From: a virus
IMG/VR virus record: IMGVR_UViG_3300046522_000297
Coordinates: 50,008-114,007 of that record
Reading direction: 5' to 3' (one strand)
Length of the DNA stretch: 64,000 nt
Part shown: one piece after another, positions 1-64,000 of the stretch
Layout of the letters: the number at the start of each line of letters is the position of its first letter
How positions within the stretch are numbered: position 1 is the stretch's first letter
Notes under the pieces: model-generated
Database searches by the model: none
The model's input: the letters and a program-made list of their open reading frames with translations, nothing else
Told to the model about the DNA's origin: nothing
Program-made: the position numbers and the translations under genes

Positions 1-9
1 GTAAGATAA

Positions 10-372
10 ATGTCGTATAAACAGGTCATTGTCCTCCGCAAGGATTTGAACATGCGGAAGGGCAAAATGGTGGCTCAAGGCAGCCATGCAGTAGAAATGG
101 TCATCGACATAGCTCTGGGTAATACAACCTTCAAAACCTACCGAGATAACTGGAAGGCTGAAGGTAGGACCAAGATCTGCGTCAGTGTAGACTCCGAAGC
201 TGAACTCGTTGAAATTTACCGCAAGGCAAGGGACGCAAAGCTTCCATGTTCCATAGTAACGGACGCTGGTAAAACTGAGTTCGGCGGAGTTCCTACTAAA
301 ACAGCAGTCGCTATTGGGCCCGCACCATTGAGCGACGTCGATAAAATCACTAGTCATTTAAAGCTGCTATAA
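10..372 (+). CDS. pth2: Peptidyl-tRNA hydrolase, Pth2 family
   Basis: Predicted to release peptides from peptidyl-tRNAs that drop off ribosomes, freeing the tRNA. At 120 aa it has the usual length of the archaeal/eukaryotic Pth2 family, not the roughly 190-aa bacterial Pth. Visible motifs are KGKMVAQGSHA (residues 17-27), the family's Lys/Gln/His signature, and TDAG.TEFGG.PT followed by AIGP (84-104), the second conserved block. The ATG at 10 gives the complete fold. Its stop overlaps the next start by one base, so the two genes are co-translated. It stands beside a tRNA-rich region, which fits a role in tRNA recycling. Family assignment is strong; the role in infection is inferred. Confidence 0.88.
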   Translation: MSYKQVIVLRKDLNMRKGKMVAQGSHAVEMVIDIALGNTTFKTYRDNWKAEGRTKICVSVDSEAELVEIYRKARDAKLPCSIVTDAGKTEFGGVPTKTAVAIGPAPLSDVDKITSHLKLL

Positions 373-791
373 TGTACGGAAAAGATACCCTGACATTGCG
401 AGATCGGTTTGAGATCTTCAAGCAACATAAAGATCAGATCAAGGCAGACTTCGAGGAATTCATCACCTCATCGGCGCACCCCTTGGAGATTCGCTGGCAG
501 ATGTTTAAGGACGCACCGGCTGATCTGAGTAATCACTTAGAATCTATTTACGGTGGGCTGGATGAGATCCTGGTGCCAGGACTTGGCAGTAGGGACATTA
601 ACTGGCCCGATGAGATAATTAACGCAGAGAGACACCAGCGCATTAATCTAATAGGTGAAGTCGAAGAGATTTTCTCCAAACCTAAGGCATACAGGGTCAA
701 ATACCCCACAGCTTATGAAGAAGGTTTCCTAGACAAAATAAAAGAACAGATTTTGAAAGATAACATTAAGTCGTTTATCTACGACTGGTAA
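372..791 (+). CDS. Unknown protein, 139 aa
   Basis: Not recognised. It is translationally coupled to the pth2-like gene (TAATG overlap) and ends just before tRNA-Thr. The protein is acidic and mostly helical by eye, with charged stretches and no membrane segment, signal peptide or Cys cluster. Coupling to pth2 may mean a shared role in tRNA or translation, but no motif shows this. Confidence 0.75.
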   Translation: MYGKDTLTLRDRFEIFKQHKDQIKADFEEFITSSAHPLEIRWQMFKDAPADLSNHLESIYGGLDEILVPGLGSRDINWPDEIINAERHQRINLIGEVEEIFSKPKAYRVKYPTAYEEGFLDKIKEQILKDNIKSFIYDW

Positions 792-799
792 AGAAATAC

Positions 800-874
800 G
801 CCCGCTTATCCTTAGTGGTAAAGGTCCGGCTTTGTAACCCGGGTTCAGAAGTTCGATTCTTCTAGTGGGCACCA
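800..874 (+). tRNA. tRNA-Thr (anticodon TGT)
   Basis: Cloverleaf: acceptor GCCCGCT (800-806) pairs with AGTGGGC (864-870). The anticodon loop TTTGTAA gives TGT, the T arm is AGAAG/CTTCT around TTCGATT, and CCA is encoded. One C-C mismatch sits at the base of the anticodon stem next to the loop. Confidence 0.9.
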
Positions 875-891
875 AACACTATAACAATAAA

Positions 892-1110
892 ATGCATATC
901 GAAATTAGAGACAATGGAAGCTTGAGTGCGGACACCGTGCAGATTGCTCTGCCTAACGGTGAGATCTTCACTGCAAGCATGAACGAGCTATGCACTTTCC
1001 GTTTGGAAGAGCTTTTGCCTAAGCTCGGCCATACAATAAAAGTCGTTGATTGGGCTTTTGAGCACGATGTCGCTGAGTTCGATAATATCAAACTAGGACG
1101 GCAACGATGA
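892..1110 (+). CDS. Unknown protein, 72 aa
   Basis: Not recognised. I chose the ATG at 892; an upstream GTG at 865 lies inside tRNA-Thr and is unlikely. The leader AACAATAAA shows no clear Shine-Dalgarno sequence. The small soluble protein looks beta-rich in its first half and acidic near the end. It overlaps the next gene by 4 bases (ATGA), so it is probably the first gene of the operon holding the SH3-like and vWA genes. Confidence 0.7.
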   Translation: MHIEIRDNGSLSADTVQIALPNGEIFTASMNELCTFRLEELLPKLGHTIKVVDWAFEHDVAEFDNIKLGRQR

Positions 1111-1319
1111 ATGACTTTACATGGCGCCCGATTACTATCGGAGACACTGTAGCAACAGCTAAAACTGGATACAACGATCTTATCCGTGGGAAAGTCGTTG
1201 AGTTTGGTGAGAAGATGATTGTTATAGAAAGAGTAGGGCCTGGGTATCCTCGTAAATTCCGTAGGTACCCGGAACAAGTAATTGTAGTAGAACCTTCTTT
1301 TAACCCAGTAAATACATAA
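1107..1319 (+). CDS. Small beta-rich protein, paralogue of the gene at 1931
   Basis: 70 aa. The pattern G-D-x-V, then Y..L.RG, then a V.I/V.I strand, then RYP.QV.VV is shared with the protein at 1931-2134, so the two are paralogues on either side of the vWA gene. Alternating hydrophobic residues and the glycine placement suggest a small SH3/KOW-like barrel; this is an impression, not a proven fold. Overlap with the preceding gene and a 6-base gap to the vWA gene indicate one operon. Confidence 0.75.
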   Translation: MNDFTWRPITIGDTVATAKTGYNDLIRGKVVEFGEKMIVIERVGPGYPRKFRRYPEQVIVVEPSFNPVNT

Positions 1320-1325
1320 AATTAA

Positions 1326-1934
1326 ATGGTAGACCTCGCTAAGGTAGCACAGTATGACTTCGTAGTTCTCGTTGATAAATCCGGTTCCATGGCAACTAAA
1401 GACGTTAAGTCAGGTTGGTTTGGATCCAAATCCCGTTGGGAAGCGATCGAGAAAACCGCCATCGTCTTTGCTCAGGACCTGGAGAAGATTGATAAGGATG
1501 GTATTGGTTTGGTTCTATTCGGAGGAGATGTCAAAGCCTATCCGAATAGCAACGCAGATCAGGTAGCAAAGGCGTTCTCCTATAACTCCCCTGGTGGTGG
1601 AACTCCCCTTGCAGAAGCCCTGCAGACCGCGTTGGATCTATTGAAGGATTCCAAGAAGAAGAAATTCATCATGGTATTCACTGATGGCGCGCCTAATAAT
1701 CGCCAGGCTGTGAAAAACCTCATCATCAATCAGGCTAATGGCCAATCCACGGACGACGAGTGTACCATCCTATTCGTACAGGTAGGCAACGACACCGGGG
1801 CTACCAAGTTCCTTACGGAGCTGGATGATGATCTCAAGGGAGCGAAATTCGATATCGTAGACGCCAAGACTGCGGCTGAAGCCGAGAAGTTCTCGTCGAC
1901 TCTGGAGCTGGTTGTCCACGCTATCGGAGATTGA
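1326..1934 (+). CDS. von Willebrand factor A (vWA) domain protein
   Basis: 202 aa, essentially one vWA domain. The metal-ion-dependent adhesion site is complete: DKSGS at residues 17-21 (DxSxS), the conserved Thr in GGGTPLAEAL (about 89-98), and the FTDGAPNN block after a hydrophobic strand. vWA domains bind protein partners through a metal; phage and bacterial cytoplasmic versions often work with AAA+ ATPases or stress systems. There is no signal peptide or membrane anchor, so it is likely cytoplasmic. It sits between two paralogous small genes, which may encode its partners (inference). Confidence 0.85.
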   Translation: MVDLAKVAQYDFVVLVDKSGSMATKDVKSGWFGSKSRWEAIEKTAIVFAQDLEKIDKDGIGLVLFGGDVKAYPNSNADQVAKAFSYNSPGGGTPLAEALQTALDLLKDSKKKKFIMVFTDGAPNNRQAVKNLIINQANGQSTDDECTILFVQVGNDTGATKFLTELDDDLKGAKFDIVDAKTAAEAEKFSSTLELVVHAIGD

Positions 1935-2134
1935 GAGTGGCAGAAGTCAAAAGAGACGCAGCAGGGTGTGACATCCGGGTAGGGGACATTGTTCTCTACT
2001 CAAAAAGCGAAGGCACCGATCTTTACAGAGGTAGAATCCTCCGGCTGACCGAGCTCCAGGTTCACATCGATAATGCTGGTCGATGGCCTGCTGTAGTAAA
2101 ACGTTATCCGGGTCAAGTTGTTGTTATAGGGTAA
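1931..2134 (+). CDS. Small beta-rich protein, paralogue of the gene at 1107
   Basis: 67 aa from a TTG at 1931 that overlaps the vWA stop; a GTG at 1937 is the alternative start. It shares with the 1107 protein the order GD.V, Y(S)...LYRG, V.I, then RYPGQVVVIG. The pair looks like a duplicated barrel-type fold flanking the vWA gene. The tight overlap implies translational coupling. Function unknown. Confidence 0.7.
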   Translation: MRVAEVKRDAAGCDIRVGDIVLYSKSEGTDLYRGRILRLTELQVHIDNAGRWPAVVKRYPGQVVVIG

Positions 2135-2141
2135 CAGTGTA

Positions 2142-2603
2142 TTGGTTAAAAGAACAAAAATATCGGACGAAGATATAGCCGAAGCAGTAAAACACTCCCG
2201 GAGCTATTTTCAAGTACTAGACCGCTTAGGGAGAAAACGAGCCGGGGGTTCCCATTCTCATATAAAACTAAGAATAGAGCGGGCTGGTATAGATACCTCC
2301 CATTTTACCGGGCAGGGATGGAATAAAGGTGGTCATTCCAGGAACCGGAAAAGTATTGAGGAAATACTTGTTTTAAGAGAGAGTGGGGTCAGATCTAAGC
2401 CCCATCAATTAACTAGAGCACTTATATCTCTTGGTATAAAACATGAGTGCCAGAAATGTGGTCAGGGTCCTGAGTGGATGGGTAACCCTCTTACTCTAGA
2501 CGTAGATCACATAAACCAAAATTGGCTGGATGATAGGGCTGAAAATTTAAGGTTTTTATGTCCAAATTGTCATAGCCAATTTTCTAGAAACCTGATACAA
2601 TAA
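2142..2603 (+). CDS. HNH endonuclease (homing type)
   Basis: 153 aa from a TTG start. The C-terminal half is an HNH nuclease with zinc-binding cysteines: CQKCGQ..., then LDVDHINQNWLDDRAENLRFLC, then CPNCHSQF. The D-H pair in VDHIN, the asparagine in ENLR and the final H correspond to the HNH core. The N-terminal 60 residues are basic and helical and probably contact DNA. It is a free-standing gene between a small-protein operon and tRNA-Leu, as expected of mobile homing endonucleases in large phages. The target site is not evident. Confidence 0.85.
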   Translation: MVKRTKISDEDIAEAVKHSRSYFQVLDRLGRKRAGGSHSHIKLRIERAGIDTSHFTGQGWNKGGHSRNRKSIEEILVLRESGVRSKPHQLTRALISLGIKHECQKCGQGPEWMGNPLTLDVDHINQNWLDDRAENLRFLCPNCHSQFSRNLIQ

Positions 2604-2612
2604 CATTTCAAT

Positions 2613-2695
2613 GGGGATGTGGCTAATGGAAATTGGTACACCTAACACTCTTAGAAAGTGTGCTTTTACGAGTTCGAGTCTCGTCGTCCCTACCA
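2613..2695 (+). tRNA. tRNA-Leu (anticodon TAG), atypical arms
   Basis: Acceptor GGGGATG pairs with CGTCCCT through a first G-U pair. Anticodon stem ACACT/AGTGT closes the loop CTTAGAA (TAG). T arm ACGAG/CTCGT, CCA encoded. The D region is about 5 nt longer than usual and the variable region is only about 6 nt, short for a leucine tRNA. Confidence 0.78.
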
Positions 2696-2715
2696 ACAAA
2701 ACAGAGTAAAACAAA

Positions 2716-2916
2716 ATGACAACCAAAGTTACTATTAGTCTTGACACACCGAATCACCAGGATGCACTGGTTGAGCAAGTAAACCCTGCTGATGGTAAGG
2801 TATGGCACGGAGCTAGACGTCTCAAAGCAGGCGAATCTGCTGAGTTCTATGTCCACTCCAGTGTGTCTCTCCGCATCACTGAGATTCCTTCAATCACGGA
2901 ACCTCAATCCAACTAA
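2716..2916 (+). CDS. Unknown protein, 66 aa
   Basis: Not recognised. It lies alone between tRNA-Leu and tRNA-Glu. The composition suggests a small beta-rich domain with no cysteines and no membrane segment. The spacer before the ATG is A-rich (ACAGAGTAAAACAAA) with only a weak ribosome site. Confidence 0.65.
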   Translation: MTTKVTISLDTPNHQDALVEQVNPADGKVWHGARRLKAGESAEFYVHSSVSLRITEIPSITEPQSN

Positions 2917-2929
2917 TCCCCTCAACAAT

Positions 2930-3004
2930 ATCGCTATCGTCTAATGGTTAGGACTACAGGTTTTCAACCTGTCAATCGGAGTTCAATTCTCCGTAGCGAT
3001 GCCA
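2930..3004 (+). tRNA. tRNA-Glu (anticodon TTC)
   Basis: Acceptor ATCGCTA pairs perfectly with TAGCGAT. D arm GTCT/GGAC, anticodon stem ACAGG/CCTGT with loop TTTTCAA (TTC), T arm CGGAG/CTCCG, encoded CCA after G73. Confidence 0.92.
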
Positions 3005-3020
3005 AAACATAGGAGTCCCT

Positions 3021-3434
3021 ATGCTTTTCGTAGAAGTAAATCCTCGTAAGTACAAAGCAGTTCAATTCAATAAATTTGGTGATGTGACAGGCGTATATCG
3101 TGGTTACATCGAAACCAAGGGTAGCACGGTGCAGTATTTCGTCTCGGACGTATGTCCTCGTAGAATGGACTGCAGATTCGCTTACCTGACGCGAACTCAA
3201 GACGGGTTTCAGGAAGTTAAAGAAGGTGATTGGATTCTTACCAATACTAAAAACGGTAAGATTAAGATCCTCCCTAACAAGAAATTCCTGAAAGACTACG
3301 TCGGTTACCATGAGCCTGCACAGTCACCTGAGCCGGTCAGTCAAGTAGTAACCCTACCTCATCGCATCAGCGTAGCTCAACAGGCTGCGTGTATCAAACA
3401 ATACGAGACCGAAAATGCGGCACCGCCGTTATAA
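3021..3434 (+). CDS. Phage accessory protein with GDWIL motif, 137 aa
   Basis: Resembles a loose group of small phage proteins that begin K-Y-x-A-V-Q-F and carry V.EGDWIL.N..G.I.IL....F...Y (here about residues 73-99). Their function is unknown. The start is supported by AGGAGT just upstream (ATAGGAGTCCCTATG). The last 40 residues look disordered. The 3' end overlaps the next gene by 20 bases. Recognition is by pattern only. Confidence 0.72.
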   Translation: MLFVEVNPRKYKAVQFNKFGDVTGVYRGYIETKGSTVQYFVSDVCPRRMDCRFAYLTRTQDGFQEVKEGDWILTNTKNGKIKILPNKKFLKDYVGYHEPAQSPEPVSQVVTLPHRISVAQQAACIKQYETENAAPPL

Positions 3435-3633
3435 AGACACTTTGGTTGCACCTAGCTCACTCCTTGGCCAGCTTATGGCTAATAAAGCCGGAGCATCTGC
3501 AATCGAGAAACATTATGACGAAACCACTAAAGCCTGCAAGAAACTGTATGGCGAAGAGAACTATAAGTGGTTCGTTGAAATGCATAGAACCTTTCCTCCT
3601 GAAAACCGTAAACCTGTAGAAAGTACCCAATGA
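3415..3633 (+). CDS. Unknown protein, 72 aa
   Basis: Small, helical, Lys/Glu-rich protein with no recognised motif. It overlaps the previous gene at its start and the next gene by ATGA at its stop, so it sits inside a coupled run. A competing frame (3389-3619) is open but lacks a better ribosome site and would overlap more. Confidence 0.65.
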   Translation: MRHRRYKDTLVAPSSLLGQLMANKAGASAIEKHYDETTKACKKLYGEENYKWFVEMHRTFPPENRKPVESTQ

Positions 3634-4025
3634 TCAATATGCACCGTCACTCCGTCAATGTCTCCCGTAAAGAACTCCTTACCAAACTGAAGGAGAACCT
3701 GGCAATCCATCAGAAAGATTACCGCGAAGCCTGTATCGGTTATAAAACCATTTTGGAACATGCCCTTGTGGAGTTTCTTACCAAGTGTAAGAGCCTTAAC
3801 GAAGATGGTGTTTTGAAGCTGCAAATCCCTAACCCTTCCAAGCCCGTCAGCCACGAAAAGGAATATCGAGAAATTATCGACATGATGGAAGTGTCAGTCG
3901 ACGACGTCATCAATCTTGACGCAGAAAGCTTCAAAGCGTATTTCAAGAACGAGTGGTCCTGGTCCAGTGGCTTTAACGCTACTGCAACCATGTACAAGTC
4001 TGCTCTCGGCGGCGCTGTCAACTAA
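3630..4025 (+). CDS. Unknown protein, 131 aa
   Basis: Not recognised. Helical N-terminal half (about residues 12-60) with coiled-coil-like heptads, followed by a mixed domain rich in Asp/Glu and Trp (EWSWSSGF). No signal peptide or zinc motif. Last gene of the coupled 3021-4025 run; the first TTTGGTATAAG promoter follows immediately. Confidence 0.75.
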   Translation: MINMHRHSVNVSRKELLTKLKENLAIHQKDYREACIGYKTILEHALVEFLTKCKSLNEDGVLKLQIPNPSKPVSHEKEYREIIDMMEVSVDDVINLDAESFKAYFKNEWSWSSGFNATATMYKSALGGAVN

Positions 4026-4035
4026 ACCTCATCAA

Positions 4036-4075
4036 TTTGGTATAAGAGAAGTGCAGAGAAATCCTCTGCATTTCT
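4036..4075 (+). promoter_or_regulatory. Promoter TTTGGTATAAG with 5' hairpin leader
   Basis: Extended -10 element at 4036-4046. The next bases form a stem: GCAGAG (4053-4058) with CTCTGC (4064-4069), extendable outwards through AGAAGT and ATTTCT, then a T-rich flank. It drives the secreted-protein gene at 4096. Confidence 0.75.
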
Positions 4076-4095
4076 TTATGCAAAGGACGACTCAA

Positions 4096-4308
4096 ATGAA
4101 AAAAGCAATCGTAGCACTTCTGATCAGTATGTTGATGATCGCACCGGTCAACGCCATGGTGTGGCTCCATCCCAGCGGCGTTTGGGTTAGTGACACTTGT
4201 GTGACCCCGACTGGTCAATGGTTCACCTTTATTAACACCTTTGGGCCTGTCGGTGCAAACTGCTGGTTCAATATCAATGGTGTAACTTTTTATGGCAAAT
4301 TTTCATAA
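4096..4308 (+). CDS. Small exported protein, 70 aa
   Basis: The N-terminus MKKAIVALLISMLMIAPVNA is a classic Sec signal peptide with a likely cut after A20. The mature part is about 50 aa, rich in Trp, Gly and Phe, with two cysteines (in DTC and NCW) that could form a periplasmic disulfide. I chose the ATG at 4096 because it places the signal peptide first and follows AAGGACG. It has its own promoter-hairpin leader. It probably acts in the host periplasm or outer membrane; the role is unknown. Confidence 0.78.
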   Translation: MKKAIVALLISMLMIAPVNAMVWLHPSGVWVSDTCVTPTGQWFTFINTFGPVGANCWFNINGVTFYGKFS

Positions 4309-4319
4309 GGACTGATATA

Positions 4320-4466
4320 ATGGGATTATTCCTCTGGTGCTTAGCGATCATCTTCGCAGTATGGGTTCTATGGATGATTATTAAACCTCGTCGTCCCAGT
4401 CATTCCTCAGACGGGGCTGAAGTTATCGCAGCCATTATTAGTGTCGTCGCTGACATAGTCGATTAA
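4320..4466 (+). CDS. Small single-span membrane protein, 48 aa
   Basis: The ATG at 4320 follows AAGGACTGATATA. Residues 2-20 (GLFLWCLAIIFAVWVLWMI) form one membrane span, followed by a basic KPRRP turn and a short amphipathic tail. It lies between two other small envelope genes, so the 4096-4666 group looks like a set acting on the host membrane. Confidence 0.68.
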   Translation: MGLFLWCLAIIFAVWVLWMIIKPRRPSHSSDGAEVIAAIISVVADIVD

Positions 4467-4477
4467 CAGGAGTTATA

Positions 4478-4666
4478 ATGAGTATCTCTGTCGTTGTAGT
4501 ATTGGTAGCAATCGTAGTTTTGGCGTGGGTCATTTACAAAAATGCATATCGTTCCAAGTTACCGTTCGCAACGCCTAAGGTGACTCTTGAAACTCCACGC
4601 AATAACGACGCTGTAAATTATTACGTTCCCCCGGATATGGCCTATTGGCATAAACCCGGGAAGTAA
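4478..4666 (+). CDS. Small single-span membrane protein, 62 aa
   Basis: RBS AGGAG at 4469-4473. Residues 3-20 (ISVVVVLVAIVVLAWVIY) form a membrane span; a soluble tail of about 40 aa rich in Pro and Tyr follows. Same small membrane operon as 4096 and 4320. Function unknown. Confidence 0.75.
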   Translation: MSISVVVVLVAIVVLAWVIYKNAYRSKLPFATPKVTLETPRNNDAVNYYVPPDMAYWHKPGK

Positions 4667-4675
4667 TGCATCAAG

Positions 4676-4753
4676 GGCGGTTTAGCCAAGTTGGTCTAAG
4701 GCATCTGATTTTGATTCAGACATTCCTAGGTTCGAATCCTGGAACCGCTTCCA
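4676..4753 (+). tRNA. tRNA-Gln (anticodon TTG)
   Basis: Acceptor GGCGGTT pairs with AACCGCT. Anticodon stem TCTGA/TCAGA, loop TTTTGAT (TTG). T arm CTAGG/CCTGG with one wobble, CCA encoded. Confidence 0.9.
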
Positions 4754-4757
4754 CAAA

Positions 4758-4833
4758 GGGTCTGTAGTTGTAATAGGCAAAACCCTGGGCTCCAAACCCA
4801 GAGACGACGGTTCGAATCCGTACGGGCCCGCCA
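4758..4833 (+). tRNA. tRNA-Trp (anticodon CCA)
   Basis: Acceptor GGGTCTG pairs with CGGGCCC. Anticodon stem CTGGG/CCCAG, loop CTCCAAA (CCA). G73 and encoded CCA. It lies 4 bases after tRNA-Gln, so the pair is probably processed from one transcript. Confidence 0.92.
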
Positions 4834-4871
4834 TTCCACCCCTCCCTCAACGTTCAATTAAGGAACATAAA

Positions 4872-5228
4872 ATGGAAGCTAAAACCTTCTCCCGTGATTC
4901 ATTCGTCTATCGTTTCCTGGCATGGCCTACCGGTAACCTGTGGTTTTCCGTGCCATACGATATCTGCCAGCTCCGCCGGGACGTTATCTTGAAGATTTTT
5001 CTGCTGCTCACCATCGTTTCGGCGACGTTCGGGTACGCTTACAGCGTCACATCTTACGTGCTGTACGAGATGAGTCAACTGTTCGGCGGCGTCTTCGGCA
5101 CCCGTGGATTAACAGAGATCGTAAAATTCGGGGGTGCCCTCACCTACATCACCTTGCTGTTTGCAGCTTTGGCAGGGATTTTCTGGGCTCTCGATAAGGC
5201 TCAGAAGTACTTCAGCCGCCGTAAATGA
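4872..5228 (+). CDS. Two-span membrane protein, 118 aa
   Basis: Two hydrophobic spans near residues 41-62 and 89-108, with a basic RRK at the C-terminus. RBS AAGGAAC. The TGA stop at 5226-5228 is followed in the same frame by 31 sense codons ending at TAA 5322-5324. That downstream stretch is protein-like (DGLPPKPNGP, then MYLSWKNKLCYRIDF), so the gene may once have been, or through UGA readthrough still be, about 150 aa. Function unknown. Confidence 0.75.
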   Translation: MEAKTFSRDSFVYRFLAWPTGNLWFSVPYDICQLRRDVILKIFLLLTIVSATFGYAYSVTSYVLYEMSQLFGGVFGTRGLTEIVKFGGALTYITLLFAALAGIFWALDKAQKYFSRRK

Positions 5229-5336
5229 GAACGTGATGGTCTTCCCCCGAAACCCAACGGCCCGGTCAAGGAAATGTACCTGAGCTGGAAGAACAAACTC
5301 TGCTATCGAATTGACTTTCAATAATTAGCGGATCTC

Positions 5337-5381
5337 TGGTATAATAACAGTGTGAGGAACTTTAATGTTCCTTGCACTGTT
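5337..5381 (+). promoter_or_regulatory. Promoter TGGTATAAT with 5' hairpin leader
   Basis: Best match to a sigma-70 extended -10 in the set (TGGTATAAT, 5337-5345). The next bases 5346-5360 pair with 5367-5381 (AACAGTG..GGAAC with GTTCC..CACTGTT), about 13 of 15 pairs around TTTAAT. Drives 5412. Confidence 0.8.
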
Positions 5382-5411
5382 CAAATATAAACCTCAAATT
5401 TTAGGATTAAC

Positions 5412-6074
5412 ATGGCGAAAGTAAAAAAATCAATCACCCGTCTGTTGGCAGAACGTAAAGCCCTGGAAGATCGTATCAACAAGGCTACTTCGGTGCCCTT
5501 CATCGGTACCATGAAAGGTACCCGCACTCCGACTGTGGTTGGCTACACCGGCCATGGCGTTGAGCAAATCTCCAATCTTTTCAAGGGAAACCTGGACAAA
5601 GTGCGGGGTCTGATCAGTTATCACAACCGTATCACTGCGGCTCTGGTGGAATCGAACGCTACCACCAAGGTCAAGATTGGTGAAGAAGAGCTGACCGTCG
5701 CTGCAGCTATCGAGCGCAAGAAGTCGATTCAATTCGACAAGCGCCTCCTGGCTACACTGATCAATCAGTCTTCGCAAGTTCAAGGTCAACTCGATCTGGC
5801 AAACCGTCAGGTTGAAGAAATGATCGAACGCCAGCTGATCAACATCTATGGTTCTGGTGACAAGGCAAAGCTGACTGCGGACCAACGCAAAGAAACCGAA
5901 GATGCGATCCGCGCCCAGCATCAACAGGCCCCGATCGATCCGAACAAGATCGCTGACCTGGCTCGTGCTGAAATGGAGCGCATCAGTAAGTTCGAAACCG
6001 AAATCGACTTTGTCCTGTCGGAAAGTAACGCCAAGACGGAAATCGAGCTCGACGACGAGACTCCCGTAGCCTAA
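5412..6074 (+). CDS. Unknown helical protein, 220 aa
   Basis: Soluble, charged, mostly alpha-helical, with coiled-coil-like stretches at about residues 5-25 and 100-200. The opening LLAERKALEDRI recalls small coiled-coil phage proteins, but I cannot name a family. The codon choice is strongly C/G-ending, as in other probable high-expression genes here. It has its own promoter-hairpin leader and is followed at once by the structured RNA at 6082. Confidence 0.78.
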   Translation: MAKVKKSITRLLAERKALEDRINKATSVPFIGTMKGTRTPTVVGYTGHGVEQISNLFKGNLDKVRGLISYHNRITAALVESNATTKVKIGEEELTVAAAIERKKSIQFDKRLLATLINQSSQVQGQLDLANRQVEEMIERQLINIYGSGDKAKLTADQRKETEDAIRAQHQQAPIDPNKIADLARAEMERISKFETEIDFVLSESNAKTEIELDDETPVA

Positions 6075-6081
6075 AGACTTC

Positions 6082-6450
6082 TGCCACACCACATTAGTTG
6101 AACCATAACCTGACGAACAGGTGATCATCCGGTTCAGGGCCGAGAACTAAAAACGGCCAACCTAAGCCCCCTAAGAAGGGCTGCCTAAAGATAATGGAGC
6201 TCTTCACTGAGCAATCGACTTCTAATCGATCCGTATATAATGCATATACTTTAAATTAAAGTCAACGTTCATTACCTCAAAGGTCAAAGGTTAAAGCTCA
6301 AACTTCAAGCTATCATAAGTTTAAAGTTAAAAGCTCAAGTATTACAACGCTCTTTCAAACCCATGGTTAACGTTTATGAGGGTTCAGGAATAGCCTCTAC
6401 TTGTACGCATGGCTGTCAGCGTTGTGGTTCAACTAATGTGGTGTGGCACA
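6082..6450 (+). ncRNA. Candidate structured RNA closed by a 28-bp stem
   Basis: Gene-free stretch. Positions 6082-6105 are the exact reverse complement of 6425-6448; pairing continues inwards to 6109/6421 with one G-U. Inside are local hairpins: ACCTG/CAGGT (6109-6124), GCCG/CGGC, AGCCC/GGGCT, ATCGA/TCGAT, GTATAT/ATATAC, and an A-rich run of heptamer-like TCAAAGG/TTAAAGC units (6279-6345). A UUCG terminator follows. It may be the 3' part of the 5412 transcript or a processed RNA. I recognise no tmRNA, RNase P or intron core. Confidence 0.65.
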
Positions 6451-6451
6451 G

Positions 6452-6480
6452 ATCCCTAGTTTCGACTGGGGATTTTTTTT
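6452..6480 (+). terminator. Rho-independent terminator with UUCG loop
   Basis: ATCCCTAGT (6452-6460), loop TTCG, ACTGGGGAT (6465-6473), then eight Ts. Nearly the same element ends the giant RNA at 27806. Confidence 0.9.
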
Positions 6481-6500
6481 AGCTCAATTAAGCTCATCCG

Positions 6501-6512
6501 TTTTGGTATAAG
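6501..6512 (+). promoter_or_regulatory. Promoter TTTTGGTATAAG before a tRNA-like leader
   Basis: Extended -10 at 6501-6512. Here the usual leader hairpin is replaced by a tRNA-like fold starting at about 6518, close to the expected +1. Drives 6624. Confidence 0.72.
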
Positions 6513-6517
6513 ATTAG

Positions 6518-6587
6518 TGTCATGTAACTCAGCGGTAGAGTGCTAGAACCTTTCTAGAAGTCGCCAGTTCGATTCTGGTCACGGCCT
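6518..6587 (+). tRNA. Degenerate tRNA or tRNA-like leader (anticodon possibly CCT)
   Basis: D arm ACTC..GAGT and T arm GCCAG-TTCGATT-CTGGT are good. The acceptor TGTCATG/CACGGCC has two mismatches, no CCA is encoded, and the anticodon loop AACCTTT has A instead of T at position 33. Hairpin TCCCC-GAAA-GGGGA (6587-6600) follows. Possibly a decayed tRNA-Arg or a tRNA mimic in the leader of 6624. Confidence 0.5.
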
Positions 6588-6623
6588 CCCCGAAAGGGGA
6601 GTTTATTTAGTCAAACAGGAGAT

Positions 6624-6929
6624 ATGTCAGTGCCTATTTCATTTCAAGAAATTCAAAATAACATTGATCAAAGCATCGTGTCTAGAGTGATCCGAACCAT
6701 TGACGGTAAGTTGTCGGATCCCACTTACGCAAGGGAATGGATGTGTAATTCGGATACTAACCCAACTTATCGATTTGCAATCCCCGGCTCGGTGACCGAC
6801 TACGAAAAGAAGGCTATTATTAACACGTATATGAACGTGGGATGGGGCACCGTGGAGGTTAAAAACTCCTCTGAAAACGGTGAGCGTCCCGGTATGGTCG
6901 GTGTTGTATTGAAACAGCACGCTGAATAA
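6624..6929 (+). CDS. Unknown protein, 101 aa
   Basis: Not recognised. RBS CAGGAG seven bases before the ATG. Mixed alpha/beta composition, no membrane segment. Monocistronic: promoter and tRNA-like leader upstream, strong terminator downstream at 6936. Confidence 0.75.
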   Translation: MSVPISFQEIQNNIDQSIVSRVIRTIDGKLSDPTYAREWMCNSDTNPTYRFAIPGSVTDYEKKAIINTYMNVGWGTVEVKNSSENGERPGMVGVVLKQHAE

Positions 6930-6935
6930 GTTCTT

Positions 6936-6961
6936 CCCGGTCTAAGGCCGGGCTTTTTTTT
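6936..6961 (+). terminator. Rho-independent terminator
   Basis: CCCGG (6936-6940) pairs with CCGGG (6948-6952), followed by eight Ts and TAGCTCAAT, a tail seen after several terminators in this window. Confidence 0.88.
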
Positions 6962-6981
6962 AGCTCAATATATTTGTGTTA

Positions 6982-7020
6982 TTTGGTATAAGCTAAATGT
7001 AACAAAGTATCGTTACCTTT
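6982..7020 (+). promoter_or_regulatory. Promoter TTTGGTATAAG with 5' hairpin leader
   Basis: Motif 6982-6992. Leader stem GTAAC (6999-7003) with GTTAC (7012-7016), followed by CCTTTTTTTT. Drives 7055. Confidence 0.75.
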
Positions 7021-7054
7021 TTTTTGGCCAACCGAGCTTATATGGAGACATTAA

Positions 7055-7630
7055 ATGTCTGCAGTAACCAAACGTAATATCAGTGCATTGAAGGGCATGA
7101 AGCAGTTCGCTGTTCGTAGCCTGGAGCAACGCCAGCTCCGTCACCCCGACCACCGCTTCCTCTCGGTGGACGCCAAGCCTTTCCCCTGTCCTGTCAACGC
7201 AGTTATCAAAGCTGCTTCGGATATCGATTTCCGAGCGACCAAACCCAAGGATCTCCCCGAGGGTATGAACGCTCCTCGCAAGCGTGCAACTCCGGCAACG
7301 TACACTCCTCGTACTAACCTCGGCAAGTCCAAGTGGGATTTCCAGTATATGGAATCGGGTAACAGCATTGCCATCCCGGTCCAGGTATCGGAAAGCAATG
7401 ATTTCCAGTTCCGCCGTGAAGTGGCTCGTATCAAGGGTTGCGGTCGCGGAGTTCTCCGCTACCAAAAGAACCGTGGTTACGTCGACCCCGGTTTCCTGAT
7501 TCAGACTTCTGTCGAAGACATCGTCATCAAGACTTTACCTAACGGAGATCCAGTCACGAAACCCCATGTTGTCTTCTGGCGTATCGACGGCACTCCGATC
7601 GACCCTGCGTATCTCGCAGGTTCAATTTAA
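7055..7630 (+). CDS. Unknown basic protein, 191 aa
   Basis: Not recognised. The N-terminal third is Arg/Lys-rich; the remainder is mixed with a conserved-looking RFL-type beta region and no cysteine cluster. The basic charge suggests nucleic-acid contact (inference). C/G-ending codons and its own promoter-hairpin leader suggest high expression. Confidence 0.75.
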   Translation: MSAVTKRNISALKGMKQFAVRSLEQRQLRHPDHRFLSVDAKPFPCPVNAVIKAASDIDFRATKPKDLPEGMNAPRKRATPATYTPRTNLGKSKWDFQYMESGNSIAIPVQVSESNDFQFRREVARIKGCGRGVLRYQKNRGYVDPGFLIQTSVEDIVIKTLPNGDPVTKPHVVFWRIDGTPIDPAYLAGSI

Positions 7631-7643
7631 ATAACCGCATATC

Positions 7644-7688
7644 TTTTTGGTATAAGGAAAGTAGAGAAGAGCATATCTTCTCTTTTTG
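7644..7688 (+). promoter_or_regulatory. Promoter TTTTTGGTATAAG with 5' hairpin leader
   Basis: Motif 7644-7656. Leader stem GAGAAGA (7664-7670) with TCTTCTC (7676-7682), then TTTTTG, so it has the form of a promoter-proximal terminator. Confidence 0.78.
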
Positions 7689-7711
7689 CGCTTAACTAGC
7701 CATCTCCTTTT

Positions 7712-8062
7712 ATGGAAATCCCAACCAAGATCCTCGAAGCTTTGGGTTTCTCAAAGCCTAGAGAGGTTCTGAAGATTCACACTGATACTATCAATACTTC
7801 CCAGGTCAACATGATCGAGGAGTATTGCCCACCCGGTTGTGATCCTAAGAGAACCAAGCTGGCAATCAGCAAACGCGGTCGTAAGGACAGAGGTAACTTT
7901 GTTCAAGTCTACTACCGTGCAGGTAACAAACTCGCCCCTCAGCCAACGGCCGAGGACAAATCGAATCAATTCTGGAGAGAACTTAATGAGCTCGTCGAAC
8001 GAAACCAAAGCCGTGGTGAACGTCCACGCAGTCAAGAAAACCGAAACGGAAGCCGCCGCTGA
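7712..8062 (+). CDS. Unknown protein, 116 aa
   Basis: Not recognised. Residues 1-80 look folded (CPPGCDPKRTK turn, beta region). The last 30 residues are Arg/Asn/Glu-rich and overlap the start of the 7986 gene in another frame. First gene after the promoter at 7644. Confidence 0.68.
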   Translation: MEIPTKILEALGFSKPREVLKIHTDTINTSQVNMIEEYCPPGCDPKRTKLAISKRGRKDRGNFVQVYYRAGNKLAPQPTAEDKSNQFWRELNELVERNQSRGERPRSQENRNGSRR

Positions 8063-8147
8063 CAAAGCGTACTACGCTGCCAAGCGCGTCCGTAAGGGCA
8101 AAACCGCCAAGAAGCGCGCCGGCAGTGGCCGTGGTCACGCAGCATAA
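7986..8147 (+). CDS. Small very basic protein, 53 aa
   Basis: The ATG at 7986 follows GGAGAGAACTTA, a good ribosome site, even though 77 bases overlap the 7712 frame. The protein is Ala/Lys/Arg-rich, with a basic tail ending KKRAGSGRGHAA, and is probably disordered and nucleic-acid binding. It resembles in style the basic proteins at 12520 and 15007. Confidence 0.62.
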   Translation: MSSSNETKAVVNVHAVKKTETEAAADKAYYAAKRVRKGKTAKKRAGSGRGHAA

Positions 8148-8160
8148 CTAAGGAAATACA

Positions 8161-8352
8161 ATGGAAATCCTGCACAAGCTGTTCCCGTTCCTGGGCCAGG
8201 TCAAATCCCCGGCCGATAAAAAGGCCCCGAAGGTCTACCCGTTCTCGTCGACGCGTCAACACACCCGTGCAATCTGTCAAGGTTTGCACAACGTCCGGGT
8301 CAACGTCGCCGGCAAGCACAACACCGTGCTGCAAACGGGGGATGCCAAGTAA
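8161..8352 (+). CDS. Unknown protein, 63 aa
   Basis: Not recognised. AAGGAAATACA precedes the ATG. Hydrophobic start (LHKLFPFLG), then a basic region. Last gene of the operon from 7644, just before a sigma-70-like promoter for two tRNAs. Confidence 0.65.
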   Translation: MEILHKLFPFLGQVKSPADKKAPKVYPFSSTRQHTRAICQGLHNVRVNVAGKHNTVLQTGDAK

Positions 8353-8364
8353 GTAGCGCCGGAC

Positions 8365-8393
8365 TTGCAGTATAGTGACTACGTTGCTATAAT
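8365..8393 (+). promoter_or_regulatory. Host-type sigma-70 promoter for tRNAs
   Basis: TTGCAG (8365-8370), 17-base spacer, TATAAT (8388-8393) with a TGC extended -10. It lies 13 bases before the tRNA at 8407 and differs from the TTGGTATAAG class. Confidence 0.8.
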
Positions 8394-8406
8394 GTAAGTC
8401 TTCTGT

Positions 8407-8494
8407 GCGCCGGAAGCCCTATTGGTCGGAGGCCCTCGACTCATAATCGAGCTGCGAAAGCACGTTGCGGGTTCAAAGCCCGCCCGGCGCACCA
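8407..8494 (+). tRNA. Class II tRNA with anticodon CAT
   Basis: Acceptor GCGCCGG pairs perfectly with CCGGCGC. Anticodon stem CTCGA/TCGAG with loop CTCATAA (CAT). The 15-nt variable region contains TGC-GAAA-GCA. T arm GCGGG/CCCGC; A73 and CCA encoded. A long variable arm is normal for Leu, Ser or Tyr tRNAs, not for Met or Ile. The D arm (GCC..GGC) is Ser-like, whereas A73 is not. Confidence 0.82.
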
Positions 8495-8512
8495 ATAAAT
8501 AGTTGTTAAGAT

Positions 8513-8600
8513 GGACCGGAAGCCCTACTGGTCGGAGGCCCTCGACTAATAATCGAGCTTCGAAATCACATTGCGGGTTCAAAGACCGCCCGGTCCACCA
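8513..8600 (+). tRNA. Class II tRNA with anticodon AAT, copy of the 8407 tRNA
   Basis: Near-repeat of the 8407 tRNA. Its acceptor is changed on both sides (GGACCGG/CCGGTCC), so pairing is kept. Loop CTAATAA gives AAT. One mismatch in the T stem (GCGGG/ACCGC) and a weaker variable arm suggest early decay or altered use. Confidence 0.72.
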
Positions 8601-8619
8601 ACTCCGTAATTATAATAAG

Positions 8620-9042
8620 ATGCCTCAAGAAGCACAGTTTCCATTCGAAGGATATAGACTTTACATAGTACTTCACAAAAAAGAAGGCCGACGTATGGCT
8701 AACTTAGTGAAGAAAGACACGGGTAGTCAAGTAAGAACTACCATGTCGTACGCCCGTTATCTCATGTCAGTTCATTTAGGTAGAGTTTTGACCGAAGATG
8801 AGCATGTCGATCATAAAAATGACGATAAGTTGGATGATAGAATCGATAATTATCAGATTTTAACCCCAGCACAAAACCTTGAAAAGTATAATCGGTCACA
8901 CCCTAAAAAAGTCGTAGATGTAAGATGTTTTTGGTGTGGCACTACTTTTCAAATGGACAAAAGAAACGTCCCATTTAGGCCCAATGCTTGTTGCAGTAGA
9001 AAGTGCGCTAGAGCTAAGCAGTTTAACAGAGACAAAAGTTAG
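8620..9042 (+). CDS. HNH endonuclease, 140 aa
   Basis: I chose the ATG at 8620; upstream codons in this frame run through the tRNA at 8513. The HNH core is EHVDHKNDDKLDDRIDNYQIL (about residues 66-86), with the His-Asn pattern of HNH_3-type homing enzymes. A C-terminal zinc-knuckle-like region has CFWCGTTF and CCSRKCA, likely a DNA-recognition zinc finger. It lies between a tRNA pair and the L7/L12-like gene. Confidence 0.85.
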   Translation: MPQEAQFPFEGYRLYIVLHKKEGRRMANLVKKDTGSQVRTTMSYARYLMSVHLGRVLTEDEHVDHKNDDKLDDRIDNYQILTPAQNLEKYNRSHPKKVVDVRCFWCGTTFQMDKRNVPFRPNACCSRKCARAKQFNRDKS

Positions 9043-9077
9043 TAGTCCTCTCACACAATCCGTTTTAGGAGTTTCGC

Positions 9078-9500
9078 TTGGAAACGTCCAATTCCCCAAC
9101 GGTTCTTACCGTTCCAGAGATCGAAGCAATGCTTCGTATCACCACCGCACAAGTAACAATTACGAAAGAGGTCGAAGGTGTAAACCTCGATGACCTCTGC
9201 CGTAAACTGTTGCAAATGCATGAAGAGGCGGCAAACGATCCGAACATCGCAGCTCGTTTCCCTCCCAGAACCATTGATGTCAAGGTGCAGTTCAGCAACA
9301 ACAAGATCGGCGCAATCAAAATTGTCCGTATGCTTACGGGTCAGGGTTTGAAAGAGTCGAAAGATCTCTGTGATTATGCGGCCCGTGATTTCGGAGGACG
9401 TAGCTCCGTAGTTTTACGTGGAATCCGCCCCGAGGCCTTTACGGCAGTCCAGCGAGAAACCCCTTTCATGGGTGATGTCTCGGTATCTGAACACAACTAA
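9078..9500 (+). CDS. Protein with ribosomal L7/L12 C-terminal-like domain
   Basis: 140 aa. Residues 66-105 match the C-terminal domain of ribosomal stalk protein L7/L12: KIGAIKIVR, then the helix turn TGQGLKESKDLCD (compare K.AVIK.VR...GLGLKEAKDLV). In L7/L12 this domain recruits translational GTPases. The N-terminal 60 residues lack the L12 dimerisation hinge and are helical. The start is a TTG at 9078, chosen because TAGGAG lies seven bases upstream. The terminator at 9515 ends the unit. It may bait or recruit elongation factors (inference). Confidence 0.72.
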   Translation: METSNSPTVLTVPEIEAMLRITTAQVTITKEVEGVNLDDLCRKLLQMHEEAANDPNIAARFPPRTIDVKVQFSNNKIGAIKIVRMLTGQGLKESKDLCDYAARDFGGRSSVVLRGIRPEAFTAVQRETPFMGDVSVSEHN

Positions 9501-9514
9501 GTTTCACCCCGCCG

Positions 9515-9548
9515 AGGGCTAAGAGAAATCTTGGCCCTTTCTTCTTTT
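9515..9548 (+). terminator. Rho-independent terminator
   Basis: AGGGCTAAGA (9515-9524), GAAA loop, TCTTGGCCCT (9529-9538), then a T-rich tail. Confidence 0.85.
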
Positions 9549-9570
9549 CGTCCAACCAAATAGGACTCAT

Positions 9571-11685
9571 ATGAATCACTCCGTAGCAACTATCCCGCGT
9601 CGTCCGCTCGCTACCGCCGTCACTCAAGCTCTGTCGGCTCTCAAGACGGTACGTGCTGCTGCAGCTGAGGATGAGTCGAATTCGGTCAACACCGAACTCG
9701 CCATTTCCCCGGAACTCGACGCTGCAGTCGAAGACGTCATCGCCCAAGCCAAGGCCCTGGAACTCCTGGAGCCGGTCAAGGCAGAACTGCCGAAAGTCGA
9801 CCTGAGCACGGTCGTCGAATTCGTCCCGGTCAAGAACAAGATCGGCCGCTACCGCATCGTCTCGACGAAGCTGCGCCAGTTTATCCACGATTCCACCGAT
9901 ACCGGCTTCATGTCGGAAAAGATGCTGGAATCGATCCACGACAGCGAAGAGCAGAAAGCAGCCCGTCTGCGTATCTCGCTTATCGATCTGGAAGCGATGT
10001 TCCGCAGCTTCCACGACTTCGCCTCGATCGATGAAGACGACGTCAAGTCCTCGGCTTCCGGCCTGACCTGGCCCGAATACAAGACGATGTTCGACGACCT
10101 GAACCAGCGTTATAGCACCTGGCTGGAAATGCGTCGTGCTGCTGCACAAGCCAAACATGACGCACACATGGCTCAGTTCAACAGCGGCGTGGCGGACTAC
10201 GAAAGCACGCTCGTCGGCCTGAAGGGTGAATCGATCAAGCGTCTGAACGGCACGGCGATTCCGTACGTGTTCGATATGGGTGGCCAGAAGATCGTCGGCA
10301 AGATCACCAATGCCCGTGAACAAGAACACCCGATGATGGGTAAGTGGATAGAAGTCCGTTACGAAATCCACACCCACAACGGCATCGGCCTGTCGAGCAC
10401 CAACCACAAGCTGGATATCCCGATCTACGAAGGCGTAGCTTCGCTGGAATCGCTCGGCCTGACCCGCCTGGACAAGTGCTCGGAAAGCGTGAAAGCTGCC
10501 CTGATCGCCCGTGGCGAGAAGTACCTGAAGTTGCACGAGAAGCCGGCGTACGTCATGTCGACGGGCAATATCACCCGCAAGGAAGGCCGCAACACGTACC
10601 AATTCAACGCCAAGGGTCGCGCCATGGTCGATATCCTCGGCCATCGTCAGATGGATACGAACTACTACGCACACTTCCACGTGGCGGATCCGGACGGCAT
10701 GGAACCGGACGACTACATCCCGATGTCGAAGGTCGACGACTACATCAAGATGAGCTGCAGCCCGTACCTGTACGGCTTCTCGTTCAAGGCCAAACTCTGG
10801 GGCGAAATGCTCGTCGACCAAATCACGGAAATCCAGTTCCGTGACGACGTCTACGACAAGCTGGTCCTGGACGATGCCACCAAGCGCATGATCTTCGCTC
10901 AAGTCACCGATACCGGCGACGCTGACACAGATCTGATCGCTGGTAAAGGCGTCGGCTGCATCGCCCTGCTGGAAGGTCCTCCGGGTGTCGGTAAAACCCT
11001 GACGGCGGAAGCTGTCTCGGAAACCCTGAAGCGTCCGATTTACTATGTGTCGGTCGGCGAACTGGGTACCAGTGCTCGTTCGCTGGAAACCAACCTGAAG
11101 GAAATTCTGGAAATCGCAGCTTCCTGGAATGCCATTCTGCTGCTGGACGAAGGTGACGTGTTCCTGGAACGCCGTGACAGCCACGATCTGGAGCGTAACG
11201 CCATGGTTGCCGTGTTCCTGCGTCTGCTGGAGTATTTCCCGGGCATCATGTTCCTGACGACCAACCGTGCCGACAACATCGACCCGGCCTTCGAGTCCCG
11301 CATCACGCTTTGCATCCACTACAAGGATCTGGACGCAAGCAGCCGCTTCAAGATCTGGACGAACCTGCTGAATGCTGCTAAAATCAAGAGCATCAATACG
11401 GAAGCCATCGATCGTCTGTCGCACTTCAAGCTGAACGGTCGTCAGATCAAGCAGGTGATCAAGTCGGCGGGTGCACTGGCTCGTTTCGAGAAGCGCAACC
11501 TGGAATACGACGACTTCATGACCGTCATCCAGCAGAAGGAAGACTTCAAGAAGGCCACCGTCTACCAGCTCGGCAAGGGTCTGTCTGACGACAAGGCAGC
11601 AGCACCGGTGAAGGAAGTGGGCCTGGTCCGCCGTGTGTGGAACGCCCTGGTCAACAACGGCCAGAGCCTGGGTCAAGGCCAGTAA
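9571..11685 (+). CDS. AAA+ ATPase, 704 aa
   Basis: The C-terminal half is a single AAA+ module: Walker A GPPGVGKT at residues 469-476, Walker B LLLDEGD with Asp526, sensor-1 Asn565 in TTNRAD, and an Arg near 576 (ESR) as a likely finger. Walker B has E-G after D, so the catalytic Glu is present. The N-terminal 450 residues are a large substrate or adaptor region, helical then beta-rich, with no named domain. It probably remodels or unfolds proteins or complexes as a hexamer. A long C/G-ending coding bias also creates an antisense open frame of 740 codons, which I regard as spurious. The strong bias suggests high expression. Confidence 0.88.
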   Translation: MNHSVATIPRRPLATAVTQALSALKTVRAAAAEDESNSVNTELAISPELDAAVEDVIAQAKALELLEPVKAELPKVDLSTVVEFVPVKNKIGRYRIVSTKLRQFIHDSTDTGFMSEKMLESIHDSEEQKAARLRISLIDLEAMFRSFHDFASIDEDDVKSSASGLTWPEYKTMFDDLNQRYSTWLEMRRAAAQAKHDAHMAQFNSGVADYESTLVGLKGESIKRLNGTAIPYVFDMGGQKIVGKITNAREQEHPMMGKWIEVRYEIHTHNGIGLSSTNHKLDIPIYEGVASLESLGLTRLDKCSESVKAALIARGEKYLKLHEKPAYVMSTGNITRKEGRNTYQFNAKGRAMVDILGHRQMDTNYYAHFHVADPDGMEPDDYIPMSKVDDYIKMSCSPYLYGFSFKAKLWGEMLVDQITEIQFRDDVYDKLVLDDATKRMIFAQVTDTGDADTDLIAGKGVGCIALLEGPPGVGKTLTAEAVSETLKRPIYYVSVGELGTSARSLETNLKEILEIAASWNAILLLDEGDVFLERRDSHDLERNAMVAVFLRLLEYFPGIMFLTTNRADNIDPAFESRITLCIHYKDLDASSRFKIWTNLLNAAKIKSINTEAIDRLSHFKLNGRQIKQVIKSAGALARFEKRNLEYDDFMTVIQQKEDFKKATVYQLGKGLSDDKAAAPVKEVGLVRRVWNALVNNGQSLGQGQ

Positions 11686-11695
11686 CAAGTATTAC

Positions 11696-11780
11696 GGGAG
11701 CATGGTGGAACTGGGATACACTACAGTCTTAAACACTGTCGCCTTCGGGATTGCGGGTTCGACTCCCGCTGCTCCCACCA
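11696..11780 (+). tRNA. tRNA-Leu (anticodon TAA)
   Basis: Acceptor GGGAGCA/TGCTCCC. Anticodon stem ACAGT/ACTGT, loop CTTAAAC (TAA). Class II variable arm CGCCTTCGGGATT, T arm GCGGG/CCCGC, CCA encoded. Confidence 0.94.
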
Positions 11781-11787
11781 AAACAAC

Positions 11788-11822
11788 GGCCGGCTAGGTT
11801 AACTCTTAGTCGGTCTTTTAAT
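11788..11822 (+). terminator. Rho-independent terminator
   Basis: 11-bp stem 11788-11798 with 11805-11815 (three G-U pairs), followed by TTTTAATTT. Ends the AAA+ gene and tRNA-Leu transcript. Confidence 0.75.
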
Positions 11823-11841
11823 TTGTGAAGTTCTTTTAAGA

Positions 11842-12207
11842 ATGGATATTAGTATGTCGAAGCAAGAAAAAATCGCAGCAGCAAAAGCAACGAAGACCTC
11901 CAAGCCGACCGTGGCCCAATTCACGGGTTCGCTCGACACGACGGCGTTCGAAAAGGACTCTGTCTCCCCGGCGGATCGTTTCTGGAACATCAAGGGCACG
12001 AGCTACTATAGCCGTGACAAGGGCCTGCTGAAGGGTCTGCGTCGTGTCCTGAACCTGAAGGCAGGCGTGAACGAAGACGTGGCTGACGTCATCGAACACG
12101 ACAAGAACGACAAGGAAATCATCGTCGACAAAATCGCTGCTGTCCCGGCGAAAGACTGGCCGTTCAAGATCACCAAGGGCCCGGCTCATCCGCGCCTGAA
12201 CGGCTAA
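11842..12207 (+). CDS. Unknown protein, 121 aa
   Basis: Not recognised. The N-terminal 35 residues are Lys/Ala/Thr-rich and likely disordered; the rest is charged alpha/beta. ATG at 11842 or, four codons on, at 11854. Near the C-terminus it carries P-A-K-DWPF, a short motif also found near the end of the 16693 protein. C/G-ending codons suggest good expression. Confidence 0.72.
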   Translation: MDISMSKQEKIAAAKATKTSKPTVAQFTGSLDTTAFEKDSVSPADRFWNIKGTSYYSRDKGLLKGLRRVLNLKAGVNEDVADVIEHDKNDKEIIVDKIAAVPAKDWPFKITKGPAHPRLNG

Positions 12208-12237
12208 GCTCAGCAGTTTCAATAATCACTCTAGGTA

Positions 12238-12288
12238 TTGGTATAATATAAGTAACATAGAAATATGTATCTTTTCTTATGCTTACCT
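12238..12288 (+). promoter_or_regulatory. Promoter TTGGTATAAT with 5' hairpin leader
   Basis: Motif 12238-12247. Leader TAAGTAACATAG pairs with CTTATGCTTAC (12275-12286) with a bulge. Drives 12313. Confidence 0.7.
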
Positions 12289-12312
12289 AGGGTTAAGCTG
12301 AAAGGAATTGAG

Positions 12313-12489
12313 ATGTTCAACATCCTCAACAATCTGGCGAAAGCTGCTGTCGGTATCGTGGTGGAAACTCCGCTGGCCATCGCAGCTGATGTCGTAACCC
12401 TCGGTGGCACCTTGACCGACAAGGACAAGACCTACACCGAGACCGCTGTCGAAAACGTTTACAAGAACGTCGAGAAAGCAACGAAGTAA
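12313..12489 (+). CDS. Small amphipathic phage protein, 58 aa
   Basis: The ATG at 12313 follows AAAGGAATTGAG. The sequence MFNILNNLAKAAVGIVVETP, then ADVVTLGGTLTDKDK, matches a widespread class of roughly 60-aa phage proteins of unknown function that I recall from other tailed phages. Residues 5-30 could be a membrane-associated amphipathic helix. Confidence 0.72.
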   Translation: MFNILNNLAKAAVGIVVETPLAIAADVVTLGGTLTDKDKTYTETAVENVYKNVEKATK

Positions 12490-12519
12490 CAACCTTCCAT
12501 AACTTCAAAGGGAAATCCT

Positions 12520-12765
12520 GTGTCTGCAAAGAAAGAAGCTAAAGGCGGCAAGCCCGCACCCGTCGCACCGGCCAAGAAAGCCAAAGTCGATCCGGCAACC
12601 AAGATCAAGCGCAATGCTGACGGTACCAAGGCCATGAAAGTGGCACGTGGCACCGAGCGTCGTCGCCGTCGTGAAGGTCTGCGTCAGGACTGGAAAACCC
12701 ATCCGAACGCAAAGCAAATGCTGAAGCCGGGTCAACAGACCGTGGCAGAAGCACAAGCAGCGTAA
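12520..12765 (+). CDS. Small very basic protein, 81 aa
   Basis: GTG start with AAAGGGA upstream. Lys/Ala/Pro-rich first 30 residues, then an Arg cluster (ERRRRREGLRQDWK). Predicted to bind nucleic acid or be disordered; not homologous to a family I know. Second gene of the 12238 transcript. Confidence 0.7.
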   Translation: MSAKKEAKGGKPAPVAPAKKAKVDPATKIKRNADGTKAMKVARGTERRRRREGLRQDWKTHPNAKQMLKPGQQTVAEAQAA

Positions 12766-12814
12766 AAGCAGTACCCACCGCTCCGGCTGAATCAGTGCGG
12801 GGCGGTGGTCCAGA

Positions 12815-12891
12815 CGGGAAGATAGCTTAGTTGGTAGAGCGCCGTATCTGAGGTACGCATGTCAGAGGTTCAAATCCTCTCTTTCCGACCA
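12815..12891 (+). tRNA. tRNA, anticodon uncertain (TGA or GAG)
   Basis: Acceptor CGGGAAG/CTTTCCG, T arm AGAGG/CCTCT, CCA encoded. Canonical numbering gives loop TCTGAGG (TGA) but with C at position 33; shifting by one gives T33 and GAG with a poor stem. One extra base lies between the acceptor and D stems. The short variable region does not suit Ser or Leu. Confidence 0.65.
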
Positions 12892-12913
12892 AAATTCAAT
12901 CAACGAAATTATC

Positions 12914-13102
12914 ATGTACATTACCTGGACTCTCCTATTTATTGTATCTGCAATCCTCGGAGGGCTCTTCGGTGATTGTGGTATGACTGCAACAGCGGGT
13001 GGATTGTTTTCCATCGCTCTAGTTGCAGCAATTGCATTATTCGTAACGTGGATAGATGACGTAGAAACTAAAACCGTTGACGACTCGGTACGTAAGCGTT
13101 AA
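12914..13102 (+). CDS. Two-span membrane protein, 62 aa
   Basis: Spans at about residues 5-22 and 27-46, joined by a Gly-rich GDCGMTATAGG turn, with an acidic then basic tail. It sits between two tRNAs, so it shares their transcript. Function unknown. Confidence 0.72.
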   Translation: MYITWTLLFIVSAILGGLFGDCGMTATAGGLFSIALVAAIALFVTWIDDVETKTVDDSVRKR

Positions 13103-13117
13103 AATAGTATCTCAAAT

Positions 13118-13193
13118 GCGGGGTTAGCTCAGTTGGTAGAGCGCTTTCCTTCCAAGTAAGAGGTCGCCGATTCGAATTCGGCATCCCGCTCCA
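13118..13193 (+). tRNA. tRNA-Gly (anticodon TCC)
   Basis: Acceptor GCGGGGT/ATCCCGC. Loop CTTCCAA (TCC). Anticodon stem CTTTC/GTAAG with one T-T mismatch. T arm GCCGA/TCGGC, CCA encoded. Confidence 0.9.
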
Positions 13194-13205
13194 GGTTTCC
13201 TTCTT

Positions 13206-13247
13206 ATCGCCGAGGTAGATCACAACGATCCCTCGGCGATTCTTTTT
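13206..13247 (+). terminator. Strong rho-independent terminator
   Basis: ATCGCCGAGG (13206-13215) pairs with CCTCGGCGAT (13231-13240), then TCTTTTT. Ends the tRNA-Gly transcript. Confidence 0.88.
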
Positions 13248-13254
13248 CGTACCT

Positions 13255-13378
13255 ACACCGATTCCCCATCTTCAAAATTACTCTAAAGGCAATCTCGCCA
13301 TTATACGTTGTTGACACTGCGTAAGGGTCGAGGATGAGGAATCGGTGTGGGCACGTGTCCACTAGACCAATGTTGGTC
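13255..13378 (+). ncRNA. Candidate structured leader or small RNA
   Basis: ACACCGATTCC (13255-13265) pairs exactly with GGAATCGGTGT (13338-13348); CATC (13267-13270) pairs with GATG (13333-13336). About 60 nt are enclosed. A second hairpin, GACCAA-TG-TTGGTC, lies at 13365-13378. It sits between a terminator and the 13404 gene, so it is probably that gene's 5' leader. No known riboswitch core recognised. Confidence 0.55.
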
Positions 13379-13403
13379 ATAACTCCAAATAAATAGGAAA
13401 AAC

Positions 13404-14360
13404 ATGTTCAATCTGAATACCACCGGCTTCTCCGCTAAAGTCCTGAACCGCATGTTCCGTCAGGTCGATGGCCTGAAATGGGATCTGCAAACCGGTTCGC
13501 TGGGCGTCGTCGGCAAGGATGGTTCGATTGCCACCCTGATCAAAACCGAAGTTCCGGCCGTCGCAGCCGTCGAAGCAACCGCAGTGACCCCGGCCGTCGC
13601 CGCTCAACCGGCATCGGTCGAGTACAATATCTCGGTCAACCCGTTCGACATGTTCTCGGTCGCAATCCCGGCCTTCGCTACCCAGACCCGTCTGGAAAAC
13701 GTCAAGGAAGGCGACCTGGTCGTCGGCGCCGAGAAGATCCTGGGCTTCGTCATCGGCAAGACCGCTGCTTCGCTGAAGCTGCGTGACTTCGATGGCTTCA
13801 CCAAGAACTACACCCCGCCGAAAGTCCAGATCCTGGGCAACGATGGCGTCCTGGTCGTCCAGTCGCTGGGTTCGCTGTTCGGTGGCCAGACCGGCGTCGG
13901 CGGCTTCCAATCGCTGCTGATGCCCCTGCTGCTGGCAAACGGCAACAGCACCGAAGGCCTGGACTCGATCCTGCCGCTGATCCTGTTCAGCCAACTGCAG
14001 ACCGCCAACCCGGCCGTCGCTGCTGACGCTGCAACCGCTGCTGGCAACCCGGCCCTGGCCGCAAGCCCGATCGCTTCGATGCTGCCGTTCCTGCTGCTGA
14101 AAGGCGCTGGCAAGAAAGGCTCGACCGGCGGTTCGAAAGGTGGCGCATTCGGCGACATCGACCCGATGATGCTGATGATGATGTCGGGCGGCTTCGGCGG
14201 CGGCGCACAAGCTGGCGGCATGAACCCGATGATGCTGCTGGCTCTGGCCAAAGGCGGCTTCGGCGGCGACGACGAACCGGAAGCTCCGGCTCTGGTCTCG
14301 GTACCGCGCACCTCGGCTGCTTCCGGCAACTTCGCCCCGGCCCTGACCCGTACCCGCTAA
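13404..14360 (+). CDS. Gly/Met/Ala-rich abundant protein, 318 aa
   Basis: Not recognised by family. The N-terminal 150 residues look beta-rich and folded. The C-terminal half is low-complexity, with hydrophobic Leu stretches and Gly/Met blocks such as PMMLMMMSGGFGGG and NPMMLLALAKGGFGG. The codon choice is extremely uniform and C/G-ending, a sign of very high expression. The C-terminus suggests self-association or phase-separating behaviour (inference). Alternative: a structural or scaffold-type protein. The preceding structured leader may regulate it. Confidence 0.78.
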   Translation: MFNLNTTGFSAKVLNRMFRQVDGLKWDLQTGSLGVVGKDGSIATLIKTEVPAVAAVEATAVTPAVAAQPASVEYNISVNPFDMFSVAIPAFATQTRLENVKEGDLVVGAEKILGFVIGKTAASLKLRDFDGFTKNYTPPKVQILGNDGVLVVQSLGSLFGGQTGVGGFQSLLMPLLLANGNSTEGLDSILPLILFSQLQTANPAVAADAATAAGNPALAASPIASMLPFLLLKGAGKKGSTGGSKGGAFGDIDPMMLMMMSGGFGGGAQAGGMNPMMLLALAKGGFGGDDEPEAPALVSVPRTSAASGNFAPALTRTR

Positions 14361-14376
14361 TCCAGCGGTAACGGTC

Positions 14377-14404
14377 TTGCACACTGAGGCTGTTATGCTA
14401 TAAT
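14377..14404 (+). promoter_or_regulatory. Host-type sigma-70 promoter
   Basis: TTGCAC (14377-14382), 16-base spacer, TATAAT (14399-14404) with TGC extended -10. Resembles the tRNA promoter at 8365. Drives the structured RNA and tRNA-Cys. Confidence 0.78.
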
Positions 14405-14536
14405 AGTCTCAATAAGGCAACCAAGTGGATTGGCAACCTACTGGCTTGCACCATCCGTGCACAGACGGTGGTTGCCCCAATAGCCTGTGCAAATAGTAGA
14501 ACGGAAAAGACCTTGTTCACAAGACTGGGTCTTTTC
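14405..14536 (+). ncRNA. Candidate small structured RNA before tRNA-Cys
   Basis: Two copies of GGCAACC (14416-14422, 14432-14438) can each pair with the single GGTTGCC (14470-14476), giving alternative folds. Inner stem CCATCCGT/ACGGTGG. The 3' hairpin GAAAAGACC/GGTCTTTTC (14504-14536) has no long T-run after it. No open frame is supported. Confidence 0.5.
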
Positions 14537-14541
14537 TCCAT

Positions 14542-14621
14542 GGTAGCGTGCCTGAGTCTGGTCCAAAGGAACGGATTGCAAACCCGTAAAACCGCAGGTT
14601 CAAATCCTGCCGCTATCTCCA
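14542..14621 (+). tRNA. tRNA-Cys (anticodon GCA)
   Basis: Acceptor GGTAGCG/CGCTATC. Loop TTGCAAA (GCA), with an A-C closing mismatch in the anticodon stem. T arm GCAGG/CCTGC, CCA encoded. Confidence 0.88.
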
Positions 14622-14638
14622 ATAAATAAAGGTGAAAT

Positions 14639-14779
14639 ATGTGGGGTAAAGAACTCGGCAATGCCCTGGAGCAAATGATCATCTTTGCTGCCATAGGCAT
14701 GATCCTATCCATGGCGTTAGGGTTAGGAGGTATCTTCTATCTTATCTGGTGGGTATTCCATCACGTACAATTCGTTTAA
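14639..14779 (+). CDS. Small single-span membrane protein, 46 aa
   Basis: The ATG at 14639 follows AAAGGTGAAAT. Residues 13-40 (hydrophobic, with LGLGGIFYLIWWV) form one membrane span. It lies between tRNA-Cys and tRNA-Arg. Function unknown. Confidence 0.65.
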   Translation: MWGKELGNALEQMIIFAAIGMILSMALGLGGIFYLIWWVFHHVQFV

Positions 14780-14785
14780 CAATCT

Positions 14786-14862
<77 letters not shown>

Positions 14863-14876
14863 TCCCCCTCTTAAAA

Positions 14877-15017
14877 ATGAGCAACATCAAAACTCCTAAA
14901 AACACTTATGCATTCGTAGCAATAGTGGCGGTGTTCACACTGGCTATGGCGCGCTGCAGCCCCGCTCCGGTAACGAACCAAATGCCGTGCCCTGCAAAGG
15001 TACAGAATGAAATCTAA
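14877..15017 (+). CDS. Small membrane-anchored protein, 46 aa
   Basis: Residues 11-26 (YAFVAIVAVFTLAMAR) form an N-terminal anchor or signal. The cysteine that follows (RCSPAP) is not in a good lipobox, so it is more likely a signal anchor than a lipoprotein. A short periplasmic tail has two cysteines. Overlaps the next start by 11 bases. Confidence 0.6.
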   Translation: MSNIKTPKNTYAFVAIVAVFTLAMARCSPAPVTNQMPCPAKVQNEI

Positions 15018-15195
15018 TAAACAATCACTCCCAAAGCCCCGTACGAAGTTACACGAGGTTTTGGCAATGAAAGCTACCAGTGGCGCAGCTGGGAAACATG
15101 CTGCTAACAAATTCAAACGAGCCCCGAAACATAGGGGTCTCGCAAAGCACGGGGACTTCGGTTCCCGTTTTTTTTTAGTTCAACGGAGTTTATAA
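15007..15195 (+). CDS. Small basic protein, 62 aa
   Basis: Basic, Lys/Ala/His-rich (KHAANKFKRAPKHRG), probably nucleic-acid binding. Its last 15 codons run through a terminator-like hairpin (15149-15176). The frame continues to a TAA that overlaps the lipoprotein start. Confidence 0.58.
   Translation: MKSNKQSLPKPRTKLHEVLAMKATSGAAGKHAANKFKRAPKHRGLAKHGDFGSRFFLVQRSL
15149..15177 (+). terminator. Rho-independent terminator inside a coding end
   Basis: ACGGGGA (15149-15155), loop CTTCGG, TTCCCGT (15162-15168), then nine Ts and TAGTTCAA. Confidence 0.8.
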
Positions 15196-15422
15196 TGAAG
15201 AAATCCCTAGCCGTGCTTTCACTGCTAGCATTGATGTTATCTGCGTGTGGGCCCCAAGAATCCACCGAGATGCAGATGCGCAGGACCACCGCTAAGCTGA
15301 GGATATACAAAGCTCAGCTGGAAGCCTGTGAAGATAATGGTGGCGTTAAAAATATTACTCATGGAAGTAATACTACTACTGTTTATTGTGTAAATAGTGT
15401 TAGTACCATTGCTTATAACTAA
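15195..15422 (+). CDS. Small lipoprotein, 75 aa
   Basis: Signal sequence MKKSLAVLSLLALMLSAC with lipobox LSAC; Cys18 would be lipidated. Residue +2 is Gly, so outer-membrane sorting is expected. The mature part is about 57 aa, Thr/Asn-rich with two more cysteines. Possible roles are superinfection exclusion or envelope protection, by analogy with small phage lipoproteins; no motif proves it. Confidence 0.8.
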   Translation: MKKSLAVLSLLALMLSACGPQESTEMQMRRTTAKLRIYKAQLEACEDNGGVKNITHGSNTTTVYCVNSVSTIAYN

Positions 15423-15431
15423 GGAAGGATA

Positions 15432-15743
15432 ATGACAAAAGGAATTTGCAGAATAGGGGACTCAGTCTCAGGCACATGCAGGGTATCGGCTACAGGACAT
15501 CCCCGTGCCTTTACCGGTACTTGGAATACAGGGTCTGGAGTGGTAAAATGTGACGGCATTGGAGTCATACGAGAGAACGACACTGGCACTACCGATTGTG
15601 GGCACACCTTCAAAGCGGTAGGTGGTAGTAATACTCTCAGCGGTGAGGGTTTAAAGATGCAGAGAGTAGGAGATCCAGTAACCGTGATCGGCGGTGGAGA
15701 AGGGGTTTCTATCACGGGTTCAAGTAGCAGTACGTCTGAATAA
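15432..15743 (+). CDS. PAAR-like spike-tip protein, 103 aa
   Basis: Pattern of PAAR proteins, the metal-bound cone at the tip of contractile tail and type VI spikes: RIGD.VSGTC, then H in GHPRAF, TGSG.V...G....R, DCGH, GGSNTLSGEGL, QRVGDPV. The Cys/His residues (C16, H23, C59, H61 approximately) would hold the metal. Family length is about 95-105 aa, so it looks complete; a T4 gp5.4-like role is likely. It lies far from the baseplate cluster, on the opposite strand. Confidence 0.78.
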   Translation: MTKGICRIGDSVSGTCRVSATGHPRAFTGTWNTGSGVVKCDGIGVIRENDTGTTDCGHTFKAVGGSNTLSGEGLKMQRVGDPVTVIGGGEGVSITGSSSSTSE

Positions 15744-15770
15744 TAAACAAAACAATAATAGAATAAGAAA

Positions 15771-16589
15771 ATGACAAGCGGAATCAAAGTAAAAGTAGTA
15801 AAAGACAGTATTAGCAAAGGCCAACGACTGACCACTCTGCAGCTTCGTTATCACCGGTATATTCATGGTGAGTTTATGACCCACCGGGTATTTAGTCGTA
15901 ATGCTTCAAGCAGCCGTGCAATCCCCGTTAAAACGATGTTGAAGCAGGTTTGGAGCGATCCTGCCATCCCGGTTCATTGGGGCGCTAATCAGCCAGGCAT
16001 GCAGGCTAGGAAGCATCTGGAGGGCTTTAGACTCTGGGCTGCTAAAACTGCGTGGATCCTGGCTGCTAAGTTGATGTGTGTGTTTGCTTGGCTGATGGTT
16101 CTCATCGGTCTGCACAAACAAATTGCTAATCGTATTCTGGAACCTTGGCAGTTCATCCACGTTATTGTCTCTGCTACTGATTGGGATAACTTCTTCCTGC
16201 TAAGGGACCACCCAGATGCCCAACCAGAGATTAGGGAACTGGCGAGAGAGATAAAGTATTGGATGGATCACTCGACTCCTACTGAGTTAAAAGTCGGGGA
16301 TTACCATCTTCCGTATATTACGGATGAAGAATTTAGGCTCAATAGCCTGGAGGACTGTGTCAAGATGTCCACGGCTAGATGCGCAAGGGTCTCGTATCTG
16401 ACTCATGATGGGAAGAAACCCTCTAAAGAGAAGGACATTAAACTGCATGATGATCTGGTTGTAGCGGAACCTATTCATGCAAGCCCCTCTGAACACCAAG
16501 CTACCCCGGCTGAAGATGATGACTATTACAAGAACTTCCGTGGCTGGATTCAGTATCGTACTTTTGTAGAAATGAAAAAAGGGTTCTGA
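15771..16589 (+). CDS. ThyX-like flavin-dependent thymidylate synthase, divergent
   Basis: 272 aa. THRVFSRNASSSRA at residues 37-50 corresponds to the ThyX motif RHRxxSxNExSxR, but the leading Arg is Thr and the Glu is Ala. The late block SPSEHQATP is also ThyX-like, where the family has SP.EHQ. Residues 84-125 are unusually hydrophobic (AWILAAKLMCVFAWLMVLIG) and could touch a membrane. It probably makes or senses thymidylate; altered motif residues leave activity uncertain. The leader AATAAGAAA shows no Shine-Dalgarno. Confidence 0.75.
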   Translation: MTSGIKVKVVKDSISKGQRLTTLQLRYHRYIHGEFMTHRVFSRNASSSRAIPVKTMLKQVWSDPAIPVHWGANQPGMQARKHLEGFRLWAAKTAWILAAKLMCVFAWLMVLIGLHKQIANRILEPWQFIHVIVSATDWDNFFLLRDHPDAQPEIRELAREIKYWMDHSTPTELKVGDYHLPYITDEEFRLNSLEDCVKMSTARCARVSYLTHDGKKPSKEKDIKLHDDLVVAEPIHASPSEHQATPAEDDDYYKNFRGWIQYRTFVEMKKGF

Positions 16590-16611
16590 TCTTCAATTGA
16601 CAAGTTCATAA

Positions 16612-16677
16612 TTGGTATAAGTTAAGTGCACAGATATATAACGTAACAGAACGATTTCTGTGCACTCACCCTAACTT
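16612..16677 (+). promoter_or_regulatory. Promoter TTGGTATAAG with long 5' hairpin
   Basis: Motif 16612-16621. AAGTTAAGTGCACAGAT just after the TATA pairs with ATTTCTGTGCACT..TAACTT (16654-16677), the longest leader stem of the set. Drives 16693. Confidence 0.8.
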
Positions 16678-16692
16678 AGAAGGAAATCTATT

Positions 16693-17472
16693 ATGAACTT
16701 CAGCCTCCTCCCAGTTGTAATCACTTTCATCAGCAAACTGACCAAGTCCTACGGTCAGATGTTCCTCATCTTCTCCAACGTTGCGGCCAACGGTCTCACC
16801 GTGGTCAAGAGCGTTGATAAGACCCTGAGTCTTGAGCGCTACGCTCCAGTTCGTGCCCAGTTCCAAAGGGCAATTTTACTCCTGGTTTCTGCGTATGCAG
16901 AGTTCGGCATTGCATTCAGGGATCTTAAAGAAGCTGTTCAGAAGAATCCGGAAGACTTCTTAGAACTCAACTCCTTCATCTCTCAGTTGAAGAAGGATGT
17001 TCCGGCCGACATAGAGAAGCTTATGGAAGAGCCTGTCGAGTACCTGAATAACCTGAAAGAAAGCGACGACTTCGGCGCTGTACCAGAATTCATCCGTAAG
17101 TCCGAAGAATATCGTTCCGCTATGAATTTCGGTAAAACGGAGATTATCAACGAAACGGAATTCAAGGAAGTCTTCCTGAACCGTTATGCGTACGATATCT
17201 CGAATTTGGGGAAGAATCTGAAACGTGTTAATCGGGAACTTAACTCCCGTGGATACACGGTCTTGCTTAAACCTTACAAAGAGGGCAAGCCCTCTGGAAA
17301 ATTCATCTATTGGGGTGAGGGTAATATCACCTTCAGTGAAGAGGAAATAAAGAAGGGGGTTATCAAGATCGACGAAACACTCTTCTCTGCAAAGGCTTCA
17401 CTGATCCCTAATGCAGACTGGCCATTTACCAATGAGCAGGAAAAGAAGGACGCCGATAAAACCGGCGAGTAA
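16693..17472 (+). CDS. Unknown protein, 259 aa
   Basis: Not recognised. A hydrophobic N-terminal region (residues 1-65) with FLIFSNVAANG and ILLLVSAYAEFG could be two weak membrane-associated helices; a long charged helical region follows, then a beta-like segment with KFIYWGEGNITF. It ends with NADWPF plus a charged tail, a motif shared with the 11842 protein. RBS AGAAGGAAA. Monocistronic between promoter and terminator. Confidence 0.75.
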   Translation: MNFSLLPVVITFISKLTKSYGQMFLIFSNVAANGLTVVKSVDKTLSLERYAPVRAQFQRAILLLVSAYAEFGIAFRDLKEAVQKNPEDFLELNSFISQLKKDVPADIEKLMEEPVEYLNNLKESDDFGAVPEFIRKSEEYRSAMNFGKTEIINETEFKEVFLNRYAYDISNLGKNLKRVNRELNSRGYTVLLKPYKEGKPSGKFIYWGEGNITFSEEEIKKGVIKIDETLFSAKASLIPNADWPFTNEQEKKDADKTGE

Positions 17473-17478
17473 CACACG

Positions 17479-17505
17479 AGCCCGGCATAACCGGGCTTTT
17501 TTTAG
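17479..17505 (+). terminator. Rho-independent terminator
   Basis: AGCCCGG-CATAA-CCGGGCT then six Ts and AGCTC. Confidence 0.92.
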
Positions 17506-17542
17506 CTCTGCAATATTGATGAGTTTCAATTGTAAGGTCTGC

Positions 17543-17585
17543 TTTTGGTATAAGAGAAATAGACGGGAACATATCCCGTTGTTTT
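17543..17585 (+). promoter_or_regulatory. Promoter TTTTGGTATAAG with 5' hairpin leader
   Basis: Motif 17543-17554. Leader ACGGGA (17563-17568) pairs with TCCCGT (17574-17579), with GAAA/TTTTC extending the base. Drives 17621. Confidence 0.78.
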
Positions 17586-17620
17586 CAACAACGTTAACAA
17601 TCCACCCAGGAGTTTTAGAA

Positions 17621-18571
17621 ATGCTGAAGGCAAACCAAAACGCACGTGTCGTATCCCTCGTCCTCAATACGGTCGGCATGTCGTACACTTTCTTCGAAAC
17701 CAAAACTGGCTCGATCCACGATGCCGCTGGTAATTCTGTAACCCGCACGCTTGAGTACCTGATCTCCGGCATCTCGGACACCAACGAAAAAGTCAAGCGT
17801 GTCCTGACTAACCCTCTTCAGCAACTGCAACTGCTGAAGTCGGCAGTCGCAACCCGTATGCTTCCGCCGGACGTACTGCAGGAAGCCCGTTCGACCATTA
17901 ACGAACTGGAAATTTCCCTGAAGACCCCGCTGGAGAAGGCCGAAGTCCTGAAGAGCGAACTGATCTCTGCACGTACGCTGCTCGGCTTCGCCAAGCTGTA
18001 CGACGACGAGAAGAAAGCCCCGGTCAAGGAAGTCCAGGAAGTCACGGCTGAAGCACCATCCCAAGCGATCATGCCGGAAGACCAGGCCCGGGAACTCATC
18101 CAGAACGGTAAAGCTCTGGCCGAACGCCTCGGCGGTCTGACCCAGCGCATCAGCGATATGAACCGTGCTTCGTCGGCAAAGGTCCAGACCAAAGACCAGA
18201 GCAAAGCACCGCTCCCGGAAAACGTTCGTTCCCTCGTCGGAAGCCTCCTCGGTCAGCTGATCGGCGCAGAATGGATGAAGGCCCGTGAAGAGAAACCGGA
18301 AGAACGTCAGGCTCCGGTTCAGCTCCAGGGCTGCGGTGAGCCGGACTGCTTTCACTGCGGTAACGAAGACGAAGGCCAGGAAGCCAACGAAATGGCAACC
18401 CTGCTGGGCAACGCGCTGGCCCGTCGTGACAAAACGGACGGTATGGTGAAGCCGATGTTCCTCCGTCTGGAACCGGGCGAATCGATCGAAGACGGTCTGC
18501 GCCGCGCACTGAACATCGAAGGTGATATCCACATGGAACTCAACCCGATCAACCCGAAGACGTTCCACTAA
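17621..18571 (+). CDS. Unknown abundant protein, 316 aa
   Basis: The ATG at 17621 follows CCAGGAGTTTTAGAA; upstream in-frame codons cross the promoter and are not used. Helical middle, a Met/Glu region, and a short Cys/His cluster CGEPDCFHCGNEDE around residue 235 that may bind zinc. C/G-ending codons suggest high expression. Monocistronic with terminator. No family recognised. Confidence 0.78.
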   Translation: MLKANQNARVVSLVLNTVGMSYTFFETKTGSIHDAAGNSVTRTLEYLISGISDTNEKVKRVLTNPLQQLQLLKSAVATRMLPPDVLQEARSTINELEISLKTPLEKAEVLKSELISARTLLGFAKLYDDEKKAPVKEVQEVTAEAPSQAIMPEDQARELIQNGKALAERLGGLTQRISDMNRASSAKVQTKDQSKAPLPENVRSLVGSLLGQLIGAEWMKAREEKPEERQAPVQLQGCGEPDCFHCGNEDEGQEANEMATLLGNALARRDKTDGMVKPMFLRLEPGESIEDGLRRALNIEGDIHMELNPINPKTFH

Positions 18572-18584
18572 TCGTGGAGTGAAG

Positions 18585-18617
18585 AACGGAGCCCTAACGA
18601 GGCTCCGTTTCTTTTTT
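18585..18617 (+). terminator. Rho-independent terminator
   Basis: AACGGAGCC (18585-18593) and GGCTCCGTT (18601-18609), then TCTTTTTT. Confidence 0.92.
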
Positions 18618-18648
18618 GTGCTTAACAAAGTTTAGCTAAAGGAAATAT

Positions 18649-19563
18649 ATGAGTATCAAAGTCATCAACGTAGCAACCCATGCGGAGATTCCACTGCAAA
18701 TCTCCAAATTTCCCGGGGGCGAAGTCCACGTTAAGTTGGAGGAGAACGCCGTTCAGAATTTGGTAGAAGTAAACGTGTGGGCGTTCATCCAAAATTCGGA
18801 TGATATCATGGCTTTGCTTCTGGTAACCGACGCCATTCGCAAAGCGAGCCAGGCTACTACAGGGGTTAGTGAGACGAAGATACATCTCAGTCTCCCCTAT
18901 GTTCCATATGCTCGTCAAGACAGGGTGATGACTCCTGGTGAGTCCCTGTCGATCGAAGTATTCTGTAACCTGATAAACGCCCAGAATTATAGCAGCGTCT
19001 TCGTCTGGGATCCACACAGTGATGTAACGCCGGCTCTGCTGAAGCGTGTTGCAGTGATGCCGCAGGAGAAACTGTTGAGCTGTGATCTAGGCCTTATTTT
19101 GGGCGCTCCAGAATTCGACAAGTATCAGTCGTTGCCTCGTCATGAAGCCCGTGTCCAGGCCCGAAAGGACCAGCTCGAAAATATCGTCCTTGTCTCTCCG
19201 GACGCCGGCGCAAACAAGAAGATATTCAAGGTCGCCAAAGAGTGTGGCTTCAAACACGTCGTGCGTGCTGATAAAGAACGTAACGTCGAGACAGGTCAAA
19301 TCACAGGCACTGTCGTGTATAGCGATCACGTAGGTAGCAAGGATTTCCTGATTGTGGATGATATCTGTGATCGAGGGAGGACGTTCATTGAACTGGGGAA
19401 GGTGTTACGCCCGTTAACTAATGGCAAGATCATTCTTTATGTTACGCATGCCATTTTGCCAGATGGAGTAAAAGCACTTAAAGGATACGTAGACGAGATG
19501 TACTGTGCTCACTCATTTGGGAAATACCCCGAGGGATGTAATTTGATGGAGATGAGCGAATAA
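18649..19563 (+). CDS. prs: Ribose-phosphate pyrophosphokinase
   Basis: Makes PRPP from ribose 5-phosphate and ATP, the co-substrate of the NadV gene downstream. 304 aa, close to the bacterial length of about 310. Motifs: FPGGE (21-25), YVPYARQDR (84-92), WDPHSD (120-125), VSPDAGANKK (182-191) and the PRPP-binding loop IVDDICDRGRT (235-245). RBS AAAGGAAA. Pairing with nadV is a known NAD+ salvage arrangement in large phages. An HNH gene now separates the two. The sequence looks complete and active. Confidence 0.95.
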   Translation: MSIKVINVATHAEIPLQISKFPGGEVHVKLEENAVQNLVEVNVWAFIQNSDDIMALLLVTDAIRKASQATTGVSETKIHLSLPYVPYARQDRVMTPGESLSIEVFCNLINAQNYSSVFVWDPHSDVTPALLKRVAVMPQEKLLSCDLGLILGAPEFDKYQSLPRHEARVQARKDQLENIVLVSPDAGANKKIFKVAKECGFKHVVRADKERNVETGQITGTVVYSDHVGSKDFLIVDDICDRGRTFIELGKVLRPLTNGKIILYVTHAILPDGVKALKGYVDEMYCAHSFGKYPEGCNLMEMSE

Positions 19564-20130
19564 TTGGAAATTTGGAGAGACGTCCCGGGGTTCTCTGGCG
19601 AATTACAAGCTAGTGATTCCGGGAAATTAAGGACAATAGATAGAAGGGATGTTCTAGGTAGATTCAGGAAAGGTGTCGAGCTAAAGTTCGAGAAACATAG
19701 AACGGGATATCTTAGAGTAAAGATATCGCACAGAAGAGTTCAAAAGACATATTCTGTACATAGACTTATAGCCTTAACCTTTCTACCTAACCCTGAAAAT
19801 AAACCTGAGGTGAATCACAAAGATTCCAACCGTGCAAATAATGCGGTTTCTAATTTAGAGTGGTCCACGAAGGTTGAAAATATTGAACACGCTTATGAAC
19901 ACGGGGCTTTAGAAAACCCATACGGTGAGACTGCGCGGCATTTTAAGTATAGAGTTTTAGTAATAGATAAAAACGGAAATATAGTTGATGTGCTAATAGG
20001 TAAGACGGATATGGAGAACAAGGGGTATCAATCGTCTCTAGTGTACCACTGTTTAAACGGTAAACAAAAAACCCATAAGGGTTTTACTTTTAAAAGGGAA
20101 TATAATGGATCAAGCACTTCAAGCACGTAA
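19564..20130 (+). CDS. NUMOD4/HNH homing endonuclease between prs and nadV
   Basis: 188 aa from a TTG immediately after the prs stop. The N-terminal EIWRDVPGF.G..Q.SDSGKLR is a NUMOD4 DNA-binding motif; the HNH core is YSVHRLIALTFLPNP followed by VNHKDSNRANN and NLEWST. The C-terminal third is a further DNA-contact region. The last 26 bases overlap the nadV start. The AT-rich composition contrasts with nadV, a sign of insertion as a mobile gene. Confidence 0.88.
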   Translation: MEIWRDVPGFSGELQASDSGKLRTIDRRDVLGRFRKGVELKFEKHRTGYLRVKISHRRVQKTYSVHRLIALTFLPNPENKPEVNHKDSNRANNAVSNLEWSTKVENIEHAYEHGALENPYGETARHFKYRVLVIDKNGNIVDVLIGKTDMENKGYQSSLVYHCLNGKQKTHKGFTFKREYNGSSTSST

Positions 20131-21892
20131 CGAAACCTTCAAGCTGAAGCCCCAACTGGCGCGCGACAGCTACAAATTGGGTCACGATTCCCAATACCCA
20201 CTGGATACTCAGAAGGTCTACACCAACATGACCTTTCGTAGTGCCAAGCATTTCAAAGCACCGGCCGTCTGCGGATTTGACAACAAAATTACCTGGGTTG
20301 GTCTGCAAGGTACGATGATGGAATATCGTGCCATGTGGCAAGAACAGTTCTTCAGCCGACCCTGGGATGAAGTTGAAACGGAGTATGTTAACCGCACTAC
20401 TCCGTTCATGGGAAAAGCCCCTGATACCAGTCGGCTGAAAGCGTTACACGACCTGAGGTATCTGCCTTTACATGTTAAGCAGATCCCTGAGGGTAGTTAC
20501 CTGAACATCGGTGTTCCCGCCTTCACTATCGTCAATACCCAACCAAACGAAAATCTCTTCGGCTGGCTGACGAACGCGACGGAGACTTACCTCTCGAACG
20601 AAAGCTGGAAGCTGCCGACCATCGCTACGATCGCTACGGCGTACCGTCGTCTGTTCGACCATTACGCAGAACTGACTGGAGGTTCGATGGAGTTCGTGGA
20701 CTGGCAGGGGCATTGCTTCGCAGATAGAGGCCAAAGCGGTTATATGGACGCGGCCAAGAACTGCTCCGGCCACAGCGTTGCCTTCCTGGGTAGCGACTCG
20801 GTCTCGTCGGCAGACTGGATCACCTGGGCTTACTTCGCCGAAGAGAACTTCATCGCTGGCAGCGTCCCGGCTTCGGAACACGCTGTCTCCAGCCTGAACA
20901 TCGCTGTGATCAAGGCTGAGATGAAGAAGGAAATCGAGGCTATTCACGCCAATTTGAAGGAAGGTGAAGAAGCCAAAGACCTGACCGAAGACGAGTTGAT
21001 GGCCGAAGCAGAGTACCGCTTCTGCAAGCGCTACATCACCGAAGTCTATCCGACCGGCGTGGCATCATATGTTGCTGACACCTACAACTTCTGGCGTGTG
21101 ATCACCGAGATCGCTGCACGTCTGAAAGAAGAAATTCTGGCTCGTCAACCTGACGCCAACGGCCTGGCCAAGGTGGTGTTCCGTCCGGATAGTGGTGATC
21201 CTGTCAAGGTCCTGACGGGTTATGTTTGTGCCGAACTGCCGGCGGGAGCTACTCAAGAAGATTTTCGTAAACTCTCGTCTGACGTGGAAGCTGTAAAGCT
21301 TCACGATGGCACGTACTACGAAGTGGGCGGATGGTTAACCAGCTCTAACGGTGATCGCAGTGGCCTTATGTTGGGCCGGAAACTCTCTGAACCCGAAGTC
21401 AAGGGTGCGGTCGAATGCCTGTGGGACATCTTCGGCGGCACTGTGACCGACAAGGGCTTCAAGCAACTGCACGAACGTGTCAGCCTGATCTATGGTGATT
21501 CCATCACTCCGGATCGTGCGGATCAGATCATGCGTCGTCTGATGGCCAAGGGCTTCGCTTCGACCAACTGGGTTGCGGGCATTGGTTCGTACACCTACCA
21601 GTACATCACCCGTGACACTTTCGGTGCTGCACTGAAGGCAACGAACGCTGAAGTCGCTGGCGTTGCTCACGAAATCTACAAGGATCCGATCACCGATCCG
21701 GGTAAGAAGTCGGCCAAAGGCTTGCTGCGGGTAGAATACGAGAACGGCAACTTTGTTCTCTACGACCAGCAGACGCCGGAGCAGGAGAAGCAGGGTGTGC
21801 TGCAAGACCTGTTCCTGAACGGCAAGTTCCACAACCTCGTAAACTGGAAAACGGTCCGTGAACGTTTCGGTCTGGTGAAGTTGAATGTGTAA
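20105..21892 (+). CDS. nadV: Nicotinamide phosphoribosyltransferase
   Basis: Joins nicotinamide and PRPP to NMN, the key step of phage NAD+ salvage, useful when defences deplete NAD+. Motifs: DSYKLGH (21-27), FRPDSGDPV (359-367), YGDSI (463-467), and the WVAGIGS region near 490. At 595 aa it is about 100 longer than typical NAMPT/NadV; the extra length includes a Lys/Glu-rich helical segment at about residues 268-310. The ATG at 20105 follows AAAAGGGAATATA. C/G-ending codons indicate high expression. No NMN adenylyltransferase is seen in this window. Confidence 0.94.
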   Translation: MDQALQARNETFKLKPQLARDSYKLGHDSQYPLDTQKVYTNMTFRSAKHFKAPAVCGFDNKITWVGLQGTMMEYRAMWQEQFFSRPWDEVETEYVNRTTPFMGKAPDTSRLKALHDLRYLPLHVKQIPEGSYLNIGVPAFTIVNTQPNENLFGWLTNATETYLSNESWKLPTIATIATAYRRLFDHYAELTGGSMEFVDWQGHCFADRGQSGYMDAAKNCSGHSVAFLGSDSVSSADWITWAYFAEENFIAGSVPASEHAVSSLNIAVIKAEMKKEIEAIHANLKEGEEAKDLTEDELMAEAEYRFCKRYITEVYPTGVASYVADTYNFWRVITEIAARLKEEILARQPDANGLAKVVFRPDSGDPVKVLTGYVCAELPAGATQEDFRKLSSDVEAVKLHDGTYYEVGGWLTSSNGDRSGLMLGRKLSEPEVKGAVECLWDIFGGTVTDKGFKQLHERVSLIYGDSITPDRADQIMRRLMAKGFASTNWVAGIGSYTYQYITRDTFGAALKATNAEVAGVAHEIYKDPITDPGKKSAKGLLRVEYENGNFVLYDQQTPEQEKQGVLQDLFLNGKFHNLVNWKTVRERFGLVKLNV

Positions 21893-22124
21893 TATCATTC
21901 GAGTAGAAGGTCTCAACGTCTACAATCCAACTAACGAGGAGGTATTGGCCATGGCAAAAGCCGATATCGTTAAGTGGATCGGACGCGGGGACGGTAGGTT
22001 CTACCACAAGGTAGGGGTTCAAGGTCCGGTAAAACAGGGATTGGATGTGTTGTACATGATCCGTCTCGGACCTGAAACGTCTCTGCCGAAATCCGGACTT
22101 AGCGTAAAGGGGATTCAATGCTGA
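21885..22124 (+). CDS. Unknown protein, 79 aa, paralogue of 22118
   Basis: Shares with the next gene the block NxTxEE(V/I)LA(M/L)AKAxI(V/I)xWIGxGDxxFYxKxGxxGP. It overlaps nadV by 8 bases and 22118 by 7, so it is the third gene of the NAD salvage operon. No recognised family. Confidence 0.72.
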   Translation: MCNIIRVEGLNVYNPTNEEVLAMAKADIVKWIGRGDGRFYHKVGVQGPVKQGLDVLYMIRLGPETSLPKSGLSVKGIQC

Positions 22125-22384
22125 AAAAAGTCCGCATTGTCCAGCTGAAAAATCTGGAACTTACGAACCTTACCGACGATGAAATCCTGGCCCTCTCCAA
22201 GGCACAAGTCATTGCCTGGATCGGGGCTGGAGATAAAGGGTTTTATTGGAAGTACGGTATCGAAGGACCTATTGGCCATGGGGATAATCCAGATGAGTAT
22301 CGAGTCAAAATCCAAATCCAGGCGCCTTCGAATCTGGAGCCTGACGGCCCCATTGTTGTAATCGACAAACCCTATAAATGGTAG
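22118..22384 (+). CDS. Unknown protein, 88 aa, paralogue of 21885
   Basis: Second copy of the WIGxGD..FY domain, about 40% identical by eye to the previous protein, with an extended C-terminal strand region. A tandem duplication. Coupled by overlap. Confidence 0.72.
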   Translation: MLKKVRIVQLKNLELTNLTDDEILALSKAQVIAWIGAGDKGFYWKYGIEGPIGHGDNPDEYRVKIQIQAPSNLEPDGPIVVIDKPYKW

Positions 22385-22396
22385 AAAGGATTTAAT

Positions 22397-22807
22397 ATGC
22401 AATTCCCAGAAGGCACCCCTGTTTTCTCCCTGAACTCACCCACCTTTGCCGAAGATCTAGCAGCAGCACTAGGTATCCAGCCAGGCGAGAAAATCCAGTT
22501 CATCACCCCTCAGTTTGACCGGGTAGATGGTAAAACGGTAAATGTCCCGGAATTTACCCCGCTGGACTGGGCTAAACTGCCGACTAAGAGCCACGAAGAA
22601 CTGATCAGCATGGGTTTGGGTGTGTGGGAGAAGAGCGAAGAAGGCACTCATTATCTGTTCCCCCATGAATGGTATAGCATCATTCCTGAGGGGTTGCAGA
22701 TGAAGTGTATCGACGGCTCCATCGAAGTCTTCAAACGCGGCGTTACCGACGACGACAAACGTTTCGGTTGCATCGCTTATGGCTTCGTGAAACCTACGAC
22801 ATCATGA
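22397..22807 (+). CDS. Unknown protein, 136 aa
   Basis: Not recognised. RBS AAAGGA. Acidic alpha/beta protein with aromatic-rich middle (YLFPHEWYSIIPEG) and C-terminal beta strands. Overlaps the next gene by ATGA. Same operon as nadV. Confidence 0.72.
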   Translation: MQFPEGTPVFSLNSPTFAEDLAAALGIQPGEKIQFITPQFDRVDGKTVNVPEFTPLDWAKLPTKSHEELISMGLGVWEKSEEGTHYLFPHEWYSIIPEGLQMKCIDGSIEVFKRGVTDDDKRFGCIAYGFVKPTTS

Positions 22808-23052
22808 AAATCGTTCAAGTAAGTAACCCGTTTCTCTTCAACCCAAGTGAAGAGACCCTGCGTCTCGTACGGGAAGCAGAGGCAATCCGGGTCGTAGGCA
22901 AGGACTCGACTGTTTTGAGGATGAAAGATTCCATAAAAAGTTTGGGAATTTCCTTAACTCAAGGTCAAGTATTCGAGATTATCTTAGGTGGTCTGATAAA
23001 ATTGGAAAATTCTATTGGGCCTTTCGAAGCTGACACCGCTGTGATTAACTGA
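22804..23052 (+). CDS. Unknown protein, 82 aa
   Basis: The ATG at 22804 overlaps the previous stop. Short helical protein whose opening MKIVQVSNPFLFNPSEETL faintly resembles the 22118 start, but the WIGxGD core is missing. A terminator follows. Confidence 0.7.
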   Translation: MKIVQVSNPFLFNPSEETLRLVREAEAIRVVGKDSTVLRMKDSIKSLGISLTQGQVFEIILGGLIKLENSIGPFEADTAVIN

Positions 23053-23058
23053 AGTTCA

Positions 23059-23100
23059 AATACCGTACTTGGATTAATTTCCTTGTGCGGTATTTTTTTG
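23059..23100 (+). terminator. Rho-independent terminator
   Basis: AATACCGTAC (23059-23068) with GTGCGGTATT (23085-23094), then TTTTTG. Ends the prs-nadV operon. Confidence 0.82.
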
Positions 23101-23101
23101 C

Positions 23102-23130
23102 TTGACGATGGTATTTTTTAGGTTTAATAT
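23102..23130 (+). promoter_or_regulatory. Possible sigma-70 promoter
   Basis: TTGACG (23102-23107), 17-base spacer, TAATAT (23125-23130). It lies directly after the terminator and before the 23163 operon. Confidence 0.6.
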
Positions 23131-23162
23131 AAAATCATAGAGACAGAGAAAGGAATCTTCAA

Positions 23163-23390
23163 ATGTCTTTCGATAATAAGTACTACCCGAATAGAAAAGA
23201 TAATCGTAGGGTCTATAAATACGATTACGCTAAGCAAGTATCCAGACAGTGTCGTAATCACGGAGGCGACCCTTATAGTGAAGGCAACCGTTTATTCAAC
23301 ACTAAACGAAATGAATTGATAGCCAAGAACGAGTTGGCAAATCTTGGAAAGGAAGGTGATATGTATCTCGAAGGGTCAGGGTACGCTTAA
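23163..23390 (+). CDS. Unknown basic protein, 75 aa
   Basis: Tyr/Lys/Arg/Asn-rich N-terminal half (YYPNRKDNRRVYKYDY), helical second half. RBS AAAGGAA. Overlaps the next gene by one base. Function unknown. Confidence 0.7.
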   Translation: MSFDNKYYPNRKDNRRVYKYDYAKQVSRQCRNHGGDPYSEGNRLFNTKRNELIAKNELANLGKEGDMYLEGSGYA

Positions 23391-23689
23391 TGGCTTTAAG
23401 CGATTTATTCCCTCCCGGGTCAAAATGCCCGGCCTGCAATAAAGACCTGAACAAGGTGGCTAATGGAGAAATTCCGTGCGGGCCGTGTTTAGAAAGGGGT
23501 GAAGCACAGATTGCACAACTTACGGTATTGCAGCATTTACTAGCAGCTTTTGTTTGTATTTTTCATTTCCGGTTCTGGGATTCTATCTCTGAGTTCTCAT
23601 GGACTATAGAGAGGCTATTCAAGATCGGTGATTATCATCCTGAAACAGGAGAATTCTATAGACGTGGTTTCCTTAAATCTAAAACCTAA
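23390..23689 (+). CDS. Zinc-ribbon-like membrane-associated protein, 99 aa
   Basis: CPAC...CGPC (C18/C21 and C34/C37 approximately) forms a likely zinc ribbon in the first 40 residues; a hydrophobic segment LLAAFVCIFHFRFW (about 50-63) follows. Could tether a zinc domain to the membrane. No named family. Confidence 0.68.
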   Translation: MALSDLFPPGSKCPACNKDLNKVANGEIPCGPCLERGEAQIAQLTVLQHLLAAFVCIFHFRFWDSISEFSWTIERLFKIGDYHPETGEFYRRGFLKSKT

Positions 23690-23723
23690 TATTTAACACA
23701 GACCCAACAATTAGCCATATCGG

Positions 23724-23778
23724 TGGTATAAGAGAAGTATAAAGAGATATCTATATATCTTTTTTGCTTCTCTTTTTT
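23724..23778 (+). promoter_or_regulatory. Promoter TGGTATAAG with 5' hairpin leader
   Basis: Motif 23724-23732. AGAGAAG right after the TATA pairs with CTTCTCT (23767-23773), with inner GAGATAT/ATATCTTT pairing and a T-run behind it. Drives 23803. Confidence 0.78.
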
Positions 23779-23802
23779 TATGCCTAATTGAAAGGAAATG
23801 AA

Positions 23803-24249
23803 ATGTATCTGCTGGCAACCATTAAAGCTGATCAACTGAAAGCCCGTAAAGAACGCAACGGCGTAGTCACTGCAATCCTGACCACCCTCATCGGTGAAGT
23901 CGAAACTAAACAGAAGAACGAACAGCGCGACCTGACCGAAGCTGAAGTTATCACCATCATTAAGAAATTCCTGGACGGTGTCAACGAATGCATCGATAAA
24001 TCCACGAACAGCGAAAAGCGTGATCACAGCTATGTCGAGAAAGTGGTCCTGGAAGGTTATATGCCAAAGCAGCTGACCGGCGAAGAAACTCAAAATATTT
24101 TTGACAACTTATCAGAAGGTAAACCTTTGGTGATAGGTGAAGTCATGAAGGTTTTCAAAGAATATTACGTTGGCCGTTACGACGGCAAAATCCTGAAGGC
24201 CTGTATCGAAATGTATAATGGGGTTAATTATCCTAAACAGGAGAAATGA
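23803..24249 (+). CDS. GatB/YqeY-domain protein, 148 aa
   Basis: Matches the YqeY family: R..VV.AILT.LIGEVE, then LTEAEVITIIKKFLDG.NE, then a helix ending LEGYMPKQLTGEE. Family length is about 147-150 aa. YqeY domains resemble the tail of GatB, which handles tRNA for transamidation, so a tRNA-related role is likely but unproven. I chose the ATG at 23803 because AAAGGAA lies upstream. Own promoter-hairpin leader. Confidence 0.78.
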   Translation: MYLLATIKADQLKARKERNGVVTAILTTLIGEVETKQKNEQRDLTEAEVITIIKKFLDGVNECIDKSTNSEKRDHSYVEKVVLEGYMPKQLTGEETQNIFDNLSEGKPLVIGEVMKVFKEYYVGRYDGKILKACIEMYNGVNYPKQEK

Positions 24250-24250
24250 C

Positions 24251-24442
24251 ATGGAATTTATATTAGGGTTCGTCCTTGTCTGGATTTTTCTGGATAAAGT
24301 TTTCAGCGAAAGAAGCAGCTGCGATTGCTGCGAAGAGCTTGAAGATGATCTGGATGAACTTGATGTTGATCTCCATCGTGAGATTGAGAATCTCCAAGCA
24401 CAGATTAATGGACTGAATTATAAACTGGATAAAAATGACTAA
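24251..24442 (+). CDS. Membrane-anchored coiled-coil protein, 63 aa
   Basis: One membrane span (residues 3-18), then CDCC and a long acidic coiled coil (EELEDDLDELDVDLHREIENLQ). The ATG at 24251 follows AGGAGAAATGAC. Overlaps the nucleotidase gene by 8 bases. Function unknown. Confidence 0.68.
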   Translation: MEFILGFVLVWIFLDKVFSERSSCDCCEELEDDLDELDVDLHREIENLQAQINGLNYKLDKND

Positions 24443-25040
24443 ACCAATTATGCTTATTGACATGGACGGTGTAGTTGCCGATTTCTACGGTCACTTCCTA
24501 TCCATCTGGCGTGAGAAATACCCGGATCGTGTTTACGTCAAACCCGAAGACGTAACGGCGTTCTATCTCGAAACCCTGTATCCAGAAGAGTACAAGCAAG
24601 ACATCCTGGACATTCTCCGTGCCCCAGGTTTCTTCGCAAACCTTCCACCTATGCCGGGTGCAATCGAAGCACTGAAAAAGATCCGAGAAGAAGATAAGTT
24701 CGATACCCTTCTCTGCTCGACCCCGGACTCGGACTCGGTCAACCACAACTGTTCCAGCGAAAAGATGCGCTGGGTCGAACGTCACCTCGGTAATGAATGG
24801 GTTAAGGACGTAATTCTGACCCACGACAAGACTCTGGTTTACGGGGACTTCTTGCTCGATGACAAGCCAAAAATCAACGGGCGCAGAAAACCATCCTGGA
24901 TACAGATCATGTTTCAGCATGCGTACAACAAGGACATTCACGGATTTCATATGAATGGCTGGGAATACTGGCCGAGTGTGGAGAAATATCTCCTCGACCT
25001 CGTTAAAGAAAACAACCATTTCGAACAGGTATACGAATGA
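24435..25040 (+). CDS. 5'(3')-deoxyribonucleotidase, HAD superfamily
   Basis: Removes phosphate from deoxynucleoside monophosphates. 201 aa, as in the NT5C family. Catalytic motif DMDGVVADF at residues 9-17 (Asp9 nucleophile, Asp11 acid/base); the later LLCSTPDSDS region is motif II and LDDKP is the acidic motif. With dUTPase and ThyX-like proteins it points to control of thymidine pools. Overlaps the next gene by ATGA. Confidence 0.85.
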   Translation: MTKPIMLIDMDGVVADFYGHFLSIWREKYPDRVYVKPEDVTAFYLETLYPEEYKQDILDILRAPGFFANLPPMPGAIEALKKIREEDKFDTLLCSTPDSDSVNHNCSSEKMRWVERHLGNEWVKDVILTHDKTLVYGDFLLDDKPKINGRRKPSWIQIMFQHAYNKDIHGFHMNGWEYWPSVEKYLLDLVKENNHFEQVYE

Positions 25041-25771
25041 CCAAAGATTTGCCCAAAGCTATCAGCGACCTCTTCACCCCTAATGCAGAAATTCTCAAGG
25101 TCCCACCGGCCGAGAACGAGCCTAAGGCGGGTGGAGGAAACCTGATCAAAGTTCTGTTTCTGGATATCGACGGTGTCCTGAACAGTCATAAAACCCAAGT
25201 CATCTGGGGTAAGCTTCCGTTCCCCGGATATGATGGTGACAAAGGTTTCGTGGACGATGCATACACCTCGGATCCCGCTGCGGCAGCTCTGGTAGATCGT
25301 CTTTGTGATGCTACCGGTGCTTATATCGTACTGAGCTCGTCGTGGCGTATCGGTTGTAACCTCGAACAGGTCCGTACGATGCTGGTAACGCTGGGTATAG
25401 AATCCCCAATCATCGGTAAAACCTCGCAGCTCAACGGCAAGCGTGGTGACCAGATTGCTCACTGGATTAACGAGTTCAATACACATGAAGGTAAGGCTCG
25501 TCTGATTCAGCAAGGTCATCTGGATACGGAGGAGCTTGACCTTCCGTTCGACGACAAGACTGTGATCCAAACCTACGCCATTGTCGATGACAATGCTGAT
25601 ATGTTGGAATCGCAGAAGCATCACTTCGTTCAAACCACGTTCATGGACGGGCTCACTTGTGCCCTGACACTCGAACTCGGTAAGATCCTGAGTGATGACC
25701 CAACGTTCCATCTGAATGCTCTTACTGGCAAACCTTCCGTCGGTCAAGAGTGGGAAGATACTTTCAAATGA
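25037..25771 (+). CDS. HAD-like phosphatase, 244 aa
   Basis: Second HAD protein in a row. FLDIDGVLNS (41-50) with Asp43/Asp45, motif II IVLSSSWR, and YAIVDDNADM for metal binding. The SSSWR pattern and later HFVQTTFMDGLT are typical of the HAD proteins linked to RNA repair (Swiss-army-knife type) and of many phage proteins. Substrate unknown. The N-terminal 35 residues are an extra, probably flexible segment. Confidence 0.78.
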   Translation: MTKDLPKAISDLFTPNAEILKVPPAENEPKAGGGNLIKVLFLDIDGVLNSHKTQVIWGKLPFPGYDGDKGFVDDAYTSDPAAAALVDRLCDATGAYIVLSSSWRIGCNLEQVRTMLVTLGIESPIIGKTSQLNGKRGDQIAHWINEFNTHEGKARLIQQGHLDTEELDLPFDDKTVIQTYAIVDDNADMLESQKHHFVQTTFMDGLTCALTLELGKILSDDPTFHLNALTGKPSVGQEWEDTFK

Positions 25772-25790
25772 TTCAATAAATTTGAAAAGC

Positions 25791-25839
25791 TTGGTATAAG
25801 GAAAATAGAGGAGGATAATATCCAAATCTACTTTCCTTT
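25791..25839 (+). promoter_or_regulatory. Promoter TTGGTATAAG with 5' hairpin leader
   Basis: Motif 25791-25800. AAGGAAA from 25798 pairs with TTTCCTT (25832-25838), with inner GGATAATATCC. Drives the HTH gene. Confidence 0.75.
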
Positions 25840-25862
25840 CTTTTTACTATAACTATAAGATC

Positions 25863-26123
25863 ATGTCTAAGAACACTAACGAAATCAAACTCACTGCCCG
25901 TAAACTTGCAATCCTGTCGAAGAACGTCGCCCGCCACCGTAAGGCAGCCGACATGACGAAGGCAGAATTTGCTCGTAATACCACGGTGAGCCGTGACACT
26001 ATTCGTCGTATTGAGACTCTCCCTGAGGGTTACATTCCGTCGATCGACACGGTTAAAGCACTGGCGGATTTGGCAGGTGCATCTGTTCAAGAAATCCTGA
26101 CTACCAAACTTGTCTTTCAATAA
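25863..26123 (+). CDS. HTH XRE-type transcription regulator, 86 aa
   Basis: One Cro/CI-like helix-turn-helix domain: helix 2 MTKAEFARNTTVS, recognition helix RDTIRRIETL, then TVKALADLAGASVQEIL. It is the right length for a DNA-binding repressor without a ligand domain. Its operator is not identified; the 1.4-kb RNA and the TGTCCA array are nearby candidates. Confidence 0.85.
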   Translation: MSKNTNEIKLTARKLAILSKNVARHRKAADMTKAEFARNTTVSRDTIRRIETLPEGYIPSIDTVKALADLAGASVQEILTTKLVFQ

Positions 26124-26135
26124 ATAACGAAGGCA

Positions 26136-26176
26136 TGGTATAAGGGAATTGTAAGGGAGAGTCAATCTCTCTTACG
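26136..26176 (+). promoter_or_regulatory. Promoter TGGTATAAG with 5' hairpin leader
   Basis: Motif 26136-26144. GTAAGGGAGAG (26151-26161) pairs with CTCTCTTAC (26167-26175) around TCAAT. Drives 26211. Confidence 0.78.
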
Positions 26177-26210
26177 TATGTTTAACCGTTAGTTTTAAGG
26201 AAGTTCCCAA

Positions 26211-26396
26211 ATGGCATCTACCCTCAATGTCACCGAGTATCTCGAAGAAGGCTTCGCTCTGATCGAAGATACCGAGGGCACGTATCTGGCGTCTAAACAT
26301 ACTGATGCAATCGTTGATATTCCCAAAGTAATTCCCCCAGTCATTCCTACTCGTAACTGCATCTTGGTGCAGTCTCGTGAAGCGATGCTGACCTAA
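26211..26396 (+). CDS. Unknown protein, 61 aa
   Basis: Acidic first half, Pro/Val/Ile-rich second half (IPKVIPPVIPT). RBS AAGGAAG. Not recognised. Last protein gene before the giant RNA region. Confidence 0.7.
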   Translation: MASTLNVTEYLEEGFALIEDTEGTYLASKHTDAIVDIPKVIPPVIPTRNCILVQSREAMLT

Positions 26397-26407
26397 TCTT
26401 TAGGTCC

Positions 26408-26425
26408 GAGGAGCTTCGGCTCCTC
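26408..26425 (+). other. UUCG hairpin after 26211 gene
   Basis: GAGGAGC-TTCG-GCTCCTC, perfect 7-bp stem but without a T-run. Could be a terminator-like end, a processing site, or the first stem of the giant RNA. Confidence 0.7.
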
Positions 26426-26444
26426 TCCACGATCAAGTATAGTA

Positions 26445-27805
26445 GTCTAATAAGACAGGAAAGATGTAACAGCTTTCTAAATTCTTTCGGCTGCGCCGAT
26501 AGGCCTGGAGGTTCACGTCAACGACGTGACGTCCGTCGACCAGGTCCTCTGCAGCTGAAGAGCTCATCTCCTTGCAGCTCACCTCAACGAGTTGATCGTT
26601 TCACCCAGCCTGTGATATACTGCAGGCTTCACAACTTAATGTATGTTAGGCCTTGAGACGAAAGTCTCTTGAAGTCTAAGGTGGATGCCACATTCACTGT
26701 GTACTTCTCCTCCTACGGGGAGAAAAACCTGGCGGCCTCCGGCCACCGGTGTGATCTCGAACCCGGGTACTGCTTAGCTCCTTTAATAAAGAAGTTAAAC
26801 CAGGTACCTGGAGACCGGATGTGAGATCACAAGATTAAGTTATTTTCCGTCCTTAGTATTAAGCAAGTAACACCTTGCTACAGAAGGTAACCTTCTGGTA
26901 CTAGCTTGGGCTTTATCGCTACGCTCAAGCCCAGAGATGAATAGACTCCCTGGGATCCGCCGGCGCCGATCGCCGACGTATCTACGTCTCTTATGTGTAA
27001 GGACACTTTCGAACTTTGGTACAACAAGGGTATTACGCCTTTGTATCACGAGGCTACCTCGTGGGAGTACACTGGAATCAATGATTAATCCTGCGCTCAA
27101 GCATTGAGAAGTCAATGCCCGCTTGGATCATCGAGCAAAGTTCAATACCGGGTATGGGCACCGCCTCACTAAGAAAAGGGCCTTTCGACTTTAGTATTAA
27201 AGATAGAGAACCTATCTTCTACGATGCAACATTGTAGGTTTAGAGTTCTCATCACCTCTGGTGACCCCACCTCAGCTACATCCCTCTCTATGCTGTGGGC
27301 GCTCCGCTCAGGATGTATCAGAGGAGTGGTAACCAGAGGAGATGAGTAAGAAAAAGGACCGAGGTACTACTACTAATAAGATTTAATTAGTGGGCCCTGG
27401 GAGCACCTGGTACGTAATCGAGTAAAGTCAAAGGACGTTAGCATAAAAGTAAATGCACGGGTCGTCGGGCCCGACGTAAATCTCCCGGATCTCAATGACG
27501 AAACGTTGAGACGTCCTCCGTATATTATTATTGCCACAGCGTATGTTCCTTTGTGAATAGGCTAGCCAAGCAGAGAGAGGCGCATATATCCTCTGCAGGT
27601 GTAGACGCTGCCGTCATTTCGGTCTCCTCCCATAGATATAAAATCTGCCAATTAAAGTGAGAGTAGGTTCTCACCCAAACGACAACTGTCGGCGGTGGAT
27701 GGAAATTCTATGGAGCGTTGATACACCAGACAACTCGGAAAGACGGGTAACGTAGCTGTCACTACGCCGGTGCTCCCGATGTGGACACATCGGTTGAGCC
27801 TCTCG
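26445..27805 (+). ncRNA. Candidate giant structured RNA, about 1.4 kb
   Basis: No plausible gene on either strand. Perfect or near-perfect hairpins occur throughout: 26513-26529, 26607-26628, GAGAC-GAAA-GTCTC (26655-26668), 26705-26724, CAGAAGG-TAA-CCTTCTG (26881-26897), 26904-26930, 26961-26975, 27047-27063, 27101-27118, 27219-27237. Longer-range stems pair 26750-26758 with 26823-26831, and 27248-27262 with 27332-27346, the latter enclosing 27277-27283/27311-27317. A TATAGT box at 26438 could start it; a terminator at 27806 ends it. By size and setting it recalls GOLLD and ROOL phage RNAs but is longer; I cannot confirm a family. Confidence 0.72.
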
Positions 27806-27837
27806 ATCCCTACCGTAAAACGTGGGGATTTTTTTTA
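27806..27837 (+). terminator. Terminator of the giant RNA
   Basis: ATCCCTAC.G / CGTGGGGAT around TAAAA (27806-27829), then eight Ts and AGCTTAAT. Closely resembles the 6452 terminator. Confidence 0.88.
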
Positions 27838-27849
27838 GCTTAATCAAGG

Positions 27850-28510
27850 TCGTCCGAGCAACTGTCCAGAATTTTTGGACACTGTCCATTTTCTCAGGAC
27901 ATCTGTCCACCTCTATACTATCAACAAACAAAGCATATATAGAAATTAATGTCCAATTGTCCAAAACGTCAAAAATAAAATTGGACACTCTAAGTCTTTG
28001 ATTTTAAAAAGAAAAAGGGCAAAGTGTCCAGTTTTTTGAGATTTTCTGAAAAACATACACCAACCTTCGTGGAGAGAGTTGGGGAGAAATCAGTAGAGCC
28101 TACCCTACCCTCAACAAATCTGCTTTTATGAATTCCCCTATTCCCCCTCTATTCACTGCCTCTCTATATATATAATATATAATATATAAATAATAAATAT
28201 ATATATATATAGGTAATATGACGCAGTTTTTTGACTCGTAGAGGTTGATAGGGCTTCTCCCATTTTTCCAAAAATTCTGCGATATTTTTTATAAAGGTGG
28301 GTGTATGTTTTTCAAAAAATCGAAAAAAACTGGACACTTGGCCTATAAGGCTAGTAGACACAAGCGAAAAGGGTGTCCAGTTTTATTTTCCTATTTTTGG
28401 ACACTCTGGACACCTTCTCTAAATGTCTTTATTTTAAAAGGGTTTTAAGTGTCCAGTGCGCACAGTGAAATTGGACACCTGTCCAAAAAACTGGACACTT
28501 GTCCTGATTT
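27850..28510. repeat. TGTCCA/TGGACA array in AT-rich gap, possible origin or partition site
   Basis: 16 exact copies in about 640 bases, in two clusters. Forward TGTCCA starts at 27863, 27883, 27904, 27950, 27958, 28025, 28374, 28450 and 28480. Reverse TGGACA starts at 27876, 27982, 28331, 28398, 28407, 28472 and 28492. AGGACA (27896) and TGTCCT (28500) are near-copies. Full palindrome TTGGACA-CC-TGTCCAA at 28471-28486. Many copies have an A/T flank (AACTGGACACTT). No convincing gene. Typical of binding sites for a replication initiator, partition protein or repressor. Confidence 0.8.
28164..28212. repeat. AT-only tract between the two repeat clusters
   Basis: About 48 bases almost entirely TA/ATA repeats, dividing the TGTCCA clusters. 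A candidate DNA-unwinding element if this is an origin. Confidence 0.6.
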
Positions 28511-28549
28511 AGACCCATTTGTTTCTTCTAAGTAATTAAAAACCTCCAA

Positions 28550-28561
28550 TTTTGGTATAAG
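28550..28561 (+). promoter_or_regulatory. Promoter TTTTGGTATAAG
   Basis: Motif present, but no convincing leader hairpin downstream. Drives 28618. Confidence 0.7.
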
Positions 28562-28617
28562 TAAGATACCTATAACTTGATTCCCCCTTTACAAACCAAA
28601 TTTAGAGGTAATTTATC

Positions 28618-28842
28618 ATGCAACGTCATTCAGAAATTCTGGTTATTGTGGGCGGCAAGCAAGTGCACGTCATTCACGATCCCGCTCATCCCCCCGCTCC
28701 GCAGTCTTTCTTGGAGATACCCGACAGAGAATCTATAACCCGCTCCACCGAGCTGTACGTAACCAAGGTCAAGAACAAGTATCCAGACTCAAACGATGCC
28801 ACCTCCCCAATGGTCATCGAATGTGAATGCATACCTGTTTAA
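28618..28842 (+). CDS. Unknown protein, 74 aa
   Basis: RBS AGAGGTAA. Beta-strand start (EILVIVGGKQVHVIH), Pro-rich turn, then helical and beta. Not recognised. First gene after the repeat array, with its own promoter and a short terminator at 28851. Confidence 0.72.
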   Translation: MQRHSEILVIVGGKQVHVIHDPAHPPAPQSFLEIPDRESITRSTELYVTKVKNKYPDSNDATSPMVIECECIPV

Positions 28843-28850
28843 GACATGAG

Positions 28851-28873
28851 CCGAGGATTAACCCTCGGTTTTA
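28851..28873 (+). terminator. Short rho-independent terminator
   Basis: CCGAGG (28851-28856) with CCTCGG (28863-28868), then TTTTAG. Weak T-run. Confidence 0.65.
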
Positions 28874-28893
28874 GATTCAATGATATACTCTTA

Positions 28894-28904
28894 TTTGGTA
28901 TAAG
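28894..28904 (+). promoter_or_regulatory. Promoter TTTGGTATAAG
   Basis: Motif present 29 bases before the 28933 ATG; the short leader has no clear hairpin. Confidence 0.7.
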
Positions 28905-28932
28905 ACTATGTAACTAACTACGACTAAGAACA

Positions 28933-29559
28933 ATGGCTATTAATAATTTACCACTATCTGAATTTTTAGATTTACACAACTCTGCCGCGATGGAAGGTCA
29001 GGTTATGATTTCCCCTACTACGATTTTCCCCACACACCCTTCGCCCACCGCCTCAGCTACTATCGCGCCACCTTTGACCCGGACTAATATTCGCCCTGAG
29101 GTAACTGTAACCATGAACTCTCCTGCGACACACCTTGATGAAACTGCGTTGAGGGTAGCGGAACGGGCAACTATGGAGAGGATAAGGAACGAACTCTATA
29201 GGAGTAATCAAGATAGATGGTTCCAGCCCCAAGAGTTTTCCAGCGACTTCTTCACAGGTGTTCAAAATTCTTTTAGATACTTATCTGAACAGAACGATGA
29301 GCACACGGATATACGGAACATTCGACCTATTGGAGCGAGGATCTCTCAGGAATCCCCTAACACTCAGAGGGTTAAGGTAGCCGTACAAAGTCCTAAAGTA
29401 TCCAACCACTCCGACTTGGTAAAGTTCTTCAAAGAAAAAGTAGAGCTGAAGCTCAACGGCATAAAAACCGATACAACCATCGAACTAACCCTCAGTCTCA
29501 ACCTCGTGGATACCGGGGAAGAGATTCTTTCAACCCAAGAAGTAATCGAATTGGACTAA
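28933..29559 (+). CDS. Unknown protein, 208 aa
   Basis: Residues 1-75 are Pro/Thr/Ser-rich and disordered; 75-110 helical; the C-terminal 70 residues alternate hydrophobic residues like a beta domain (TTIELTLSLNLVDTG). No Shine-Dalgarno before the ATG. Two bases precede the next ATG. Not recognised. Confidence 0.72.
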   Translation: MAINNLPLSEFLDLHNSAAMEGQVMISPTTIFPTHPSPTASATIAPPLTRTNIRPEVTVTMNSPATHLDETALRVAERATMERIRNELYRSNQDRWFQPQEFSSDFFTGVQNSFRYLSEQNDEHTDIRNIRPIGARISQESPNTQRVKVAVQSPKVSNHSDLVKFFKEKVELKLNGIKTDTTIELTLSLNLVDTGEEILSTQEVIELD

Positions 29560-29561
29560 GC

Positions 29562-30419
29562 ATGCCGACTCAAGAACAGACTCACAAAATCTACGTACTG
29601 TATCATGCTCATTGTACGGACGGTACCGGTAGTAAGTACGCAGCCTGGAAAAGGCTCCACCACAGGGCGACGTACATCGCTGTGAACTACAATCAGCCGA
29701 TGCCGGAGCTGGAGCCGGGGAGTGAGATCTATATCGTTGACTTCTCCTACCCTAAAACCGTTTTAGAGGCCCTACAAGCCACGCACAAGAGTGTGGTAGT
29801 ACTCGACCACCATAAGACCGCTGAAGAGGCTCTGAGGGGCGTTAAAGGCTGCGTATTCGATATGCACAGGAGTGGGTGCGTCATGGCGTGGGAATATTTC
29901 CACCCCAACACCCCTGTTCCGAATCTTTTGCTCGATATCCAGGATCGGGATCTGTGGAAGTTCGAACGTCCCAATTCCAAAGCAGTACATGCAGGTTTGA
30001 ATCTCCTGGAAGGGGACATGCATGAATGGGATAAAGCGGCGACTATTCCGAACCATTACGACAAGCTGGTGAAGTCGGGTAATTTACTGCTTAAGAAACA
30101 AGATCTGGCAGTGAAGTCCGCTGTCAAGAGTAAGACTAAAGTTATTGACTTTTTAGGTTACAAGTGTGGCATCACAAATCAGACTGACTTATCGAGCGAG
30201 ATTGGCAATGGTATCTGTTTGAGCAAAGAGTTGAACGTTGACTTCGCCGTTGTATATTGTATTACGGCTAAGGATGATGTACTATTGTCGTTCCGTAGCT
30301 TGGACGACTTTGATGTAAGTGAGCTGGCCAAGAAGTTTGGTGGGGGCGGTCATAAAAACGCGTCGGGTGCATCTGTAAATATTGAGACTTTGGTGAGTAT
30401 CTTGAAAGGTGGAATGTGA
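29562..30419 (+). CDS. DHH/DHHA1 phosphoesterase, 285 aa
   Basis: DHH family of manganese phosphoesterases (NrnA/RecJ-like, acting on short oligonucleotides or signalling dinucleotides). HAHCTDG (15-21) is motif I, D60 in IVDFS motif II, LDHHKT (81-86) motif III. The C-terminal DHHA1 has FGGGGHKNASGAS, which binds substrate. At 285 aa it is a compact NrnA-like form. Could recycle nanoRNA or degrade defence signals (inference). Confidence 0.88.
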   Translation: MPTQEQTHKIYVLYHAHCTDGTGSKYAAWKRLHHRATYIAVNYNQPMPELEPGSEIYIVDFSYPKTVLEALQATHKSVVVLDHHKTAEEALRGVKGCVFDMHRSGCVMAWEYFHPNTPVPNLLLDIQDRDLWKFERPNSKAVHAGLNLLEGDMHEWDKAATIPNHYDKLVKSGNLLLKKQDLAVKSAVKSKTKVIDFLGYKCGITNQTDLSSEIGNGICLSKELNVDFAVVYCITAKDDVLLSFRSLDDFDVSELAKKFGGGGHKNASGASVNIETLVSILKGGM

Positions 30420-30712
30420 ACGTATCTTTAGATTGGGATGGGACTTACACCCGAGATCCCGAGTGCTGGAATGAAATTATTGACACTTTCCAAAAAAATG
30501 GACATTCTGTATTTTTGGTAACGATGAGAACCCCCGATGAAGGTAGAGACGTCCGGGAAGCTTTACAGAACAAGGTTGATGGTATTTTCTTTACGTCAAG
30601 GAAAGCCAAACAACCTTTCATGTTTGAACGAGGTATTTCCATAGATGTATGGCTGGACGACATCCCCTACTTTGTAAACAACCATGCCCCTGCCCCGGTA
30701 AGGGTGGGCTGA
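30416..30712 (+). CDS. HAD-like phage hydrolase, 98 aa
   Basis: GTG start overlapping the DHH stop. LDWDGTYTRDP has the HAD nucleophile pattern DxDGT; FLVTMR is motif II, and VWLDDIP the acidic motif. Small phage versions of this fold have unknown substrate. Coupling to the DHH gene suggests a shared nucleotide pathway. Confidence 0.78.
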   Translation: MNVSLDWDGTYTRDPECWNEIIDTFQKNGHSVFLVTMRTPDEGRDVREALQNKVDGIFFTSRKAKQPFMFERGISIDVWLDDIPYFVNNHAPAPVRVG

Positions 30713-30741
30713 AATAAAAATTTAACTAGAAAAATAATAAT

Positions 30742-31176
30742 ATGAGCGATAAAGAACAAGTATACACTGACGAACTCTTTAATACGGCTGTTGGGTGTTT
30801 GCCGATTTATGAGCTTTTTGAGAAAGATACGTATGAAGAAGATAATCTCAGCATTGCAGGTTGCAATCCTGATCCTGAGCCTGGTGCAGCAATTCCGGAA
30901 TCGGCGATCGGGTTCCTAGAAGAAGCTCGTAAGCAGATGGAGGCAAGGGCTCAGCTTCGTGATAGTCAATCCGGAGAGCGCACTGCGGCCAAGATTGCGG
31001 CAGTGTTCAATGCTCTTACGGATCACAACCTTACTGAAGCAGATGCCTGGACCTTCCTCATTGTTATGAAGATGGTTAGAGCCCAGGCCGGTAATTATCA
31101 TAGGGATGATTATGTCGACGGAGCGGCCTACATGTCGCTACTGGGAGAATGTGAAAGTGTAAGGGAACACAAATGA
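30742..31176 (+). CDS. DUF6378-like protein, 144 aa
   Basis: The C-terminal half has R-T-A-A-K-IAAVFNAL..H.LTEADAWTFLIVMKMVRAQ, then H.DDYVDGAAYM, the pattern of DUF6378, a common phage domain (name from memory). The N-terminal 60 residues are acidic. No Shine-Dalgarno in the A-rich leader. Overlaps the next gene by ATGA. Confidence 0.75.
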   Translation: MSDKEQVYTDELFNTAVGCLPIYELFEKDTYEEDNLSIAGCNPDPEPGAAIPESAIGFLEEARKQMEARAQLRDSQSGERTAAKIAAVFNALTDHNLTEADAWTFLIVMKMVRAQAGNYHRDDYVDGAAYMSLLGECESVREHK

Positions 31177-31445
31177 TTCAAAATGATATCGTGGATACGG
31201 CGTGGGGAGCGCCTTTGAAACCTGAGGTGAAATCCTTGGCGTCAGAGGCTTTGGCACCCGTGCCTAAATTTATCATCGGCAGTATGGTTCAGGGGGTGAC
31301 TGATAACCTGACCAAACTCTGCGACATGATCGAAGGTGACATTGAATACTTCAATAAGTACCTAGGTCAAGCTATGGCAGTCAATCGCCTTGCTATGATC
31401 AAGTACTTCATTAAGAATGAAATCAAAGCCTTGCAAGCCCTGTAA
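31173..31445 (+). CDS. Unknown helical protein, 90 aa
   Basis: Helical, with a basic C-terminus (MIKYFIKNEIKAL). Coupled to the preceding DUF6378-like gene by ATGA. Not recognised. Confidence 0.7.
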   Translation: MIQNDIVDTAWGAPLKPEVKSLASEALAPVPKFIIGSMVQGVTDNLTKLCDMIEGDIEYFNKYLGQAMAVNRLAMIKYFIKNEIKALQAL

Positions 31446-31481
31446 TACGCAACAAACTCTAATAATAACAGAATAAGAACA

Positions 31482-32204
31482 ATGAATAAAATCAACGTCA
31501 AACAAGTAGAAACCATGCTGGCCCTCCAGGAAGCTTCTTGCGCTATGTATAATCCTAACTGGAGAAAGGACCGCCCGGCATATACCGATGCGATCTGGAC
31601 CGAAGCGGCTGAAGCGTATAACCATACGAATTGGGAATGGTGGAAGAAACAGAGTGATACCATTGACTACGGTCAGATCAACATGGAAGTCGTCGATGTG
31701 TGGCACTTTGTTCTTTCCGAACTTCTACTCCATGAAGAAGTCGACGGAGTTACTTACACCGGTCTGATCGAGACTATCGACAAAGAAGTTCAAGCGGTTG
31801 ATCTTGGCTTCGGTATCGAGGCTGTAAAGAGAGCCCTTAAAACCATCGTCGGTTCTGCTATTGTTCCGCCGGACGAGTCCCGCATCATTATGATCCTGGC
31901 CTCATTCATCCGGCTGCTTAGAACTCTTAACATGTCGTGGGATACGCTATACAAGCTTTACGTTGGTAAGAATGCCCTGAATCAATTTAGACAGGATAAC
32001 GGGTATAAGACTGATACTAAAGCCTATAAAGCAAAATGGGCTGAAGAAAAGGGTTGGGAAGATAATCAATATCTGACCGAGTACTTAAACACCTTGGAGA
32101 GTATCCCGGAGGATTCGGCAGAATTCCGAAAGCAAATCATGGATGCTCTTCAGACCATGTACAATAGTAAAGATGGGTCACAGACTAATAAAAACGAGAA
32201 TTAA
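31482..32204 (+). CDS. All-alpha dimeric dUTPase, 240 aa
   Basis: dUTPase_2/MazG-like family: hydrolyses dUTP to dUMP. Motifs WTEAAEAYNHTNWEWWKK (metal-binding E..E region, about residues 40-57), NMEVVDVWHFVLSELL (E..D, about 67-83) and LYKLYVGKNALNQFRQDNGYK (about 162-182, substrate loop). The leader AACAGAATAAGAACA lacks a Shine-Dalgarno and closely resembles the leader of the ThyX-like gene. Fits the thymidylate theme. Confidence 0.88.
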   Translation: MNKINVKQVETMLALQEASCAMYNPNWRKDRPAYTDAIWTEAAEAYNHTNWEWWKKQSDTIDYGQINMEVVDVWHFVLSELLLHEEVDGVTYTGLIETIDKEVQAVDLGFGIEAVKRALKTIVGSAIVPPDESRIIMILASFIRLLRTLNMSWDTLYKLYVGKNALNQFRQDNGYKTDTKAYKAKWAEEKGWEDNQYLTEYLNTLESIPEDSAEFRKQIMDALQTMYNSKDGSQTNKNEN

Positions 32205-32577
32205 GGTTTATCTCGACGTAGAAATTGCGGATGTGGATTATGATAACGAGCCTTCGATTCTTCATTTGACACATCCAAAGCTTGATGGCATTCTTGAACT
32301 TTATTTAGATAAGGGTGAGGTGCCGGAAGACAGACTGGAGAGGATTGAGTGCTATGATGGGGAGGAACCTGAAGAGGAGTACGGTGCAAAATACGATCCT
32401 TTTAAGCGTAACAATCCTTCTGTTATACACTTGGGATCTTCTTCCAGTTCTTCGAGCAGTTCTGGAAGCAGTCTCGGAAGAGTTTCAGGATCACCTGATT
32501 CTCTCGATGACCGTCTTGTTAAGTTAGCAGGACTAGCAGGGAAAATACGGGGCCAACTAAAAGGCTTCAAGAAGTGA
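32173..32577 (+). CDS. Acidic protein with Ser-rich linker, 134 aa
   Basis: I chose the ATG at 32173, overlapping the dUTPase end by 32 bases. Beta-rich N-terminal part, acidic EEPEEEY segment, a run of about 10 serines, then a basic C-terminal helix (LAGKIRGQLKGFKK). Not recognised. Confidence 0.65.
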   Translation: MGHRLIKTRIKVYLDVEIADVDYDNEPSILHLTHPKLDGILELYLDKGEVPEDRLERIECYDGEEPEEEYGAKYDPFKRNNPSVIHLGSSSSSSSSSGSSLGRVSGSPDSLDDRLVKLAGLAGKIRGQLKGFKK

Positions 32578-32581
32578 TGAA

Positions 32582-32611
32582 GGCCGGGTTAATAGCCCGG
32601 CTTTTTTTTTT
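32582..32611 (+). terminator. Rho-independent terminator
   Basis: GCCGGG-TTAATA-CCCGGC-type stem (32583-32601) followed by ten Ts and AGATTAAT. Confidence 0.9.
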
Positions 32612-32626
32612 AGATTAATGAGGCTA

Positions 32627-32680
32627 TTTTTGGTATAAGAATAGTATATAGATATATATTACCTATCTTTACCGATACTT
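32627..32680 (+). promoter_or_regulatory. Promoter TTTTTGGTATAAG with imperfect hairpin
   Basis: Motif 32627-32639. AGTAT..AGATA pairs with TATCT..ATACT (32664-32679), interrupted. Drives 32697. Confidence 0.7.
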
Positions 32681-32696
32681 TAATCCGAGGGAATAC

Positions 32697-33065
32697 ATGA
32701 GCTCAATATCATATCAGATCATAGGGTGTGCTCTGCTCTTAACCGCAATACTATACTTAACCTACGAGATCCATAAACATCGCCCAGATCCCATCGGCCA
32801 GTGGCTTGGAGAAGTTTACTTAGTTAGTAAACATGGACGGGCACTCGTGTTCCGGAATAGATACTCAAGTGGACCTGCGGCGGGTCTGGCAGCAGAGGCG
32901 GCTGCTAAAAGGCTCCATAAAAAATTCAAAAAGTTTGAAATTCACTGCCCTGAAGAACATACATATTTAGTGGGTATTGAATATGTAACCATCGTCTGGT
33001 CTCTGAATGTCGTAGGCCGGTCCTCCTATGAATATTTGAAGCCCGTGAACACCCATAACATCTAA
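32697..33065 (+). CDS. Membrane-anchored protein, 122 aa, paralogue of 33079
   Basis: One N-terminal span (residues 5-22), then HKHRPDP.G.WL.EVYLVS, LVF..RY and later VVGRSS..Y..PVN. These blocks recur in order in the 33079 protein. RBS GAGGGAATAC. A tandem duplicated pair just before the strand switch. Function unknown. Confidence 0.75.
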   Translation: MSSISYQIIGCALLLTAILYLTYEIHKHRPDPIGQWLGEVYLVSKHGRALVFRNRYSSGPAAGLAAEAAAKRLHKKFKKFEIHCPEEHTYLVGIEYVTIVWSLNVVGRSSYEYLKPVNTHNI

Positions 33066-33078
33066 CAAAGGAAAAGAA

Positions 33079-33429
33079 ATGACCCCTATCATTGCTTACG
33101 TCATTATCCCTACGCTGCTCATCCTCATCGGTGGTTTCGGCATGTACCATCAACATAACAAACACCGGCCGGATCCCTGCGGCGAATGGCTGGCTAAAGT
33201 CTACGCAGTGTCCAACCGCCACAGCAAGAGGTTAGTATTCCAACAAAGATACGAATCGTTAGTCAAGGCGGAAACTGTTGCCAAGGCCAAAGCCGATAAG
33301 CTCTATGTCACTCTCTCTAAACTTCCGAACGGAGGGGAGACTGAATTCGATTACCTCATGTACGATACCGGTATCGTAAGTAGGTCCTCTCCATATGCAG
33401 TATCTCCTGTAAATGTGTACGGGATATAA
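33079..33429 (+). CDS. Membrane-anchored protein, 116 aa, paralogue of 32697
   Basis: N-terminal span (IIAYVIIPTLLILIGGFGMY), then NKHRPDPCGEWLAKVYAVS, LVFQQRY and IVSRSSPYAVSPVN, matching the previous gene. RBS AAAGGAAA. Last + strand gene; ends at the bidirectional terminator. Confidence 0.76.
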   Translation: MTPIIAYVIIPTLLILIGGFGMYHQHNKHRPDPCGEWLAKVYAVSNRHSKRLVFQQRYESLVKAETVAKAKADKLYVTLSKLPNGGETEFDYLMYDTGIVSRSSPYAVSPVNVYGI

Positions 33430-33431
33430 TA

Positions 33432-33464
33432 AAAAAGCCAGGTTTATAGCCTGGCTTTTTTTAG
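33432..33464. terminator. Bidirectional terminator at convergence
   Basis: AAAAAAGCCAGG-TTTATA-CCTGGC-TTTTTT type: a stem with A-run on the left and T-run on the right, so it can stop both converging transcripts. TAGCTTCAT follows. Confidence 0.92.
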
Positions 33465-33466
33465 CT

Positions 33467-33742
33467 TCATTTAGTACATTCACCTAGAGCAGCTTTGAGT
33501 TCCGTGTTCTGGCCTCTCAGTAACTTATTCTCGGACGCTAGAGCCACTGTTTTCTCATACAGCGTCATATCCTTATCCAAGTACTGAGTCGGGTACTCAG
33601 TTATTTCAGTGACTTTCACTGTAGGTTCACATTTGGTTGCTATCGGAACGTGGACTACCTGAGTCTTAGTAACTGGGTTAGTACCACAACCTGATAACAG
33701 CAGCATACTCGTCAAAAGCAATACGATACATAGTTTGATCAT
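33467..33742 (-). CDS. Outer-membrane spanin (Rz1-like lipoprotein), 91 aa
   Basis: Lipoprotein signal MIKLCIVLLLTSMLLLSGC with lipobox LSGC. The mature part begins GTNPVTKTQVVHVP, as in many Rz1/LysC outer-membrane spanins, then a helical tail. Adjacent to and overlapping the Rz-like gene, forming a two-component spanin pair that would fuse inner and outer membranes at lysis. Longer than the smallest Rz1 proteins but within range. Confidence 0.8.
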   Translation of the reverse strand: MIKLCIVLLLTSMLLLSGCGTNPVTKTQVVHVPIATKCEPTVKVTEITEYPTQYLDKDMTLYEKTVALASENKLLRGQNTELKAALGECTK

Positions 33743-34185
33743 TTTGGACTCCTTGCATCAATCAGCTCATTCATAAGTTGTTGAGTAGCAAGATAATCCT
33801 TCAACTGAACGTCTTTGTCGTTGCCACCATACTGAGACTGGTTCTTGGAAGTTATCACGGGTTGGACAGGCTTACGAGAGAGGAGGCTCTCGGAGGCCTT
33901 ATAATCGACTACCGCCTGTTTTTTAGCCTCATCTAGTGCTGCCCTAGCCTTGGCAGTGATTTCGCCTTCACGGGCCTTTAAAGCGTCCGTAGCGTTACTA
34001 CATTCCGTCAGGGCCGATACTTTATCGTCATAGGACTCTTTCAAGGCAGCGAAATTCATTTCCAGGACTCTGTATTTGTCTGATAGATGATTATAGTACA
34101 ATCCTAGCCCCACTATAAGCATGATTACCAACCCACATACGATTTGTTTAATAGATAGTTTTGGCATAGTAGGAATTCCACACAT
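33739..34185 (-). CDS. Inner-membrane spanin (Rz-like), 148 aa
   Basis: N-terminal membrane span (IVCGLVIMLIVGLGLYY) followed by a long periplasmic helical/coiled-coil domain (residues 30-100), the layout of Rz i-spanins. The first ATG at 34185 overlaps the endolysin stop by one base; an internal ATG at 34167 also fits. Position between endolysin and the lipoprotein supports the call. Confidence 0.78.
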   Translation of the reverse strand: MCGIPTMPKLSIKQIVCGLVIMLIVGLGLYYNHLSDKYRVLEMNFAALKESYDDKVSALTECSNATDALKAREGEITAKARAALDEAKKQAVVDYKASESLLSRKPVQPVITSKNQSQYGGNDKDVQLKDYLATQQLMNELIDARSPK

Positions 34186-34721
34186 TATATACCTAGTACT
34201 TTTTTAGCTCTAGCCCAGTAGTTTTTACGGTCTTCGAGACCATTATATCCGCCATTGATACGTTTTGTAACTAGTTTGAAAGCGTCTTCCGTGTTAGTAA
34301 CGGCGATGGTGTTCAGCTTTCTACTATTCCAAAACCATCCTGCGCTCTTAGTTGCCCACTCTGGGGTCTCCAGGAGTTCTGGCTTGTTTATGAAATCTAC
34401 GCCGAATGCTTTGGACAGTTCAGCGTAATTTGCACGGCCGGTAATCTGTATAAGACCGCGACCTTTAAAACGGACACCGTCACCTTTTTGGACGTTGCCC
34501 AGATCTTTTCTGCCTTCATAGGCTTCACCACTTGCTAGCTCCTTAGTATAGATACAGGCTCCAGACTCATGCATAATTTGGGCGATGAACATTGCTACCT
34601 GGCTTGGCGTACTGATGCCATAAGTTCCAAGAGTCTCATTGATGTACATAGTGTACACGCTAAGCTTAGGTTCTTTGATAGTCGGTGCAATGGCGGAGAA
34701 CTGTTCTTTCGTTAAGGACAT
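34185..34721 (-). CDS. Endolysin, GH19 chitinase-like muramidase, 178 aa
   Basis: Cleaves host peptidoglycan. GH19 core: AQIMHESGAC with catalytic Glu52, then the E-Y-GR segment (EAYEGRKDLGN), then RFKGRGLIQITGRANY (residues 84-99), the most conserved GH19 stretch. No signal peptide, so it needs a holin. It starts the lysis trio endolysin-Rz-Rz1. Confidence 0.92.
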   Translation of the reverse strand: MSLTKEQFSAIAPTIKEPKLSVYTMYINETLGTYGISTPSQVAMFIAQIMHESGACIYTKELASGEAYEGRKDLGNVQKGDGVRFKGRGLIQITGRANYAELSKAFGVDFINKPELLETPEWATKSAGWFWNSRKLNTIAVTNTEDAFKLVTKRINGGYNGLEDRKNYWARAKKVLGI

Positions 34722-34726
34722 GGCGA

Positions 34727-35089
34727 TTACTTCTTAGAGAATATTTCTTTCAATAGCTGTTTAATCTTATTACGGAAGGGTGCTTTCATCAAGATGGACG
34801 CTTCATAAAACAAAATCCAGCTTAGTAAAATCACCATCGTAATTTGAAAAGTATTAAACGTGGCATGATATTTTAGGAATTCATCAGGGGCCAGGATAAT
34901 CATAAATAGATTACTAATGGCCTCTATATTAATGAATGCCAACATGTATTTCAGGGACATTATCCCTATACCTTTTATGTTAGTCAGTTCCAGGGCGGCA
35001 ATAAAAGATACCACCCCTAAAACAATACATAGCAGGGCTGTAGAGAACAGCTCCGGGCTTGTGATTATGAGATACAGATTCTCCATCAT
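34727..35089 (-). CDS. Membrane protein, possible holin or antiholin, 120 aa
   Basis: Three predicted spans (about residues 14-34, 45-66, 80-100) and a basic C-terminal tail (KAPFRNKIKQLLKEIFSKK). It lies directly before the endolysin with 5 bases between. Size, topology and place suit a class I holin; there is no sequence signature to confirm it. Confidence 0.68.
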   Translation of the reverse strand: MMENLYLIITSPELFSTALLCIVLGVVSFIAALELTNIKGIGIMSLKYMLAFINIEAISNLFMIILAPDEFLKYHATFNTFQITMVILLSWILFYEASILMKAPFRNKIKQLLKEIFSKK

Positions 35090-35472
35090 TGGGCGTCCCC
35101 CTTGTCTTTCTCAGAACCTACAGTGGTTCCAATAGCTCTATTTACTAGGCTACTGATCACATCACCACCTCGGTCTTCGATCCATTTTAGTAAAGCTCTA
35201 ACGACGAAAACCCCAGTTGCGCCCATAACCCAGGAAAGTGCAACAACCCCTTCCAGAGATGTAACACCGAGTTTCTGAGCAAGCCAAGGACCTACAAAGA
35301 TAGAGAAGTTGGACCCCGTTACCGCCATGAAGAATCCATTAATAGCTGTGATCTTGGCTCTGTCTGCCAAAGCAAGGATAGGTATAATACTTCCACATAC
35401 CCCTGCTATAATGCTCCATATTTTCGCTATTGAAAAATAGGTAACAACTGATGTTGATACTGGTTCCGTCAT
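35086..35472 (-). CDS. Holin-like membrane protein, 128 aa
   Basis: Spans at about residues 15-35 (IWSIIAGVCGSIIPILALA), 46-62 and 76-96, with a charged C-terminal tail. Resembles in layout phage holins next to lysozymes. Overlaps the next gene by ATGA, so both holin candidates are co-translated. Which one forms the lethal hole is open. Confidence 0.7.
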   Translation of the reverse strand: MTEPVSTSVVTYFSIAKIWSIIAGVCGSIIPILALADRAKITAINGFFMAVTGSNFSIFVGPWLAQKLGVTSLEGVVALSWVMGATGVFVVRALLKWIEDRGGDVISSLVNRAIGTTVGSEKDKGDAQ

Positions 35473-35492
35473 TTCTTTTTCCAGGTTAGTGA

Positions 35493-35777
35493 CTAGACGC
35501 CACGTGAGTTATTGCAATGATTCTCGTTGACTGCGTCAAGGAACTTACATAGTAAGCACCATACCTTTACGCCTTCGTCCCTACCCCTAGCAGACCGAGA
35601 ACTCATTGTTTCCGTATCCTTACCTCCAGTAGCAGCGTTCAGTAAGCGGTCGGAGGCAACGATCATCCTCCAAGCCCGCTCACTTCCCACCAGGATTGCT
35701 ACAAAACCCCAAATAAAGGATACGACGTAGATTAATCCACAGCCCAGCCACAAGAGCAGTAAAACGAATCTATTCAT
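35493..35777 (-). CDS. Membrane protein with ETMSSR...LCKFLD motif, 94 aa
   Basis: Two N-terminal hydrophobic segments (VLLLLWLGCGLIYVVSFIWGFVAIL, split), then DRLLNAATGGKDTETMSSRSARGR and WCLLCKFLDAVNENHC. This pattern occurs in small phage proteins near lysis genes that I recall only as uncharacterised. The C..C..HC could bind metal. Confidence 0.74.
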   Translation of the reverse strand: MNRFVLLLLWLGCGLIYVVSFIWGFVAILVGSERAWRMIVASDRLLNAATGGKDTETMSSRSARGRDEGVKVWCLLCKFLDAVNENHCNNSRGV

Positions 35778-35786
35778 ATTAACACC

Positions 35787-36485
35787 TTATTTGGGCCAGC
35801 CTTCGTTAATATTCAGAGTGTTCAGGTCTGAGATATTAGTAGCAGCGGTCACAGCCGCCTTCAAACCCTTTGCAAACTCATGAAGAGCATTCGCATGTAA
35901 AGCCAGAGCTACTGGTAAAGCAAGGATCTCTGTGCCTTCGAAAGTCATAGTGGTATTATCCTGACACGTCCAAACGATAAAAAAAGTTTGTCCGTTCAGG
36001 GCAGCGATTTGAGCAGCTTGAACAGCAGTGTTTATTCGTTGAACACTACGTTCGTCAGAGTCAAAAACCTTGCCTTTATACGTGAAACCTGAGGCTTCCA
36101 ATTGATCACGCTTGGTATTAATGTCAATGATTTTTTGAGCTTTAGCTTCTTCCAAGGTCAGAGGCCTACTTACAGTCACGCTGTTCTCAACCCCGACGAG
36201 ACCTTTAACCAAGTTCATAGAGGTGTCAACTGTAGAGCTCTTAATCTTTTCCTGAAGATCAAACCACGCAGTTGGGCAGAATGCCATTATGTAGTCTACC
36301 AAGGCTTGCCCAGTTGGGACCGGAACGGGAAGAGTGACTAGGTAGTCTGTACGGTAAAGCCTAGGAGTACCATCTGGATTCCATGCAGAAACTAAGGAAG
36401 ACTCCGGTAGGCTATCTGAGTAATAGCGCACTAGTACCTGATGTTCTTCAGGGATGGTATTTATGATTTTGTATTTTATGTCCAT
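35787..36485 (-). CDS. Tail fibre-associated protein with DUF4376-like domain, 232 aa
   Basis: Residues about 115-225 match DUF4376, often found in tail-fibre assembly or tip proteins: I.T.RDQLEASGFTYKGKVFDSDERSVQRINTAVQ, then TCQDNTTMTF. The N-terminal part resembles short fibre-assembly regions. It lies between the Gly-rich adhesin and lysis genes, the usual place for fibre chaperones. Confidence 0.8.
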   Translation of the reverse strand: MDIKYKIINTIPEEHQVLVRYYSDSLPESSLVSAWNPDGTPRLYRTDYLVTLPVPVPTGQALVDYIMAFCPTAWFDLQEKIKSSTVDTSMNLVKGLVGVENSVTVSRPLTLEEAKAQKIIDINTKRDQLEASGFTYKGKVFDSDERSVQRINTAVQAAQIAALNGQTFFIVWTCQDNTTMTFEGTEILALPVALALHANALHEFAKGLKAAVTAATNISDLNTLNINEGWPK

Positions 36486-36486
36486 A

Positions 36487-37410
36487 TTAAGTACTTGAAG
36501 TTGATCCTACTAAAGTTCCATTAGAGACGAACTTGACTAAAGAAGTCCCTTTTACACTATACCCCGATGGGCCGTCGTCTCCATCGCTAGAGTAATAGGT
36601 AGTCCCTGCAGCACCTGCCGGTCCCCCCGATCCGTTAGGCCAGTTGGTGATGATAATGCCCGGTGAATAAGTAGATCCCGTTATACCTGCACTACCGGGT
36701 CTACCCACAGTACCTCCAGGCCCGCCATATCCCCCCGCCGCAGTACCCGTGTTGTTATTAGGCCCGCCACCGTAAGCTCCATTCATATACCATTGACCTG
36801 TTCCCCCGTTACCTCCGGGATTATAAGTCCATAGAGAAGAGTTACCGGGATCGGAAGCCATAGCCCATCTTGAGCCACCGCCACCGCCACCGCCACCTCC
36901 GCCACCATCCCCTCCGTAACCTATGGCCCCATCGCCGCCATAGCCACCAGGTCCACCAGAGATAGTTCCAGAGTTATCTATCGCAAGGAGATACTGAACT
37001 TTGATACCAGGAGCTCCCATTCCACCATCTCCAGCGTCATAAGCGAATCCGTTAGTACCCCTAGCCCCGCTAGAGCCGTTCTGGGCAAAAGTAACGCCAG
37101 AACCACTGCCTCCGCTACCTCCGCTACCTCCGATCCCGCTGTTAGCTAGGATTGGAACTCCGTTAGAACCTTTTACTCCTCGACCACCCTTTATAGTCCC
37201 AGTGTTCTTGAGGAATAGTTGAGAAGCAGCGTGCCAGCCAGTCCCAGTGTCAAGAGCGGGAGTACCGCTACCATCTGTACTTGTCAGGGTACCAGTAGCG
37301 ACGCACGAAACTCTAACGGGTCCGATAGGGTTGCCGGCAGCAGTTCTCATGTTATAGTTAGAAGTGTTACCTGGAGTTAACACTATAGTTCGCATTGGTA
37401 CACAAAACAT
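36487..37410 (-). CDS. Glycine-rich tail fibre tip/adhesin, 307 aa
   Basis: Central region (about residues 85-270) is dominated by Gly, with motifs such as GGPGGYGGDG, a run of 11 Gly, and GGYGGPGGTVGRPG. Such segments form packed polyglycine-II helices in receptor-binding adhesins (T-even gp38-type and J-protein tips). The N-terminal 70 residues look like a beta attachment domain. Likely the host-recognition tip; receptor unknown. Overlaps the 37410 gene by one base. Confidence 0.82.
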   Translation of the reverse strand: MFCVPMRTIVLTPGNTSNYNMRTAAGNPIGPVRVSCVATGTLTSTDGSGTPALDTGTGWHAASQLFLKNTGTIKGGRGVKGSNGVPILANSGIGGSGGSGGSGSGVTFAQNGSSGARGTNGFAYDAGDGGMGAPGIKVQYLLAIDNSGTISGGPGGYGGDGAIGYGGDGGGGGGGGGGGSRWAMASDPGNSSLWTYNPGGNGGTGQWYMNGAYGGGPNNNTGTAAGGYGGPGGTVGRPGSAGITGSTYSPGIIITNWPNGSGGPAGAAGTTYYSSDGDDGPSGYSVKGTSLVKFVSNGTLVGSTSST

Positions 37411-37778
37411 TACATGTTCCTTATGTATGAAACGTAGATATTAGTCCCGTCACAAATACCTGATATTAGGTCTACGGCATTTGCTGCGGTTGATAGCACT
37501 GGTGCTACTTTCTCAGGCCAGTGGAATACGCTACCCCACGAAGTTACTGTTCTATTCCCCGTAGCATCTTGCCTTACGAAGAGAGAGACTCCGCCTACTT
37601 TTAAGTTTGTAGGGTTATTAATAACTCGATTTCCACTAAGAGTAACCGTAGCTATATTTCCCTTGCTGATGTTCCAGTCTATATTCGCTGCATCAGTCAG
37701 CGTTTGAGAAACGTCTGGAGTCGCAGTAGTGCCAGTGCCACCACTATAGGTCCCAGATCCTGATAATGATCTTCCCAT
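37410..37778 (-). CDS. Short tail fibre/attachment protein, 122 aa
   Basis: Beta-rich domain with ATVTLSGNRVINNPTNLKVGG and SLFVRQDATGNRTVTSWGS, a pattern of C-terminal domains of phage fibres. It probably links the Gly-rich tip to the fibre. A terminator lies between it and the next fibre gene upstream. Confidence 0.75.
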   Translation of the reverse strand: MGRSLSGSGTYSGGTGTTATPDVSQTLTDAANIDWNISKGNIATVTLSGNRVINNPTNLKVGGVSLFVRQDATGNRTVTSWGSVFHWPEKVAPVLSTAANAVDLISGICDGTNIYVSYIRNM

Positions 37779-37855
37779 TTGTTTATCCTTGTTGTTATAG
37801 CAGATTGCCTGCCATTTTATAAAAGTATTTTAACCAGTTAAGCTATATGTTCAAA

Positions 37856-37879
37856 ATAAAACCCTCCGAAGAGGGTTTG
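37856..37879 (-). terminator. Terminator after the tailspike at 37899
   Basis: AAACCCTC-CGAA-GAGGGTTT (37858-37877); on the minus strand TTTTATTTT follows. Confidence 0.8.
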
Positions 37880-37898
37880 TGTTAAGAATTTAAGAAAG

Positions 37899-39761
37899 TT
37901 ATATACCTATCGCCGTTCTAGATATCCTTAGATTCGCAACATCAGTGGTACCAGAAGTGGTCGCATCGTTGGAGGATGCTGCGGGTATCAGTCCTACTCT
38001 AAGATGCGCTACATTGGCGGAGGCTGCTTTATGAGCAACTAAAAATTCCCCCCAAGAGGTAGGTATATTAGTAGTTCCATAAAATGAATTCGATATAAAG
38101 GTACCTGAGCTATCATATTCCTGAACTATAACTGCAAATGACGTGGCAGTATTCTTCTTAATAGATAGCTTTACAAATAATCGAGAACCCACAGTTACGG
38201 GTATAAAGCTATTAATAGTATGCTGCCGTATATTAGACGTCGTATCATCATTTATCGTAACAGCTTGTGGTGCACCAAGGGGCTTCGTAGCGGCTACCGT
38301 GGTAGTTACGGCAGGATCTACGAAATATTTGAGTTTATTAGTAGTACTATCTATATCTAGCCATGGATTTGGATTCAGATTTACGTATCCACCCGAATTC
38401 ACAAAATTCCCATAAACTGAGGCATCTGCAAACCCGGGGCAGTATAAATAGTCCTGTCCGTTTTCATCTGGATTTATACCTTTAACATGGTTCACTCCCT
38501 GGATCTTAACTCCCAATGAAGCATTTTTACTACGGTTACCGGTTATTGTGCAACCAGACGCCCCTAATGGAATAGTACCATCGGTTCTACCAGTGCCGGA
38601 TTCTATAGTAGCTATGTGAGCTCCTATGTTTTCCCCGTAATTATTTATACTTTCGCAATTGATCCCGTTGAGAATTCTAAATGCATTGGTAGTAATGTTC
38701 TTTACGATGTTATCGTATATACGCACTCCAATCGAAGGATGCCCTATTCCGCTCTCCTGTGTTCTACCGTAGTCTGTTACGAATACCCCAGAAACTACTT
38801 TACCGCCGCCATTACATACGTTATGACCTATGTTTATTCTCTCACCTTGAACTTCTATGAAATCAGTAAAAGTACCTGGCCCCGTATAAGAGGATTCTAC
38901 GACGCATAGGTTATCGGATATAATCCCGTCGAAACTTCCGTCAACGCTGTGGTGACAGTCATACATATTTTTAGTATGATTACCTCTTATTAGGAAATGT
39001 GCACATCCACGTTTTATATCAGCCAACGTTCTGATGGATTCGGCGGTATTATCATTGATATTTATATATCTAAAATTAACGGTACTATACCCATTACCTG
39101 CCGATGAATAATCCCAAGTTTGTTCAAATCTCACTGCATCCATAGATACTACCCCGGATACCCCTCCTAGAGATCTCTTATCTGGATTCGTTATAAATTT
39201 ACAACGAGTAACACTAATATTAGAACCTGAAGCAGAAACGTCTGTAGCTATGAACCTTATAAAATGATCCTGGGCATCTTGCATGGAGCAGTTAGTTACA
39301 GTGAACCCGTTTAAGGTTTCACCAGACCCCAGTTCAATAGAAATGATTGCATTATATTGATATCCGGGGTTGGCGACTCTTCTGCCATCGAACTTCAGAT
39401 TTCTTATATGAAAATTTAACAAAGATCCTGCGCCTGCTGCCTTGGATATACCCGCTTGAGATGTAGACACTTGGGTTTGTAATAGGGTACCAGTACCGTC
39501 TAATGTCACATTACTTTTAGGAGTAATCTGGCTAAACGAATAGTTTCCGTCAGGGATAATAACTAATCCTCCTCCTGCCAGATTAGAAGTATTTATAGCA
39601 GCTTGAATAGCAGCGGTATCATCTGTTACCCCATCTCCTTTAGCCCCAAAGTCCTTGACATTGATAATATCTCCAAACTTGTCCTTAAGGGTTCTCTCTA
39701 CGGAATTTGTAAGGTCGGATTTGTGTTTAATTAGTTCAGTTGAAAGTTTAGTTAATGACAT
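37899..39761 (-). CDS. Tailspike, pectate-lyase-like beta-helix, 620 aa
   Basis: The N-terminal anchor (MSLTKLSTELIKHKSDLTNSV) and INVKDFGAKGDGVTDDTAAIQAAI precede a long right-handed beta-helix, as in capsule-degrading tailspikes. I start at the ATG 39761 (MSLTK, shared with its neighbours) because the ATG at 39788 lies inside the preceding gene. The C-terminal 150 residues resemble a jelly-roll carbohydrate-binding domain. Probably a receptor or polysaccharide depolymerase; the catalytic pair is not identified. Confidence 0.85.
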   Translation of the reverse strand: MSLTKLSTELIKHKSDLTNSVERTLKDKFGDIINVKDFGAKGDGVTDDTAAIQAAINTSNLAGGGLVIIPDGNYSFSQITPKSNVTLDGTGTLLQTQVSTSQAGISKAAGAGSLLNFHIRNLKFDGRRVANPGYQYNAIISIELGSGETLNGFTVTNCSMQDAQDHFIRFIATDVSASGSNISVTRCKFITNPDKRSLGGVSGVVSMDAVRFEQTWDYSSAGNGYSTVNFRYININDNTAESIRTLADIKRGCAHFLIRGNHTKNMYDCHHSVDGSFDGIISDNLCVVESSYTGPGTFTDFIEVQGERINIGHNVCNGGGKVVSGVFVTDYGRTQESGIGHPSIGVRIYDNIVKNITTNAFRILNGINCESINNYGENIGAHIATIESGTGRTDGTIPLGASGCTITGNRSKNASLGVKIQGVNHVKGINPDENGQDYLYCPGFADASVYGNFVNSGGYVNLNPNPWLDIDSTTNKLKYFVDPAVTTTVAATKPLGAPQAVTINDDTTSNIRQHTINSFIPVTVGSRLFVKLSIKKNTATSFAVIVQEYDSSGTFISNSFYGTTNIPTSWGEFLVAHKAASANVAHLRVGLIPAASSNDATTSGTTDVANLRISRTAIGI

Positions 39762-39765
39762 AGTT

Positions 39766-41247
39766 TTAAAGTATTTCACAAGATACATTGAACGGTCCCC
39801 CAGAAGCAGGCACCGCGTTCACCACCGTTATGGTAAATCCACCAGTAGTCTTCGTAGCTACGAAGGGGATGGCTGCTGCCGCAGTAGTATTTCTAGGGAA
39901 GATATTGATAGCAGAGTAAAATCCCATGACGTTACCGTTGGTAACCACCGTGGACCCTCCTGCCGCAAGCCCTGCCAGATTAACAGCAAGTATCAATGCA
40001 TCGGGACTCAGCTTACTAGTTCTAACGGTGACTCCCGAGCCGGAAGCGCTGAAGGGTCCGAAACTGTTACCGACAAGATTACTATCCGTCAATGAGCAAT
40101 CGTTGCCCGCAGTAAAGTTGACCCCGTAATCATGGTTATTAATAGCGGTGACCCCAGATACCCTGACGTTATCCGTATTAAAGGAGTAAACTCCAGAACC
40201 AGTAACAGCACCTTCTAGTCTATTAGAACCCTTGACTTGTACTTTGGTAGCTCCGTCACTGATGTTTATGCAATTATTGTATGCACCGTTTACAGTGATG
40301 TTAACTAATTCAAAATTAGTAGTATTTCCACCAACTGAAACACCATTGTGAGTTGATCCTGAGGTAGCGGCCTGCCCTGCGTTCAAAACGGTGATGTTAA
40401 CACCACGACTGTACGAAGCAGGTTTCCCAGTATGACCAAAGTTAACACCGTTGTTAAATTGGTTGTTTTTACTTACGATGTTACAAGCTGTGGAATAGGT
40501 ACTATCCAGAACAACACTAGACGCTCCACAGTTTTCAGCATGGATACCATCTATAATGTTGCCCACCCCTCCTGCACCGCTTATGGAAACCGCAGACCAG
40601 CCATTAGATCCATCACCTAAGGCGTTGATTCTTCTTATAGAGCAGTTAAGGCTGGCACCGTCGAAGTATATACCTTCCCTCTGCCACACACTTAAAAAGA
40701 TATCGTGAGCGTGACACCTAACTCCGTCTACGAAAACTACACAGCCTTGGCTGGCTACGACCCCGTTACTCGATGTGTATTTATTGTTGCCTAGTTTTCT
40801 AACGTTGATTCTACAATCCGTAGGCTTTACGAATTTAATGAGACCTTGTCTATCACCAATTTGGTTAGCTGAATTTCCGTCGATCTCTCCTGAGCCCGAA
40901 ATCATTATGTTAGAATTCCCATTTGTAGTATCCACATTAACGAACATATACGAATCGCTCGACGTATTAGGTTTCCGTAGACATTTTCCGTCTATAACTA
41001 GGACAACGTTAGAGGGGATACTGACAGTATCTATAACGTAGGTATACCCCGCCGGGAATGCGATTTTTGAAAATGCGGAAACTGCGGATTGAATAGCAGC
41101 GGTATCATCAGTAACACCATCCCCCTTAGCCCCAAAATCCCTTACGCTTACAAACTCGTCGAGCTTATCCTTAGAGGTTCTCTCAGAAGAACCTATCGGA
41201 AAGGCTTTATATCTTATTAATTCTGCCGAAATTTTTGTAGTTGACAT
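39766..41247 (-). CDS. Tailspike, pectate-lyase-like beta-helix, 493 aa
   Basis: Starts MSTTKISAELIRYKAFPIGSS, then VSVRDFGAKGDGVTDDTAAIQ and a parallel beta-helix with repeating short strands. The anchor is homologous to that of the 37899 spike. No separate chaperone domain. It ends 4 bases before the next spike's start, so the two are made from one message. Specificity unknown. Confidence 0.85.
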   Translation of the reverse strand: MSTTKISAELIRYKAFPIGSSERTSKDKLDEFVSVRDFGAKGDGVTDDTAAIQSAVSAFSKIAFPAGYTYVIDTVSIPSNVVLVIDGKCLRKPNTSSDSYMFVNVDTTNGNSNIMISGSGEIDGNSANQIGDRQGLIKFVKPTDCRINVRKLGNNKYTSSNGVVASQGCVVFVDGVRCHAHDIFLSVWQREGIYFDGASLNCSIRRINALGDGSNGWSAVSISGAGGVGNIIDGIHAENCGASSVVLDSTYSTACNIVSKNNQFNNGVNFGHTGKPASYSRGVNITVLNAGQAATSGSTHNGVSVGGNTTNFELVNITVNGAYNNCINISDGATKVQVKGSNRLEGAVTGSGVYSFNTDNVRVSGVTAINNHDYGVNFTAGNDCSLTDSNLVGNSFGPFSASGSGVTVRTSKLSPDALILAVNLAGLAAGGSTVVTNGNVMGFYSAINIFPRNTTAAAAIPFVATKTTGGFTITVVNAVPASGGPFNVSCEIL

Positions 41248-41250
41248 AGT

Positions 41251-41303
41251 TATCTTTACGAAAAAGAGGCCTCGAAGGGCCTCTATTATTTTAGGTGAAC
41301 TTA
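41251..41303. repeat. Intergenic repeat, copy 1
   Basis: 53-base segment that matches 43042-43094 at 51 positions. It contains a terminator hairpin and lies before tailspike genes on the minus strand. Confidence 0.85.
41261..41284 (-). terminator. Terminator between tailspike genes
   Basis: Minus strand AGAGGCC-CTTCGA-GGCCTCT then TTTTTC, within the 53-base repeat. Confidence 0.85.
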
Positions 41304-43034
41304 CAGCCCAGTTATAACTTCGGAAGCTGGATTTGACCCAATGTTATTCATATACTCTACCAAGACCGTTGCAGTAGTAGTCCCATACGCACTAGGTATA
41401 TTTAACTGAAGGTCTACCGTATTGTCACCGTTACGGATCATAGTAGCCGTAATAGTCCCCAGCGCGCTACCGCCAGTGTTGGATACCGCCGTAGCATCCC
41501 CGATCTTTGATATAGTCTGTGACGCCGTAGCTTCTTTATAGCATGCAAACTGATAAGTTTGAGCTCCTACGAAGCCGATATCCGGGTTATAACTATTAAG
41601 TAACATCACCGTAATTTTACCGAAACAATTAGAGCCGTATGAGCTATTGTCAATTCTAATAACAGACTGAGCACTCCCCCCCGTGAGAGATTTAGTGTAT
41701 ACGAAGTTTTTGATATTACTCACCCCATCATATCGGCTAGTGCCATAACGGTTGATGTATCTCGTTCCACTTTCATCACGGATAGTAAGCAGAGAGTTTG
41801 CATCAGAAACATACCACCAATTAGTACCTCCGATTTCTACAGGCTTTCTAATATTATCTAATATAACGGTAGCCCCCGTAGAAGCTGAGAGTTGTCCATA
41901 GGTACCTCCAGCATTACCAGGGTTAGCGATTCCTAGCCAGGTATTGGTGAAGGTAACCCTTGTCCCGGCATCTGAGAACTGGTAAGGGAAATACGACCCA
42001 GGTGCGGACCCTACCTTGTAAATTATAAGTGCTCCACCGACTACGGTAACTTCGGCCCCGTTAACGGCTTGGACAATACGGCTGAAGGACTCAGCACCGC
42101 ATCCCGTCATTGAAATGACTGAGTTATCAAAATAATAGCAACGGTCAACACTATCTGCAGAACACGAGGTCATGGAACTATAGTTCAGGTTAGTGAAAGT
42201 GTACCCCGTTCCTCCAGCACTGCTCTTACCGTCGACTGCGACGTTTTTAAATCCATTGCTAGTGCCCGTATTAATATTGAAATGATCTTTGCTAAAACGT
42301 GACCGAATTTTAACCCACTCAATCTGCCACATATCGAAGCCCTTTATGAAGAACTTTGAGTAGTTACAGAACAGACTTTCGAACGACGAATAGCAAACCC
42401 GCTGCCCGTGGAAAACCCCAACGCTACCATCAGACGGTAGATCGAAACTACAGTTAATTATATTGAAATCGGTCAAATAACTTTCGTTAGGACAAATTAA
42501 GTTAAAAACTACAGGTTGATCCCATGTTAAGGTTTGTACAACCCCGTTGGAATCCGTGTAGGTACGGGTTACCACATTAGTAGTTAAAGAGGTTTTCTTA
42601 AATGTGGTCTTTCTTTTTTCACCATAGACGTTCACATCGGAGGTAATATTAATTGGAGTATCTATTAGAAACGTACCTACTGCATATATATTCTTGTAAG
42701 CGTTTATAGCGCTTTGAATAGCTGAGCTACTAACGGTTGTCCCAGTGGGGTCTGCGCCAAACCATTCCACGTTTACAGCGCCGCTAAATACTCTCTTCCA
42801 TCTTTTGCCGTTACCGGAAACGATAGTAGTGCCGCCATTGTCCACAGACGTAGTATCAGAATCGTTCCTAACAAAATTTCCGGCAATACCTGACTTCGTG
42901 ATATACACGGAAGTCTGGGCCCCTTCGTACAGACGTAGAGCTACATAGTCGTTTAGACGTAGGGTGTTTAGGGAACCTTCCACGGTGTCAGTACCGTGGG
43001 TGATCATACTGCTTTTGGCTTTTGTTAATGACAT
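41301..43034 (-). CDS. Tailspike, beta-helix, 577 aa
   Basis: N-terminal module MSLTKAKSSMITHGTDTVEG, then FVRNDSDTTSVDNGGTTIVSGNGKRWKR.F.GAVNVEWFGA, a particle-binding domain also found in the 43102 and 45043 proteins. A pectate-lyase-like repeat region follows (about residues 115-400), then a beta-sandwich tail. Probably an alternative host polysaccharide specificity. Confidence 0.85.
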   Translation of the reverse strand: MSLTKAKSSMITHGTDTVEGSLNTLRLNDYVALRLYEGAQTSVYITKSGIAGNFVRNDSDTTSVDNGGTTIVSGNGKRWKRVFSGAVNVEWFGADPTGTTVSSSAIQSAINAYKNIYAVGTFLIDTPINITSDVNVYGEKRKTTFKKTSLTTNVVTRTYTDSNGVVQTLTWDQPVVFNLICPNESYLTDFNIINCSFDLPSDGSVGVFHGQRVCYSSFESLFCNYSKFFIKGFDMWQIEWVKIRSRFSKDHFNINTGTSNGFKNVAVDGKSSAGGTGYTFTNLNYSSMTSCSADSVDRCYYFDNSVISMTGCGAESFSRIVQAVNGAEVTVVGGALIIYKVGSAPGSYFPYQFSDAGTRVTFTNTWLGIANPGNAGGTYGQLSASTGATVILDNIRKPVEIGGTNWWYVSDANSLLTIRDESGTRYINRYGTSRYDGVSNIKNFVYTKSLTGGSAQSVIRIDNSSYGSNCFGKITVMLLNSYNPDIGFVGAQTYQFACYKEATASQTISKIGDATAVSNTGGSALGTITATMIRNGDNTVDLQLNIPSAYGTTTATVLVEYMNNIGSNPASEVITGL

Positions 43035-43041
43035 ATTATAT

Positions 43042-43094
43042 TATCTTTACGAAAAAGAGGCCTCGAAGGGCCTCTAGTATTTTAGATGAACTTA
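43042..43094. repeat. Intergenic repeat, copy 2
   Basis: Second copy of the 53-base segment at 41251 (two mismatches). Confidence 0.85.
43052..43075 (-). terminator. Terminator between tailspike genes
   Basis: AGAGGCC/GGCCTCT hairpin with TTTTTC on the minus strand, same as at 41261. Confidence 0.85.
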
Positions 43095-43101
43095 TCTTAT
43101 A

Positions 43102-44997
43102 TTAATTAACTTCACCGCTGGAAGAACGAGTCACGATTACGCCCAAGCTTCCACTAGCAAGATCTATAGCGGCAGCAGTCGGGTTGTAGAAATATACAGT
43201 AACAACGCCTGAAGCGGTGACTTGCCCCCACATCTGAATACCCTGTAAGGGATTTGGGAACATCACCTGCACCGGCTCACCAACTAAAGCGTTATTCACG
43301 TTTAGAGTGGTGCTAGTGCTAGCTCCAGCAGCCAAGCTAGGCGGATCATAAGTCTTACTTGCCAGACGATTTGTAGGGTACAGGAATCCACTGTAGTTGG
43401 TGGTGATCGTGCCGCCATTCACCTTAAACAGGTTCTGCTGGATGAAGTTGTTGCTTTCTGCCGAGAGGTTCGTTCCGGTGATGCAGCGGGTACGTGTTAC
43501 ATTGGTTTGGGCGTAATGCACATTATTTGTGATACGAGAATACGTAAAACCACAGTTACGTATAAGGATATCATCGTCATTTACGATGGCCGAATTCACG
43601 GTCAGCGGGGTGCCGAAGCGATTGCCGTCGATAATGCATCCCGAGAACTGACAATTGGTAAAGCCCCCAGTGCTCTCGACGCATAGACTATATTCAGTCA
43701 GCAGGCCTGGCTGAGTCACAAACACATTGCCGGTGAACATGAAGCTGAAAACTTCGCTCGACGACGGTGTCACGAGGTTGACGTGTTTGGCCTTGACCGG
43801 CTGGCCGACCGTGCCTACCGCAAGGACGCAACTGAACGTGTTGTCCTTGATCTTAAGGCCCGGACAGTTTAGCGCCTTGAGGCCGTTGTTGACAACGATG
43901 GTGCGCGCTTGGTCGATATCGCTCCGAAGCCAGTTCTCGTTGATGATCGTGCCATAGCACTGTTTCAGATAGATCTGAGCCTGTCCGTTAGTGTTCTTGA
44001 CCTTGGTACGGCTGATCATCAGATTTTCATCAAAGCTACAGATAATATTAGCCATGCCGAGATCAGTAGCGGGGTAGGCTGCGTCCGTCGTGCCGCTGGC
44101 ACCGTTGCCGACGATGTCGCATTGCTCGATCAGCGTCCCCACCGTATCGTAGGTGAAGATGCCCGCCTTGTCACATAGATAAGCTACGCAGTTGACGATT
44201 TTGTTGGTTTGTGTCTGGTCAAGATAGAAGCCGTGGCCGCAACTGTGGACAATGACATCACGGAAGACGTTCTGCAAACCCTGGACGCAGATGACACCGG
44301 CAGCAGCTATGTTCGCGTCTCCGTTGTGCCCACGGTCCTCAATGCCCCGGAAATTGCGAATCCACACACGCTCCACTACCATGCCCTGTGGTGCCCAGGC
44401 CCCTGTATCGAATGCTGGGTCGATGAAGTTAAGCGCATGGCCATTGCCAGCAGCGCCAGTCAAACCATTTCCATTAAACTGAAGATCTTGAATCAGGCTA
44501 TTTTGTGTGCCATCTGGATAGGCTGTCTTGATAAGCGACCCCCCAATGACCTTGGAATTGAGAATCGACTGCGTCATGCCATCCCCAATCATACCGCCGG
44601 GCTGCGGAACGACCAAAGTACGGCTAATGTTGTAGCTTCCCGTAGGCACGTAGACCCGCTTGCTGGTCGCAAGCGCGGCCTCAAATGCGCTCGTGTCATC
44701 CGTCCCCGTCCCTAGAGCGCCAAACCACTTGACGTTTACGGGCCCGGAAAAGTCTCGTTTCCATCGCTTACCGTTCAATGCCACTATAGTAGTGCCTCCG
44801 TTATCAACAGAGGTAGTATCCGAATCATCCCTTACGAAATATCCGGAAATCCCAGCCTTAGTGACGTACACAGTAGTCTGAATACCCGAATATACTCTAA
44901 GGGTCGCATAGTCGGTTAAACGTATGGCATTTAAAACACCTTCCACGGTATCGCTACCGTGGGAGATCATATAACTTTTTTCTCTTGTTAGTGACAT
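43102..44997 (-). CDS. Tailspike, beta-helix, 631 aa, with GC-rich centre
   Basis: N-terminal module MSLTREKSYMISHGSDTVEG and FVRDDSDTTSVDNGGTTIV.LNGKRWKR.FSGPVNVKWFGA as in its neighbours. DDTSAFEAALA then starts the beta-helix. The coding sequence for roughly residues 90-480 is clearly richer in G+C than the flanking module and neighbours, a sign of domain exchange. Specificity unknown. Confidence 0.85.
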   Translation of the reverse strand: MSLTREKSYMISHGSDTVEGVLNAIRLTDYATLRVYSGIQTTVYVTKAGISGYFVRDDSDTTSVDNGGTTIVALNGKRWKRDFSGPVNVKWFGALGTGTDDTSAFEAALATSKRVYVPTGSYNISRTLVVPQPGGMIGDGMTQSILNSKVIGGSLIKTAYPDGTQNSLIQDLQFNGNGLTGAAGNGHALNFIDPAFDTGAWAPQGMVVERVWIRNFRGIEDRGHNGDANIAAAGVICVQGLQNVFRDVIVHSCGHGFYLDQTQTNKIVNCVAYLCDKAGIFTYDTVGTLIEQCDIVGNGASGTTDAAYPATDLGMANIICSFDENLMISRTKVKNTNGQAQIYLKQCYGTIINENWLRSDIDQARTIVVNNGLKALNCPGLKIKDNTFSCVLAVGTVGQPVKAKHVNLVTPSSSEVFSFMFTGNVFVTQPGLLTEYSLCVESTGGFTNCQFSGCIIDGNRFGTPLTVNSAIVNDDDILIRNCGFTYSRITNNVHYAQTNVTRTRCITGTNLSAESNNFIQQNLFKVNGGTITTNYSGFLYPTNRLASKTYDPPSLAAGASTSTTLNVNNALVGEPVQVMFPNPLQGIQMWGQVTASGVVTVYFYNPTAAAIDLASGSLGVIVTRSSSGEVN

Positions 44998-45011
44998 AAC
45001 ATAGGTTTCAT

Positions 45012-45033
45012 GAAAAAGGCCCGAAGACCCTAT
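45012..45033 (-). terminator. Terminator between fibre and tailspike
   Basis: Minus strand AGGGTC-TTCG-GGCCTT then TTTC, a UUCG-looped hairpin. Confidence 0.7.
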
Positions 45034-45042
45034 TTAAATCGA

Positions 45043-48000
45043 TTAGTACGTTACTCTACTGATTTCGTACCAGGTAGAGTCTGCACTACGGAATACTAAG
45101 GTCATGGCCTGGACATACCCTGCGGTATTACCAAACTGGGCACTAGCTGCTCCGCCTGCAAAACGTACGTTAGTGTTAATCAACGTAACTGGCCAGGTAA
45201 CACCTAACAGCCTAATTTCTTCGCCATCTTGGACACCCGTAGTACCTAGGATACATCCGGTTCTAGCTGCACCAGAACCAGTGATAACCATAGTCTTTTG
45301 AGTAGGAGTCTGAGTTTGACCGTTCGCCGTAAAGCTAAGGTTATTTAAACTGGTGTACTCTCGGTTTATCTTAACAGCTTTATTAGCATCATCCAGGGTC
45401 AAGATCATAGTAGTTCCACCGCTAGGCCCGTTGAATGAACGTAGAGTGTTACTACTAAAATCGTCCTTCCAGTTCTTCGAGAAACGAGCTCCGTTAGCAG
45501 TTTCGAATACGTAGTTCGAGGTACCTAGACTGGTAAGCTCCGAAGTACAAGCATCGAAGTGGTTACCAATGACATATGCCGCTTGATACGAGTTTGACAG
45601 ACTGCGTAGTAAAACGCCGACTGCAAATCCTTCAAAATAGTTGCCGAATAGTTTCTCAGCAACAATATTCGCACCTAAGTCCACTCCATTACCTACTCCG
45701 CCGCCGGTAGATGATTGGAGAAGGTTACCCATGTAGGTATTTGCGCCGCCGGTAGTCAGCTTTATCGGTGAGTTAGATAGAATCTGATTACAGATAAACT
45801 TACATGCTTGTAATCCTAACGTCGTTCCATCTGAAATACCTATTGCAAATGCAAATCCCGCAACGCCGATAACATTATCCCTAGCAGTGTGAGTATACGC
45901 ACCTGCTACTGAAGCCGATGTATCTGGATCTACGTCAGCGTACAGAACCGCAGTCCCGACGTTGTTGGTAGCTGCCAAGAACCTATTATGCTCCCAGGTG
46001 CAGTGAGCAGCGTAGATACGCATACAGATTTGGTCACCACCCGGTCTAAACTGGATACCGATGATCCTGGTGTAAGCTGCTGCCACCTTTAGAAGATCGA
46101 AAGACCCGCTAAGGCTACGTAGATATGTCGTAGAAGAGCTCGCGCCCTCAAATACTAACCCCGCACCGGTGGAAGGTATCTTTAATGAAGATGTTATCAG
46201 GTACACCCCGGCTGGCAGAAACACCCTACGAACTGAACTTGAGCAAGCATAGTTAATAGCCGCTTGAATAGCAGCAGTATCATCCTTGACTCCATCACCG
46301 ACAGCACCAAACCACGTTACGTTAAGAGTGCCATTAAAAGCCCTCTTCCAACGTTTACCGTTGGAGGAAACGATGATGGTACCTGCATTATCTACACTAG
46401 TAGTATCGGTATCATCCCTTACGAAGTCCCCGGCCATACCGTTCAGACCTACGCAAGCAACTTTTCTAGGTCCGACATAATTTCTAAGAGCGGTATAGTC
46501 AGCTAACTGCAGGGCATTCAGAGAATCCGCAACGGTTTCTGTACCATTAGTAACTAGAGCGGCATCCGTAACTCCGATGGCAGCCGTTGATCTCGACAGC
46601 ACTTCGATAATACTTCCAGCAGGAGGAGCTTCACTGAACGTCAGAGTTTTACCAACGATACTATAAGTGGCCTTCTGCTGGTAAGATGCATTGATAAACA
46701 CATCTGAAACCATAACACCTACCGGGGTCTTGGCCAATGTGAAGGCAACCTTAGTGCCGTCGCCTACGAAATTATCAAGGTTTACGGTATTTCTATCTGC
46801 ACGGATCTGGTCCAGGATAGTTTTTACGTTGGTCGGAGCAGTGCCGTCGTTAGGGTTATAAACCGTTGTAGCTGCATCTGCTGCACTGAACGGGATTTCG
46901 TACTTGATAACTACTTCAATAGTGATACCGCTCAGAGGGGCTTCACTGAATGTCAGAGTAGTACCTAGCGCAGTGTACGAATCTTTTCTCTGATACACCC
47001 CATCGAAGTGAATATCTACTACGGAAGTGCCGCTCACTGAAACCGGCAAAGTGTAAACCGTAGTCGTACCATCCCCGATAAACATCGCAACGTACTGACT
47101 TGCACGTTTATCTAGCTCTGCCTTAACAGTTGTCTGAGTAACATTACCCGCAGGGGTATAGTTAACTCCTGTAGCATCAACCGTAGTCAGAGGAAGTTCT
47201 TTCCGAATAACTACTTCAATGTTATTAGTACCCGCTACCGGTGCCGACAGGAACGTTAAAGTAGTTCCATAGGCGGTATAAGTAGTTTTCTGCTGATATG
47301 CACCACTGATGTACACATCCAGGCTGGTTGGATTAGCAACGGCAACCGGTAGGTTGAAAGTAGTCGCTGAGCCAGTCCCCGAGTATCTAGCAACAGTAGC
47401 CGTACCACGTTCTTTCTTAAACGTGTCTAGGGCGTCCTTAACGTTAGAAACAATAAGGCCATCATCTGATAGGTACCTAGTTGTGGCAGCGTCAGACACA
47501 CCGATAGGCAGAGCATAAGTCACCGTAACTTCAATGCTTGCACCATTGTCTGGGGCAGAGCTGAAAGTCAAGTTAGTGCCACTCAGAGTATATCCAGATT
47601 TCTCCTGATAAACGGAGTTGATATGGACATGCATCATGTTGGCGTTAGGTATGGCAAACGGAAGCACAAAAGTCGTGTTTGAGCCGTTACCAGTATATCT
47701 GTACACGCCTACGGTATTACGCTGGTCCAGTGCGTCTTTGACGCTAGCTACGTTAGATCCATCGACTGCAGTATAGCTGATAAGAGATGCGTCGGTGCTT
47801 CCTAGCGGAGCGATGGCATCAAGGACGACTTCAACGTTATCCGTACCTGCTGGAGGAGCCTCGGTGAAAGTTAACAGGTTATTGGTAACGGTATACGAGC
47901 TCTTAAGCTGGTACAGGGAATCAATGTGGACATCAACCGCATTACCGAAAGCTGGCACTGGCAGGCTGAAAGTCGTTGTACTTCCATCACCTGAGAACTT

Positions 48001-48519
48001 ACGGACGAGACGAGTCAGTCGAGAGTCGAGGACATACTCGACGGTTGTATTAGCTGTTCCGTCTGAAGGAGTGTAGACAGTCGTGGCAGCATCGCCAGAA
48101 CCCAGCGGTAGAACTGTACGGATCTGAATTTCGATATTATCCGTGCCAGCAGGAGGAGCTTCTCCGAAGGTTAGCTGAGTACCGTCTACGGTGTAGGAAG
48201 ACTTTAGCTGATATGCTGAATCGATGTGAACTTCTACGGCACTCGGTCCAGGCGCTGCTGTCGGCAGGGTGAATACCTTATTAGAGCCGTTGCCTGAGAA
48301 CGTGGCTACAGTAATGCTACCCGCACCGATGCCTAAGCCTTTAGAGTCTACGTACTTTTTAGTAGCAGCCTCCATGTCCTCGGCAGGATCGCGGCTTAAG
48401 AAAAGGGGACCTTGAAGCGTGTCCCCTATTTTATTAACCGGTACGTAACCTAGTGCGCCAGCAATGTCTTCTGGTAGAATCGAAGTTTCTGCATCTGGCG
48501 GTAAACCGTAGTAACTCAT
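45043..48519 (-). CDS. Large modular tail fibre/tailspike, 1158 aa
   Basis: Three parts. Residues 1-68 attach to the baseplate (GDTLQGPLFLSRDP...ATKKYVDSKG). Six repeats of about 100 aa begin near 70, 170, 270, 374, 476 and 578, each with F.G.GS.TTF.LP, V.VHI...YQ.KSSYT, LTF.EAP.AGT..IEV and DA(A)TT.Y...DGT. Then the shared DTTSVDN.GTIIVSSNGKRWKR module and a pectate-lyase-like beta-helix (740 onwards). The repeats form a shaft that could present the other spikes sharing the same module. Longest tail protein here. Confidence 0.87.
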   Translation of the reverse strand: MSYYGLPPDAETSILPEDIAGALGYVPVNKIGDTLQGPLFLSRDPAEDMEAATKKYVDSKGLGIGAGSITVATFSGNGSNKVFTLPTAAPGPSAVEVHIDSAYQLKSSYTVDGTQLTFGEAPPAGTDNIEIQIRTVLPLGSGDAATTVYTPSDGTANTTVEYVLDSRLTRLVRKFSGDGSTTTFSLPVPAFGNAVDVHIDSLYQLKSSYTVTNNLLTFTEAPPAGTDNVEVVLDAIAPLGSTDASLISYTAVDGSNVASVKDALDQRNTVGVYRYTGNGSNTTFVLPFAIPNANMMHVHINSVYQEKSGYTLSGTNLTFSSAPDNGASIEVTVTYALPIGVSDAATTRYLSDDGLIVSNVKDALDTFKKERGTATVARYSGTGSATTFNLPVAVANPTSLDVYISGAYQQKTTYTAYGTTLTFLSAPVAGTNNIEVVIRKELPLTTVDATGVNYTPAGNVTQTTVKAELDKRASQYVAMFIGDGTTTVYTLPVSVSGTSVVDIHFDGVYQRKDSYTALGTTLTFSEAPLSGITIEVVIKYEIPFSAADAATTVYNPNDGTAPTNVKTILDQIRADRNTVNLDNFVGDGTKVAFTLAKTPVGVMVSDVFINASYQQKATYSIVGKTLTFSEAPPAGSIIEVLSRSTAAIGVTDAALVTNGTETVADSLNALQLADYTALRNYVGPRKVACVGLNGMAGDFVRDDTDTTSVDNAGTIIVSSNGKRWKRAFNGTLNVTWFGAVGDGVKDDTAAIQAAINYACSSSVRRVFLPAGVYLITSSLKIPSTGAGLVFEGASSSTTYLRSLSGSFDLLKVAAAYTRIIGIQFRPGGDQICMRIYAAHCTWEHNRFLAATNNVGTAVLYADVDPDTSASVAGAYTHTARDNVIGVAGFAFAIGISDGTTLGLQACKFICNQILSNSPIKLTTGGANTYMGNLLQSSTGGGVGNGVDLGANIVAEKLFGNYFEGFAVGVLLRSLSNSYQAAYVIGNHFDACTSELTSLGTSNYVFETANGARFSKNWKDDFSSNTLRSFNGPSGGTTMILTLDDANKAVKINREYTSLNNLSFTANGQTQTPTQKTMVITGSGAARTGCILGTTGVQDGEEIRLLGVTWPVTLINTNVRFAGGAASAQFGNTAGYVQAMTLVFRSADSTWYEISRVTY

Positions 48520-48552
48520 GAAATAAATCCGTTAAAAAAATTTGTTGAAAAG

Positions 48553-48576
48553 ATTAGATAATTTATTTTATCTAAT
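48553..48576 (-). terminator. AT-rich hairpin between tail genes
   Basis: ATTAGATAA (48553-48561) with TTATCTAAT (48568-48576); the minus strand continues CTTTTC. Weak terminator or processing site. Confidence 0.55.
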
Positions 48577-48585
48577 TATCCGGAG

Positions 48586-48912
48586 TTACGGAGTAGGTTC
48601 TTCGTAGCCGTAGATCCTAACTGCGACGTTTGCGATGTTCGATTTAACGAAAACATGCTCTCCAGCGCCTATAACTAGGCCTGTCCTTTCCAAAACTCCG
48701 CCTTGCATCGGCAGTATGGTGTCGAACTCAATGAAGTCCTGAGGGTCCGGAAACGCCGCAGTAGTAATTGCAACTCTGATCTTGGCATCCGTAGTAGAGC
48801 TCATATTCACGACGCTCAAGTTTGCTGCTGCAACATTACCGTCAGATACGGTATATAGGACTACGTATGTATCCTGAGGCAGAGCCGCTTTTCCTAACAA
48901 TCCGCCAGCCAT
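48586..48912 (-). CDS. Small tail structural protein, 108 aa
   Basis: Beta-rich; MAGGLLGKAAL start, VVLYTVSDGNVAAANLSVVNMS then AGEHVFVKS.IANVAVRIYGYEE. Resembles small phage fibre-collar proteins that bind the fibre base. The 49285 protein has a related layout (P-GE-M-I-T near the end). Overlaps the 48912 gene by one base. Confidence 0.7.
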   Translation of the reverse strand: MAGGLLGKAALPQDTYVVLYTVSDGNVAAANLSVVNMSSTTDAKIRVAITTAAFPDPQDFIEFDTILPMQGGVLERTGLVIGAGEHVFVKSNIANVAVRIYGYEEPTP

Positions 48913-49283
48913 TATAAATTCCCCATAAAGTAAATATATCCTCTTCTAGTTCTCTGTAACATATTTGTTTTAAGAGCGAATCTAGAATCGCTTTCGTCCT
49001 TGGTGTAAGTGTTTTTAGGAGTAGCCAGAATTAACTTGGTTTTAGAGACCATGTAGACTACGTCTCCACTTGCACAAGGAGATTTCAATGTTACGGTAAT
49101 ACCGTTTGATGCTATAAAAGCGGAATCCGGTAAGTGATCACCATTAACGTAAATATCAATAGACCCGACAGAGTAGGTGAACGTAAAAAGAGTTTGACCG
49201 TCTGCTGCCGTGAATTGGGCACGAGTCTCTTGAGATTGTCTTTGAGTTGGACTACGTCCAAAATACTCCATTGAAGTCGGCAT
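48912..49283 (-). CDS. Tail fibre-like protein, 123 aa
   Basis: Core QFTAADGQTLFTFTYSVGSIDIYVNGDHLPDSAF.ASNGITVTL, then GDVVYMVS: a beta-sandwich domain common in phage tail fibres and also similar to the repeat unit of the 1158-aa fibre. The C-terminal 30 residues are basic. Probably a baseplate-fibre connector. Confidence 0.78.
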   Translation of the reverse strand: MPTSMEYFGRSPTQRQSQETRAQFTAADGQTLFTFTYSVGSIDIYVNGDHLPDSAFIASNGITVTLKSPCASGDVVYMVSKTKLILATPKNTYTKDESDSRFALKTNMLQRTRRGYIYFMGNL

Positions 49284-49284
49284 A

Positions 49285-49611
49285 TTAAGTTCTCTCTAAA
49301 ACGTCTACGTGTCCCTGAATCATATTGTCATTGTCCGCTGTGATATACATATACTCTCCTGGGAACAACACGATTTTCGGGCACTTACTACTTCCGCCGT
49401 ATGGGATTGGAATTTCCTTGAATATCGAAATGTAATTATTCAAGGTATTTCTAATCTCCAACGTCAGGGTGTGATCTGATTTATTCGTAGAATCCACGTT
49501 TGCGAAAGTCCCTGAGAAAACAATGGCAGTTGTGCCGATAGGGACTGGGCCGTAAAGTGGGGTTCTGGTCGATAGTGCTGATACGTCAGCTCGTTTAAAG
49601 TTAGATGCCAT
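49285..49611 (-). CDS. Small tail structural protein, 108 aa
   Basis: Beta-rich (TTAIVFSGTFANVDSTNKSDHTL...), ends with FPGEYMYITADNDN. Shares with 48586 the late GE.M/V.I pattern. Likely a baseplate or fibre attachment protein. Not otherwise recognised. Confidence 0.7.
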   Translation of the reverse strand: MASNFKRADVSALSTRTPLYGPVPIGTTAIVFSGTFANVDSTNKSDHTLTLEIRNTLNNYISIFKEIPIPYGGSSKCPKIVLFPGEYMYITADNDNMIQGHVDVLERT

Positions 49612-49619
49612 GTTTAGTC

Positions 49620-50390
49620 TTAGTTAGCGAATAGCAGGGAGTAGATTAAAGCATCATCACCCTGATTAGAATCTTTGAGATAGCTCATTGTACTTACGTA
49701 AACTTCAAACTGATCTCCTACAGCTGGCACGGTACTTAGAGGAGTGTTCCATGCCGCAATCCCAGTTGCCGACCCCGTAATATCCCTGCATACACCTGCG
49801 TTAACTCCGGTAGTGAATTGGAGAATGTATTTACCGGTAGTGGCATTAGTCAGTAGGCTGCCGATCTGAGAAGACGTAAGATTGTTCTGAGTCGCAGAAG
49901 TAATTGTACCAGTCAGAACAACAATTCCGTGAGTGCTAAACCTCCAACTAGAATCAGTTGATCTTACAGCTATCACCGGGTTACCATTAGCATCCCCGGA
50001 ATGACATACGTAAGCAGTAGCGTTAGACTTAGAAGGGGCGTCTAGCTGGTCCACGGAGTCGAGGTCCCCCATAAGATCGACGACTTTTTCGAAGTCGTTT
50101 AGAGTCTCCTGAGTAACACGGTTTTCAGCTCTGGAACCCTCTCTGAAGGTTTGAGGCTCTGTGCCTTCTCTACCTCTAACACATCCGGTGAATATGTTAT
50201 CGACCCTGCCATGGACTTCTATCACTTCGATCCTATTAGCAGTTTCCAAGGTAACAAGGAAAAACTCCCCGGCGATAGGCAAAGGGAACTTAGACCCGTC
50301 CGTTACACTAATTGTAGTGTCGTAAGGGCTAATAGCTGCCGCCAGGGTCGTCTTGGCATTGTTGGCATATAGTCGTCTTGAAAGGGTCAT
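49620..50390 (-). CDS. Tail/baseplate structural protein, 256 aa
   Basis: The N-terminal 85 residues show YANNAKTTLAAAISPYDTTI, FPLP..GEFF and FTGCVRGREGTEP, a domain widespread in phage tail fibres and baseplate outer proteins. Beta-rich C-terminal half. Part of the fibre-attachment block. Confidence 0.78.
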   Translation of the reverse strand: MTLSRRLYANNAKTTLAAAISPYDTTISVTDGSKFPLPIAGEFFLVTLETANRIEVIEVHGRVDNIFTGCVRGREGTEPQTFREGSRAENRVTQETLNDFEKVVDLMGDLDSVDQLDAPSKSNATAYVCHSGDANGNPVIAVRSTDSSWRFSTHGIVVLTGTITSATQNNLTSSQIGSLLTNATTGKYILQFTTGVNAGVCRDITGSATGIAAWNTPLSTVPAVGDQFEVYVSTMSYLKDSNQGDDALIYSLLFAN

Positions 50391-50397
50391 GGTTGAA

Positions 50398-50760
50398 TCA
50401 GGGTATATTTATAATTTGAGTACTTGAAGACGGGTTGGACATAGAAAAACTCAAGAAAGTCAGAGTATTTGTTATATGTCTAATTACTCCAGTAATATCG
50501 TCGTCAAGGCCTAAGAGTATTTTAGCCTGACGGTATTTTACGTACTTGTTGCCAAACATAGGTATCGCAGTGCCGGTAAATGTCTGTAATCTCTGATATT
50601 CTTCGAGGTTGCAGACCCCAATATATCCGCCGAGATTAGTATCTCCGGTATTCTCGTAGATAAAAACATCTTTGGGCAGGATACCGTCCGTTACTTCAGC
50701 AGTAAGTTCGATGTTACCGTCATTGGTTATTTGAGTTGTTACAGAAAGTGAGCTAGCCAT
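50398..50760 (-). CDS. Tail structural protein, 120 aa
   Basis: Beta-rich, VFIYENTGD...GGYIGVCNLEEYQRLQ. No specific family recognised; the tail role rests on its place between fibre and baseplate genes and one-base overlap with 50760. Confidence 0.68.
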   Translation of the reverse strand: MASSLSVTTQITNDGNIELTAEVTDGILPKDVFIYENTGDTNLGGYIGVCNLEEYQRLQTFTGTAIPMFGNKYVKYRQAKILLGLDDDITGVIRHITNTLTFLSFSMSNPSSSTQIINIP

Positions 50761-51248
50761 TACGAAACCTTAATAGTCCATTCGAAGTGGAGACTGAATT
50801 CACTAGTCTTATCAATGCCTGGGAAACATTTAATATTAAACATACTTCCAGCGGCGGTGAAGAGTCCAGCTTCAGTGATCTTCTGGCCATTACCCATACC
50901 TTGATCTAAGTCAGTGATAAAGACAACACTCGGTATGTTGTTATTAACTTGGTAGTAAGTGGGCACGGTCATCAATTCATTGTACAGGCCGGTTAGATTT
51001 TGGTTAACCACTTTAGGGAACAATCCTTTCGGATCCACCGTTCCCCCGGTGCCGACTCTAAAGCTGGTGATGGGATCCCACGATCCCGAAGAGGCGTACA
51101 GCATTGATAGAAGTCTTTGCTTACTCACCAGCATGATCATATTCTTTTCATGGAATACAGTTTCTTTGGATCCGTCAGCGTAGACTTTCTGTGCCAGCAG
51201 ATCCCCTCTCAGTTCCATTTGAGCTTTAGAATTTAGTGCTAATTCCAT
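50760..51248 (-). CDS. Tail/baseplate protein, 162 aa
   Basis: Contains FRVGTGGTVDPKGLFPK, YNELMTVP, and ITEAGLFT, the pattern of phage tail-collar/baseplate proteins that describe fibre attachment in many contractile phages. Overlaps its neighbours by one base on each side. Confidence 0.75.
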   Translation of the reverse strand: MELALNSKAQMELRGDLLAQKVYADGSKETVFHEKNMIMLVSKQRLLSMLYASSGSWDPITSFRVGTGGTVDPKGLFPKVVNQNLTGLYNELMTVPTYYQVNNNIPSVVFITDLDQGMGNGQKITEAGLFTAAGSMFNIKCFPGIDKTSEFSLHFEWTIKVS

Positions 51249-53440
51249 TATTTAAGTTCCATTCTATGGGTCAAGGTCATTCCGTTTCGAGACCTAATCA
51301 TAGGAGTTTTATTCTCGCTATCGGTGTAAGTAGGTACGTCGTTTATAGTAACTTGTGACATAGAGTTATTATAGCCCAAAACAGTTAATCCCCTAAGTAG
51401 ATATAGGGAGCTGGAACTGGCTATGTGACCTCTAGTAGCTTTGTGTCTAAACGAGATATTAAGAGGATCGTCTTCCGAAACTATGGAGTACATCCCGCCT
51501 CTATCAATGTTATTCGCCGTTACCAAGTAGATCCCTACGGTTTCATCCTGGATTCGTACACCTATCAGATAATCATTATTTGTTAGGTCAGAAGTCTGAA
51601 ACGTAAACGTACGGAATCCCATATCTGGCATGAAACTCCCCATGTATCCTACGTCGATACCCCTAGTGCGGAAGATATCGAAATTTTGCACCAGCTGACC
51701 TACGTCCATCAGGGGCAGGCTTTCATCAACCGCTAGACTATTGATAGACTCCGATAGATTAAATGGGTTGAACAGATCGAAATACCATTCACTGACATCC
51801 GGTGTATAAATACCTGCCTTATCACATTTACTAACCAAATCAGTCTGAGTAGTTACATATAGAGGGACTAATGCCATCCCCTGAGGTATGTTGAAGATCT
51901 TACGTAAGTGATGGCTCGGACAACCTACGGCATCCTGGCCAATTTCTGCCAAGGGTCTTCTGCTCCGGGAAAACTGAATGCGGCTTCTAGGGAAAGTGAC
52001 CATTTCAGTACCACGACTCAGGATAGTGTTAAGCCAGGCTTTCTCCACGTCAGTATTATCACGGTACTGAGTTTGAGGATTGACAAAGCCAGTAGCAGTT
52101 CCCCCCATGAATGGGATAGGATCACCGTTGACATAGGTATCAGTGCCGCACATGCGAGATACGAAGTTAGGCACCGAGTAGCGCATAAACTTAGCCTCGT
52201 TTCTTGTATGGGGAACATCCGTTTCGTTACGGGTGAAATGCTCTATACCTACGAGTACACCTTCATGGCGTTGAATGTCTCTACGCTGTTTTAAGGTCTC
52301 AGTCAGAGTCACCGTCTCGTCATTAGGAATCGTCCAGATATAAATCGGAGTGGTATACGCAGGCTTAGCTCTACGGATAACGTCAGACAATTGGAGGAAT
52401 GCCTGATTGTTTTTGAACTCAGCGACATTAACATTCACTAAGAACGTATGTTTTTTCAGGTAAGTTCTCATCAGGTAGTCGAAATGACTGCCTCTAGTAG
52501 CATAGCGGTTCTCCTGCCCTTCTGGAACACCCGGAATAATAGACGCTGGAATTCTAAGATTTATCCACCAGTCACCATCATTGAGGTAATCTTTGATCTC
52601 CACCCACTTAGCCAGTTCGTCTCCGACGTTCAAGACATCGTCGACTTGAATAGTCGGAGTCAGGCCGTACGGGATCAGATACTGATTAGAGTCGGTCACC
52701 ACAATGTATTGATCGGTTTCAAGGTACCTACGGACGTCCAGGACGGTCTCAGTGCCACGGGCGAGGGGTACACCCAGACAGAGATTCAAACCCTTGCGCA
52801 GGAGCTCTAAGGTGGGTCCATTCAGGTATATATAGTACAGGCCGTAGACTAGGTTCTTGAATGCATCAGTGCTAGTCTCCGGGTCAAGTCCAAGTATGGC
52901 TCCATAGTTTTTAGAGATCCACTTCTCATCAATTTCAGTATCGACAAACCACAAGGCGTATTCTCGGGTAGATTCATCGTTCAATAGACGGGTAGAAAAC
53001 CCGGCATTGGAAATGTCTTGGGCGAATCTAACCCTGAGTTCACCGCTATCTGTCTGCTCAATTCTAAAGTCTACGTTATCTTCTAGCAAGGTCGTCGGTA
53101 GAAGGGGCCTATTAGCGATATATCTGGAACTAAGGATATCCGCAGGTAGTTTATAAAGGTTTACCTGCCCCTCGACCCTGTCCGTACTCTTAATCGTTAC
53201 TAACTTAAGAGTTTGGTTCAGTGTCGTCTGAATATCCTCAAGGCTGATAGTGCTAGTAAGTTGCAGAAATTTACTGTACGCATCACTAGCTGCCTGGGCA
53301 TTAGATTCCAGAAGCAGATTCACCCTCGATGTATCCTGAAACATCATTGAAAAGAAATCGCTAATACCGTACAAGTACGCCATATTAGCGGAGTTATTTC
53401 CGATATCTAAGCCCGAGGGTGAAAATGAAGATCTTGCCAT
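51248..53440 (-). CDS. Large baseplate structural protein, 730 aa
   Basis: Located directly after the J-like wedge gene in transcription order and overlapped by 50760. Residues 1-80 helical, then beta-rich with many LYY and NRPLLPTTLL-like segments. By place it may be the wedge or arm component equivalent to T4 gp7/gp10-type proteins, but I see no diagnostic motif. Confidence 0.72.
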   Translation of the reverse strand: MARSSFSPSGLDIGNNSANMAYLYGISDFFSMMFQDTSRVNLLLESNAQAASDAYSKFLQLTSTISLEDIQTTLNQTLKLVTIKSTDRVEGQVNLYKLPADILSSRYIANRPLLPTTLLEDNVDFRIEQTDSGELRVRFAQDISNAGFSTRLLNDESTREYALWFVDTEIDEKWISKNYGAILGLDPETSTDAFKNLVYGLYYIYLNGPTLELLRKGLNLCLGVPLARGTETVLDVRRYLETDQYIVVTDSNQYLIPYGLTPTIQVDDVLNVGDELAKWVEIKDYLNDGDWWINLRIPASIIPGVPEGQENRYATRGSHFDYLMRTYLKKHTFLVNVNVAEFKNNQAFLQLSDVIRRAKPAYTTPIYIWTIPNDETVTLTETLKQRRDIQRHEGVLVGIEHFTRNETDVPHTRNEAKFMRYSVPNFVSRMCGTDTYVNGDPIPFMGGTATGFVNPQTQYRDNTDVEKAWLNTILSRGTEMVTFPRSRIQFSRSRRPLAEIGQDAVGCPSHHLRKIFNIPQGMALVPLYVTTQTDLVSKCDKAGIYTPDVSEWYFDLFNPFNLSESINSLAVDESLPLMDVGQLVQNFDIFRTRGIDVGYMGSFMPDMGFRTFTFQTSDLTNNDYLIGVRIQDETVGIYLVTANNIDRGGMYSIVSEDDPLNISFRHKATRGHIASSSSLYLLRGLTVLGYNNSMSQVTINDVPTYTDSENKTPMIRSRNGMTLTHRMELK

Positions 53441-53441
53441 T

Positions 53442-55412
53442 TTAGTTAATTACTATGTTATTTGCTGCGATATTTTGAGCGTGCGTAGCTACCGAATCCA
53501 GTAGGAATACATTGGTTCGATCGTTGGGATCTAGAATGTCAGTAATGGTACCGGTCTCTATCGCCGTCAAATCCCTTGTATACTTCTTAAAGGTTACCTT
53601 CGGTGGATTCTGGATATTAACGATGCCGTTTAGTCTAAGCTGAGACATCATATCACTCATAACAAACATGTCGCCGAGATCTAGACTCTTTAAATAATTT
53701 TGGACTACAGATTCCACAGCAGAGGCATCCGGCACCGTAGAGTTATACGAAGTAACTTCAACGTTTAGTTTATAGAAGTTAAACCCTTTTGCCAAGTAGT
53801 CTGCACATAGCACCCTGTTAGCAGCATTATCTAGATAGTTCTGAATAGAGTCTAGATTCTGGAAATAGCCAATATCAAAACTAGCAGTCTTATTAGCATA
53901 TGCTGTACCGAAGTCCACTATCAGAGATTGTCTTTCGCTAAATCCAAAGTCTTTCCATGGGGTCACGAAAGTACATGTTGACGCAGTATTATCCATCATC
54001 CCTACTATAACCATAGGTAAATCAAAGGTAAACTGGTTCTCGTTAATAACTTCTTTTATCATCCAGGTACCATTGAGCTGTGTGATAAAGGATCCTTTTA
54101 TAAACACATGACGTCCAGGTATATACCCATGATTGGTAAGGGTAACTAGTGCGTAAGTCTCTTTAGCCTCTATCCGTATAATGCTCTTTGTTTCAAGATA
54201 CTCATTAGATACTGTGTAAGGGGTAGAGAAAGGAATCTGATCATCATCGTCACCGCCTGAGATTGAGCTTCGGCTGAACTCATAGATTGGTCCTGTAAGA
54301 TTTACTCTTCCAAACTCATCAGCGGTCAGCTGTATAGTAGACTTAGCTAAGGTGTCAGAGCAGAATACGTCAACCATACCTCCGTTGTGAACCATAGTAG
54401 GGTCATTGATATCAACTACAGTTGGCATAATGCTTATAAACGACGGATTGGATGTATTTGTGACCTTGAACACGGAAGAATCAAGGACGGTAATAGAGAA
54501 GTCTCCGTTATACCCCGAAGGTATCGCCCCGGATACACGGATTCTTTGCCCGGTCTTATATCCGTGGTTGGGGAGTGTTATCGTCGTTTCAGCCCCGTTA
54601 GATGTCATCGAGGTCGGAGTTCTAGGAATACTCGGTTCGAACACAACTCGGATCTGGTCACGAATCATCTCGGCATCCCCCATGCCTACTACCAGCAGAC
54701 GATCAATGTAGTTGAACTCTGCCTTGAGGTTAGAGTCCACACTCGGTACGTTGATCAGGTTACGGGTGGAGATTGCAGTCTTCGATCTCTCGATGAATTC
54801 AGAGTTAGTCTCGCTGTTAATACTTTCACTTTTCAGATAGTTGATCTCCGCTCTTAGAAAATAAGGATCGAAGTTACTGAAATAAAGCAGAGAACCTGAG
54901 GAGATGTTGTAATCGGTACCCTCTTTCTCAGCTACCAGTTCAATGTCAATGTAGTATTCATTACTGTATGAGTCAAAAGTCATTGCGTCAGCAGAGTACG
55001 AAATCGACTCTGAAGGCAGGAACTTGACGGTGTTATCAGTAGAAAAGTAGGTTGAGGAGCTAACACTGACATTCTTTTTACGGGCGAAGTAAAGTCTAGC
55101 GCTGATAACGCTCTTGATACCGATCTTACGAGTAAGGAACCAGTTACTCAGGATAGAGTCGAGGACTTCCGTAGGCGTGCTGTCGTCTACCCCATTAAGA
55201 GTATTCTGGGTGAAGTACTGATCAACACCCTTCTTAACCAACGTTAAAAGCAGGGCACTAGGTCTTAGTACCAGGTCCCGAAGGCCCGTACCTTCACGTA
55301 AATCTAAGTCTGGGAATTGGGCTTCCAATATCTGCTTGCACAGCAGCTCCGCCTCTAGAATTTCCTGAGAGGTCGGTTGAAGCCCGGGGATTACTGAATA
55401 TAAATCTGACAT
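53442..55412 (-). CDS. Baseplate J-like (T4 gp6-type) wedge protein, 656 aa
   Basis: Core wedge protein holding the hub inside the fibre ring. The J-family order is visible: LDLREGTGLRDLVLRP near residues 37-52, SSSTYFSTDNTVKFLP, a LVAEKEGTDYNISSGSL strand pair, NSEFIERSKTAISTRNLINVPSV, then a long extension with beta domains. The larger size relative to P2 gpJ matches gp6-like proteins of large myoviruses. Confidence 0.86.
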   Translation of the reverse strand: MSDLYSVIPGLQPTSQEILEAELLCKQILEAQFPDLDLREGTGLRDLVLRPSALLLTLVKKGVDQYFTQNTLNGVDDSTPTEVLDSILSNWFLTRKIGIKSVISARLYFARKKNVSVSSSTYFSTDNTVKFLPSESISYSADAMTFDSYSNEYYIDIELVAEKEGTDYNISSGSLLYFSNFDPYFLRAEINYLKSESINSETNSEFIERSKTAISTRNLINVPSVDSNLKAEFNYIDRLLVVGMGDAEMIRDQIRVVFEPSIPRTPTSMTSNGAETTITLPNHGYKTGQRIRVSGAIPSGYNGDFSITVLDSSVFKVTNTSNPSFISIMPTVVDINDPTMVHNGGMVDVFCSDTLAKSTIQLTADEFGRVNLTGPIYEFSRSSISGGDDDDQIPFSTPYTVSNEYLETKSIIRIEAKETYALVTLTNHGYIPGRHVFIKGSFITQLNGTWMIKEVINENQFTFDLPMVIVGMMDNTASTCTFVTPWKDFGFSERQSLIVDFGTAYANKTASFDIGYFQNLDSIQNYLDNAANRVLCADYLAKGFNFYKLNVEVTSYNSTVPDASAVESVVQNYLKSLDLGDMFVMSDMMSQLRLNGIVNIQNPPKVTFKKYTRDLTAIETGTITDILDPNDRTNVFLLDSVATHAQNIAANNIVIN

Positions 55413-55462
55413 ATGGATAGGGTTAAGTGGTTTATTGATTAGTTTAACTGTTTACCCTGTGC

Positions 55463-55963
55463 TCAATCCCCGTTCAGTTTCAAGTCCAACTGAGGGAATG
55501 GTATAGCTACTTGGGCTTTTGCCCCAGCTTTCGTCAGGATACGAAGATATATTGCCACCGATTCTGAACCGGTATCTAGGCCTAGGATAGTCACTGCGTC
55601 TAACTGACTAGCAACGTCTGTGCCGATGTTTAGGATACGTTTTACCTGGCTTTCAGCAGATCGTATCTCTGTTACAAGATCGGCCATGAACACGGAATCA
55701 TCTTCGGTAATGTTAGCGTTTACTGTAAGTGTAGAGAAATTAGTCCCTTGGTTAGGGGATAAAACGTTAGATCCCAGACTAGTAAAAAGAATTTTTACAA
55801 ACATCTGGGCAACTTTCTGGATCCCTGTCACTTTCCTAGGAGTATCGTCTATATCGAAATCCAGTAACCCCTCTGGGAACCCATCTCCGTACTTTATAAG
55901 TAACAGATCGTTTAGGCCGCCCTGAGCCAGGTTAGTGGAAATGCCTAATCTAGTACTGCTCAC
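55463..55963 (-). CDS. Baseplate wedge protein, gp25-like, 166 aa
   Basis: Immediately upstream in transcription of the J-like gene, the usual place of gp25/W proteins. GIQKVAQMFVKILFTSLGSNVLSP..GTNF matches the gp25 pattern of an early helix and a loop near a G-T; the catalytic-looking residues of lysozyme-like gp25 are not required in phages. Fair confidence. Confidence 0.68.
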   Translation of the reverse strand: MSSTRLGISTNLAQGGLNDLLLIKYGDGFPEGLLDFDIDDTPRKVTGIQKVAQMFVKILFTSLGSNVLSPNQGTNFSTLTVNANITEDDSVFMADLVTEIRSAESQVKRILNIGTDVASQLDAVTILGLDTGSESVAIYLRILTKAGAKAQVAIPFPQLDLKLNGD

Positions 55964-56361
55964 GGTGCGTCTCCCTCTACGTAAATTCCTCCAAGCATAC
56001 TAACCCAGAAGACTTTCATGTTGGCATAATAATCACTTTCACGGTTAGCTTCTGCTGAAGCGTCCGTATAGTAATCACTTTTCCTTTTACTTGAGATATC
56101 AAATTCTCTAATCAGTGCTGCCATTTGGTGAACATTCTCAATAGCAGCACCGTTCTCATAACTGGCTGAATCATCAGCTCGTATGTAGGTCATGCGGTGA
56201 AGCTCCGAGTAATCCAGCACGTCTATGACGTTGCTGAAGTCTGGAGGTTCCACGCTTCCGGTATCGTCTTTCAGATACTTGTATAGGTCATTGTAGAACT
56301 CCGCCAATTTGTCATTGGCGGTTTCTGCTTGTCCCAGTGCGCTGTTGGAATCTAACGGCAT
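55960..56361 (-). CDS. Unknown baseplate-region protein, 133 aa
   Basis: Acidic, helical, no family recognised. Coupled by overlaps to the sigma factor before it and the gp25-like gene after it. Confidence 0.68.
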   Translation of the reverse strand: MPLDSNSALGQAETANDKLAEFYNDLYKYLKDDTGSVEPPDFSNVIDVLDYSELHRMTYIRADDSASYENGAAIENVHQMAALIREFDISSKRKSDYYTDASAEANRESDYYANMKVFWVSMLGGIYVEGDAP

Positions 56362-57086
56362 TAATACATCCCGCTTTCGGATTTGATACGCATAATCTTT
56401 TTCTCAAGGTTCTTCTTGAGGTAGTTAAGCCTATTAACATTGACACCCATCTTCTCGGCAAGAGCAGTTGAGCTAATGAGTTTAACATTGTCCAGGATAA
56501 TCTTTTCCTCGGGGGTCAGTTGGCTCATCAGGTGTTCCATTAGGATTGCACCTTCGTTAAACTGCGTGTACTCACCAGGTTTTTCACTGCTACTCTCAAT
56601 AAGGTCATTATATAGAGAGTTCTTGAACTTCACGGTCTGAGGCTTGGACCATCCAAGTTTCTTAGCCAGTTCTTCATCCGTAGGGTCACGGTTGAGTTCA
56701 TCTCTAAGGGAGGTGATAGAGTGGTTATACTCGTGGAACTTAAGCTGCAGGTTCTCAGGGAGACGGACTGCGTTCTGGTACTTATAGTTCATACGGCGAA
56801 CCTTCTGCAGATAGTTACTTACGTGAGTAGCCAGTGCAGATCCCTTAGAAGGATCGTAGGTTTGAATCGCCTTGATGGTCCATTTTTTAGCTTCAGCGGT
56901 CAGGGCTGCGCTAGGTAGACTGCCGCTGGCACGCTTTACTTCTGCACGGATGACAGGCATTAGGGATTCCATAAGGACCCCTAGATGCCTCTTGTCACCG
57001 GTGCTTCTCCAGCTCTCATACGCTTGTTGGTCTTTGTTTCTAAGTTCATTGAAGTATTGAGCTGTTGTTAAATTCGAATCGGTCAT
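56361..57086 (-). CDS. Phage RNA polymerase sigma factor, 241 aa
   Basis: Sigma-70-family layout without region 1.1. Region 2-like stretch AIQTYDPSKGSALATHVSNYLQKVRRMNYKYQNAVRLPENL is about residues 72-112, where the aromatic/basic residues contact the -10. Region 3 RDELNRDPTDEELAKKLG is at about 129-146; region 4 with SSTALAEKMGVNVNRLNYLKKNL near the end lacks an obvious strong -35 helix. Such sigma factors can read -10-only promoters. It stands inside the baseplate operon, so it is made late. Confidence 0.82.
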   Translation of the reverse strand: MTDSNLTTAQYFNELRNKDQQAYESWRSTGDKRHLGVLMESLMPVIRAEVKRASGSLPSAALTAEAKKWTIKAIQTYDPSKGSALATHVSNYLQKVRRMNYKYQNAVRLPENLQLKFHEYNHSITSLRDELNRDPTDEELAKKLGWSKPQTVKFKNSLYNDLIESSSEKPGEYTQFNEGAILMEHLMSQLTPEEKIILDNVKLISSTALAEKMGVNVNRLNYLKKNLEKKIMRIKSESGMY

Positions 57087-57280
57087 TTGTACACGCTGTA
57101 GTTAGAGTAGATCGTACTTACGTAACCAACTATATAAGCCTGAAGCTTATTGCTGAACTGTTGGTTTACGAAGCAATCTTTTGCAATAGAGGTTTCTGAA
57201 AGAAGGTTATTCTCTATTATAGCCGAAGGGATATTCGACCCCCTCGGCAATCCTGAATCAACTTTAATAGTATCACTCAT
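57083..57280 (-). CDS. Unknown protein, 65 aa
   Basis: Small, Ser/Asn/Ile-rich protein between the hub gene and the sigma factor, overlapping the latter by ATGA. No motif. Possibly a baseplate accessory. Confidence 0.65.
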   Translation of the reverse strand: MSDTIKVDSGLPRGSNIPSAIIENNLLSETSIAKDCFVNQQFSNKLQAYIVGYVSTIYSNYSVYK

Positions 57281-57283
57281 ATA

Positions 57284-60200
57284 TCAATTTCCGTTAACTA
57301 AAGAACTAATTTCACCATAATCCAGGAACATACTTGCGCCTGGCTCCAAGGTCATGTCGGTGACTGCTACCTTGTTCTGGTACGTTACCGAAGTGCCGTT
57401 ATAGTTCTGTTCGATCAGGTCTATAAACTTCAGACCAAACTTGGATTCAATGCTCTTCTTACCCTCAATCTGCCTTGCTACCAGTCTTAAGTTACCGACA
57501 CCAGTTAGGTTAGGGTTACCCTCGCCGCCGTTCTTAGGTGATCTATCCGAGTGAGACGATCCTTCAGTCCAGTTACCGTTATGTCTAGCCACTGGTGAAA
57601 TTTGACCCGTCTCAAAGTTATAGATCAACCCGGGGTCAGCGCTGCTTACACCTAGAACACTTCTGTAGAACTTGTCTGCGATCTCCTTAGCTCTAGGGTT
57701 ATTGATAATGCCCTGTTGAATACTAGTGATATCGCCAGTGTTACTATCATAGGCCGGGTCAGGCGTAATCCCTAGAAGCGATGCTTTATCTAACGAGGTA
57801 TCTCCGCTGATAGCAGTAGCTGCGTCAGTAGCAGTATCCCCACCGCTGGTCAAACTAGAATCTCTTTCCACGTTCACCAGAGACAGTGCAGTCTTAAGCC
57901 ATGGGTGAATAGGCTGCATGTAATAGTTACTTAGCTCAGTATAGGTAGAAGCTGCCACAAATCCAATCGTAGTTCCTATACCACGTGCACTGATAGAGTG
58001 GGTCACACTAGCACACATTGCATGGAAGCAAGGGTGATTAGGGCTACCGTCAATGATATCCATCGGGTATCCAGGAACGACATATGGATTGAACAGGCCG
58101 TACACAGAACCGTTTCTACTACTTGCAACAGCCTTGGCGTACTCATAGTCCGCAGTAGCGAACAGGAGACGTTCATAAGCCATGATGTTACTCTTGATAG
58201 AGTACGGATCTAGAGTATCTTTACTATGATCTCGACTTACCGTAACGTTACCACTATCATCTACTAAGCTACTATACCCATACTTCTGGATCCATGCATA
58301 ATGGAGATCTAACAAATTCTTAGCCTCTACAGATCCCTTTTCCGGGAATTCGGCATCACTGCTGGATGCACGGTTATCGTCCTGGTCCTTTACGAAGTGC
58401 GACAGCCAATTGGGCATAGCGATCTTACGGTGGGTAATCCCTCTTCCCATCTCGTATTTACCCGGGATATTAAAGCTACTACCCGTAGTATCTCTAAGAG
58501 TCGGTTCATTGGAGTTATCCGCAGCCCCAAGCACTTTTCTACCCAAGGCAATTGACTCTCTAATACTTTGGGGAGCCCGGTAATTCATACCCATCAGGTT
58601 AGGATTATCTGCCGCCTGACTCGCTGCGGTCCCTACTGCTGTAATACGGGTCGGAACATCGTTCTCGTTCTGGCTTACGTCAACCGTGTGGAACATGTTC
58701 GGAAGAATCACATTGCAAATAGGTGAGTAATAGAACGGGATCTGTGGCTTAATGATGGTTTCCACCGCCATCTTGTCCACCTTGGCCCACGACTCAGGAG
58801 TGTCAGGGTCGGCATCAACTGTAGGGTCAATAGGCACTTCACTGGGGCTGGATAGAGTCAACATTTCGTACTCGATCCCATAGTAGAAGTTAGCAAATAG
58901 ATCATAAAAGTTAGCCAGTTCCCCGCTGAAACCTAAAGAAGACTTGAGGCTATTAACCACGAGTTGAGTCTGTACTGCACTCTGAATACCTACACGGAAT
59001 GCAGGGGGCAACATAACATCATTCTTGTTAAGTTCAGGCCTTGAGCTATCGTTACAATATGGGACTCTGCCTGCATCAATCTGATCTTCTAAGACCGGGT
59101 GACCACTGAGTCTATCGAAGAATCGGATACCATCCTCCATCAGTGGGACGAACATCTTGTTGAAGATAACGTTTAGCTTCTCATCAGCATAGACTTCCAT
59201 CTTCACCTGATTCCACATATTCATAATGGTAGTAGGCATACCGACCATACGCTTCTTAAGTGCCTCGAAACGTTTATCAAGCATGGCGGGATCCGCAGCT
59301 AGCACATTACTGTTTGACGGTGAAATTAGGTCTTTGGAATCACTCTGGACTCCAGTAATTCCCTGCAGCGCCCTAGCCAGCGAGTATTCACTGTTGAAAT
59401 TGTTGATCTGAACAGATGCCTGATCCGGGTTGTTATCAGTAAGGTTCGCCCCTTGAATAGCGTGGGCAGCACCGCCTCCGCTCCATTCGAACGTAAGCTG
59501 TCTCAGAAGTGCATTCTTGTGAACGCATTCAAACGAGATACTAGCCCCACCTTCCGCTTGGCTGTAGCGGTAGTTGCAAGCAATTATGTGGCCCCAGAAT
59601 AGAAGACGGGATCCTCCGGTGACTCTATCATCGTAGAATACATGGACCTTAGGTTGATAGCCACGGATGATATCCATAAGTCCTGAATTCGGAGGAACTT
59701 GTATAGATGCACCTGGGAGTTGACCTATGCTTTGGCTGATACTAATGCTTTCAAACGGGACTTGGACGCCCTCGATATAAAGGCTAACGTTCTGAACCAG
59801 CACGTCCGTCGAATCGTCCTCAGCAGATACCGAAATTCCTTCCTCAATTCCCTTAATAGAGATGGTCTTAGCGTATGGACTAACACTAGGGGCAGAAGCT
59901 TCGACTGTCGCTGTAGATGGCAGAGGGGTGGCGGTGTCAGCAGCTACGGCTTTAGCCTTGTCTGCCATTGCTTTCTCTATAACGCTAGAGTTGATCTGGC
60001 TTATCGTATTGTTCAGATAACTATTCGTCGTGCTGTATGCAGCAGAAATACTGGAGTCTGCAACACGGCTAGTGTCCACGAGCTTAGCCACTCCTACGTT
60101 AGTAACGTCTGAGTACAGGGCTGAGTTTGTTTTATTGATGATCTGGCTGTACGAATCAACGCCTGATGAGATAGACTCTTTAGTATATCGTTGAATATCA

Positions 60201-60535
60201 AACAGAGTGTTATCAGAGCCCGGAAGGCTCGACATTACGTTGGAGTCTATACCACTCATAACCTGAGTAGCATATGAAGAATACACTCCAGTATTAGAAG
60301 GGTCTACTCCACATGCGTAGTCTCTCATGCTCAGAATAGGCGCATAGAGTCCGTTACCGGAATCACCAGTGCTCTTAAGCAGGCTATTCTTGGCTACATC
60401 TGAAGTGTTTTTCAGTAGATTTGGTACTGAAGTCCCAGCAGTGGCTAGGGTTGTTACGGTCATTTTCGACAGCGCCGAGTTGTTAGACATGACGCTGCCG
60501 GTGATTTTATCTGAGAGGATGTTAAGAAGTGACAT
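57284..60535 (-). CDS. Baseplate hub-like protein, 1083 aa
   Basis: Residues 235-330 carry VSLYIEGVQVPFESISISQSIGQLPGASIQVPPN and LLFWGHIIACNYRYS, the pattern of hub proteins of the gpD/gp27 type, which form the tube-like ring around the spike. Residues 1-230 are Ser/Ala/Thr-rich; the long C-terminal part includes DUF-like beta domains. Much larger than gp27, as in jumbo myoviruses. It probably bridges tube and spike. Confidence 0.78.
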   Translation of the reverse strand: MSLLNILSDKITGSVMSNNSALSKMTVTTLATAGTSVPNLLKNTSDVAKNSLLKSTGDSGNGLYAPILSMRDYACGVDPSNTGVYSSYATQVMSGIDSNVMSSLPGSDNTLFDIQRYTKESISSGVDSYSQIINKTNSALYSDVTNVGVAKLVDTSRVADSSISAAYSTTNSYLNNTISQINSSVIEKAMADKAKAVAADTATPLPSTATVEASAPSVSPYAKTISIKGIEEGISVSAEDDSTDVLVQNVSLYIEGVQVPFESISISQSIGQLPGASIQVPPNSGLMDIIRGYQPKVHVFYDDRVTGGSRLLFWGHIIACNYRYSQAEGGASISFECVHKNALLRQLTFEWSGGGAAHAIQGANLTDNNPDQASVQINNFNSEYSLARALQGITGVQSDSKDLISPSNSNVLAADPAMLDKRFEALKKRMVGMPTTIMNMWNQVKMEVYADEKLNVIFNKMFVPLMEDGIRFFDRLSGHPVLEDQIDAGRVPYCNDSSRPELNKNDVMLPPAFRVGIQSAVQTQLVVNSLKSSLGFSGELANFYDLFANFYYGIEYEMLTLSSPSEVPIDPTVDADPDTPESWAKVDKMAVETIIKPQIPFYYSPICNVILPNMFHTVDVSQNENDVPTRITAVGTAASQAADNPNLMGMNYRAPQSIRESIALGRKVLGAADNSNEPTLRDTTGSSFNIPGKYEMGRGITHRKIAMPNWLSHFVKDQDDNRASSSDAEFPEKGSVEAKNLLDLHYAWIQKYGYSSLVDDSGNVTVSRDHSKDTLDPYSIKSNIMAYERLLFATADYEYAKAVASSRNGSVYGLFNPYVVPGYPMDIIDGSPNHPCFHAMCASVTHSISARGIGTTIGFVAASTYTELSNYYMQPIHPWLKTALSLVNVERDSSLTSGGDTATDAATAISGDTSLDKASLLGITPDPAYDSNTGDITSIQQGIINNPRAKEIADKFYRSVLGVSSADPGLIYNFETGQISPVARHNGNWTEGSSHSDRSPKNGGEGNPNLTGVGNLRLVARQIEGKKSIESKFGLKFIDLIEQNYNGTSVTYQNKVAVTDMTLEPGASMFLDYGEISSLVNGN

Positions 60536-61379
60536 TGGAATATAGACAGTATAGAGCCAGCATGTAAAGAGCTTTCTCTAATGGATCCTTGATGGAGTCT
60601 ATATATCCTCTATAATCCTCAGGTATCATTCGTAGCTCATTTACATATTCGCTAATTAATTGTAATCTATTTTCAGTTAACAAGCTAGTTAGCAAAAGAC
60701 TACGTATCGGTAAAGGTTCAGAAGGTAAAGCCTTCATACCAAGTACTGAGCCTGAGAAAGTTCTTGCAAGCCACACTACGAACGGGAATGTGCTGAATTC
60801 CACGCATCTCACTATGATGGGATCTTGAGAAGTAGGAGTAGGGATCACAGTAAGGACACCGTTATCCAATTTATAATCAATGCCTTCGGTCAATAGCTGT
60901 CCGTTGGAATAAACGTAGGCTTTGTCATAAGTACCATTCTCAGTAGACAGCGTATATTCAGAGACTTCTTCTTTAGTAGTGATAATCTCAGAATTTACCA
61001 GGAACTCGGGTACTACCTTAATTAAGTCATTCACCTTTGGAGGAGTCTGACCCGGGTGGCTTGCTGAATAGCATTTAACGCAAATTCCACCCTTGCTAAT
61101 ACAAGAGCTGGTATGTCTGGTTGCAATCTCATAAATGCCCTGACTTAGAAGATACTCAATCCTATCTCGGGTAAGAGCTTCATCCGTAGCCAATTCGATA
61201 ATACCCTCTGACTCAAACGTAAGGGTTTCGTATCTGCCGAGAGTAGTTCCGCAGTCATTCTCCACGATAGGTAAATTAGGATTGAAAATGCTCAACCCTA
61301 AGTTCACCATATCTGGATTATCAGCGGGAATTTCATCGAACAGATTTTCAAATAGTAATAGTGCTGAATATGTTCTCAC
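60522..61379 (-). CDS. Tail/baseplate protein with Cys cluster, 285 aa
   Basis: Residues about 92-106 contain SSCISKGGICVKCYS, which may bind metal. Helical and beta mixed; C-terminal helix (ISEYVNELRMIPEDYR). Overlaps the hub gene at one end by 14 bases and 61376 by ATGA at the other. Not recognised; role inferred from place. Confidence 0.72.
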   Translation of the reverse strand: MRTYSALLLFENLFDEIPADNPDMVNLGLSIFNPNLPIVENDCGTTLGRYETLTFESEGIIELATDEALTRDRIEYLLSQGIYEIATRHTSSCISKGGICVKCYSASHPGQTPPKVNDLIKVVPEFLVNSEIITTKEEVSEYTLSTENGTYDKAYVYSNGQLLTEGIDYKLDNGVLTVIPTPTSQDPIIVRCVEFSTFPFVVWLARTFSGSVLGMKALPSEPLPIRSLLLTSLLTENRLQLISEYVNELRMIPEDYRGYIDSIKDPLEKALYMLALYCLYSNVTS

Positions 61380-62842
61380 AGCTTAGCCCCTGTTTCTGCA
61401 GTATGTCTCTGTCCTGAATTTAATAACGCTAATTTACCAGCCACCCTAGCAGAGGTATTAAGTCTAGGCTTATTCCCTGTTATAAACTTAGATGTTATAG
61501 GTAACCTACCTGAATTAAATAGTTCTTTTAGGGATGATGATATAGTCTTAGGTGATGCACTAATAACCCCCGCAGCGTTCTTGAGAGAAGATATTGTGTA
61601 AGCGATTTCTCTATCAAATCCAGTAACCTGATTACTAATACTGTGAATCGTATTATTAACTAGATTGACAACGCCGATAGCCTGATTACTTACGTTTCTC
61701 ACATCTCTAAGAATGTTTCTAACCGGATTAGTAAAAGAACTAATAACAGAAGATACATCGGCCCCAGCAGTTTTAATAAGCTTTGTTAATGAACTCAGAA
61801 CTCCATATATGGGGCTAAAAAGGCTAGCACGTACACCGCTAAGATTAGAGTTAAGTCCAGAGAACAAGCTATTAGCAGAGGTAATAAAACCGGTCCCACT
61901 GGTCCCAACTCCATCAACGGACGCACCCGACTGTGAAACGTGGGTAGGACCACTGCTTAGGCTAGTAAGTGATGTAGCATAATCCTTTACCGAAGATAAG
62001 GGGTTGGCGATAACGTTTTGTAGATCTTGTACTTTGTCTTGAAGGCTTTTCAGTTTGATACTGTTTTGTCCAGCCTTAGTTAAGAATCCACTAGCCTTAC
62101 TCCAGTTAATGACGGGGTCATTGGTCAACGGCTTATTCGGAACTGTAACCGGTTTAGGAGTAATCTGTTTAGCCAGGAAGCTAAACTGGAACGGGATGTC
62201 CACATCACGGGAAGAGTTTTGGCTCCAACCCATTCTGGTTACAGTGCCGTCGATGATCATATTAGGTAAAACGATCCTGACAAGCTCATAATTTCTAGCA
62301 AGTTCAGTACCTCGTAGAACGTGGGAATACATCTCCAGCCATTCTACAAACCAGTTGTTATCAACGCTATCTATTAGAATGCCACTGAAGTTGAACATGA
62401 TAGGTTGTCTACCGAAATAATACGTAACCTCAGCGTCGCCGAATACCTCTACAACTTGGAGCTTTTCCTCTAAGTTACAGTTCAAATCCGTAAGCAGGAA
62501 GGAAGCATAGCCCGACCCAGTAACCGCGTCTTTTAGAACACCACTGTTTGATGAACCCAGACTGGTAGGGGTAGCGCTGCCGTGGCTGGAAGTGCCATTC
62601 CTGTTAAGGCTTCTAGCGGTATCTGTGGTTAGGATTTTTATAAACGCACGTTCTCCTCGGTCCCCTCCGCCGTCTAGATAATTAACACTTCTACTACGGG
62701 TAGTAAACAGTCTCTCAGATTGAGTGATAGCACCACTAGTAGAATTAGCGCTGGAAGCCTTGTTAGCCAGATCCGTCATCTGGGAGTTGAACGGAGCTGA
62801 CAACGTTGCAAGTTCGAGACCTGTTTGTTTGCTGTTAGCCAT
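61376..62842 (-). CDS. Tail structural protein, 488 aa
   Basis: Central domain with LLTDLNCNLEEKLQVVEVFGDAEVTYYFGRQPIMFNFSGIL and WFVEWLEMYSHVLRGTELARNYELVRIVLPN, the pattern of baseplate/tail proteins next to tape-measure genes in large phages. The C-terminal 200 residues are Ser/Val/Asn-rich, low-complexity and helical. Overlaps 60522 and 62842. Confidence 0.74.
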   Translation of the reverse strand: MANSKQTGLELATLSAPFNSQMTDLANKASSANSTSGAITQSERLFTTRSRSVNYLDGGGDRGERAFIKILTTDTARSLNRNGTSSHGSATPTSLGSSNSGVLKDAVTGSGYASFLLTDLNCNLEEKLQVVEVFGDAEVTYYFGRQPIMFNFSGILIDSVDNNWFVEWLEMYSHVLRGTELARNYELVRIVLPNMIIDGTVTRMGWSQNSSRDVDIPFQFSFLAKQITPKPVTVPNKPLTNDPVINWSKASGFLTKAGQNSIKLKSLQDKVQDLQNVIANPLSSVKDYATSLTSLSSGPTHVSQSGASVDGVGTSGTGFITSANSLFSGLNSNLSGVRASLFSPIYGVLSSLTKLIKTAGADVSSVISSFTNPVRNILRDVRNVSNQAIGVVNLVNNTIHSISNQVTGFDREIAYTISSLKNAAGVISASPKTISSSLKELFNSGRLPITSKFITGNKPRLNTSARVAGKLALLNSGQRHTAETGAKL

Positions 62843-63069
62843 TAATCCACCTGAAATTCGATCAGCTGAAGGACTGCGCCCTCAGTGATAATCTGTCTTT
62901 GACCAGTGATCCCGCCTAGCTGCGGAGGGATATAGTCTACCCCTTTGGAAGTAAACCGGATGGCCTCCAGAGAGGCCTTGATCTGATTCGTATAAACTTC
63001 GTAAGGACTCATAGCTACAAGCTTAGGTAACAGCTTGGTTGATGAGTTGTTGTTTATAATCTTACTCAT
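62842..63069 (-). CDS. Small tail protein, 75 aa
   Basis: Short protein, KLVAMSPYEVYTNQI.ASLEAIRFT..G. Overlaps neighbours by one base on both sides. In place it resembles a small LysM- or gp53-like hub accessory, but no motif is present. Confidence 0.68.
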   Translation of the reverse strand: MSKIINNNSSTKLLPKLVAMSPYEVYTNQIKASLEAIRFTSKGVDYIPPQLGGITGQRQIITEGAVLQLIEFQVD

Positions 63070-64000
63070 TATTTCTTATTCCCTAGTCCGTTACCTAGAT
63101 CTTTTTGTTTGCTATCGTTGAACCATCTAAGTTTGGAGGCATCAGTAGGGTCAAATCCTTTACCGAAAATTCCCGGGGAAGATCCACTATTATTATTACC
63201 CTCAACACTACCAACGAACTTATCAACAGCTTTGGAGAATTTATCCACTGATTCTTTGTTATCTAGGGCATTGACCGTAGCCTGATACCCAGCAAAATCC
63301 AGATGACCAGATTTTAGCTTGTCAAGAAGATCCATTCTCATGCGAGTGTTCTCTTGGACATTGGCCGTTGCCCTCATCTTGTCGCCATAGTCCAGATGCT
63401 TCGTTTCGATAGCAGAACTATCATAAACTCCACCCCCGATGGTCTCACTGGCTTTTCTAAGAGCAGCGTCAGAACCCCCTTTGCCTTCAGAAACTTTCGT
63501 AGCACCGATAGACAACCCTACCAGCTTGTTGTCAGCAACGCTTCCGGCAGTTTTACGAATATACTCCAGCAGTTCGTAAGGATCCTTAATACCAGTCATC
63601 TCAGCCAGTCTCTGGAGATCCTTGTCAGTCTTGAGACGCTCTTTGATGTTGTAGTTGTCTAGAGTTTCCCCGTTAACAACTTTAGTAGCGACAGTGTAAG
63701 CCAGCCCAGCAGCTTGCAGGTTGGAGAACGCATCCTTACCTTTGAGTCCACCGATTCCCTGAAGAGTGTTTCTGAAATCTTTGGTCTTAGGCTGATCATC
63801 CTTTACAAAGGTTCCTACCGTAGCGTCCCACAGAGCATCGGTAACTTGTGAGAAGAAACCTTTATCACTGGAAGGATTACGGCTTACGTTAGAAAGATCC
63901 CTCTCGATGTTCTTGTAATTAGAAGTGTTAGAAAGGAAATCTCGTGTACCAGGAGTCCACATGTTACCCCGGGTAAGTCTATCGATAGCGCCTTGTCTAC
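63069..64000 (-). CDS. Tail protein, partial (5' end beyond window)
   Basis: An ATG at 63962 would give 297 aa, but the frame stays open to the window edge upstream (codons read RQGAIDRLTRGN before that Met), so the true start probably lies outside. Helical, charged, Asn/Lys/Gly-rich with LRWFNDSKQKDLGNGLGN at the C-terminus. Possibly the C-terminal end of a tape-measure or large tail protein. Confidence 0.7.
   Translation of the reverse strand, partial: RQGAIDRLTRGNMWTPGTRDFLSNTSNYKNIERDLSNVSRNPSSDKGFFSQVTDALWDATVGTFVKDDQPKTKDFRNTLQGIGGLKGKDAFSNLQAAGLAYTVATKVVNGETLDNYNIKERLKTDKDLQRLAEMTGIKDPYELLEYIRKTAGSVADNKLVGLSIGATKVSEGKGGSDAALRKASETIGGGVYDSSAIETKHLDYGDKMRATANVQENTRMRMDLLDKLKSGHLDFAGYQATVNALDNKESVDKFSKAVDKFVGSVEGNNNSGSSPGIFGKGFDPTDASKLRWFNDSKQKDLGNGLGNKK

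What the first reader, a model, noticed from the sequence alone, without database searches (positions are those of the whole stretch)
26397..27840. A giant, probably new structured RNA of about 1.4 kb
Seen: no usable gene, at least ten perfect or near-perfect hairpins with tetraloops, two long-range stems (26750-26758/26823-26831; 27248-27262/27332-27346), a terminator at the end and a TATAGT box at 26438. Known: the largest phage RNAs of this kind, such as GOLLD and ROOL, are about 550-950 nt, often lie near tRNAs, and some assemble into symmetric multimers. Inference: this is a new, larger class or a very diverged relative, possibly tied to the repeat array directly after it.
Basis: partly seen in the sequence, partly recalled or inferred. 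Interest (0 to 1): 0.88.

Follow-up and report, generated by a model that had tools for sequence, protein, structure and literature searches.

The report
Giant modular phage RNA, new family
An uncultured phage carries a 1.4-kb structured non-coding RNA built from four look-alike folded domains; cousins of this RNA in related phages carry a transfer RNA or a string of Ro60-binding "Y RNA" modules in the same slot, which suggests a scaffold RNA with exchangeable cargo that belongs to no family in the Rfam library.

Summary
Window 26397-27840 has no convincing gene and folds far better than shuffles (z = -12.5). It has no Rfam match, and the DNA has no match in 50,697 phage records.

Relatives show a conserved unit: HTH gene, ~60-aa 'EGFALIED' protein, giant RNA (1.4 kb here, up to 2.3 kb elsewhere), terminator. 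Structure is backed by covariation in sister and distant phages. The RNA is built from a repeated domain 'M': helix-GUAU-hairpin A-hairpin B-...-(C/U)GAG-helix'. Four copies (M1, MX, M2, M3) keep their order between the window and diverged relatives. M also stands alone as a 5' leader, including elsewhere in this phage's genome.

Between MX and M2 lies an exchangeable slot: 7 nt here, ~270 nt with a tRNA-Met in the sister phage, and 6-9 Y-RNA-like Ro60-binding modules (some with permuted tRNA mimics) in others. Every phage with Y modules encodes Ro60 nearby, mostly as the next gene; the window type has neither. RNA-repair genes (HAD_SAK_2; Pnkp in relatives) are neighbours.

Most likely a trans-acting scaffold RNA that works like GOLLD/ROOL but is not a member. 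TATAGT at 26438 is M1's GUAU motif, not a promoter. Expression, multimerisation and function are untested.

The parts
25863..26123 (+). HTH_3/HTH_31 regulator, 86 aa; an HTH gene also precedes the small protein and RNA in the relatives
   Evidence: Pfam 5.8e-9; HTH gene in L083 and by reading the loci
26117..26144 (+). Phage-type promoter TCAATAA...TGGTATAAG, likely driving small ORF + RNA (inferred)
   Evidence: 17 GGTATAA[GT] sites on + strand of window, none on - strand
26211..26396 (+). 61-aa 'EGFALIED' protein, no known family, directly precedes the RNA in the relatives of the same unit
   Evidence: no Pfam hit
26397..27840 (+). Giant structured non-coding RNA (body)
   Evidence: z = -12.5; covariation with L003; no Rfam hit
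26429..26599 (+). Domain M1: P0 ACGATCAA | GUAU ... AACGAG | UUGAUCGU
   Evidence: 4th best R1 hit at 26429-26484
26633..26841 (+). Domain MX: P0 AACUUAAU | GUAU ... CACAAG | AUUAAGUU
   Evidence: same place in order as relatives' TTTGAA|GTAT...AATGTG|TTCAA domain
26842..26848 (+). Slot (linker) between MX and M2: 7 nt here; tRNA-Met insertion of ~270 nt in sister L003; 6-9 Y-RNA modules in L080-L087
26849..27004 (+). Domain M2: P0 GUCCUUA | GUAU ... UAUGUG | UAAGGAC
27187..27429 (+). Domain M3: P0 GACUUUA | GUAU ... AUCGAG | UAAAGUC
   Evidence: best R1 hit in the window at 27185-27244
27430..27812 (+). 3' tail with further stems; part (about 27440-27527) absent from sister
27813..27837 (+). 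Terminator-like hairpin followed by T run
   Evidence: sequence; a hairpin-T7 at the same place in L003
25037..25771 (+). HAD_SAK_2 protein (HAD domain of RNA-repair proteins), neighbour
   Evidence: Pfam 2.3e-21

Best explanation
A trans-acting giant scaffold RNA of a new family. It is transcribed from a phage promoter together with a small-protein ORF and ends at its own terminator. Four related domains (M1, MX, M2, M3), each closed by a helix with the motif GUAU on one side and (C/U)GAG-like on the other, form a 5' half and a 3' half. Between the halves is a slot that presents exchangeable RNA cargo: nothing in this phage, a tRNA in its sister, an array of Ro60-binding Y-RNA/tRNA-mimic modules in other phages. 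The cargo form probably gathers several Ro60 copies on one RNA for phage-directed RNA quality control or repair. The window form is the cargo-free version of the same scaffold. Shown: structured RNA, covariation, repeated domain, shared order, slot contents, link with the Ro60 gene. Inferred: transcription, scaffold action in trans, Ro60 binding, a role in RNA repair, any multimer.
For: Fold z -12.5. Covariation in the sister and in relatives' 5' and 3' parts. The unconstrained alignment fold finds the P0 helices of all four M domains in the relatives. G-U to A-C cells 54:6 on the + strand in the 5' part, as expected for an RNA of that strand. Signature S7-GUAU-N-G[AU]G-S7' occurs 3 times on the + strand of the 64-kb window, all inside this RNA; 0.0027 expected per 1444 nt. 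Same M1-MX-slot-M2-M3 order in L083/L087. tRNA-Met in the L003 slot. Y modules: YrlA E 7e-7 to 2e-8 and 2.2e-7; 6-8 per RNA by strict count, none elsewhere in those loci. Ro60 gene in every record with Y modules and in none of the window type; full-length match to D. radiodurans Rsr, 4.5e-111. RNA-repair neighbours HAD_SAK_2 and Pnkp.
Against: No transcript data. The window phage itself has neither Y modules nor Ro60, so the Ro60 role cannot be its function. M domains also occur as 5' leaders of a 116-aa-type ORF, which points to cis regulation. The homology of M domains between the window and the Y-bearing group rests on a short signature, domain order and context; the model R1 finds the window copies only weakly (12.7 and 9.8 bits, E 2.6 and 8.8). 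The signature was worked out by looking at these same RNAs, so its rarity in the window is not an independent test; the leader copies are the independent check.
Confidence: 0.5

Rival explanations
1. Cis-acting regulatory RNA. M is a riboswitch-like or put-like (HK022-type antitermination) element, and the giant RNA is an over-grown leader or trailer that controls transcription or translation of neighbouring genes.
For: Tandem M pairs sit in ~300-nt leaders straight after a GGTATAAG promoter in G030, G029 and G005, and an M leader precedes a homologous ORF in this phage's own genome.
Against: The giant RNA ends in its own terminator, and a further promoter lies at 28554-28562 before the next genes. 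Four domains plus exchangeable tRNA or Y cargo are not needed for a leader.
Confidence: 0.22
2. Precursor RNA. The giant transcript is cut into small RNAs (Y RNAs, tRNAs), and the M domains are processing or stability elements.
For: A complete tRNA-Met lies in the L003 slot; compact Y modules are each closed by their own stem.
Against: The window RNA holds no such cargo, yet the rest of the RNA is more conserved than neighbouring genes. Permuted tRNA mimics have capped acceptor stems and cannot become tRNAs as they stand.
Confidence: 0.12
3. A very diverged member of GOLLD or ROOL.
For: Size class, phage home, 5' part / linker / 3' part layout, and tRNA in the linker as described for some GOLLD RNAs (PMC12286853).
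Against: No GOLLD/ROOL covariance-model match even at E <= 5 with permissive filters, nor in relatives.
Confidence: 0.06
4. DNA-level structure (replication origin, packaging or recombination site) rather than RNA.
For: Adjacent AT-rich TGTCCA/TGGACA repeat region at 27865-28500.
Against: G-U pairs far exceed A-C cells on one strand; fold z-scores are higher on the + strand in several windows; own terminator; Y/tRNA modules in the + sense.
Confidence: 0.03

Closest known systems
GOLLD RNA (Rfam; cryo-EM 14-mer nanocage, PMC12286853)
   Same: Giant phage RNA, two halves separated by a variable linker that can hold a tRNA
   Different: No covariance-model match; longer (1.4-2.3 kb against >800 nt); built from repeated M domains; linker can hold Y-RNA arrays; fixed HTH + small-protein partner genes
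ROOL RNA
   Same: Large ornate phage RNA with a variable linker
   Different: No model match; different domain plan
Bacterial Y RNA, YrlA (RF02553) with Ro60/Rsr
   Same: In relatives (not in the window) the slot holds modules with the Ro-binding stem and capped permuted tRNA mimic, next to a full-length Ro60 gene
   Different: Known Y RNAs, as far as I know, are single small RNAs of ~100 nt; here 6-9 modules are strung inside a 1.9-2.3-kb RNA. Scores lie below the Rfam gathering cut-off. Named Ro60 phages BearBQ, Comrade and LinStu show only short gaps by Ro60
HK022 put RNA / phage leader RNAs (from own knowledge)
   Same: M leaders lie directly behind promoters
   Different: No sequence tie tested; giant RNA ends in a terminator

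Membership tests
GOLLD (Rfam) | Match to the Rfam covariance model | tested here: not met
   no match in region at E <= 5; relatives
GOLLD (Rfam) | 5' and 3' parts separated by a variable linker that may hold a tRNA | tested here: met
   tRNA-Met in the MX-M2 slot of sister L003, 7-nt slot in window
GOLLD (Rfam) | Close to a tRNA island | tested here: inconclusive
   11 tRNAs in the window, nearest ~11.5 kb upstream
GOLLD (Rfam) | Assembles into a multimeric nanocage | not testable with these tools
   needs in vitro RNA and mass photometry/cryo-EM
ROOL, OLE, HEARO (Rfam) | Match to the Rfam covariance model | tested here: not met
Y RNA / YrlA (window RNA) | Ro-binding stem CCG...GGUUAUC with closing stem | tested here: not met
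   none in 26397-27840
Y RNA / YrlA (window RNA) | Ro60 gene nearby | tested here: not met
   no TROVE match in G000 or the 185-kb sister record
Y RNA / YrlA (relatives' slot) | Ro-binding stem, tRNA mimic, adjacent Ro60 | tested here: met
   bit scores 44-45 are below the gathering score 69
Leader riboswitch / put-like element (giant RNA) | Lies in the 5' leader of, and is co-transcribed with, the gene it controls | tested here: inconclusive
   terminator at 27813-27837 separates it from the next gene; separate M leaders do precede an ORF

The most novel reading that the evidence does not exclude
A new class of modular giant phage RNA made of repeated M domains that assembles, alone or as a multimer, into a scaffold or cage carrying exchangeable cargo, and in Ro60-bearing phages displays 6-9 Ro60-binding Y modules and tRNA mimics on one RNA: a phage-encoded polyvalent RNA-repair/quality-control particle.
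Probability: 0.3. Interest if true: 0.95.

Novelty: new variant of a known kind. Interest (0 to 1): 0.87.

Why it matters
GOLLD and ROOL cages have no known function and their linkers are of unknown purpose (PMC12286853). This family gives a natural series in which the same scaffold carries an empty slot, a tRNA, or an array of modules whose protein partner (Ro60) is known and encoded close by, mostly next door. That makes the 'cargo scaffold' idea directly testable with purified parts, and adds a candidate multi-site Y RNA and a reusable RNA domain that also serves as a leader.

Tried and rejected
Rfam scans of the window and region: nothing but tRNAs and chance. blastn of the RNA against phages and against 30 related records: only the close sister clearly, plus one marginal match at E 9e-4. 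Exact 16-17-mers of the RNA over IMG/VR: sister only; the five other hits are chance. Small-protein scan of genome contigs: none, so no host link. Mixed M1/M2/M3 and leader a/b alignments were misregistered and not used for models. R1 has only hairpin B as structure and is a weak detector. Ro60 phages BearBQ, Comrade and LinStu have no giant gap by Ro60. Literature: no paper found that describes a giant RNA with a Y array; the two Y-RNA reviews wanted are not held.

Full report
What is there. Window 26397-27840 is the 3' part of an intergenic unit on the + strand: HTH gene (25863-26123), 61-aa ORF (26211-26396), then 1.44 kb without a gene, ending in a hairpin and T8 (27813-27837). It folds at -523 kcal/mol against -436 +/- 7 for shuffles, z = -12.5. 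Rfam gives nothing for it, nor does a blastn search of 50,697 phage records. The window is the last 64 kb of a 114-kb IMG/VR virus record. Its virion genes are distant relatives (about 30-40% aa) of Salmonella phage Arash and Vibrio phages D69, D181 and D148.

Sister phage. L002/L003 carry the same unit. Aligned blocks of the RNA are 90-91% identical while neighbouring genes are 77-82%. Using only the window's own predicted structure, 14 pairs show compensatory change against 4.45 expected (maximum 12 in 500 controls), and 56 pairs are broken against 77 expected, minimum 63. Whole hairpins are replaced by different but paired sequence. L003 has about 270 nt inserted between 'ATTAAGTT...' and 'CGTCCTTA', with a complete tRNA-Met (12072-12147); the window has only 7 nt between these two domains.

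Distant relatives. A baseplate alignment and neighbour genes led to syntenic loci in other phages, and the small protein led to more. All have HTH gene, EGFALIED protein, then a long non-coding stretch. From the small-ORF stop to the terminator it is 1902-2275 nt in L080-L087; it is about 1.2 kb in G013 and about 0.9 kb in G019 (read). In these the RNA sequence has diverged so far that blastn barely sees it.

Covariation. For the 5' part (A9), 35 of 110 pairs have changes on both sides against 19.2 in shuffles, and 95.4% of cells pair against 33-45% when slid. For the 3' part (A8), it is 31 of 96 against 14.9. No shuffle of 500 reached either. G-U to A-C cells are 54:6 on the + strand in A9, as expected for an RNA read from that strand.

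The repeated domain. The unconstrained alignment fold closes four domains, each by a helix P0 directly followed by GUAU and, on the other side, directly preceded by (C/U)G(A/U)G; inside lie hairpin A and hairpin B (loop often GUAAC). The window has the same: ACGATCAA|GTAT...AACGAG|TTGATCGT, AACTTAAT|GTAT...CACAAG|ATTAAGTT, GTCCTTA|GTAT...TATGTG|TAAGGAC, GACTTTA|GTAT...ATCGAG|TAAAGTC. A strict form with 7-nt P0 occurs three times on the + strand of the 64 kb, all here; 0.0027 is expected per 1444 random nt. I arrived at this signature by looking at these RNAs, so I sought independent checks. Model R1, built without the window and without the P0 3' strand, has its best window hit at M3 and its fourth at M1, although weakly. 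In other records it gave weak hits (19-27 bits) that turned out, in three phages, to be tandem domains with perfect 8-11-bp P0 closures in leaders. The signature then found an 11-bp version in this phage's own genome (L012 15669-15807, that is G000:34168-34306), upstream of a homologue of the same leader ORF. The four orthologous leaders covary: 17 of 26 predicted pairs have changes on both sides.

The slot. In L080-L087 the region between MX and M2 holds an array of modules GAGCCG...GGUUAUC...GCUC whose closing stem covaries between modules. Strict counting gives 8, 7, 6, 8 and 8 modules in L080, L081, L082, L083 and L087 and none elsewhere in those loci; reading by eye gives up to nine. Rfam recognises YrlA, the bacterial Y RNA, at E 7e-7 (whole-locus scan) to 2e-8 (region scan), though below its gathering score; the alignment covers the Ro-binding stem and a permuted tRNA mimic with capped acceptor. 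G008 gives 2.2e-7 and 1.1e-4. Every record with these modules encodes TROVE/Ro60: directly after the RNA in the L080-L088 group, within about 2 kb in G008/G020. G000, G001, G002, G013 and G019 have neither. The L083 protein matches D. radiodurans Rsr over its full length, 4.5e-111. Ro60 genes are common in named phages (357 records); the three I looked at have no giant RNA beside them.

Neighbours. The gene at 25037-25771 is HAD_SAK_2, an RNA-repair HAD family, and a DHH protein lies downstream. In relatives the M leader follows Pnkp, an RNA kinase-phosphatase-ligase; Pnkp homologues are also in G013 and G019 but not found in the parts of G000 held.

How it probably works. I favour a trans-acting scaffold RNA with exchangeable cargo, close in plan to GOLLD, whose linker can hold tRNAs and lies inside a cage (PMC12286853). 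The window form is the empty one. Inference, not shown: transcription, Ro60 binding, multimers, RNA repair. The main rival is cis regulation, because M domains also sit in leaders.

Membership. It is not GOLLD, ROOL, OLE or HEARO by model. The window RNA is not a Y RNA. The relatives' slot modules meet the Y-RNA features that I could test.

Noticed in passing
L080 5692-6853, L081 5729-6576, L083 5723-6673, L087 5700-6629: Arrays of 6-9 Y-RNA-like modules, several with permuted tRNA mimics, inside the relatives' giant RNA, directly before a Ro60 gene.
   Followed up: yes
L012 15669-15807 (G000:34168-34306); L111 2227-2505; L112 2429-2732; L113 2642-2939: M domains as single or tandem 5' leaders of a ~116-aa-type ORF of unknown family; in L113 the gene before is Pnkp.
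   Followed up: partly
window 27865-28500: AT-rich region rich in TGTCCA/TGGACA (9 and 7 copies), partly kept in L003; possible operator or origin array.
   Followed up: partly
window + strand, e.g. 25793, 26137, 28554, 28897: Phage promoter type TCAATAA...TTGGTATAAG, 17 GGTATAA[GT] sites on + and none on - strand; a sigma-factor-like gene (Arash gp10 relative) lies at 56361-57086.
   Followed up: partly
L013 6314-6389 (G000:43313-43388): ARAGORN calls a tRNA with CUA anticodon ('Pyl'), a possible amber suppressor among ~21 tRNAs of this phage.
   Followed up: no
window 6518-6587: Rfam tRNA (38.5 bits) that ARAGORN misses.
   Followed up: no
window 37899-48519: Row of five large tail-spike/depolymerase-like genes.
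   Followed up: no
window 18649-21892: PRPP synthetase-like and nicotinamide phosphoribosyltransferase genes: NAD+ salvage pair.
   Followed up: no
L114 11058-11195 (G021): M-like signature shortly after a diverged Ro60 gene (32% identity) in a further phage lineage.
   Followed up: no
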